Positions 1-26,882 of a stretch of 26,882 nt of DNA are shown here, piece by piece. The stretch is from positions 1 through 26,882 of the IMG/VR virus record IMGVR_UViG_3300043172_000315; one strand, 5' to 3'. Position 1 is the first letter of the stretch. The number at the start of each line of letters is the position of its first letter. The notes under the pieces were generated by a model. The model was not told the DNA's origin. It saw only the letters and a program-made list of their open reading frames with translations, and did not search any database. The stretch comes from a virus. The position numbers and the translations under genes are program-made.

Positions 1-549
1 CCGTTCGCTATGATATGGGACGACATGATGAACCAGTACGAGGGCGAGCTACTGGATCCTCGCTTCAGTATCCACCGGGAACACGGTGAAGAATGTTGGG
101 GATGGGTCACTACCGATGGTGATGGTGCGCCCATCCCCGAGGGTGCTTGGCATGTGTGGCGGCTCTGTGAGCCTCACGGCTGGGCACATGTGGTCAGGGT
201 AGAGTCTAGGCATGATCAGTACCTAGGCCTGATGATCAACAGACTGCACATTCAGAAGACTTTCCGTGAGCGCTATGGAGATATTGCCTGGAACAGGCTC
301 ACCCGGGACGAACAGGAAGAGACCCAGATAAAGATGCAAGACGCGTATCAAGAGGGGTTCGAAGCCGCGCAGGAAGAGAACGCATGGCTGATGAAGAGCG
401 CCCGAGACAACATGTCCCGTGGTGTTACTGCACCTACCAACCCGATGATTGAGAAGATCGTGAGCTACGCAGGTCAGACGAACAAGAGTAGAACGTCGCG
501 TCCTCTTGAAGACTCGGACGTGGGACTAAAAGGAATCGAAGATCTTTGA
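1..549 (+). CDS. Hypothetical protein upstream of the head-tail adaptor (5' end probably outside window)
   Basis: I do not recognise a named family. The frame is open to the left edge; the first ATG is at base 10 and the nine bases before it hold no ribosome binding site, so the gene may start outside the window. From that ATG it gives 179 residues. The middle is rich in Trp and His (GWGWV-like and HVWRLCEPHGWAHV near residues 48-62). A charged, probably helical stretch follows (about 80-130, with many Glu, Gln and Arg), then a Ser/Thr-rich tail without predicted structure. It stands 24 bases before the adaptor gene on the same strand, so it is most likely a late gene for a minor virion or head-completion protein; that role is inferred from position only. 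Confidence 0.75.
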   Translation, partial: PFAMIWDDMMNQYEGELLDPRFSIHREHGEECWGWVTTDGDGAPIPEGAWHVWRLCEPHGWAHVVRVESRHDQYLGLMINRLHIQKTFRERYGDIAWNRLTRDEQEETQIKMQDAYQEGFEAAQEENAWLMKSARDNMSRGVTAPTNPMIEKIVSYAGQTNKSRTSRPLEDSDVGLKGIEDL

Positions 550-573
550 CTCCTGTGACAAAGGAGATCTAGT

Positions 574-1266
574 ATGGCGGCACAACTGACAGGAACCCTA
601 GCCAATTTCATCGTTAGGATTCGTAGATATATTGGTGAAGAAGACCCGGACAAGAGTTACTGGGACGATGACCTTATCAAACAGGTATTCAACGCTCACT
701 ACCGGAAGCGATGCGCTGAGTTAGTCATGGCATTCGAGGGATACTTTACCGTAGTCGCAACCCGCGACACGGTCACTGCCCAGGAACGATATGCGTGGCC
801 CTCTAACTTTGAACGCCTCCTCAAGATGGAGATAGTTCGAAGCGATGGGTCAACTGTACCCATCCAACGCCAAGAGCGTCACTACCACAGCAAGCCTACG
901 CCAGGGGCTAGTGGAGATACTTATTTCCCTAGCTACCGCTCCATCGGCAGTGGGTTCGTCCTTGAGCCTGCCCCCACGGAGGGTACCGCAGGGCAGCTTA
1001 GGATGGAGTATGTATCCACCCCGGTAGAGCTGACGCTTGACAACGACTCACTACATTCAGACTTCCCCACCATGCTGGACGAGCTGCTCGTTCTGGACAC
1101 AGCGGTGGCGATGTTTGACCAAGAGCAATCACAGGAAGAGGGTAGAGTGAGAAGCCTAATTCGACAACGCGCTGAGTGGGAGCTGACCTGGGAGCGATTC
1201 ATTGATAACCGCATGATCTCCTCCAACAAGGTTACCCCCTTCAGAACGCACTACAACGACGCCTGA
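574..1266 (+). CDS. Head-to-tail adaptor-like protein (gp11 / SU10-adaptor type)
   Basis: This 230-residue protein fits the adaptor that joins the portal to the tail nozzle in short-tailed phages (T7 gp11 is 196 residues). The N-terminal part is helical (residues about 8-55). A YAWPSNFERLLKMEI stretch at 73-87, followed by a turn (SDG), resembles the beta-sheet section of phage adaptors of the SU10 type. The C-terminal half carries a long helix (about 165-215) ending in RFIDNRM. The ATG is preceded by AAAGGAG at seven bases, the clearest ribosome binding site on this strand. Its stop overlaps the next start (TGATG), which ties it to the nozzle-like gene as in T7 genes 11-12. Family assignment rests on motif, length and gene order, not on a search. 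Confidence 0.7.
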   Translation: MAAQLTGTLANFIVRIRRYIGEEDPDKSYWDDDLIKQVFNAHYRKRCAELVMAFEGYFTVVATRDTVTAQERYAWPSNFERLLKMEIVRSDGSTVPIQRQERHYHSKPTPGASGDTYFPSYRSIGSGFVLEPAPTEGTAGQLRMEYVSTPVELTLDNDSLHSDFPTMLDELLVLDTAVAMFDQEQSQEEGRVRSLIRQRAEWELTWERFIDNRMISSNKVTPFRTHYNDA

Positions 1267-3800
1267 TGGGTGGTCGAGAAGCCATACCGTACCTTGATAT
1301 CAAGGGATTCCAGGGGCTCTACACCAAGAGCACCCCGGAAGTACTGGAAGCTGCTCAGCTTCAGATTGCCCAGAACTGCGATTACTTCGAAGAGTACGGT
1401 GCAGTTGCCAAGATCCGTGGTAGCTCCCGTGTACTCGATGAGCCTTACAAAGAAGGTGGCGTCGTCAAGAAGATCTCCTGGGTGGGGGCATACAAGGCCC
1501 CTGATCTGGATGGTACCATCCTGCGGCACACACTCGTAGCCGCTGGTACCTCCATTGGTAAGGTAGAAAATGGGCAGATCACCAAACTGCTGACGGGCAG
1601 GACCGCTGGCCTCTATCACCAAGCGACCATGCAGGACACCCTCATGTACATCTCCAACTACAACCCTGACCGGGTTGGAGAGGGCGATGCTATGATTAAG
1701 TACGATGGCTCTGTCATCACCCAATGGGGTATTACTCCTCCCGGCTCAGAGTCTACCATCGTTGACAACTTCGATGACGCATCTTCGTGGGAGGAGAACG
1801 CCTGCGTACTATCAGATCAATCCAATGTTACCTCTGGCGACGTTACTTGGGACGGGGCAGCTGTAAAAGTAGATCATGAGTTCTATTCCACCGATACCTA
1901 CAGCCTGGAGAAAGCACATCTAGAGTTCTATCCCCAGGGAGATACCAGAAACAATGAAGACGCGATACGGGATCGCGTATCCTTCTTCGCTTACATCCCA
2001 CGAGGGGGACTGACCGCATCTCTTACTAACCCGATAGATGCCGGGTTCAAGACCAGCGGCCCTGCTCTCTCGGTGTTCGTCAGTCCTGACGGCGATACAG
2101 TTGAAGACAACAACTGGCAGTTCGACTTCTCACAGGGGTGGTTAATCGAAGGATGGAATAAGATCAACCTAGACTTCGCTTCGGGGAAACCAGGTGCAAT
2201 ACGAACGTTCTTCACACCGCCGGGACAGGCCACAGGGGACTTCTACCCCGAGACTGATTCAATCAAGCGCACACGCTTTGAGTTCTATATGTCTACGGCT
2301 CAAACGACTCTTAACGGGATCCGGGTGGATCGCTACGAACACTACGACGAAGGAGCGCCAGTCGCTTCACCGTCGGGAGATGGCGATATCTCGGGTGTAT
2401 ACAGTTACAAAGTTATTTATGTTAGTAAGTATGGTCAGTATAGCAATACTGGTCCTAAGAGTGTTGATGTTACTGCGAATAGTAACGCCCAGATCGACCT
2501 CGCGCGGATCCCTGTCTCATCGGATACGCAAGTGGTGGCACGGAGACTCTACCGAACGGTAGGCAATGGGTCGGTGTGGTTGTACCTCACTGAGATCCTT
2601 GACAACACTTCCACCACGTACAAGGACATCACTGCGGACGGTAGCCTCGGTAACGAGACTGCGCCCCAGGCAGGTGACTACGCTGACGACAACTCGGTCC
2701 CTCCCAAGTGTGGTATCGTCAAGGCATGGAAGAAGACGATCTTCCTGGCCGGTGACCCACAGAACCCGTACACCCTGTACTACTCTGAAGACGACGAGGG
2801 CGAGAGCTTCCCGCTCATCAACGCTCTGGAGCTGGACGAGAAGATCACAGGGATCTATGAGTCCTACTCCGGGCTGGTCATTGAGACTGAGACCGGCAAG
2901 TGGCAGCTCATCGGGAGCAACCCTGACTTCTCGCTCGACAAGATCATCCACGGTGTAGGCTGCGTGGGCCGCAGGGCCTGCGGTACAGCCCGTACTGTAG
3001 GGTTCTCGGTGGATCGGGACGGCATGCGGACCTTCGACCTCAGTGAGACCAAGAAGATCAGTGAGCCTATCCGTGACATGTACGATAACGACCTCAACAA
3101 GGCCAACATCGAACTGATCCACGCACACCACCTCAGGTCTAAGAACTGTATCTTGCAGTTCAACCCCGACGCCGATGGAGACTACACCTCTATCTGGGCG
3201 TATCAGTACCCCATGGATGATGTTGGAGTAGGGTACTGGTCCACAGTCGTCACCCCTACAGCAGCCAACCTCAACTTCCTCGACGCTGAAGAGGTCGAGG
3301 ACGAAAATGGGACGTTCAAACTCTACGCAGGAGGGGCTGATGGTATGCTGTACCATCTGTTCGACGACTCGTCCAAGAACTGGGTAGACGCTAACGGGAC
3401 AGAGTACGCCGTCGATATGCAGGTTCAAACCCCGTACCTGAGGGTTGGGTACCTAGGTGCAGAGGTAGAACAAGCTTCTGGTAGGATCAACCCCCATACG
3501 TTAGAGCTGCGGATAGGCGATGACGACGCCTGTATCTGGACCTGTACAGTAGAGACAGCTAGAGGTATCCAACAGACTTTGGCTACTGATTCTAGCATAC
3601 TGGAACTGGAGTTCGGGACGAACAACTCACTCATTAGACAAAGGGTGCCATCGAAGGGTTCTACACCGGCCGAGTACGTCAGGCTGACGCTACAGAACGC
3701 TGAGTTGGATGTCTATTCTAAGCTGTTGGCGGCGAGGTTTTTCTACCATGTCCAACCGGCTTTGTTTGACGAACTCTCTGTCGATAACACGACTTCGTAA
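1266..3800 (+). CDS. Tail nozzle-like protein (T7 gp12 type), beta-propeller-rich
   Basis: The 844-residue product matches T7 gp12 (794 residues) in size and in its place after the adaptor. The N-terminus (DIKGFQGLYT, then AQNCDYFEEYGAVAKIRGSS near residues 38-57) is the usual opening of nozzle proteins. The rest is beta-rich with repeated blade-like units: residues about 490-500 (PYTLYYSEDDEGESF), 530-560 (GIYESYSGLVIETETGKWQL) and 575-600 (FSVDRDGMRTFDLSE). A fibronectin-like section lies at about 370-470; its DNA (2394-2489) has unusual T-ending codons, 21 of 32. The protein probably forms the distal tail tube that carries DNA and holds fibres. A P22-type stabilisation protein is the main alternative. 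Start is the ATG in TGATG; no strong ribosome site precedes it, so translation is probably coupled. Confidence 0.7.
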   Translation: MGGREAIPYLDIKGFQGLYTKSTPEVLEAAQLQIAQNCDYFEEYGAVAKIRGSSRVLDEPYKEGGVVKKISWVGAYKAPDLDGTILRHTLVAAGTSIGKVENGQITKLLTGRTAGLYHQATMQDTLMYISNYNPDRVGEGDAMIKYDGSVITQWGITPPGSESTIVDNFDDASSWEENACVLSDQSNVTSGDVTWDGAAVKVDHEFYSTDTYSLEKAHLEFYPQGDTRNNEDAIRDRVSFFAYIPRGGLTASLTNPIDAGFKTSGPALSVFVSPDGDTVEDNNWQFDFSQGWLIEGWNKINLDFASGKPGAIRTFFTPPGQATGDFYPETDSIKRTRFEFYMSTAQTTLNGIRVDRYEHYDEGAPVASPSGDGDISGVYSYKVIYVSKYGQYSNTGPKSVDVTANSNAQIDLARIPVSSDTQVVARRLYRTVGNGSVWLYLTEILDNTSTTYKDITADGSLGNETAPQAGDYADDNSVPPKCGIVKAWKKTIFLAGDPQNPYTLYYSEDDEGESFPLINALELDEKITGIYESYSGLVIETETGKWQLIGSNPDFSLDKIIHGVGCVGRRACGTARTVGFSVDRDGMRTFDLSETKKISEPIRDMYDNDLNKANIELIHAHHLRSKNCILQFNPDADGDYTSIWAYQYPMDDVGVGYWSTVVTPTAANLNFLDAEEVEDENGTFKLYAGGADGMLYHLFDDSSKNWVDANGTEYAVDMQVQTPYLRVGYLGAEVEQASGRINPHTLELRIGDDDACIWTCTVETARGIQQTLATDSSILELEFGTNNSLIRQRVPSKGSTPAEYVRLTLQNAELDVYSKLLAARFFYHVQPALFDELSVDNTTS

Positions 3801-4927
3801 TGTCCCAGGTTACCAATCCCCACCTGAATTCTCAGGTGCGGCTGAAGAGATGGCCCCCTGGGCGGGTCGCTCAGCTCAAGCTGTTCCTCGGACACTTGGA
3901 GCAGGCCGTAGGAGTGTCACTTGCCTCGCAGGTGGAACAGTCCCCCAAGCGCAAGTTCTCTGAGTTCGTCCCGAAGATCGTCCCTCAGGATGTGACGACT
4001 GATGTGTCCTACCGTGAGGTAAGGATCACTTTCATACCGCCTAAGGGGTTGAGGAACCTACTGTTCTACGAATACGATATCAGCGCCACCGAGGGGTTCT
4101 TCAATCTCGATCGCTTCAACTCCCCAGAGCCGTTCTTCCTCTGGCCGAACCTAGCCGAAGGGGTTACCTACTACCTCCGGATCAGGGTCGTGACAAAGAA
4201 CGGAGAGGTGGGGCCGTGGTCTGACACAGAAGCAGTGACCACCCCATTCACCCAGAACTACGGGTTGTACGACGGCACAGTGCATTCGTATGGTGTGAGG
4301 GGGGGCGAATTCTATCTCTGGACGGCTGTATGGGACAGAACCTACAACGCTATTGGTGGTCATATGTACTACGCTGTGGACTACTCAGTAGAACCTATGC
4401 GTAACTGGTCGGGTAGGTACTTCGGTGAAGGAGGGCAGCAGGAAGGAAACATCGAGTGGTGTGATCTTGCATTCAAATGGATGAGTAAGTTAGATGGGGA
4501 GGAACAATACACCCAGACAGGACACACCATGTACACGACTACGTACGCCACAAACAAAGACTTTGGTAACTCCGGTTTCTATACCTTCAACGTTGTCACC
4601 CCTGGGTTTACTCCGTATGAGTGGCCACCCGGTCCTCCGGAGGGGCAGTACGATGCAGGCCTCCGTCTGCCTGGGCGGTGGGTGCTTCCTAGGCGAGGCA
4701 CGTTGGTACACCCCCTTCAACTGCTACCTGCCGGAACCCATAGGTTTAAGCTAGAATGTAGAGTGTTGCCGCATGAAGAGGATGACATAGGAGGGCCTTA
4801 TCCTAATGACTTCGAACCTGTGATAGGGAGTAAGGGCGATAACGCAACTAGGTTCAAATATGGGGCTGACTGTAACGTAAGTATAAAGAACTTCAATATC
4901 TTTGAAGCGCTTGTGGATACAACATAA
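3800..4927 (+). CDS. Fibronectin III-containing tail protein, paralogue 1
   Basis: First of three adjacent genes with the same layout. The 375-residue product has a basic helical N-terminus (about 1-55), a fibronectin type III-like beta-sandwich (about 58-149, with FYEYDIS, YYLRIRVVTKNG and GPWSDTEAVTTP) and a beta-rich C-terminal domain of unknown fold (about 150-375). In phages such domains are usually surface-exposed on tails or fibres and may bind cell-surface carbohydrate; here that is an inference. The FYEYDIS and VRV/IRV..G motifs recur in the next two proteins, so the set arose by duplication. The start overlaps the nozzle stop as TAATG and the end overlaps the next start in the same way. 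Confidence 0.7.
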   Translation: MSQVTNPHLNSQVRLKRWPPGRVAQLKLFLGHLEQAVGVSLASQVEQSPKRKFSEFVPKIVPQDVTTDVSYREVRITFIPPKGLRNLLFYEYDISATEGFFNLDRFNSPEPFFLWPNLAEGVTYYLRIRVVTKNGEVGPWSDTEAVTTPFTQNYGLYDGTVHSYGVRGGEFYLWTAVWDRTYNAIGGHMYYAVDYSVEPMRNWSGRYFGEGGQQEGNIEWCDLAFKWMSKLDGEEQYTQTGHTMYTTTYATNKDFGNSGFYTFNVVTPGFTPYEWPPGPPEGQYDAGLRLPGRWVLPRRGTLVHPLQLLPAGTHRFKLECRVLPHEEDDIGGPYPNDFEPVIGSKGDNATRFKYGADCNVSIKNFNIFEALVDTT

Positions 4928-5811
4928 TGTCTGGTGAATTTCTAAGTGGGTTCTCAAAGTTCTTCACAAACCTGACCACGGCACAGCGTCAGGAGCTGGA
5001 CCGTGCGTTCGCGGATATCCAAAACTCCAAAGAGATGACCAGCCTTGATACCTCCCTCCAGAACCTTAGGAGAAAGCCTGACCAGCTGCTGCCTATACCC
5101 CAGCTTGTAGTGACAACTGCCATTAGGGGTGCAACTGTTGAGTGGACACCATTGCCGGATCAAAGGATCAACTTCTATGAGATAGACATCTCAACTTTTA
5201 GTAACTTTGCATCGAAGACTTTGGTCACTACCTTTGGAGTGGACGTTGTAATAGATGGGTTGTTGGCCACTAAGTATGTCAGGGTACGAGGAGTGCGACG
5301 GGACGGTACTACAACGCCATACTCAGAGACCATTACAGTAACACCTCAGGCCTTTTCTATCAATGCACGCGCTATTGAATCATTTTATATCCAGCTTACA
5401 GGCACCTCCTCACACTCAATATTAGGAGGCGCCGGTACAGTTATGGAATACACCCCGATCAACGAAGACGCTAACAGCATGTGCTGGGGTTTCTTTACCG
5501 CGTATGGAGATCCTGCTACTGCCATGATGGGTAGAAGTGAGATCATTGTAGCAGCTTATGTCACCAAGACGAGCGCTACAGGCAGTGTCCTATCCTTAGA
5601 AGAGATGTGGAGAACTACCCTAGGAGAAGGTTGGAACTCCCTAGATATAGGACCGTTCGTAATAGGACACCCTCCGATTGGAGGGTCTATCAAAATAGAA
5701 GTATGGGGACAAGATGGGACTACTGACGAGAACGGAGACCCGCGTATTGCGGGTGACAATACCCTCATTACGTGGTGCCATTTGAACGTATTTGAAACAG
5801 GTAGCAGCTGA
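4927..5811 (+). CDS. Fibronectin III-containing tail protein, paralogue 2
   Basis: This is the shortest of the three related tail genes, 294 residues. A helical N-terminus (about 1-55, including TTAQRQELDRAFADIQ) leads to a fibronectin III-like domain (56-140; FYEIDIS, KYVRVRGVRRDGTTTPYSE). A compact beta-rich C-terminal domain follows (about 150-294; SIKIEVWGQDG, then NTLITWCHLNVFE). The domain order equals that of its neighbours, while the C-terminal parts differ greatly in length and sequence. That pattern suggests a shared anchor (N-terminus plus fibronectin domain) carrying different distal heads. Start and stop both lie in four- to five-base overlaps with the flanking genes (TAATG, TGATG). 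A function in host binding or tail decoration is inferred from context. Confidence 0.68.
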   Translation: MSGEFLSGFSKFFTNLTTAQRQELDRAFADIQNSKEMTSLDTSLQNLRRKPDQLLPIPQLVVTTAIRGATVEWTPLPDQRINFYEIDISTFSNFASKTLVTTFGVDVVIDGLLATKYVRVRGVRRDGTTTPYSETITVTPQAFSINARAIESFYIQLTGTSSHSILGGAGTVMEYTPINEDANSMCWGFFTAYGDPATAMMGRSEIIVAAYVTKTSATGSVLSLEEMWRTTLGEGWNSLDIGPFVIGHPPIGGSIKIEVWGQDGTTDENGDPRIAGDNTLITWCHLNVFETGSS

Positions 5812-8231
5812 TGGCTAGACGAAGAAACGCACTAGTTCATAGATTCTCTAGGATGAGAGGGCTCCCTCCCGAGGAGAGAGCCTTGATGATGAGGATCGGC
5901 GACCTGATGGACGTGGCGCTAAACAACCGCCAAGCAAGTAACCCCTTTGAGCCCCGTCGGAATAAGCCAAGCCGTGTGATCTATCCGCCTACTGGTTTAG
6001 CAGCAGCCACAGGAATTAAAGCTGTCAAGCTAACGTGGACAGCCCCTCCTTCTGATGAACACCTTCGGTATGAAATCGAAGTACTAAACATTGCCAAGGG
6101 TACTACTGAGACTAAGACTAGCTTCACTAACAACATTACCTACTACGGTTCGGGTGGGATCTACGAGGCTAAGGTTCGGTCTGTAGGTAGGGACGGCTCA
6201 TCCTCTACCTTAGAGAAGATCACTTTTGATATAGGTTCCGATGTCATGCAGCTCGAAGGAGCCAAGCTAGCCGTGGATGAGCTAGGAACTTTGGTACAAG
6301 ACGACATCCTACACCTGTCAGGCTACAAGATCTTTGTGTGGGGCTCAGTGGTCATTGATGAGTACATCGCAGGTGCAGGGAACCCGGACATTGTCTTCAA
6401 GCTATGGCGAAAAGAAGGCGATGATGCTACGTTTACCGCCGGTGGGGCCGCGCCTCTAGAGTTGATGGAGACTATCGTACTGTTCCCCGCTACAGCAGAT
6501 GCATCCAACCTCAGCGCCGACGCACTAGGAGGGCAGGAAGGGTACACAAGGTTCCCTGTCCCTGAGTCACTAGGAAGTGTGCGCACAGGCAGCTTCGGTA
6601 CAGCCCAGTCCGTGATGTTCTCCCCAATCCCCGTAGCGGCAGACGAAGTGGATAAGCGGTGGACCTATTTCCTACAGGCAGTGAACCGTGAATCTCAAAG
6701 CGACGAAGTGGGTCTGTCTATCACGATCTGGGCAGGGGCTGAAGGTGCAGCTAACGCCCAGCCGGGTGATCCTTACGTAGCTCCGACTCCGTATAGTGGC
6801 TTACATCGCAACCATTTCCACACTTGGAATCACTACGAAGAGGGCCACGGTCCGAACGACTGGGACTCTAGGTGGGCGGTGGCTCAAATCCTTGAGGGTT
6901 ATGTACTTACTGCCAATTCATGGACACTCAACCTTTGGTGGCGACCTGACCGAATGGACCATTTCGCTCAAGAAGAGGATGTTAATAATTACCCCGCGGC
7001 GATGTCGGTATTCCAAAGAGATTCTTTAGTCCACACAGTTCCGCATGATGACGCGCATAACCAGATAACATGGGTCGTTACTGTTAGACAAAGAGACTTC
7101 GATCAAGAGTGGCAGGGTGATTACCAGTCCCAGGGCTGGGTTCATCAAATGGATATCGGGGTGGGCTCAAGGTACGGGGCGGATGCTGAGGACTTCGGAG
7201 AGCGCATTGGAATATCTCACTCAACCCGAGCACTAATAATGGACGACGAGAAAGGTATATCGGCGCTTTTTCCTTGGTCTGTGCATCCTGACCACTATTC
7301 TGCAAGTACTAATGACGGATGGTACTTTACCTCGATAAACTTCGAAGGTTCTTTTAATGAAGACCCCAACGGCCCTCCGAAGCTACGTGTTTGGCAAAAC
7401 ATCGGGGTGAGTACAGACCCCGAAGACATGTTCAACAATGCCCCACCTGAGTTTCACAAAGACGGTATGAGACAGCTAGAATTCTTAATCGAAGACCCTG
7501 ATTTGATTTATGGGGAGAACAACACGGATTTCTTCGGCGACCCCCTACCAGACAATAGAATTGGTCCTATGTATATGAATAACGCGCAGTTTCTCCACAT
7601 CTTTCCCATCGTTCAGGATGACAAACTTGATCGTATTCAAGGGTTCGGGTGTACGTTGTCCCATGCCCACCGTCTAGGGCAATACGATGGGAGTGGGGAG
7701 AATGTCAGCGCATTCGCAATCCAGTTTTATCAAGGAGGGCTTTGGAGTACGTCGATGGATTCTTGGGACGGTATTACGAACAGCGAAAACGGTGGGTACG
7801 CCACAAACTTAGGCGGTGTTATGATTGCATACCTATACAACGAAGGGAGAGGCTATGTTCCCTGGTGGTCACAGAACGCAGCACCCACAGTCGAAGGGCA
7901 GGAGTATGTCCTCGGGGGTAGCCTATGCTCACATTGGCAGTTTGGACAAGTAGCAAGCTCTTTCTATCTCCATGAGGCGTTGAGAGATACTGGGTGGTGG
8001 GTGTACGGAGGGTCTCTGAACATGACCTCTGAGATCTTCCCCCATGCGGAAGGACACGAAGGCAACAGCCCTCTGGAGCCTACCCTAGGCCCTGAGAGCT
8101 GGGGAAATACGACAGGTATCTGGGACGTGAGAACCCCATCGCGTTTCGGGTCAACGACCGAGGGGGCTGGGCCAAATGGGACTACAAGGTCACCTATTTG
8201 TTATCCGGGGATGAATATGCCCATCGGATAA
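5811..8231 (+). CDS. Large fibronectin III-containing tail protein, possible receptor-binding protein (paralogue 3)
   Basis: The 806-residue product starts with a very basic stretch (MARRRNALVHRFSRMR), then the helix and fibronectin III-like domain seen in its two neighbours (56-141; RYEIEVL, YEAKVRSVGRDGS). The rest is large, beta-rich and full of Trp, His and Asp. The segment around residue 371 (SWTLNLWWRPD) looks like a concanavalin A/laminin G jelly-roll strand, which would suit glycan binding; this is a weak call. The long variable C-terminus makes it the best candidate in the window for a receptor-binding tail protein. No S74 or other maturation domain is seen in it. It is the last gene before the largest gap in the structural operon. 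Confidence 0.68.
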   Translation: MARRRNALVHRFSRMRGLPPEERALMMRIGDLMDVALNNRQASNPFEPRRNKPSRVIYPPTGLAAATGIKAVKLTWTAPPSDEHLRYEIEVLNIAKGTTETKTSFTNNITYYGSGGIYEAKVRSVGRDGSSSTLEKITFDIGSDVMQLEGAKLAVDELGTLVQDDILHLSGYKIFVWGSVVIDEYIAGAGNPDIVFKLWRKEGDDATFTAGGAAPLELMETIVLFPATADASNLSADALGGQEGYTRFPVPESLGSVRTGSFGTAQSVMFSPIPVAADEVDKRWTYFLQAVNRESQSDEVGLSITIWAGAEGAANAQPGDPYVAPTPYSGLHRNHFHTWNHYEEGHGPNDWDSRWAVAQILEGYVLTANSWTLNLWWRPDRMDHFAQEEDVNNYPAAMSVFQRDSLVHTVPHDDAHNQITWVVTVRQRDFDQEWQGDYQSQGWVHQMDIGVGSRYGADAEDFGERIGISHSTRALIMDDEKGISALFPWSVHPDHYSASTNDGWYFTSINFEGSFNEDPNGPPKLRVWQNIGVSTDPEDMFNNAPPEFHKDGMRQLEFLIEDPDLIYGENNTDFFGDPLPDNRIGPMYMNNAQFLHIFPIVQDDKLDRIQGFGCTLSHAHRLGQYDGSGENVSAFAIQFYQGGLWSTSMDSWDGITNSENGGYATNLGGVMIAYLYNEGRGYVPWWSQNAAPTVEGQEYVLGGSLCSHWQFGQVASSFYLHEALRDTGWWVYGGSLNMTSEIFPHAEGHEGNSPLEPTLGPESWGNTTGIWDVRTPSRFGSTTEGAGPNGTTRSPICYPGMNMPIG

Positions 8232-8242
8232 TGGAGAAAAAC

Positions 8243-8271
8243 CTGCAATTTCCCGTGGAAATTCCTATAAT
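8243..8271 (+). promoter_or_regulatory. Possible sigma70-type promoter overlapping an inverted repeat
   Basis: The 74-base gap before the internal virion genes holds a perfect TATAAT (8266-8271) with CTGCAA (8243-8248) 17 bases upstream. The -35 match to TTGACA is only 3 of 6, so this is a weak promoter by sequence. A perfect inverted repeat occupies the spacer (8247-8253 and 8257-8263). The same general design, TGCAA plus 17 bases plus TATAAT with GGAAA just upstream of the -10, occurs in the minus-strand site at 24000-24028. Confidence 0.35.
8247..8263 (+). other. Perfect inverted repeat / small hairpin in the intergenic gap
   Basis: AATTTCC-CGT-GGAAATT: seven paired bases with a three-base loop. 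No U-run follows, so it is a poor intrinsic terminator. It could be an operator inside the promoter-like element, an RNA processing or attenuation hairpin between the fibre genes and the internal virion genes, or chance. The gap also holds a 15-codon reading frame (8231-8278) that overlaps the previous stop as TAATG but has no ribosome site. Confidence 0.45.
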
Positions 8272-8305
8272 TATGTAGGAGACTGCTCAATAAGGAAGCG
8301 GCAAT

Positions 8306-9682
8306 ATGACAATGTATTCCAACGCGAAGGGCATAAAAGAAGCCAAAGAAGCTGCTGGTGGTATGCAGTATGCATCCTCAGCAGGCTTTGAAGCCGTCGC
8401 AGCCCAGACAGCTAGGAACCAAGCTTCCGAGGACGCCAAGTCAGAGGTCTTCAACCTCCTAGGTCAAGCGGGCACCTACGGCCCCGGATCTGAGAGCGGT
8501 GTGGGCTGGGAGAACCTCACCAACGTAGACGATCCCAGCTCCATCTATGACACCTCAGGGCTGGGGCTCTCACAACCTGACCAGAACCTCAAGCAGGGTA
8601 TGTCCTATTCCACAGGGAGGAAGGGTCTCCTAGGTACAGCTAGGACAGGTATCCTAGACCCCAAGGCGTACGCATCTGAGGTCTCTAAGTCTGCCTCCTT
8701 CCGCACCCAGAGCAAGCAGGTGGCTGAGGCAGAGCAACTCCTCAACCAAGAAGGCCCTGCCTGGGATGAGCTGAGTGGCGGCGTTCATGGGGCGATAGGT
8801 GAGGGTTCAGCTATACAGTTAAGGGACACCTTGAGACAGCTCAGGAACAACGCCGCCAAGGGGGGTGGTGCTCGCCGCGCTTCGATGAACGAGATGAACA
8901 CCATCCTGGCTCAGGAGAGAGCGCAGCGCACGCGTGTAGAGAACACATGGAAGGCTAACCTTTCTTTGTTCGACACGGTAAGAAAGAATGCAGACAGGGT
9001 ACAGGCAGGCACTAGAAACTTCATGGCTAGCCTCCCCCTAGTGAACGACCAGTTCCGAGCGGCTATGAACAAGACAGCCGACATGCAGATGAACGCAGGA
9101 GGGATGCTCGCCAACGTGCTACAGAATTCCTACGCAGTCAAGCAGTCCCAGCAGGCCGTGAACTTCGGTGAGAATCTGGCTGAGGGTCTGATCGGTGCTG
9201 TTGCTTCGATGATCCCCTACGTAGGCGCGATCCTCGGACCCGCCATCAAGGAGGCTGGGGCAGGAGGTGGGTACGGTGGCTTTTCGTCTGGTGTTGACGC
9301 GGCGGGGAATCCGTACGCGAATTCTGGAGTTGCATCCTCTGGCGCTGGCGCAACTAGTGGTCCCTCCGCTGGCATCGTAGGCATAGGTGAGGGTGGTGGT
9401 GGGAATGGACAGCTGAGTACTGGTCAGATATCAGCAGGGTACAACGCCGTGACCAATACAATAGGCAGCTGGTCTGACGTACGCATGAAGGAAAACATCA
9501 CACCCGTAGGCACAGAGAAGGGCTTCAACATCTACGAATTCAACTACCTGGGAGGTACGCAACGGTACCAAGGAGTACTCGCGCACGAAGTTTATGAAAC
9601 ACACCCCGAAGCAGTAGGAGAACGTGAAGGTTTCCTGACCGTTAACTACGACATGCTGGGTATTAAAATGAGGACCGTATAA
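8306..9682 (+). CDS. Internal virion/ejection-type protein with C-terminal S74 intramolecular chaperone domain (paralogue A)
   Basis: The 458-residue product has an Ala/Gly/Gln-rich helical body (about 10-290), a hydrophobic segment (about 291-318, GLIGAVASMIPYVGAILGP), a Gly/Ser linker, and a C-terminal domain (about 388-458) of the peptidase S74 / endosialidase chaperone type. The self-cleavage pair is visible: Ser390 in SDVRMKEN with Lys395 five residues on, the spacing known from endosialidase (Ser911/Lys916). Cleavage before Asp391 would release about 68 residues. Residues about 80-300 match the next gene product closely, including GLGLSQPDQ, GLLGTARTGILDP and SYAVKQS. The body plus position suggest a T7 gp14-like ejection protein; the S74 domain is more common on fibres. 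AAGGAAG stands seven bases before the ATG. Confidence 0.72.
   Translation: MTMYSNAKGIKEAKEAAGGMQYASSAGFEAVAAQTARNQASEDAKSEVFNLLGQAGTYGPGSESGVGWENLTNVDDPSSIYDTSGLGLSQPDQNLKQGMSYSTGRKGLLGTARTGILDPKAYASEVSKSASFRTQSKQVAEAEQLLNQEGPAWDELSGGVHGAIGEGSAIQLRDTLRQLRNNAAKGGGARRASMNEMNTILAQERAQRTRVENTWKANLSLFDTVRKNADRVQAGTRNFMASLPLVNDQFRAAMNKTADMQMNAGGMLANVLQNSYAVKQSQQAVNFGENLAEGLIGAVASMIPYVGAILGPAIKEAGAGGGYGGFSSGVDAAGNPYANSGVASSGAGATSGPSAGIVGIGEGGGGNGQLSTGQISAGYNAVTNTIGSWSDVRMKENITPVGTEKGFNIYEFNYLGGTQRYQGVLAHEVYETHPEAVGEREGFLTVNYDMLGIKMRTV
8547..8700 (+). repeat. Diverged direct repeat, copy 1 (with 9917-10070)
   Basis: The DNA coding for DTSGLGLSQPDQ and GLLGTARTGILDP is shared with the next gene, with long identical runs (for example GGGCTCTCACAACCTGACCA). 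Together with a second shared stretch near 9128/10512 this shows that the two genes arose by tandem duplication. Confidence 0.7.
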
Positions 9683-10866
9683 TGGCAGAACCCACAAACT
9701 CTGGAGTACTCTCCAACAGGAAGGGCGTACGAGAAGCCAAAGAAACTGCGGGTGCTATGCAGTACGCAGGTACTTCTGGCATGGAAGCCGCCGCTGCATA
9801 CCAAGCACAGCTGATGGCAGCTGAGATGGCACAGATGCAGGTCCAAGGCATGCTTGGAGCCCCTGGCACCTACGGCGCAGCAGCTGGTACAGGACAACCC
9901 GGCTCTGTTACTGGTGTCATGGATACCTCAGGGCTAGGGCTCTCACAACCTGACCAGGGTCTAGCCCAAGGACTCAACTACTCAACCGGAAAGAAGGGCC
10001 TCCTAGGCACAGCGCGCACGGGTATCCTTGACCCGGAGGCATACGCTGCATCGCTATCTAACTCCGCTTCGTTCCGAATTCAAAGTAAATTGACAGCAGA
10101 AGCCGAGCAGATGGCGAACCGGGAGGGTGAGCTGTACGAGAAGCTTGAGAACTCTATCATGGGTGTTATCAGTGAGGGTGCGGCCGAACAACTCAAACAT
10201 GCGATGCGCGAAGCACGTAACCAAGCTGCTAAAGGTACTACCGGAGCTAAAGGAGCGAGGCGCGCAGCGTTCCAGAACGCCAGAGAGATCAACATCATAG
10301 AAAACTCCATGAGAACTAAGATCCAGATGGCTTGGGAGAAGGCCGCCGAGTTCCAACAGATGATGTGGGCACAAGTTGATAACGTGCAGGCGGGTAACCG
10401 AGAGTTTCTAGCCAACCTCCCCTTGACCAACAGAGCGTTCTTGGATGCAGTAGGGGAGTCGGCCAAGATGCAGATGGAAGCGGGCTTGATGTCAGCAAAG
10501 ATTACACAAGCCTCCTATGCAGTCAAGCAGTCCATGCAGCCTGTCAACTTCGGTGTTGGATTTGCTGAGGGTCTGATCGGTATGGCGACCAGCTGGGGAA
10601 CAGGACAAGCAGGCCAGTTCGCTGCGGATCCCGAGGGGTATACACAAAGAGCGGCTGAAGGGCTCAGAGCTGGCACGGAGTATGCGAAGGGCTTGCTCGG
10701 AGGAGATGTAAAGGATGCGGAGGGTAATCCAACCGGAGCTACCTACCAAGATCCACTACAAGGCCCCGCTACACCTACGGGCATGGGTCCGATTGATACT
10801 TATAATGAAGGCGCAATGGGATCCGCTTGGAGTAGCATTCTAGGCTGGGCAGGAGGAAACAAATAA
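9682..10866 (+). CDS. Internal virion/ejection-type protein, paralogue B without S74 domain
   Basis: The 394-residue product is a paralogue of the preceding one: same opening (SNRKGVREAKETAGAMQYA against SNAKGIKEAKEAAGGMQYA), same GLGLSQPDQ and GLLGTARTGILDP blocks, same SYAVKQS near residue 280 and same hydrophobic helix (FAEGLIGMATSW). After about residue 310 similarity stops; the end is Gly/Pro/Thr-rich and has no S74 domain. It carries more Met and Glu in its helical middle (about 130-260). It is likely a second ejection protein that assembles with the first or replaces it in part of the complex. The gene is coupled by TAATG at both ends. Function is inferred from context and composition, as internal virion proteins diverge quickly. 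Confidence 0.7.
   Translation: MAEPTNSGVLSNRKGVREAKETAGAMQYAGTSGMEAAAAYQAQLMAAEMAQMQVQGMLGAPGTYGAAAGTGQPGSVTGVMDTSGLGLSQPDQGLAQGLNYSTGKKGLLGTARTGILDPEAYAASLSNSASFRIQSKLTAEAEQMANREGELYEKLENSIMGVISEGAAEQLKHAMREARNQAAKGTTGAKGARRAAFQNAREINIIENSMRTKIQMAWEKAAEFQQMMWAQVDNVQAGNREFLANLPLTNRAFLDAVGESAKMQMEAGLMSAKITQASYAVKQSMQPVNFGVGFAEGLIGMATSWGTGQAGQFAADPEGYTQRAAEGLRAGTEYAKGLLGGDVKDAEGNPTGATYQDPLQGPATPTGMGPIDTYNEGAMGSAWSSILGWAGGNK
9917..10070 (+). repeat. Diverged direct repeat, copy 2 (with 8547-8700)
   Basis: Partner of the 8547 stretch, coding for the same protein blocks in paralogue B. Differences are mostly at third codon positions, which points to selection on the protein since duplication. Confidence 0.7.
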
Positions 10867-12488
10867 TGGCAAAACCGAGAACTCCAGTGGGACAATTTGA
10901 TCCGACAGGCTATGAAGCAGAAGCAGAAGCCGAGGCGGATGCACCTACGACGACAAATACGGGAGCACCTATACCTGTACCGTCGCCGCAATCCCTAACC
11001 CCGGAACGGCCTGAGATAATTGCTGGCCCCTTGGCTAGGGGGTTGCAAAGCGCTCTCATCGGTCAGGCATTTGAGTCCTTCGGCAAAGCCTTCAACGGTG
11101 GTGGGTACACCCCAGTAGGGCAAGCAGTACAGCCGACGCCAGGGATGGCGAACTGGCGCAATGCAGGCCAACAGGTGCAGAAAGCACTGGAGGCACGCTG
11201 GTACCAAGCAGAGTTGAAGAACTTCCGCAACGCAGAGCTGAAGGAGATGCAGACCAACATGCAAGGGCTCATCGAAGAGTCCAAGTTTCACAACAAAGAG
11301 CTGAACCGGGGGCGGTGGCACGAAGCTGGCCCCGAAGGAGAAGTAACTATACTAGATCTGAGCACAGAAGAGGGTCGTCTACAACAGGTAGAGCTGCGAG
11401 GGCAGCTGCAAGCAGACATGATCAACCGCGTTGGGGAGATGCAGATCGCCCTTGGTAACGCTGCGGCTGAGAAGTACCGAATGAACCCCCTCATCAACAA
11501 GATGGTCGCGGATCTGTACAAGCACACCTCCAATTCCTTGGTGACACAGTTCAACCCGCAAGCAGCACAGAAGACAGCTGAATCAATGTCTGGCCTACGT
11601 GTGGACGAGGCTAAGATCCGCCAGATGGACGCACAAGGCAGGGCATCTGACGCTCAGGCCAAGGCTGCGGGTACCAAGGACCCCACGGGCCTCCGTGCTG
11701 CGTACGACCAAGGTGGTGCTGGCAGGCTGGATGAGTTCATCAACGGCACTGATTCAGGCAACTCTCTGTGGATGCAAAACAGAGATAGGTATGATGAAAG
11801 AGTCAAGCAAGACTTCTACCGGAAGTGGCGCGCGACGAAGGGTAAGAAGGTCACGGTCAACGCGCAGGCGAAGATGGAAGCTGACTTCGACAAGAATCAG
11901 GATCGTCTTACCAAGTTGGGACAGTATCATTGGATCAAGGACACGTTGGGGGAGGAGGTTGCGAACGAGTTCTCTAAGGCGAACCCTGGTTACGGCCCCG
12001 AGGATGAGGGTCCGGTAGATTTCGCTGTCAAGGGTGCTGTGGAACCGAAGGCTGCGAAGCAGAAGGCCGAGAAGTTCGCAGGCATCGCACTGGACAAATA
12101 CGCCGAGTGGATGGCCGAGCAAGATCCGGAGGAGGCAGGCTTCGAAGATGGCGTCGATTTCATCATGAAGGAGTGGTTGCCTGCGGCTCTCGCTGGTACG
12201 CTTGATCCCACGGTTGAGGTACATGCTGAGTATATCTCTGACAACCTCACCGCCGGTGAGACTAAGGCGACAGCTGAGTACAGGGCTCTTGTACGCTCAA
12301 AGATCCTGGCTCAACTAGAATCTAAGGCAGGCTCTGGTAAGGGTGGCAAGGGGCTGAAGGAGCACCAGAAGGCTCCCAAAGCACCGCGCGGCCCCAAGGG
12401 TGGGCTAACTAGGGCTGTCAAGGGTTTGTTCGGTGACGATACTTACTCTGAAGAGGCACCTCCGCAACCGTCCGAACCTACAATCTAA
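10866..12488 (+). CDS. Internal virion protein (T7 gp15-like position)
   Basis: I recognise no named domain. The 540-residue product is hydrophilic and mostly helical, with an acidic Ala/Glu repeat early on (EAEAEAEADAP, about 18-28), a Pro-rich stretch to residue 50, then long Gln/Ala/Lys helices (about 90-330) that look coiled-coil in part. The C-terminus is Gly/Lys/Pro-rich (KGGKGLKEHQKAPKAP near 495-510) and ends acidic. Its place between a gp14-like pair and a 1211-residue protein mirrors T7 genes 14-15-16, so it is probably the middle component of the DNA-ejection complex. Start overlaps the previous stop (TAATG). Confidence in a virion role is fair; the exact part is inferred. Confidence 0.65.
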   Translation: MAKPRTPVGQFDPTGYEAEAEAEADAPTTTNTGAPIPVPSPQSLTPERPEIIAGPLARGLQSALIGQAFESFGKAFNGGGYTPVGQAVQPTPGMANWRNAGQQVQKALEARWYQAELKNFRNAELKEMQTNMQGLIEESKFHNKELNRGRWHEAGPEGEVTILDLSTEEGRLQQVELRGQLQADMINRVGEMQIALGNAAAEKYRMNPLINKMVADLYKHTSNSLVTQFNPQAAQKTAESMSGLRVDEAKIRQMDAQGRASDAQAKAAGTKDPTGLRAAYDQGGAGRLDEFINGTDSGNSLWMQNRDRYDERVKQDFYRKWRATKGKKVTVNAQAKMEADFDKNQDRLTKLGQYHWIKDTLGEEVANEFSKANPGYGPEDEGPVDFAVKGAVEPKAAKQKAEKFAGIALDKYAEWMAEQDPEEAGFEDGVDFIMKEWLPAALAGTLDPTVEVHAEYISDNLTAGETKATAEYRALVRSKILAQLESKAGSGKGGKGLKEHQKAPKAPRGPKGGLTRAVKGLFGDDTYSEEAPPQPSEPTI

Positions 12489-12497
12489 GAGGTAATT

Positions 12498-15400
12498 ATG
12501 GGTCTGTTTTCCCAAGACGACAATGAGTCTGAAGGTCTGTTCACCGAGGGTGGCACGGAACGTAGCACGAACTACGCCAAGGGCAAGGGCAAGAAGTCCA
12601 AGCCCGAGTTCAAGGACACCGAGCTGTCCGCTAAAGGCTTGCAGTTCACACAGACTTCCGTGAATATCCTAAAAGGTAAGGAACCTCAAAGGAAACAAGC
12701 CTTCGGTGCTGATGGTGAGTCTCTGTTCTCAATGGACGAGCCGCCTAAGACCATCGAGATGGACGCCGTTATCTCCCGCATCCCTGATGAGGACAAGTCC
12801 AGCATCGCTTCCAACACTATGGAATTCCTGTTCGGGCCTGAGCTGGGGCTGATCGGGGTTGCACATGACGCCGAAGGTTGGTCATGGTCTGTTGACAACA
12901 TGCAGCAGCAGTGGTCTGAGAACCCGCTGTGGGTCAACGCCCTCGCCACTACCTCCCTGGTAGGGGCTCTCCTACTGCCCTCCGCTATGGCTGTGCGCTC
13001 CTCCATGAAGGTTGGAAAGCTCGCAGGCAAGGCGGGTAGACTCGCCAACGAAGCAGACGAGATCGCCAAGTGGCATACGAAGGGGTTGATCGCCGACCAG
13101 AACGTGAAGGCGTACTCCCAGCTAGGTGGAGACTACGAGAAGACAGTCCAGATCCTACGCAAGCAGGAGGTTTCCCTTGACCGCTATACTGCCATGAAGA
13201 CCCGTGCCCAGCGGGCGCAGAACGGTGAGCTAACCTGGGGTAGCCCTGTCGAGAAGATACAGCATGAGTTCGACAAGCGCTTCGCTCAGACGTACAACAA
13301 CATGATTGGGAAGGCAGGCAACGGCGACATCAAGGGTCAGTTCCATGCGAACCATGAAGCACTGTGGAAGAACGACACCATCGGTACCATCCTAGGTGAC
13401 ATGCCCGATGAGGCCGCAGGCCCTGCCATCTACGCCTACCTTATGGCGAAGAACGGCCACGTACCTGCCGAGGGTGCCAAGAAGTTCGGTAAGCTGTCCG
13501 AAACAGACAGGATCTGGGCCGACTTCTACTTTGAGAATGCGTCGAAGCAGCAGCTCAAGATGATGGAAGACGGGTTCATTACCCCCGAGACCTACAAAGC
13601 CGTCGGTGCCATGCATCTCCCGGCTCAGAACATAGGTTCTATCGACCCCATGATGGACGTTGGGCGAATCCAGATGGTACCTGTCAGCACCCTCAAGAAG
13701 CGGAAGGGTGTGGCTGGTATCGTAGAGCATACTGAAGAGCGCACAGGCCTCGGTCGGCTATTCGGTAAGACTAAGACCACATACAAGCCCGAGGGTGAGT
13801 TTGAGTACGTGGCTGTGAAGATGGACGCGCGACCCAGGCTGGACAGCACCACGCTACTGCACCGCTCAGGTACCAACGATGAGATCTACGACCGCTTGAT
13901 GAGTGGTCAGCTGATTACGGATCCGGCCGATGTCTCGACAAGAGGATTCATGCTGGACGGGTTGCTACACACCAACTTCAAGCTCGTACGTGACCTCGCC
14001 ATGGACAACAACTACATCGCCAGCGCTGCGGACATAGCAGCGTGGGGCGGCAACGCTAAGAAGGCAGCGAAGGCTGGCTTTGTACGCCTGGACTACGCAG
14101 GGGACGGCGCAGCTGCTACCTTGCGCCGCATGATCGCCAAGAAGAGTGGTCAACCTGAGCAGGAGCTGCCTTGGATCCGGAAGGCTGTCTTCGATGACAT
14201 CTTCGGTGAGAACGGCATGATGGCCCAGACCACCAGTGCTGGCGGCGACATGATGGACGTGATGACTACCATCTACAAGACGATGAAGACGGCTGGTAAC
14301 ATCCCCACCCACCTTCAGAACCTCACAGGTAATATGATCTTCCTCAGCCAAGCAGGCTTCAACCCCGTGGCCCCGCAGAACGTGGCGCTCATGGGCAAGC
14401 TTACCAGCACCTTCAATACCATCGCAGACATCAACCGCGCAGGCCAGAAGGCAGGTATCAAGGGGCGGAGCCTCTTCGATCCCAAGTCTGGCATGCTCAA
14501 AGGCGTGGACCTGGGCAAGATCAAGGTACGCGGCAAGACATTCGACATGAACGAAGAGATGTTCGATCCGATCATGAGAGACTTGATCGAGGAGTCGGCG
14601 TTTGAAAGTGTCGAGGGTTCCGGTCACCTAGAGAGGATCTTGGGTAGATTACGTGAAGATCAGCACTCGACAAAGGCTATGATTAAGCTGTATATGAAGG
14701 GTAAGAACGCAGCCCAGCTGGGCGGCAAGGCACCTTGGTTCGACAAGCTGACCAAGGCGTACCTCGGAGAGGACATGGTGCCCAAGATGGCGTACTTCAT
14801 GGACCTTAGAGGGCAGGGGTTGTCCCGTCAGGCAGCGGCCACTGAGGTGGCTAGACGCCTGCCTATGTACGGTACGGTTGGCTCAGCGATTAAGAGTACC
14901 CGTAAGTTTGCGTTCCCGTGGGCCACCTTCCCTGCTGAGGCCATGCGTATCACTAAGAACAACATCCAAGACCACCCGCTCCGCATGATGCCGTGGCTGA
15001 AGGCACCGCAGTTGATGCAGTCTATCTTCAGTGGTATGGGTTACGCCGAGGATCCGACGGGTGTAGCGGAGGCCAAGAGGCAGCTCCCCACCTGGGCACA
15101 GACACCCGAGACCGTGATAGCAGAAGGAGGCGCCAGTGGGCTCTTCGGCGGTGGTATGACAGGTGCTATCGTAGGCGGTGCTATCGGTGCCGCAGTCTCT
15201 AGAACTGCTGGCGGTGCATACGCAGGCATGGCGGCAGGTGCAGCCCTAGCTGGCACGGCGGTAGCGTTGACCACAAGTGAGGAGCACGACAAAGAGATAC
15301 GCGGTGCGATCATGAACTTCCTACCCCACTCCACCTTCATGCTGGCTTCCAACTCGATTGACTTCGGCGGGGAATACCTGCCTTTCAAGGACATCCGGGG

Positions 15401-16133
15401 TGCTATTGAGCAGACCCCTGCTGAGCCGCTGGCTATTCTCAAGCCTCTCGTTTCTGCCTTCTCTGGTGAGACCCCCCAAGGTGAGCCTGTAGGTAGTGGT
15501 ACCCTAGGCAGTGGTGTAGCCAAGTCCCTAGCGGGCATGCTAGGTTTCCTAGCACCCCCGCTGTTGCAGAAGTACGGCATGAAGCTGACCACCCCCGACG
15601 TACCCATCTGGGGAGACCCGACAGGTATGACCAATATGTCCCGGTTCCTTACGGACACGGGGCAGGCTGTTGATCCCATGACAGGGCGACCGGGGAGTAT
15701 GGGCCAGGACTTCTTGCTTAACAACTTCGGTGCCTGGAAATCGTACGCCGCTAGTGGGGCACAGCAGCTGGCAAACGAGGCGAGGGCTGACAGCCACTTG
15801 GAAACGATCCGGAACAACCTCACGAAGAACCTCAAGTACCACCTTGAGAATCAGAATGAGAAGGACGTGGTCAGTATCCTCAGCAACGTGCAGGCTACCT
15901 TCGCCAACCAGTACGTGTATGACCCGCTGCTTGCACAGAACAAGTACACTGAGTGGCTGGAGCGGCACGCTGAGACTATTGGTAGGCACCCGAAGCTCAG
16001 GGCCTGGAGTGCAGAAGAGCTGATCGCTAGGCTGCAAGAAGCTGGGGAGCTGGCAGGGTATGCCCGAAGCCATGCCCGCACCAAGCTACTTGAGGCACTA
16101 AGGAATGAGATAATGCTAAAGGGGGGTGGTTGA
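12498..16133 (+). CDS. Large internal virion/ejection protein (T7 gp16-like size) with hydrophobic and glycine-zipper segments
   Basis: At 1211 residues this is the largest gene on the strand and close to T7 gp16 (1318). The N-terminus is acidic and disordered. A hydrophobic segment lies at about 144-168 (ATTSLVGALLLPSAMAV). A long glycine-zipper stretch at about 877-930 (GGGMTGAIVGGAIGAAV, then GMAAGAALAGTAVAL) is of the kind found in membrane-inserting proteins. Between them is a helical body of about 700 residues. I see no lytic transglycosylase motif, unlike T7 gp16. Probable role: cross the inner membrane and form a channel for the genome during ejection. The start has AAGAGGT six bases upstream, the only gap (nine bases) in this part of the operon. 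It ends in TGATG with the next gene. Confidence 0.68.
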   Translation: MGLFSQDDNESEGLFTEGGTERSTNYAKGKGKKSKPEFKDTELSAKGLQFTQTSVNILKGKEPQRKQAFGADGESLFSMDEPPKTIEMDAVISRIPDEDKSSIASNTMEFLFGPELGLIGVAHDAEGWSWSVDNMQQQWSENPLWVNALATTSLVGALLLPSAMAVRSSMKVGKLAGKAGRLANEADEIAKWHTKGLIADQNVKAYSQLGGDYEKTVQILRKQEVSLDRYTAMKTRAQRAQNGELTWGSPVEKIQHEFDKRFAQTYNNMIGKAGNGDIKGQFHANHEALWKNDTIGTILGDMPDEAAGPAIYAYLMAKNGHVPAEGAKKFGKLSETDRIWADFYFENASKQQLKMMEDGFITPETYKAVGAMHLPAQNIGSIDPMMDVGRIQMVPVSTLKKRKGVAGIVEHTEERTGLGRLFGKTKTTYKPEGEFEYVAVKMDARPRLDSTTLLHRSGTNDEIYDRLMSGQLITDPADVSTRGFMLDGLLHTNFKLVRDLAMDNNYIASAADIAAWGGNAKKAAKAGFVRLDYAGDGAAATLRRMIAKKSGQPEQELPWIRKAVFDDIFGENGMMAQTTSAGGDMMDVMTTIYKTMKTAGNIPTHLQNLTGNMIFLSQAGFNPVAPQNVALMGKLTSTFNTIADINRAGQKAGIKGRSLFDPKSGMLKGVDLGKIKVRGKTFDMNEEMFDPIMRDLIEESAFESVEGSGHLERILGRLREDQHSTKAMIKLYMKGKNAAQLGGKAPWFDKLTKAYLGEDMVPKMAYFMDLRGQGLSRQAAATEVARRLPMYGTVGSAIKSTRKFAFPWATFPAEAMRITKNNIQDHPLRMMPWLKAPQLMQSIFSGMGYAEDPTGVAEAKRQLPTWAQTPETVIAEGGASGLFGGGMTGAIVGGAIGAAVSRTAGGAYAGMAAGAALAGTAVALTTSEEHDKEIRGAIMNFLPHSTFMLASNSIDFGGEYLPFKDIRGAIEQTPAEPLAILKPLVSAFSGETPQGEPVGSGTLGSGVAKSLAGMLGFLAPPLLQKYGMKLTTPDVPIWGDPTGMTNMSRFLTDTGQAVDPMTGRPGSMGQDFLLNNFGAWKSYAASGAQQLANEARADSHLETIRNNLTKNLKYHLENQNEKDVVSILSNVQATFANQYVYDPLLAQNKYTEWLERHAETIGRHPKLRAWSAEELIARLQEAGELAGYARSHARTKLLEALRNEIMLKGGG

Positions 16134-16474
16134 TGTTTCATAGGTTGGCAGCATGCGCGTTTGCGTTGATTATGGTATTGGCGATTCTGTTTCTGGTAGC
16201 GCTCCGGAGTGATGGCGCTGACTTCGACGGCGACTGGCTGTTGGAAGACCTGACGTGCGGTGAGCTGCGTGAGGCTTACGGCTTCGGTAGCGTGATGCTA
16301 GACCAGATTATCTACGCACACGACCAGTGCATGGACTATGCCCAGTCACCTGCTGATGCTGGCTTCGGTAGGCTACACTGCGAGTTGATCGAGAAGGAAG
16401 GCAAGTTCGTGCAAGGGATGGTCAACGACATCGTTGATGTGTTCAACGCTAAGCCAGAATGTACTAACCCATGA
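16133..16474 (+). CDS. Small exported or membrane-anchored four-cysteine protein 1
   Basis: The product has 113 residues from the ATG that overlaps the previous stop (TGATG). An N-terminal hydrophobic segment (about 5-24, AFALIMVLAILFLVAL) after a short basic start should act as signal or anchor, so the rest would face the periplasm. The soluble part has cysteines at 42, 66, 83 and 110. The gaps (23 and 16 residues between the first three) are identical to those in the next gene product, and the fourth lies 26 against 24 residues on. Two disulphide bonds in a small helical fold are likely. Placement at the end of the late operon would suit superinfection exclusion, an envelope role or lysis support; none can be shown. 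I know no named family for it. Confidence 0.7.
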   Translation: MFHRLAACAFALIMVLAILFLVALRSDGADFDGDWLLEDLTCGELREAYGFGSVMLDQIIYAHDQCMDYAQSPADAGFGRLHCELIEKEGKFVQGMVNDIVDVFNAKPECTNP

Positions 16475-16845
16475 AGATCATGCTCGCTATAGTTATAGTG
16501 ATCATCCTGCTCATGGCTGCTGCCGCTGCGTCCAAGCCGGGTAACCCAGTAGACGAGACCGACCCTGATCTAGTGAGAAGCTACCTCGCCATGCCGTGTG
16601 ATGGCCTCGATGAGTTGTATTCCTTCCTGTATGACGGGATGAAACACATGACAGCCCACTACAAAGACTGCATCAATAGGGCAGAAAACGACTCCGACTT
16701 TAAATACGGGTATCTCAAGTGCTACTATATTAAACTGGAATGGGATTTGCTGGACAAGCACGCGTTGGCTGTCGAGAGGTCGTGGGACCTTATGTGTGAC
16801 GACTGGGGCAATCGGAAAGAACGCGAGTACAATATAGACTTCTAG
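16471..16845 (+). CDS. Small exported four-cysteine protein 2
   Basis: The 124-residue product starts in an ATGA overlap with its neighbour. A strong signal sequence (MKIMLAIVIVIILLMAAAAA, likely cut before SKPG) is followed by a soluble domain with cysteines at 43, 67, 84 and 109. Spacing equals that of the preceding protein for the first three, and aligned positions such as C-x2-L-x2-Y/xY and G-x-L-x-C are kept, so the two are diverged paralogues. It is richer in aromatic and charged residues than its partner (KCYYIKLEWDLLDKH). Its stop TAG lies in the CTAG that also holds the stop of the opposing gene. Function unknown; a periplasmic location is the firmest inference. Confidence 0.7.
   Translation: MKIMLAIVIVIILLMAAAAASKPGNPVDETDPDLVRSYLAMPCDGLDELYSFLYDGMKHMTAHYKDCINRAENDSDFKYGYLKCYYIKLEWDLLDKHALAVERSWDLMCDDWGNRKEREYNIDF
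16842..16845. other. CTAG shared by two convergent stop codons
   Basis: The plus-strand four-cysteine gene ends with TAG at 16843-16845 and the minus-strand zinc-ribbon gene with TAG at 16844-16842. The palindrome CTAG serves both. There is no space for a terminator between the opposing operons, and I see no hairpin plus T-run close by on either side. Confidence 0.9.
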
Positions 16846-17045
16846 TCTTCTTCCTCACCATCGTACTCAGTAGGGTATCCCTCTAGATCGTTCATGATCC
16901 GGAATCCAAGCTCGTATAGCTCTTCTTCATCTTCGGTATCATCCGGGGCATAGTACACCACGTCCAGGGACGAGGACTTCTGACAGCTCACGCAGAGAAG
17001 CCCGTTCTGGGTGTACCTACCGCACTTACATCTTACTAGCGACAT
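16842..17045 (-). CDS. Small zinc-ribbon protein with acidic tail
   Basis: The 67-residue product opens with a compact metal-binding motif: C6-x-C8 and C18-x2-C21 (RCKCGRY...LCVSC), which fits a small zinc ribbon. After residue 34 it is strongly acidic (DDTEDEEELYE, ending EYDGEEED), as in proteins that contact nucleic acid-binding partners or mimic DNA charge. It is the last gene of the leftward operon, and its start lies 20 bases inside the end of the glycosyltransferase gene. A GGAG stands ten bases before the ATG, a little far. No function can be assigned. Confidence 0.65.
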   Translation of the reverse strand: MSLVRCKCGRYTQNGLLCVSCQKSSSLDVVYYAPDDTEDEEELYELGFRIMNDLEGYPTEYDGEEED

Positions 17046-17772
17046 GCTGTAGCTTCTCCAAGTCAGAGCTTACTGGGAAGTTGTTGATCGGCGCTCGCAA
17101 GATAGGTAGTTCTTTCAACAGGTCGAAGGGTACCAGCTCTCCTGGGTGGTACGTGCCTTGTGCCTTTCGATCTAGCCTCTTAGGTACCGACCCCTCCAAG
17201 GGCGAACGTAGAGCGTTGTGGAAGTGCCAGCACATCACATCATCAAGCTTGAACTCATTGCTTTCCTTCTGCCTGTATCGAGGCGCTTCTCCTGGGTGGT
17301 TACCGATGAAGTACGCATTCCTACGGTACAGGCGGTGGTGGGTGCGCTCGTCTGAGTAGCGGTGGAGCAGGTTGGTCGCCATCTCGGTGCGCTTGAACAC
17401 CCCATACTTCAGCTCAGTGAGGCTCGATGTTCTTGTCAACGCATCAAACCCAGTAGTCAAGGCGTCCAGGCTGGTGGGGTGGTACACCTCGTCGGCGTCC
17501 ACCATGAACGTCCATTCTGTCTCGGCCTCCACCAGCATGCTGTTGCGGTAGCACCCTTGGATGTCAGGCACTGCGAACGGTAGCCTGCGGACGAAGATCT
17601 CAGCTTTCTCTGTCTCCACGAACCAGTCAATGATGTTCTCGGTGCCATCCTCACTACCTGCATCATAGATCACGTACCGATGAAACCTACCACGTAGCGC
17701 CTCAAGGGCGTACGGAAGCCAGTACTGATCGTTCATCACCAAGATGGTGGGTGTCAACCCTTCAATCTTCAT
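17026..17772 (-). CDS. Glycosyltransferase, GT-A fold (family 2-like)
   Basis: The 248-residue product is a nucleotide-sugar-dependent transferase. Seen: an N-terminal Rossmann-type start (LTPTILVMNDQYWLPYALEAL), YDAGSEDGT at 36-44 for nucleotide binding, and the metal-binding DXD in FMVDADE (Asp92 and Asp94). A later KLDDVMCWHFHNALRSP stretch is typical of the acceptor side of small GT2-like enzymes. It lacks membrane segments, so it should act in the cytosol. It overlaps the upstream Cys-rich gene by 11 bases and is preceded by AAGGGGAT. With three other transferases in the same operon it probably adds one sugar of a short glycan; donor and acceptor are unknown. Confidence 0.85.
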   Translation of the reverse strand: MKIEGLTPTILVMNDQYWLPYALEALRGRFHRYVIYDAGSEDGTENIIDWFVETEKAEIFVRRLPFAVPDIQGCYRNSMLVEAETEWTFMVDADEVYHPTSLDALTTGFDALTRTSSLTELKYGVFKRTEMATNLLHRYSDERTHHRLYRRNAYFIGNHPGEAPRYRQKESNEFKLDDVMCWHFHNALRSPLEGSVPKRLDRKAQGTYHPGELVPFDLLKELPILRAPINNFPVSSDLEKLQHVASKM

Positions 17773-17965
17773 CCTTATCCCCTTTGAGAAAGTGTTCTAT
17801 GCACTCATCAAACCCGGAGAACCTGCTTGGGTCCGTATGGTTCGCTGTCATTTCCTTCTCACACCACTTGCACCAAGTAGTTTTGCCTTGATCGGAGCCA
17901 GAACATCGGTACTGTATTTTGCCCGCTTCGTGATCTCCATTGGGTGACTCTTTGCAATCAGACAT
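17762..17965 (-). CDS. Small Cys-rich protein, probable zinc binding (junction-duplicated pair, member 1)
   Basis: The 67-residue product has cysteines at 4, 21, 32, 35 and 55, with WCKWCEKEM (C32-x2-C35) as the clearest metal knuckle and an SGFDEC motif at 50-55. The likely start is the ATG at 17965, six bases after GGAGG; a GTG just upstream is less well placed. The ribosome site lies inside the last codons of the preceding gene. The same 18-base junction (one difference) precedes the next gene upstream, and both proteins carry SGxDEC, so they may be old duplicates. The C-terminus is acidic. Function unknown; the protein sits between two glycosyltransferase genes. Confidence 0.6.
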   Translation of the reverse strand: MSDCKESPNGDHEAGKIQYRCSGSDQGKTTWCKWCEKEMTANHTDPSRFSGFDECIEHFLKGDKDED

Positions 17966-18194
17966 CACACACCTCCATTATAATGTCATCAGGAAACTCA
18001 TCATCAACCAACCATGTAGCACACTCATCATGCCCACTACTATCATGATCTATGTAAACTCCCATACCAAACAAGGGGCTCTTTGGCTCTCTATAAATGG
18101 AGAAGCAAGGACAAGTATGACTAAAGTGTCCTTTAGGACGCATACATTCCAAACCGAACTCAGGTAACCCCTTATCACACCTTTCACTAGACAC
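17958..18194 (-). CDS. Small Cys-rich protein, probable zinc binding (junction-duplicated pair, member 2)
   Basis: The 78-residue product starts at a GTG six bases after GGAGG; there is no ATG. Cysteines and histidines cluster (ERCDKG, LECMRPKGHFSHTCPC), and SGHDEC appears near residue 53, as in the following gene. It ends MEVCDV, and the codons for EVC form the ribosome site of the next gene. The upstream glycosyltransferase ends LEVCGV with nearly the same bases and serves this gene in the same way. A zinc-binding adaptor is a guess; no family is recognised. A GTG one codon earlier is a possible alternative start. Confidence 0.55.
   Translation of the reverse strand: MSSERCDKGLPEFGLECMRPKGHFSHTCPCFSIYREPKSPLFGMGVYIDHDSSGHDECATWLVDDEFPDDIIMEVCDV
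17960..17977 (-). repeat. Duplicated ribosome-site/start junction, copy 1
   Basis: TGGAGGTGTGTGATGTCT on the minus strand: the end of one gene (EVC codons), ribosome site and start of the next. It differs from the copy at 18189-18206 only in the first base of the start codon (ATG against GTG). Confidence 0.8.
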
Positions 18195-19095
18195 CACACA
18201 CCTCCAGTATTTGCTCCACCCTGTTCTTCACTTGATGCTGCTCGACCGCAAGTGCATAAGCACGCCGCGCCATAGACGCTGCAAGGCTCGGTTCCCTAAG
18301 GCACCAGTCAATCTGATTAGCAAGCTCAGCCTCAGTAGCGTAGCCAAGGTAGTGCTCTCCTTCTTCAAACAACTTAGACATGCCGTCCCTGGGGTCACGA
18401 TCTGTGACCAGCGGGCGCTCCATCAGCATGGACTCAATCACTCTTTGGTTAGGGCCGTCGTGCTTCTGACCACAGTTGAACAGCACCTTGCATCGGGCCA
18501 TAGCCTCCGAGGTGTGGGGCCAGCGCTGCCCGTGCTTACCGATCTCTCGTACGTCCAGCGTCCATGTATGGCGCTGGGCAATAGGCTTCAGTGGATCAGC
18601 TCGGTCGATCCCACCCTTGCTACCAAAGAACCCGATGTCATGGGGCCGAGACTCATGCAGTTCAGGTAGTACACCCTTGTAGAAGTAGTGGGTATCACTA
18701 GCGTTGGGGCACCAGTGTACGGAGGGGTGGTTGGTGAAGATGTCACGCCTGTCCCACACCGCAAAGAATACGTGGTCGTAGTACTGAGCCTGCCTCTTGT
18801 GCAGGCTGGGGTGACCGTGGGTATCTACGTACCGCACTGCTGAGGGGATGGGTGCCCGCTCCTCTAGGAAGGCTAGGTTCCCTTCTTTGTTGCGCCCGCA
18901 GTCTAGGTCAAGGAAGAGGTCAAATGACTCGACAAACGGTACGTTGTTAAACGCAGTGTGCGCGTGGCCTTCTCCCATCGGCAGCACCCAGTGACCCAGC
19001 TCTATGAGTGCGCGCATGTAGCTGTCCGTGTAGGTTTCCGTAGGCTTACCGTGCTTATCCTCGGTCTTCCTGCACCCTAGGAGGATGTTGGTCAT
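18187..19095 (-). CDS. Glycosyltransferase, GT-B fold, CgeB-like
   Basis: The 302-residue product resembles the CgeB/spore-maturation type of GT-B transferases. Seen: an N-terminal Rossmann start (MTNILLGCRKT), a middle section with HDIGFFGS (152-159) and the C-terminal donor-site pattern NQRVIESMLMERPLVT (216-231) with Glu221 at the place of the EX7E motif. DGMSKLFEEGEHYLGY follows, and the helix that ends such proteins (EPSLAASMARRAYALA). It lacks membrane segments. The gene is joined to the GT2 gene upstream by TGATG, with GGAG eight bases before the start. Its last codons encode the ribosome site of the next gene. It probably transfers a nucleotide-activated sugar; specificity unknown. 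Confidence 0.8.
   Translation of the reverse strand: MTNILLGCRKTEDKHGKPTETYTDSYMRALIELGHWVLPMGEGHAHTAFNNVPFVESFDLFLDLDCGRNKEGNLAFLEERAPIPSAVRYVDTHGHPSLHKRQAQYYDHVFFAVWDRRDIFTNHPSVHWCPNASDTHYFYKGVLPELHESRPHDIGFFGSKGGIDRADPLKPIAQRHTWTLDVREIGKHGQRWPHTSEAMARCKVLFNCGQKHDGPNQRVIESMLMERPLVTDRDPRDGMSKLFEEGEHYLGYATEAELANQIDWCLREPSLAASMARRAYALAVEQHQVKNRVEQILEVCGV
18189..18206 (-). repeat. Duplicated ribosome-site/start junction, copy 2
   Basis: TGGAGGTGTGTGGTGTCT on the minus strand, spanning the last codons of the CgeB-like gene and the GTG start of the next gene. Partner of 17960-17977. Confidence 0.8.
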
Positions 19096-19844
19096 CAGGT
19101 AATCTCCAGCGGGTAGAAGATCTCACCCTTCATTCGTACAGCCTTGGCTACCTTCTTGTTCCTAGCTATCTGCGCGTCAATCTCTTCCTTGGGATCGTTC
19201 CAGCGCCCCCCTTCCGTGTCTCCTACCTGCTTGAACTTGTCCCTGGCCTCGGCTATATCCACGTACCCTAGGGGGTGGGACACCAGCCCCGCCTTGATCA
19301 CCCGTGCCGACCAGTCACCATGCGCGTAGCCTACACCCTTGAAGTCAGGGTGGAAGCCACCCACTGTTTTGATGACCTTCTTCGTCAGGAAGGTGAGATC
19401 CCCTCGGGGTGAGGTTGCATAGATAGGGGTGAGGCCAACAGCGCTCTTGAGGTATTGCGTGAACGTCGGGTGTGTCTCGGGGATCTCTTTGTCTTGGATA
19501 CGGCAGAAGTGGTGGATATCCATGATCACAGAGGCCGACTCGTACTGCTCAAACCAGTCCTTCTCCGTGGGTACGAGGTCATCTTCAAGTATGCACATGA
19601 AGTGGTGGTTCTGCATGAGGTAGAGGCAGCGGTTCTTGTTGGCACCCACGCCTTTGTTGGGGCCTGTAAGCAGCGTCACTGTAGGGAAGTCGAGGATGGG
19701 GGTGATGCCGTCGTAGTCGCTGCCATCGTCACACACAAACACATCCGTCCCGTTGGGTACGGTAGACAGCACACCCTCAATCACCTCACCGATGTGGTCG
19801 CCTCGGTTGTATGTGCTGATGCTAACTGCCCTCTTCGTCTGCAT
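19095..19844 (-). CDS. Glycosyltransferase family 2 (GT-A)
   Basis: The 249-residue product shows the GT2 pattern: [14 protein letters not shown] at the N-terminus, FVCDDGSDYDG (about 36-46) for the nucleotide, NKGVGANKNRC, the DXD-like CILEDDLVP (Glu87-Asp88-Asp89) and the later GYAHGDWSARV, where the GDW corresponds to the ED/DW acceptor motif. I chose the ATG at 19844 because GAGG lies six bases before it; the ATG two codons earlier has GAGG directly adjacent, and longer versions would cover a small upstream gene. The start overlaps the end of that small gene. No membrane helix, so a soluble enzyme. It belongs to the operon of four glycosyltransferase genes. Confidence 0.85.
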   Translation of the reverse strand: MQTKRAVSISTYNRGDHIGEVIEGVLSTVPNGTDVFVCDDGSDYDGITPILDFPTVTLLTGPNKGVGANKNRCLYLMQNHHFMCILEDDLVPTEKDWFEQYESASVIMDIHHFCRIQDKEIPETHPTFTQYLKSAVGLTPIYATSPRGDLTFLTKKVIKTVGGFHPDFKGVGYAHGDWSARVIKAGLVSHPLGYVDIAEARDKFKQVGDTEGGRWNDPKEEIDAQIARNKKVAKAVRMKGEIFYPLEIT

Positions 19845-19983
19845 CTTCATCCTCGCATTGATCCGTAAGGTACCGTAGTGCTGCGCCCGCAACTTCCACC
19901 GCCGCATCGACAGAAGGGAACTCAGTCTCTGGCGCGTTCTTGTAGCTCTCTTCGATAAGCTTCAGTACGTCATCCTTATTCAA
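19822..19983 (-). CDS. Small acidic protein, TTG start (53 residues)
   Basis: Between the 1045-residue transferase and the GT2 gene the minus strand holds a 53-codon frame that uses the whole gap. It starts with TTG in a TTGA overlap with the upstream stop, seven bases after AGGAG, and ends 22 bases inside the GT2 gene. The product begins [18 protein letters not shown], has an amphipathic Ala/Val helix ([15 protein letters not shown]) and an acidic end ([11 protein letters not shown]). It looks like a small helical accessory protein, perhaps a partner of a neighbouring transferase. The clear ribosome site and the tight packing make it likely real, though no homologue can be named. Confidence 0.65.
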
Positions 19984-22900
19984 AACAGATCTCCTATGAG
20001 TTTCTTCCAGTTCTTCTTGTACTGCGTGGGATCGGCTGCTGCTGCGGCCGTATCGTACCCACTCATAACGAAGTCACGTCTTAGCTGCGGTTTCACCATG
20101 AGTCTCTCAGCCTGCTTGGTTAGATCATTCACGCTGCCTACAGGTACGAGCGCGCAGTTCTTCCCATCCTTCAGGAACTCAGCCCCTGTGTCAGTGGATA
20201 CAATAGCGCACCCAGCCGACATAGCCTCAAGCGTCATGCGCCCTAGCCCCTCAGTATGAGAAGCGTTGAGCCAGATATCTGTCTGAGCCATAAGCTGTGC
20301 CATTTCTTTCCTAGAAGGCGACAGAAAGTAGTTAAGCCAGGGCGGCTTACCTTTACCGAACAAGGGGTTTTCTCCTACTCCTACGAACTGTAGCTTTCCA
20401 GGGAACTTCTGAGCCAAAGCCATCATGGTTTGCAAGGCTTCGGTTGTACCCTTGAGGGGGTGGGCATGAATCAGTGTGCTAATCACGAGGGTGCTGCTAT
20501 CAAGGTTCCCGAAGTTTCGTTGTTCGGGAGTGTGATGAAACGTGTCGTGGGCGTAGTGGTACCATCCCACTCGACGAGCATTCTTGTGTGTGTTGTGTTC
20601 CCACCCCTCAGCAACCTTCTCGCAAGCCTTCTTCAACCAGTTAGTACTGGTGACGATAGCGTCCCACTTGAGGTTGAGTGAGTCAGTCTCAAGGGATTGG
20701 AACCTCTGGTTGTGCGACAGCTTCAGCATCACCTTCTTCTTAATGTGTGCCATCTCCGTGAACTCCTTGTTGTGTTCGTTATCGGAGTTGGTTATCAGTA
20801 GGTCGCACGGAGGGATCTTCGTCCAATCCACACGGATAGGTACTCTACAATGCTCTTGAATAGAGGGATTGATATCTGGGTAGATTGTGTACAAGGTCAC
20901 GTCGTGTCCCAGATCCTGAAGCAGGTGTGCGATATCCAGAATCGTAGTAGGCCCTCCATACTTCCGGAGGTGGGGTGTGATCACCGCAATCTTCTTATAG
21001 TTGGGCTCCAAGTCTAGCGTCTTCTCAAAGAGCTTAACGACATCGACTAGGCGTTCCGAACGACGGTACCCCCGGGACGTGAGTTGTGCTGCTTCACGCA
21101 ACGCGGCAAAGCGCTTAGGCTCATTGAACAGGATGTTGTAGATGCGCTCCGCTACTACCTCGGAGGTCGTCTTGTTGGGGAAGATGATAGAGTCTATGTC
21201 ATTGGTGGCATACTCAAGGATGCCCTTGTTGTTCCAGCACACCGGCACTGCACCAGAAGCCATCGCCTCAAGGGAGGGGAGACCGTAGCTGTGGTTGCTA
21301 GCAGGGTCACAGAAAACATCTACCTCTCTCCCTAGGAGATCAGCAAACTTTGTCTGAGCTAGTGTCCCGAGCCCTACTATGAACTGGCAACCGGGTACCG
21401 TGCTGGTACCTGTCGCTAGGATTCGTAGTTCTTGCTTGTTCTCTTTGGCTAGCTTCATGAGGTGGCGACACAACTCCACGCCCCGGTCGTGTCCCTTGAA
21501 CGGGTACCCTTGGTTACCCAAGGCGATGAGGAGTGTCTTCCTCTCATCGCCGTGCTGCCTACCTCTTGGATAGAACATGTAGTCATCGTACCCAACAGAC
21601 ACACTACCATGAACCTTATGAGACTTGGCCATCTTCTTGGCCGTCCACTTACTGTTGGTGATGGTGAACTCGGCTTCTTTGTTTGCCTCACGAATAGACT
21701 TGGTCAGCGCTGTCGTTGGCGCTATCGAGCAATCATCGCTCTGCGAGAAGTGAACTGACGTGAGGTCGGGGTTGTTACGTGTGAGGTTCAGGACATGCTC
21801 CATCAACTCACCGGTACCTGCTACGACGTACCCTTGGCGGAACACCCGTTCCTCAAAGTTGGACAGGAAGTCTTGAACGCCCTCCTTGAAGACCACTGGT
21901 GCTGACCGCAGCGAGGGTAGCAACGGATCCTCCCCATCGGGGGTTCTCTTGATACGTACAACCTTCGCCTCTACATTGAGTTCATTGAAGAAGTTGACTA
22001 GGTCAGCGATCACTCTCATACCGCCACAGTTCTCAGTACTGTACACGACGAAGGCGATACTGTATCGGGATGAGTCTTTGGATATTATATCCTTAGAGAT
22101 AGGAGATCTAAGAGTTTTCAACGTCTTCTCTGTATCGAAGTTGCGCTGCCACTCTTTGAAGGAAGGCCACGCCGCATGGAACCTAGCGGCTCCCGACTTC
22201 CGGTACCCCATGTGTTCCTCGTCACCTAGCACGCTGAAGGAAGTCCCTCGCTCATGCCAGATGTAGGTGTCGTCAGCGAGCACCGCCTTCCAATTTGATA
22301 CCTGCCCGTCTACAATGCGGGTGATGCAGCGCATCCAGTAGTCAGTCTCTTCCCCGTAGGACACGTACCCCTCATCGAACAGTCCGATCTCAGCGATGAT
22401 GCCTCGCTCAAACATGAAGCAGAACCCTGTCGGCATGATCTCTGGGTACATGTGGGAAGATATCTTCTCGATAGCTCTGTTCATATCGTTGAAGTCGTGG
22501 CCCTCTTGGAGGGGAACGTTAATAACTGCGGTGTTGTTGGTGCAAGGGTTGACGATCTTGTTACGCTCGTCTGCCTTCAATGCAAGCACCATCTTGAACA
22601 ACCACCCTGGGGTGACTACGGTGTCCGAATTAAGGACACAGATGTAAGGAGCTTTTCCTTCTTCGATACCTCGGTTGACAGAGGCGGCGAACCCACGGTT
22701 CTTCTGATTGAACAACACTGTGTGGTTAGGGTTCTTCTCCTGCCACATACCCAACCACACCTTCGTGCGTTCGTCGGGTGAGCAGTCGTCTACAAGGATG
22801 ATACGGTGCGGCCATGTAGTACGCTGTTGCACTGACTCGACACAGGCAATGAGTACATGAAGGCCCCCATATACAGGGATCACGATGTCTACTGGTTCTA

Positions 22901-23117
22901 CCCCTGTCTCTAGTAAGGAGGTAACAGCGTGGCTAAGGTTCTTGTTACCCTCGATAGTAGCGGTGGTAGCTTCTAGAAGTTTCTCCCCTAGCGCGGTGAT
23001 ATAGGCCTGGGCTTGGGGACTGACCGCAGCGGCGTTGTCTTCTTCAATCTCGGCAACGAACCTATTAACTTCCTCTTGCGTCTTGGGTACCCACACACCC
23101 TTGCTATCAAATGACAT
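19980..23117 (-). CDS. Three-domain glycosyltransferase: GT2 + GT4 + GT4 (1045 residues)
   Basis: Three catalytic-type domains lie in one chain. Domain 1 (about 76-310) is GT2: [20 protein letters not shown] (Asp110/Asp111), CVLNSDTVV (the DXD position at 163-165) and [10 protein letters not shown] (about 255-264). Domain 2 (about 350-695) is GT-B family 4, with the donor-site pattern [17 protein letters not shown] (610-626). Domain 3 (about 708-1040) is a second GT4 unit with [19 protein letters not shown] (955-973). The first 75 residues are helical and charged. There is no membrane segment. Such a chain could add two or three sugars in turn. It overlaps the dCMP deaminase gene by 11 bases and the small TTG gene by four. 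Donors and acceptor are unknown. Confidence 0.88.
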
Positions 23118-23589
23118 GGTCTATGATCCTCACCTGTGCTGCGTGCATGACCTCTCGGGCCTTCTTGAAGTTCTCTTCATACTCACCCCACCTTCCATTC
23201 AACCAGAACGGATCGGCTTCCTTGGAGGGGATGATGACCTCCTTGAACCCAGCCTGCACGATAGCCTTGGCGCACTCAGTACAAGGGTGGGAGGTGGTGT
23301 ACAGTACGGCATCCAGTAGCTTGGTGCCGCTGCGTGCTGCGTTACAAATGACGTTCATCTCAGCGTGAGCAGTCCAGTTGTATTTCTCAGGGCGCTCATG
23401 GCGCGCGTCATTCTCGTCGTCAGCATACCGGACGAACCCGTTGTACCCTAGAGACAAGACGGTGTGCCCCTCCCCCACAGCTACGGCCCCCACCTTGATG
23501 GATCGATCCTTGGACTTGGAAGCCACAAGGAAAGCCATCTCCATGAAGAAGGCGTCCCATCTCGCTATGCTGAGTTTGTCATCGAACAC
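23107..23589 (-). CDS. Deoxycytidylate (dCMP) deaminase-like protein
   Basis: The 160-residue product has the zinc-dependent deaminase signature: HAE (His75, Glu77, in [10 protein letters not shown]) and PCTEC (Cys103, Cys106), with an N-terminal [18 protein letters not shown] and [10 protein letters not shown] as in phage dCMP deaminases. It should convert dCMP to dUMP and so feed thymidylate (or a modified pyrimidine) supply. I place the start at the GTG at 23589, seven bases after GAGG and overlapping the previous stop by 11 bases. An ATG at 23640 would add 17 residues but overlap 62 bases. A ComE-type or riboflavin-type deaminase is less likely given the length and motif context. Its end overlaps the large glycosyltransferase gene. 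Confidence 0.85.
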
Positions 23590-23980
23590 CGGGTGCCCTC
23601 GAACCTCGCGTGTCGCACTCAGGCGGCACGAACTCTCCATCTACTACTACTATTTCATTGGTTATCCCACAGATAGAGCAGTTGGAGTTCTTGTGCTTAC
23701 AGAGCAGTGTGACGTTACCAAGGCTACCCTTCGGTGCGCCTTTGCTGTACCCTGGATCCTTACGAGGGTCATCTCCTGCTGCCATGCGGCAGTACCACGC
23801 AGCCTTGTTCAGATCCTCAACCGAGTTGATCTTGTGGCCTGCTCTCCAGTTGTACTTGATGGCGTTCCCACGACAGTACGCAACGAAGCCTTCCTCACCT
23901 AGCGCGTACTTGATCGCGTCGATGCATTCCAGCTCTGTCTGGTTGTAATGGGACGGGCTATTGACCATGTCTTCGGACAT
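23579..23980 (-). CDS. DUF3310 protein with C-terminal zinc-ribbon-like segment
   Basis: The 133-residue product has a clear DUF3310 domain at about 4-65 (DMVNSPSHYNQ, ECIDAI, YCRGNAIKYNWRAGHK, EDLNKAAWY). The domain occurs in many phages, including T7 gp1.7, which has been reported as a nucleotide kinase; whether that activity lies in this domain alone is not certain. After a Lys/Gly-rich linker comes a likely zinc site: C94, C101-x2-C104 and C122 (LLCKHKNSNCSICG...PPEC). AGGAG lies ahead of the ATG, and a sigma70-type promoter stands 20 bases further upstream, so it is the first gene after that promoter. It is followed by the dCMP deaminase, consistent with a nucleotide role. Confidence 0.8.
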   Translation of the reverse strand: MSEDMVNSPSHYNQTELECIDAIKYALGEEGFVAYCRGNAIKYNWRAGHKINSVEDLNKAAWYCRMAAGDDPRKDPGYSKGAPKGSLGNVTLLCKHKNSNCSICGITNEIVVVDGEFVPPECDTRGSRAPGVR

Positions 23981-23999
23981 CTCTCTCTCCTATGTCTCT

Positions 24000-24028
24000 A
24001 TTATATGTTTTCCTACGAGCGATTGCAA
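24000..24028 (-). promoter_or_regulatory. Sigma70-type promoter for the deaminase/glycosyltransferase operon
   Basis: In the only sizeable gap of the minus-strand operon: TTGCAA (24028-24023, 4 of 6 to consensus), a 17-base spacer and a perfect TATAAT (24005-24000), all outside coding sequence and 20 bases before the DUF3310 start. This suggests transcription by host RNA polymerase. Not tested for activity. Confidence 0.65.
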
Positions 24029-24035
24029 GGAAAAC
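24007..24035. promoter_or_regulatory. Inverted repeat around the -35 box, operator-like
   Basis: GTTTTCC (24007-24013) and GGAAAAC (24029-24035) form a perfect seven-base inverted repeat separated by 15 bases, which enclose the -35 element and reach to within one base of the -10. The position fits a repressor or activator site better than an RNA hairpin, because it lies upstream of the expected transcript start. Confidence 0.45.
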
Positions 24036-24040
24036 TGCAC

Positions 24041-24367
24041 TTATTCTTCGAATCCTTCTACCTTTCTGATGGACCCTGTGGTGAGATCGATGACCTCTCC
24101 GTTCTCGTAGTGGCGTTCCAGCACCTCAGCGAAGCAGCGGATGTGGACGCGCCAGTCCGAGCTGATCATCAGGTGCATGCCTGTATTGAACCCAATGAAC
24201 TTCTTGCACGAAGCACAGCGGGGAGGCATCTTCTTCCGGAGGTGGAGGGCGGTATCCTCCCCCTTGTGTCCGGATCCCGATGCCGTCCTGATGTCATCCT
24301 CTACCTGCACGGCAGAGTCTTCTTCCTCAGGAGGGACGAACCACTCCCGCCAGTTCGACACGTTCAC
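24041..24367 (-). CDS. Small zinc-finger-like hypothetical protein
   Basis: The 108-residue product has an acidic first half (PPEEEDSAVQVEDD) without clear structure, then a CxxC/HxxC metal site: C51-x2-C54 (PPRCASCKKF) and H75-x2-C78 (VHIRCF), about 20 residues apart, in the manner of a treble-clef or LIM-like knuckle. The end is Gly/Glu-rich. The start is a GTG in a GTGA overlap with the stop of the deoxyribosyltransferase-like gene. It is the last gene before the promoter gap. DNA or protein binding is possible; I know no family. Confidence 0.65.
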   Translation of the reverse strand: MNVSNWREWFVPPEEEDSAVQVEDDIRTASGSGHKGEDTALHLRKKMPPRCASCKKFIGFNTGMHLMISSDWRVHIRCFAEVLERHYENGEVIDLTTGSIRKVEGFEE

Positions 24368-24783
24368 TTCCGGATGCGGTTATTGAAGGTAACGATGTGA
24401 TCGTACGCCTCATGCATGCTACCGAACACCTTGTGAGAATGATAGTGAACCCAGGGTGAGAGCTGCAACCCCAAGGGGTTCACAACGATCACACGCTTCT
24501 GCTTCTGCCACGCCAGGATGATCTCCATAGCTGTGCCAGTGCTGGGCTTGGTGTAGTTGACAAGCACCACGTCCGACATCTCTATGTCGATCTTGTCTTC
24601 TTCTACCAGCTGAGGCAGTACACTCACCGGGTCATCCCCGTAGGCTGTGTATCGGTAGTCACGATCCATTGGATCCAGGGTCGTGATACCGAAGCCGTTG
24701 AGGTGTAGCGTTGCCGCCTTCCTCCAGGCCCCTGCCTCTTCGTCAGAACACCCGGCCATCGGTCCGCATAGGTAGACTCTCAT
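24364..24783 (-). CDS. Nucleoside 2-deoxyribosyltransferase-like protein
   Basis: The 139-residue product starts MRVYLCGPM, the nucleotide/ribose-binding opening of the nucleoside 2-deoxyribosyltransferase fold (also DUF4406). LDPMDRDYRY and EEDKIDIEMSDVVLVNY follow, then STGTAMEIILAW with Glu87 at the place of the catalytic nucleophile, and KRVIVVN. Family members exchange or hydrolyse the base of deoxynucleosides or deoxynucleotides; in phages they may salvage bases or remove unwanted nucleotides. I start at 24783 because AGGAGG lies five bases before that ATG; an earlier start would overlap the exonuclease gene and add 21 unrelated residues. It sits 14 bases after the exonuclease gene. Confidence 0.78.
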   Translation of the reverse strand: MRVYLCGPMAGCSDEEAGAWRKAATLHLNGFGITTLDPMDRDYRYTAYGDDPVSVLPQLVEEDKIDIEMSDVVLVNYTKPSTGTAMEIILAWQKQKRVIVVNPLGLQLSPWVHYHSHKVFGSMHEAYDHIVTFNNRIRK

Positions 24784-24797
24784 AGATACCTCCTCTG

Positions 24798-25601
24798 TCA
24801 CTTGCTTGAACCTCGTCGCTTCTTGATTGGGGTGTCGTTGTACCATTTGCTGCTAGCTACTGTCGAGTACTTCCCGCAGATGCCCTTACCATTCTTCTTA
24901 GGAGTAAAGCACCGGAATTGTGTGTGCTGGCCACCCTTCTGGGTGGTCCGATCCTTCTCCCACTTGGTGTTGCTGCCGCCACAGTGAGGGCAGTCTGTCA
25001 TGCTGTTGCCCTTGTGTCCCACGGTGTTTACGTAGGGCAGGAAGGCTTCATAAACTTTCATGGTCTGATCTACGTCACGTTCGCAATATTCAATCATCTC
25101 AAGCATAGCAGGCTTGCTCTTGTCGAACACCACCTTCTGCCATAGCCCAGTGGGCGGCTCGATCTTACCTTCTAGTCCCAAGAACTTGGCGATGTACTTG
25201 AGGCCGTTACCCTGGAAGCGGAAGAAGCGCTTCGCCTGCTTCCATGTATCGATGGTGACGAAGTCAGGGGGACAGGGCAACCGATGGAAGAGGCAGCGTG
25301 TACGCAGCCACTTGATATCGAAGTTGTCTGAGTTGTGCCCGATGATCGTGCCAGCTGACTGCATAATCGGGATGAACTTCTTGAGCAACGCCTTGTCGTT
25401 CTGCTTGGCGTCCCACTTGATGGTGTGGATTTCCTTCTCGCCTTCCCATTGGTAACTGACACAGATCACAGCTGGCTCTTTGATCAGGTTGCCGGTGGGC
25501 ACGTTGATGCCGTAGCCTCCCTTCCACAGCCAGTAGATAGCCGGGGAGACCTCAATATCGAAGACTACTCTGTCACCTGTACGGTCTACTTGTTTACTCA
25601 T
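24798..25601 (-). CDS. DEDDy 3'-5' exonuclease with C-terminal zinc ribbon
   Basis: The 267-residue product has the three exonuclease motifs of the DnaQ/PolB proofreading fold: FDIEVSP (Asp15, Glu17), IGHNSDNFDIKWL (Asp95) and EYCERDVDQT (Tyr172, Asp176), thus DEDDy type. After residue 195 comes a zinc ribbon: C204-x2-C207 (DCPHCGGSN) and C231...C242, ending in a basic tail (KKRRGSSK). There is no polymerase domain. It may proofread for, or work next to, a separate polymerase, or process recombination ends together with the endonuclease VII gene just upstream. The ATG at 25601 has GAGGAG six bases before it; its start overlaps the upstream stop by eight bases (ATGAGTAA). Confidence 0.85.
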   Translation of the reverse strand: MSKQVDRTGDRVVFDIEVSPAIYWLWKGGYGINVPTGNLIKEPAVICVSYQWEGEKEIHTIKWDAKQNDKALLKKFIPIMQSAGTIIGHNSDNFDIKWLRTRCLFHRLPCPPDFVTIDTWKQAKRFFRFQGNGLKYIAKFLGLEGKIEPPTGLWQKVVFDKSKPAMLEMIEYCERDVDQTMKVYEAFLPYVNTVGHKGNSMTDCPHCGGSNTKWEKDRTTQKGGQHTQFRCFTPKKNGKGICGKYSTVASSKWYNDTPIKKRRGSSK

Positions 25602-25932
25602 CAATGTCTCCTCTTAGTATCTGCTGTGCCGGTAGCTCATCAAGATAAGCAGTGGCTGCTCTTAGCAGAGTAGTACTGTCTTTGAATTTGGCGATGGCTC
25701 CGTTGCATCCCCAACACAGTAGTCCCCGTACTCGTTTCCGTGTCTCTTCCGGAGGCTGCTTCTTGTCCCTCTTCACATGAAGGTGGTCAACATGAAGCCT
25801 CCGTTGACCGGGCTTGGGTACCTTCTCACATATGAAGCAGGCGCCCTGCTGCAACTCAAGTATCGCCTCGTACTCAGCCTCGGAGATTCCGTAGCGGCGT
25901 CGGAGGTATGAGTCTCTTGCTGTCCTAGCCAT
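25594..25932 (-). CDS. Endonuclease VII-like HNH nuclease (Holliday-junction resolvase type)
   Basis: The 112-residue product has the zinc and active-site pattern of phage recombination endonuclease VII: C32-x2-C35 (ACFICEK), HVDHLH (Asp49, His50, His52) and C73-x2-C76-N77 (LCWGCNGAI). T4 endonuclease VII has the same order (two CxxC pairs around DHxH, then Asn) in 157 residues; this one lacks the long C-terminal part. It also carries the RRRYGISEAEYEAIL lead-in common to this family. Role: cutting branched DNA before packaging or in recombination. It is joined to the upstream gene by TAATG and overlaps the exonuclease start. Confidence 0.87.
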   Translation of the reverse strand: MARTARDSYLRRRYGISEAEYEAILELQQGACFICEKVPKPGQRRLHVDHLHVKRDKKQPPEETRKRVRGLLCWGCNGAIAKFKDSTTLLRAATAYLDELPAQQILRGDIDE

Positions 25933-26219
25933 TACCGAGGTGTATCCTCTTTATAGCACACGTCTACTAGGTAGCGGATAGCCATTGCTGCTAGCTGTCG
26001 TGCCTCTGTCTCTTCTACTTCAGGCGTAGGATTGCCGTAGGTGTTCATCTGCTTGTGAGGCCAGAACGCAGCATCCTTGAACTCAAGGAACTCCTCCTCT
26101 ACTATCGCCACACCCTCATGGGCAGAGCGGATGTCAGGGAAGTTCTCGTAGGCAGCGATCAGCTCGGCCCTCACCTCATCCAGCGCGCAGTCGATTAGGC
26201 TCTCAGTCTCGGGTGTCAT
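25932..26219 (-). CDS. MazG-like nucleotide pyrophosphohydrolase candidate
   Basis: The 95-residue, fully helical product shows an acidic ExxE-type motif (VEEEFLEFKDA, Glu41-43 and Glu46) and a second acidic/Ala helix (EARQLAAMAIRYLVDV) as in small phage proteins of the all-alpha NTP pyrophosphohydrolase (MazG-like) group. Such enzymes remove pyrophosphate from non-standard or alarmone nucleotides. The metal-binding set is only partly recognisable, so a non-enzymatic relative remains possible. I start at 26219, seven bases after AGGAAG; an upstream TTG frame start has no ribosome site. The gene overlaps the end of its upstream neighbour by 17 bases. Confidence 0.6.
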   Translation of the reverse strand: MTPETESLIDCALDEVRAELIAAYENFPDIRSAHEGVAIVEEEFLEFKDAAFWPHKQMNTYGNPTPEVEETEARQLAAMAIRYLVDVCYKEDTPR

Positions 26220-26466
26220 TGAGTAGCTTCCTATACTGTTTAAGGTTGAGTCCAATTACCTGCACACAGGCGATGTACTCAGGGTGGCGGGCAGCCCAGT
26301 AGCACACTACCCCCGTGTCCTTGTCGTATCTCCGCTCCAACACCACCGGACGCTCAAGCGCCTCGTCCAGGGTGGTTGTCTCCTTGGCGTTGACTGCATC
26401 AACAAACAGTATCGCCGTCACAAGGATTCCAATCGCAAAAAGCACTGCTAGAAATATTGATCTCAT
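26203..26466 (-). CDS. Small exported or membrane-anchored protein
   Basis: The 87-residue product starts MRSIFLAVLFAIGILVTAI, a signal sequence or N-terminal anchor, followed by a polar domain with two cysteines (TGVVCYWAARHPEYIACVQV) that may form a disulphide in the periplasm. GGGAG lies five bases before the ATG at 26466, which decides it over an ATG four codons earlier. It begins three bases after the stop of the ClpP-like gene. No named family is recognised; small proteins with this plan are common in phage early and middle regions and have no proven role. Confidence 0.65.
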   Translation of the reverse strand: MRSIFLAVLFAIGILVTAILFVDAVNAKETTTLDEALERPVVLERRYDKDTGVVCYWAARHPEYIACVQVIGLNLKQYRKLLNDTRD

Positions 26467-26468
26467 GT

Positions 26469-26882
26469 TTACTCCCATATCCCATCAATGATACCATAGG
26501 TATCCAGTACCATCTTCTCCGGAGGTAGCCACAACTCATCAATCTTAGAGGGCAACTCCTTCTTCCAATAGTTCTCCGTCTTGTTGGTGTGCTCAGCCAT
26601 ACACCTAGCCCAACGATCCCAACACACCCTGACCGCAGCGAGCTGGCGCTCGGCTGTGCCAAGCTGCTCGTCTGTACCGTATCCCCCGCTCACCTGATGC
26701 GCCATGAACAGACAGTTCTTAGAGGCGAGGCGCCTATCCCCTGCTACCAACAGCAAGCCAGCAGCTGAGCACACCTCACCTATCCCGATGGTGACGATAT
26801 GCTGATGGCAGGCACGCATCGCATCGTAGATGGCGAACATATCTGACACCGACCCACCCAAGCTGTTGATCATGATGGTGAT
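26469..26882 (-). CDS. ClpP-like serine protease, 5' end outside window
   Basis: The visible part (138 codons including four upstream of the first internal ATG) runs off the right edge without a start. It shows the ClpP fold: INSLGGSVSDMFAIYDAM, then the catalytic Ser region GEVCSAAGLLL, the catalytic His in FMAHQVSGG, and a C-terminal LPPEKMVLDTYGIIDGIW that matches the usual MSAEEALEYGLID ending. The Asp of the triad is probably in SKIDELW. Some phages use such a protease for head maturation, but here it lies on the opposite strand among nucleotide and DNA genes, so a regulatory or host-directed proteolysis role is as likely. Family call is firm, function open. Confidence 0.85.
   Translation of the reverse strand: MTIMINSLGGSVSDMFAIYDAMRACHQHIVTIGIGEVCSAAGLLLVAGDRRLASKNCLFMAHQVSGGYGTDEQLGTAERQLAAVRVCWDRWARCMAEHTNKTENYWKKELPSKIDELWLPPEKMVLDTYGIIDGIWE

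Follow-up and report, generated by a model that had tools for sequence, protein, structure and literature searches.

Two adjacent genes of a virus, designated A and B, would on balance be best explained as duplicated ejection proteins, of which A has gained a small C-terminal S74 domain that probably cuts the chain between Trp389 and Ser390, and B has kept the older tail of the family. The window, i.e. the whole stretch of DNA that was analysed, is the 26,882-nt virus record IMGVR_UViG_3300043172_000315 (positions 1 to 26,882). Gene A (8306..9682, plus strand, 458 aa) was recognized by its open reading frame, its paralogy to B, its S74 matches and its synteny with single-copy relatives, and its product, which ends in a mini-S74 domain, is probably an ejection (internal virion) protein of a podovirus. 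On the same strand the following parts of A can be distinguished: a body common to B and the relatives (residues 3-301, 8312..9208), recognized by sequence match and modelled, with low confidence, as helical; a hydrophobic, Gly/Ala-rich segment (residues 296-314, 9191..9247); the predicted self-cleavage point W389/S390 (9470..9475), placed by analogy with P586/S587 of MyRF and by an invariant Ser column; and the mini-S74/ICA domain with Ser390 and Lys395 (residues 390-458, 9473..9679), identified by profiles and a model. Gene B (9682..10866, plus strand, 394 aa), a paralogue without S74, was assigned from its open reading frame and its match to A, and its tail can be aligned with the tail of the relative L025. 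The stop codon of A overlaps the start codon of B (TAATG), which gives a one-base gene overlap.

The genes are ordered as an SU10-type adaptor (230 aa), proteins of 844, 375, 294 and 806 aa, A, B, and proteins of 540 and 1211 aa. The head-tail adaptor (574..1266, plus strand) matches Pfam SU10_adaptor PF24175 (E 2.6e-14), and the 844-aa protein in the tail or nozzle position (1266..3800, plus strand) matches PHROG 511, labelled internal virion protein (E 1.2e-15). The 375-, 294- and 806-aa genes (3800-8231) appear to be related genes for fibres or tails: a weak fn3 match in Pfam was obtained for the 375-aa protein, the 806-aa protein matches a 293-aa protein of L027 over 84 residues (30% identity), and the 806-aa gene, with 35-41% identity among the relatives, is more variable than its two upstream neighbours. 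The 540-aa protein (10866..12488, plus strand), the next in the presumed ejection operon, shows 28-30% identity to its positional counterpart in the relatives, and the 1211-aa protein (12498..16133, plus strand), the last large gene of this operon, shows 51-54% and contains a long Gly/Ala-rich stretch near residues 877-925. Neither of these two proteins, nor their versions in the relatives, matched a Pfam, PHROG or NCBIfam family. Scanning of positions 8100-10900 for promoters and terminators gave no signal above shuffles. On the minus strand four glycosyltransferase genes are clustered at 17029-23117, adjoining the virion genes, and one of them encodes 1045 aa with GT2- and GT4-type domains; the region 23110-25932, also on the minus strand, holds dCMP deaminase, nucleotide kinase-like, nucleoside deoxyribosyltransferase-like, DNA polymerase exonuclease and recombination endonuclease VII genes. 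At the edge of the window a Clp protease family protein is encoded (26472-26873, minus strand, Pfam E 6.6e-20).

Residues 3-301 of A and 9-304 of B are 50% identical (155 of the 310 aligned positions, E 3e-90); the homology which the initial annotation had placed at residues about 80-300 was therefore borne out and proved to be wider. Its statement that the two are homologous even at the DNA level holds for the first approximately 30 codons and for codons approximately 252-318, the rest being mostly saturated. Nucleotide identity amounts to 54.5% over 337 codons, and four-fold third positions agree in 39% between A and B, compared with 33% between A and the relative L030; in codons approximately 252-318 the third positions agree in 47-60%. 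The first 30 or so codons (approximately 8318-8410 in A and 9712-9804 in B) are far more alike than the rest, with 74% nucleotide identity and 70% at third positions, and a recent exchange between the copies is a possible origin of this pattern. Kyte-Doolittle means over 19 residues peak at 1.73 in A (residues 296-314) and at 0.86 in B, so the membrane segment noticed earlier in A does exist as a hydrophobic stretch, but a marginal one. As a general feature in front of S74 such a segment was rejected, since only 7 of the 76 S74-tailed bodies surveyed below reach a mean of at least 1.6.

An S74-type domain had been assigned to A only, with Ser390 and Lys395 at the known spacing, and both the profile and the residue pair agree with this assignment. 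The Pfam S74 match in A (residues 390-437) scores 17.6 bits, below the curated cut-off of 22; Pfam alone was hence given up as evidence and replaced by a profile of 63 related tails from which A was left out. This profile matches A388-458 with E 3e-32 (search space set to 38880) and gives no match to B. Additionally, PHROG 6121 matches A (E 5.6e-12), and a sequence profile of the S74 domain matches MyRF (4e-5) and the phage neck appendage 3gud (0.001). The domain consists of 69 residues from Ser390 to the C-terminal end, with Ser390 and Lys395 five apart at its N-terminal edge. The S74 spacing of five is likewise described for MyRF (S587/K592) and endoNF (S911/K916) in the account of PMC8326128. 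Together with core strands that may be equivalent, it is a likeness of A to MyRF, endosialidase, the phage neck appendage and the T5 tail fibre (PF13884).

The distribution of such tails was surveyed in viral contigs, where scanning with A as the query gave 15 coding matches and scanning with ten tails gave 330, and the latter list was cut to 80 loci. In the fetched loci 98 open frames match the S74 profile, 76 after removal of identical copies, and all 76 distinct proteins possess Ser and Lys at +5. Complete short tails, with 64-83 residues from the Ser to the C-terminus, are found in 73 of them; of the other three, one is truncated at the end of its contig and two extend further (98 and 112 residues). 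The pair is also present in all 27 representatives below 60% identity, in which the positions corresponding to Ser390, Asp391, Lys395, Tyr410, Gly423, Val424, Ala426, Glu428, Val429, Val446 and Tyr448 are invariant; for Tyr410 and 423-429 this result is biased, as they stood inside the search patterns, which did not include the columns of Ser390, Asp391, Lys395, Val446 and Tyr448. The same short tail was also seen on longer proteins of 591-1293 aa (loci L004, L005, L038, L041, L042, L051 and L064).

Every invariant column of the family is intact in A, including Ser390, Asp391, Lys395, Tyr410 and Tyr448, A being itself one row of the alignment, and the reading frame stays open through S74 in two records, the window and the near-identical L023. 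These two findings speak against the reading that the tail of A is a passing recombination product, functionless in this virus, which we consider very improbable even though, within the family, only this virus and its near-identical twin carry S74. The G+C content, 48% in the S74 stretch and 57% in the body of A, would also fit a passing product, though the residue make-up of the domain may explain it. A DNA-level search with the S74 stretch found no counterpart in annotated phages.

The model of full-length A has a mean pLDDT of 45.6 and was too poor for a structure search; with low confidence it depicts the body as long helices, almost entirely helical, and thereby predicts a body unlike a beta fibre. 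Comparison of the A/B body with solved structures gave nothing credible (best E 0.37). The mini-domain (A383-458) was modelled with a mean pLDDT of 86.4, and VIA-align against the PDB ranks the ICA domain of MyRF first (50 residues, 1.7 A, 32% identity, model residues 22-71 paired with MyRF 607-678), with a Z of 3.5 that barely exceeds the kinase rows at 3.1. Foldseek of the mini-domain against the PDB returned nothing at E <= 0.001, with kinases in the top rows, and its matches in BFVD are mostly ICA/S74 proteins (best E 8e-9). According to the MyRF data given in PMC8326128, cleavage takes place between P586 and S587, requires S587 and K592 and occurs in trimers only, and the main driver of trimerisation is the alpha4 coiled coil (N670-K705), which is needed for cleavage. 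Protein A ends five residues past the part aligned to MyRF 607-678, that is, about where the MyRF coil begins, so most of the coiled coil is missing in A; no C-terminal trimer coil of the S74/ICA kind was found, and trimer formation by the S74 domain of A alone cannot be assumed. A differs from the S74/ICA proteins of PF13884 in this early end, and also in that no upstream beta-helix is predicted (with low confidence).

The missing coil is the strongest argument against cutting. It would suit a mini-S74 that serves as a permanent docking domain, folding without being cut and fastening A to the portal or core or to some other protein of the virion, and so would the shortness of the domain and its confident folding as a monomer model. 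Pure docking, however, would not require the Ser/Lys(+5) pair, which is invariant in 76/76 and 27/27 proteins, and we regard this reading as unlikely. The same invariance, occurring in coil-less tails on unrelated bodies, is the strongest argument for cutting that the sequences offer. By analogy with MyRF we infer a self-cleavage of A before Ser390, and with it an oligomeric state of A and a purpose of the cleavage, as outlined below.

Concerning the body, A and B sit directly upstream of two larger genes, which are presumed ejection genes by position alone, and no Pfam, NCBIfam or PHROG match names A or B (the body of A falls into 0 PHROG families). The relative L030 has a weak match (1e-5) to PHROG 11550, 'internal virion protein', over a Gly-rich stretch, and the match was not repeated in three other relatives. 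From the position, the low-confidence helical model and the weak match of L030 we infer that A and B are ejection proteins. The initial annotation had presented S74 on an ejection-type protein as exceptional; the ejection type is consistent with position and predicted helices, but the combination is not unusual in itself, since at 44 of the 48 testable loci (those with 3.5 kb downstream, some of them near-duplicates and not all independent) a short S74 tail is followed by two same-strand genes of at least 200 aa each. When the 63 non-redundant bodies were compared with PHROG, several families per body being allowed, 7 fell into family 4287, 4 into 598 and 1 into 21132 (all labelled as DNA ejection), 10 into 6121 and 5 into 8003 (virion structural proteins), and two tail tube families had one member each. 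One body matches Pfam T7_gp14 at 0.0013. The Pfam tail tube family PF23849 is also matched by one of the 63, so putative ejection proteins are not the only carriers of the short tail.

The genes downstream of the tails (42 first and 35 second genes scanned, many without a named match) gave matches to 'internal virion protein with endolysin domain' (3), 'internal virion protein' (2), 'DNA ejection protein' (1), 'DNA transfer protein' (1), two transglycosylase families (1 each) and families 'released from the phage upon host infection' (4 and 1); further matches were to families of portal, baseplate hub, tail fibre and tape measure proteins. In annotated phages the short S74 tail is found on the gene just before an 'injection protein' or a 'P22-like injection translocase', and PHROG already contains 'DNA ejection protein' families with members ending in a short S74. 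Putative ejection proteins with an S74 tail thus recur, and databases already have names for this architecture. The proteins of PHROG 4287, 6121, 598 and 21132 (270-330 aa), exemplified by Microcystis phage Mae-JY35, Rhizobium phage RHph_Y1_10 and Pseudomonas phages PAE2 and AH02, possess the same tail of about 70 residues with Ser/Lys as A, and in RHph_Y1_10 and AH02 the gene after the S74-tailed one is annotated as injection protein. In contrast to the A/B pair, their bodies are not detectably homologous to A and they have no adjoining untagged paralogue. Comparison of the A/B body with the 62 other S74-tailed bodies by hhalign gave a best probability of 3.9%, with reversed controls up to 1.9%. 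A loose motif, G-[ILV]-P...[AS][YF], is present in 8 of these 62 bodies (shuffles average 0.075) and 3 of the 8 A-family rows have it too; having been defined after the sequences were seen, it was given no weight as a shared feature.

S74 is generally taught to be a chaperone of trimeric fibres. A and B might be outer tail or fibre parts with S74 in its usual role. In favour of this are the fibres from which S74 is best known, the three fibre-like genes immediately upstream (with the weak fn3 match in the 375-aa protein) and the lack of a firm family match for the A/B body. We find this improbable, because the body is predicted to be helical (with low confidence), the homologue adjoins the 540-aa-type gene in 4/4 complete relatives, and short S74 tails elsewhere stand mostly in the same operon position.

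The relatives were collected by a body search with A, B and L025 as queries, which found the near-identical twin L023 and six further virus records; L030 is the same contig as L025, and L029 and L032 are cut by contig ends. The complete homologues have 407 (L025/L030), 405 (L027), 397 (L028) and 366 aa (L031). In all four complete relatives a single homologue without S74 lies between the same neighbours, the gene sizes being 366-407 aa for the homologue, 554-575 aa for the next and 1198-1228 aa for the one after it. A search of the whole records found S74 in one of eight, namely in the near-identical twin L023, and one body homologue in each of six other, fragmentary records; the eighth, L026, gave no body match. 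As the records of the relatives are fragments, S74 or a second copy may be present elsewhere in those viruses. No match was found to annotated phages at the DNA level for 5811-12488, nor by tblastn for B and the 1211-aa protein, and the bacterial and archaeal genomes searched contained no relative of the A/B body.

The unrooted tree places A and B on one side of a branch with 100/99 support, with branch lengths of 0.26 for A and 0.85 for B, and on account of its long branch the placement of B is less sure. The body of L025 is 50% identical to A and 38% to B, and the C-terminal tails of L025 and B can still be aligned. When bodies and S74 tails were aligned together, the relatives were wrongly placed on the S74 columns, and this alignment was left out. 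The simplest history suggested by these comparisons would be a duplication in this lineage, a fast-changing B and a gain of S74 by A; alternatively, the duplication may be older and B may have been lost in the relatives. It was also observed that a Trp stands within the last 20 residues of all five complete S74-less homologues (B, L030, L027, L028 and L031), and that Trp389 of A (9470-9472) immediately precedes the predicted cut, so that a cut A would end in Trp. The near-terminal Trp of the S74-less homologues fits a cut at W389, but as a hint at most, given that the sequences are related and contain Trp at other places too.

The pairing of the two copies had led to the idea that S74 drives the assembly of a mixed complex of A and B, in which B would ride along untagged. 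Homology over the whole body is in line with this, as is the one-base gene overlap, which makes co-translation likely; the overlapping stop and start codons fit co-assembly without showing it. Nevertheless, beyond the overlapping genes the idea gained no support: four complete relatives manage with one S74-less homologue, B stands on a long branch (0.85 vs 0.26), and 72 of the 73 S74-tailed proteins have no neighbouring paralogue, hence S74 is not tied to pairs, and we judge such a complex to be a poor candidate. The one exception among the 73 (bodies under 80 aa, tails over 90 aa and open 3' ends were excluded from the paralogue and operon counts) is this virus. Tagged and untagged copies side by side are the rare part of the arrangement, a local novelty.

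Among known ejection proteins, T7 gp14 and P22 gp7 are close in kind: A/B-type proteins are likewise first and smallest in the presumed ejection operon, predicted to be helical, and with a hydrophobic segment. They differ in being about twice as long (366-458 aa vs the 181-240 aa given for this class in PMC8954989) and in being duplicated here, and no sequence match of A or B to T7 gp14 or P22 gp7 was found. The words 'S74', 'cleaved' and 'proteolytic' are absent from the main text of that review of ejection proteins (PMC8954989). The open-licence literature contained no recognisable paper on S74-tailed ejection proteins, which is not proof of absence.

The favoured explanation, duplicated ejection proteins with a self-cutting tail on A, can be put as a sequence of steps. 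A tandem duplication of the first podovirus ejection protein, in the position of T7 gp14 / P22 gp7, would have given A and B; B would keep the untagged form of the family, and A would have acquired a mobile mini-S74 (ICA) cassette at its C-terminus. The cassette would most likely fold as an S74 'donut' and gather copies of A during assembly, after which the Ser390/Lys395 pair would cut the chain before Ser390, leaving residues 1-389 (the helical body with its Gly-rich end) for packaging and shedding the 69-residue domain. Rather more speculatively, the mini-S74 could be a mobile cassette that removes itself and has spread among many podovirus ejection proteins without homology to one another. 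It would need no coil as the body supplies the oligomer, and its cut would serve as a timer, with the mature C-terminus exposed only after completion of the internal core; here, placed on one paralogue, it would divide the role of the first ejection protein between a subunit that processes itself and one that stays unprocessed.

It should be emphasized that the window represents a natural experiment, with tagged and untagged copies in one virus and single-copy untagged relatives as the control. The general question that it raises is that of self-cleavage without a coil in ejection proteins. The counts imply that the coil-less S74 is a routine part of podovirus internal-protein operons, and if the cut does occur, some ejection proteins would mature by self-cleavage.

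Follow-up and report, generated by a model that had tools for sequence, protein, structure and literature searches.

Organization of the glycosyltransferase operon

The window analysed here is one viral contig of 26,882 bases and is a fragment of a phage genome. Rightward genes (10-16845) make up a virion module with an internal virion protein and tail and baseplate-like families, and the leftward ones extend from the right edge of the window down to 16842. The final ~6 kb of the leftward block holds four glycosyltransferase (GT) genes, designated H, F, E and B, with the small proteins G, D, C and A encoded between or after them (Table 1). Six GT domains in four proteins had been predicted at this place from the sequence, and all six score above the curated Pfam cut-offs. 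The operon extends on the minus strand from 24846 to 16842, and its upstream continuation carries genes for a dCMP deaminase, a DUF3310 protein and further products. It lies in the leftward, replication-side block and not among the virion genes, a position that counts against a virion target.

The genes overlap throughout, as originally predicted, by 4 (H/G), 26-29 (G/F), 1 (F/E), 11 (E/D), 11 (D/C), 11 (C/B) and 20 bp (B/A). Such overlaps of 1-29 bp between neighbouring genes suggest a single transcript with coupled translation. The arrangement is far beyond chance: the order and the catalytic motifs of the four GT genes are kept in dozens of relatives. We do not count the dCMP/cytidine deaminase in the GT system because its position is not kept in all relatives, and a role for it in a DNA glycosylation pathway was rejected since it does not lie beside the GT genes in the two complete relatives G001 and G002.

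Table 1. Genes of the glycosyltransferase operon and its flanks, in window coordinates
Feature	Position	Strand	Basis
H: three-domain GT	19980..23117	-	Pfam, 51 relatives, motifs
G: small acidic protein, TTG start	19822..19983	-	kept in close relatives
F: GT2 glycosyltransferase	19095..19850	-	Pfam, tblastn, hhalign
E: GT-B, CgeB-like, PF13524	18187..19095	-	Pfam, conservation, low-confidence model
D: small Cys-rich ORF	17958..18197	-	in some close relatives only
C: small Cys-rich ORF	17762..17968	-	no relative detected
B: GT-A, PF13704	17026..17772	-	Pfam, profile search, motifs
A: 67-aa zinc-ribbon-like protein, last in operon	16842..17045	-	lineage-wide conservation
dCMP/cytidine deaminase, directly upstream of H in operon	23107..23640	-	Pfam
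Large virion-module protein, convergent with operon	12498..16133	+	conserved junction marker in relatives

The small proteins fared differently in relatives. Two to three Cys-rich proteins had been predicted to belong to the island, and three such ORFs exist. Only A is conserved lineage-wide, at 65-97% identity in close relatives and 31-57% in several distant ones. C and D are missing or replaced in relatives, where the gaps hold HNH endonucleases or other genes, and they were rejected as components of the system for this lack of conservation. The predicted small acidic protein, G, is kept in close relatives at 36-81%.

The glycosyltransferase proteins

H is a protein of 1045 aa in which a GT2 domain (about 75-335) is followed by two GT4 domains (about 345-700 and 705-1045). 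Pfam assigned the first to PF00535 (4e-23, residues 78-244), and PF13692 and PF00534 each matched two stretches. We found 51 relatives, 50 in IMG/VR and one in the genome collection, at 39-89% identity, and every sufficiently long one has the three GT domains. Three of the four catalytic motifs tested are kept in 40-42 of the 43 near-full-length copies: LN[ST]D in the GT2 domain (42/43), EE[TS]D in the same domain (40/43, with two of the three exceptions being intein insertions at that site) and E-x7-E in the second GT4 domain (42/43). In the first GT4 domain, histidine replaces the first glutamate in the window and its close relatives, so the mechanism of that domain may differ in detail. The structure model of H was of moderate quality (pLDDT 68.5, pTM 0.42). 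Its top Foldseek match was a capsular polysaccharide multienzyme (8qoy), GT4 matches included WaaG, PimA and PglA, and chondroitin synthase was among the sequence matches.

F matched PF00535 at 3e-7. Its start is most likely the ATG at 19850 (251 aa) and not 19907, because relatives align from 19850 only. By tblastn, F matched 571 phage records, 536 of them from Mycobacterium phages, and by hhalign it matched Eradicator gp92 (P 99.3, E 2.7e-20). F is a homolog of the N-terminal domain of a cluster F mycobacteriophage glycosyltransferase that adjoins the Che8 gp110 homolog, and Rita gp101 is another F homolog. Against Che8 gp110 itself, all hhalign probabilities for F were below 1. Searches of isolated phages with E, B and TerL gave at most one weak match, and a near-DNA search of phage records gave none.

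E matched PF13524 (2e-19) and is kept in relatives at 44-90%. Its low-confidence model (pLDDT 67.3) matched GT-B enzymes in Foldseek; T4 beta-glucosyltransferase was among the top matches at a TM of ~0.49, and other GT-B enzymes were equally good. The models of H and E are too weak for claims about whole chains and were used for fold class alone. At that level, the structure prediction proposed with the original annotation confirms GT4/GT-B folds in these moderate models without deciding the acceptor.

B matched PF13704 at 7.5e-7, and its DxD (D92-x-D94-E95), HPxE and HxH motifs are invariant. A profile built from 18 relatives was compared with all PDB chains; the only matches with E <0.01, spanning in the case of GmaR and SunS just the GT-A catalytic core of about 110 residues, were GmaR (4.8e-9), SunS (3.3e-7) and a related Glyco_trans_2-like entry (1e-4). 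Another PF13704 protein from the same phages had no PDB match, a weak control because it was run as a single sequence and not as a profile. GmaR glycosylates flagellin and SunS a peptide bacteriocin. The PF13704 subfamily includes sugar-acceptor GTs as well, and the likeness of B to GmaR and SunS could reflect fold subfamily and not acceptor. Judged by these profile matches, B is a candidate initiating enzyme.

Conservation of the operon in an uncultured phage lineage

Every locus with enough sequence keeps the order H-F-E-B, with the convergent virion gene next in line. Three relatives are of whole-genome size, ~119.5 kb: G001 (119,470 bp), G002 (119,599 bp) and G005 (119,592 bp). In G001 and G002 the first bases are repeated near the end, as in circular assemblies. 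G005, the most distant of the three (H identity 46%), is binned in a Deltaproteobacteria MAG, and its genes follow a circularly permuted order of the same genome type. The lineage retains a tyrosine integrase.

The GT genes are about 80% identical between G001 and G002. Between G001 and G005, all four are retained at 47-54%, compared with 51% for TerL and 38% for PolA, and a reciprocal best hit exists for only 17 of the 49 replication-side genes that encode at least 90 aa. Since the GT genes are about as conserved as the terminase and more so than the DNA polymerase, we regard them as core genes of the lineage and not as morons. In distant members, a UDP-glucose/GDP-mannose dehydrogenase gene and a Methyltransf_24 gene are inserted inside the operon.

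A second, variable cassette

In five of the seven relatives whose terminase flank could be read (G001, G002, G005, G006 and G014), a second cassette of sugar-decorating genes lies at the terminase. It follows the large terminase gene directly at 96754-105127 in G001, 16000-26202 in G002 and 89480-97241 in G005; the cassettes of G006, which was read in part, and G014 were assigned by homology or ORF reading. The families include Sulfotransfer_1/3/4, Methyltransf_24 and FkbM or rhamnosyl O-methyltransferase types, together with a polysaccharide deacetylase, a hexapeptide acyltransferase and a nucleotide-sugar epimerase. GTs of the Rhamno_transf, GT2, GT17-like and TOD1/MUCI70-like types are also present in G001, G002 and G005. 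Cassette content varies: 6 of 13 genes find a reciprocal best hit when G001 is compared with G002 (median 58% identity), and only 2 of 13 when it is compared with G005. The cassette sulfotransferases tested had no PHROG match, and one of them had no match in 50,697 phage records. The literature searched yielded one marginal paper on phage sulfotransferases.

The terminase flanks of G010 and G018 hold no cassette. Its absence from the terminase in these two relatives, together with the non-homology of F and Che8 gp110, counts against a virion target. The terminase region of the window's own phage lies outside the window, and the cassette is known from relatives alone. Neither the status of the operon as a lineage core nor the second cassette could be seen from the window by itself.

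Proposed acceptor of the glycan

The original prediction held that the island is enough to assemble and attach an oligosaccharide, which is plausible, and that the acceptor is soluble, either protein or DNA. The predicted absence of a membrane-bound transferase holds for the window and for the complete genomes of G001 and G002. In a hydropathy scan of these two genomes, every protein had three hydrophobic segments or fewer, and thus no flippase or oligosaccharyltransferase was seen. Because H, F, E and B together with a variable cassette form an architecture like that of chlorovirus PBCV-1, we favor glycosylation of a phage protein, probably one of the virion, by a lipid-free route. We give an even chance to the reading that the operon's products form a soluble assembly line for glycans that would, in the cytoplasm and independently of any lipid carrier, modify protein, most likely the phage's own virion protein(s). 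In this scheme, whose acceptor, step order, sugars and link between operon and cassette we infer, B would attach the first sugar to protein; it is placed first because its nearest solved relatives are peptide or protein GTs. H, with three active sites in one chain, F and E could then extend the glycan by as many as five sugars, drawing on host nucleotide sugars. Where the cassette is present, additional GTs would decorate the conserved core in a strain-specific manner, together with sulfotransferases, O-methyltransferases and acyl/deacetyl enzymes. Both the profile matches of B and the homology of F to the GT beside the Che8 gp110 homolog speak for a protein acceptor. Inspection of the virion proteins by eye gave no distinctive S/T-rich tail as a sign of an acceptor.

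The sugars might instead be destined for the surface of the host. Soluble GTs would then build or extend a host polysaccharide or lipid-linked glycan that host export displays, changing the receptor and excluding other phages. H-like multi-GT proteins do resemble capsule polymerases, as the matches to 8qoy, WaaG, PimA, PglA and chondroitin synthase illustrate; sulfate, methyl and acetyl decorations are found on surface polysaccharides also, and the tyrosine integrase kept in the lineage makes lysogenic conversion conceivable. Conversion genes, however, are usually accessory, while the GT genes here are as conserved as the terminase, and neither a polytopic membrane protein nor a flippase or ligase turned up in the complete genomes. 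The one genome-contig match in a scan of 84,980 genomes, which was pattern-limited, was moreover a phage-sized contig and not an integrated prophage. We consider remodelling of the host surface rather unlikely. A host protein or small molecule, glycosylated for takeover or defence evasion, is an improbable target. The location of the operon in the early/replication-side block would suit such a role, B's likeness to protein GTs is silent on whose protein is modified, and there is a weak phage GT4-conflict similarity, but an inactivating mark of one sugar needs far fewer than six linked GT domains.

DNA, the other soluble acceptor originally named, is less likely than protein. Glycosylation of a modified base in the phage DNA, which would resist restriction, could draw on the nucleotide-metabolism genes of the same operon (dCMP deaminase and the DUF3310 protein), and T4 beta-glucosyltransferase is one of the top, though weak, structural matches of E, a protein of GT-B fold. 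Against this, neither PF00303 (hydroxymethylase/thymidylate synthase) nor PF00145 (C5 cytosine methylase) was present in G001-G003, in searches that detected the positive controls; a search for PF12851 (Tet_JBP) gave no match in the relatives' genomes, and no control genome matched either. The deaminase is missing from this position in G001 and G002, and sulfotransferases and epimerases are unlikely DNA tools. We judge DNA hypermodification to be improbable.

Glycosylation of the phage's own protein remains the reading we prefer. A conserved sugar-joining set with a variable sulfating and methylating set in several members suggests that these phages probably make a tailored sugar coat, with the phage particle as its most likely site. 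For the ~120-kb lineage as a whole, we offer as a tentative possibility that the system is wholly phage-encoded and lipid-free and yields a sulfated, methylated, strain-variable virion glycan, a bacterial-virus counterpart of chlorovirus capsid glycosylation in which the cassette diversifies the coat.

Comparison with known systems

Phage enzymes have been shown by experiment to glycosylate virions in a few mycobacteriophages. The six-domain GT operon described here belongs to the core of a broad, uncultured phage lineage, conserved like the terminase, and most members checked pair it with a variable cassette that includes sulfotransferases outside PHROG families. If our reading is correct, virion glycosylation extends well beyond mycobacteriophages. 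Phage-encoded glycosylation as such is known already; as far as we found in the literature searched, a core-plus-decoration organization has not previously been tied to a phage lineage. The lineage also supplies soluble multi-GT enzymes whose acceptors are directly testable.

In mycobacteriophages, capsid glycosylation reportedly requires Che8 gp110 and Corndog gp38 (PMC12363180), and glycans have been reported on the capsid proteins of Che8 and Rita (PMC11256854). Their systems (Che8 gp108-110, Corndog gp38) resemble the present one in that phage GTs are clustered in a single operon, with the F homolog beside the gp110 homolog; from sequence reading, Che8 gp108 appears to fuse a GT-like and a methyltransferase-like region, a further likeness. 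The mycobacteriophage operon differs in having neither a GT2-GT4-GT4 protein nor a CgeB-like GT, and F does not correspond to gp110. The phages described here are of another lineage, whose genomes are about twice the size.

SunS, which is prophage-derived, and GmaR are the closest solved relatives of B and share its DxD motif, the similarity being confined to the ~110-residue GT-A core. The likeness to T4-type DNA glucosyltransferases is weak and concerns the GT-B fold of E only; the hydroxymethyl-base pathway was not found here, and a multi-GT chain with sulfation and methylation genes is present instead. GtrABC O-antigen conversion has phage-encoded GT2 enzymes in common with this lineage, whose GTs are soluble only and whose complete genomes, by hydropathy scan, lack a GtrA-like flippase or polytopic GtrC.

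The closest working parallel is the chlorovirus PBCV-1. It encodes A111/114R, a protein with three GT domains that is conserved throughout the chloroviruses and has been proposed to place three of the five conserved core sugars on the capsid protein in the cytoplasm; the decoration varies from virus to virus and includes a methylated sugar (PMC7826918). In both cases virus-encoded enzymes would act without host organelles, a single three-GT protein is present lineage-wide, and conserved core GTs (4/4 genes between G001 and G005) stand beside variable decoration genes (2/13). The chlorovirus host is an alga, and sulfotransferases occur in the variable set of the phage lineage; the likeness is one of architecture. 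If it extends to function, the core-plus-decoration strategy of chloroviruses would have arisen a second time in these phages, probably independently.

A complete relative in a bacterial genome bin

The 119.6-kb contig JAJFLM010000335.1 (L033; G005 C263), which had been placed in the bin of a Deltaproteobacteria MAG, is an entire phage genome of the same lineage as the window phage. Its GC content is 38%, compared with 43% in an rpoB fragment from the same MAG. Between G005 and a second relative of whole-genome size, G001, the major capsid protein is 79% identical, while the remaining shared proteins are 27–54% identical. Because third codon positions of the two capsid genes agree at only 42%, the high identity of this protein reflects strong purifying selection and not recent transfer.

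Insertions in the glycosyltransferase operon

In six loci of distant relatives (L072–L076 and L082), a peptide deformylase gene, often preceded by an HNH endonuclease, lies between F and E; we confirmed the deformylase with Pfam in L072 and identified it by reading in the remaining loci. A different insertion, of genes for an IMP dehydrogenase/GMP reductase family protein and a HAD hydrolase between E and B, belongs to one sub-branch (L067 and L085). Both inteins in homologs of H interrupt exactly the E257/T258 junction (window numbering), within the GT2 EE[T/S]D motif. The contig of L079, G018, also has a LAGLIDADG insertion in its terminase ORF.

Other genes

The RtcB RNA ligase, DUF2201 VWA-like protein and MoxR-like AAA ATPase are kept across the complete relatives. 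In the window, the C-terminus of the virion protein (SDVRMKENITP...GVLAHEV) looks, by eye, like an S74-type tail-fibre intramolecular chaperone domain.

Coordinates of features in the window and its relatives
Feature	Location	Remarks
IMP dehydrogenase/GMP reductase family protein + HAD hydrolase	L067:13316-14960	between E and B; Pfam run on L067
IMP dehydrogenase/GMP reductase family protein + HAD hydrolase	L085:13205-15624	between E and B
H homolog with intein	L079:3943-8328	in-frame LAGLIDADG intein, ~390 aa
H homolog with intein	L085:6816-11144	in-frame LAGLIDADG intein, ~390 aa
Major capsid protein	G001 8204-9421	counterpart G005 118350-119492
Family A DNA polymerase	G001 48510-51077 (= L017:8510-11077)	N-terminal uracil-DNA-glycosylase superfamily domain, single protein
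RtcB RNA ligase; DUF2201 VWA-like protein + MoxR-like AAA ATPase	G001 58058-59311, 69963-71180, 72109-73257	
Virion protein	window 8306-9682	PHROG matches are virion/baseplate proteins
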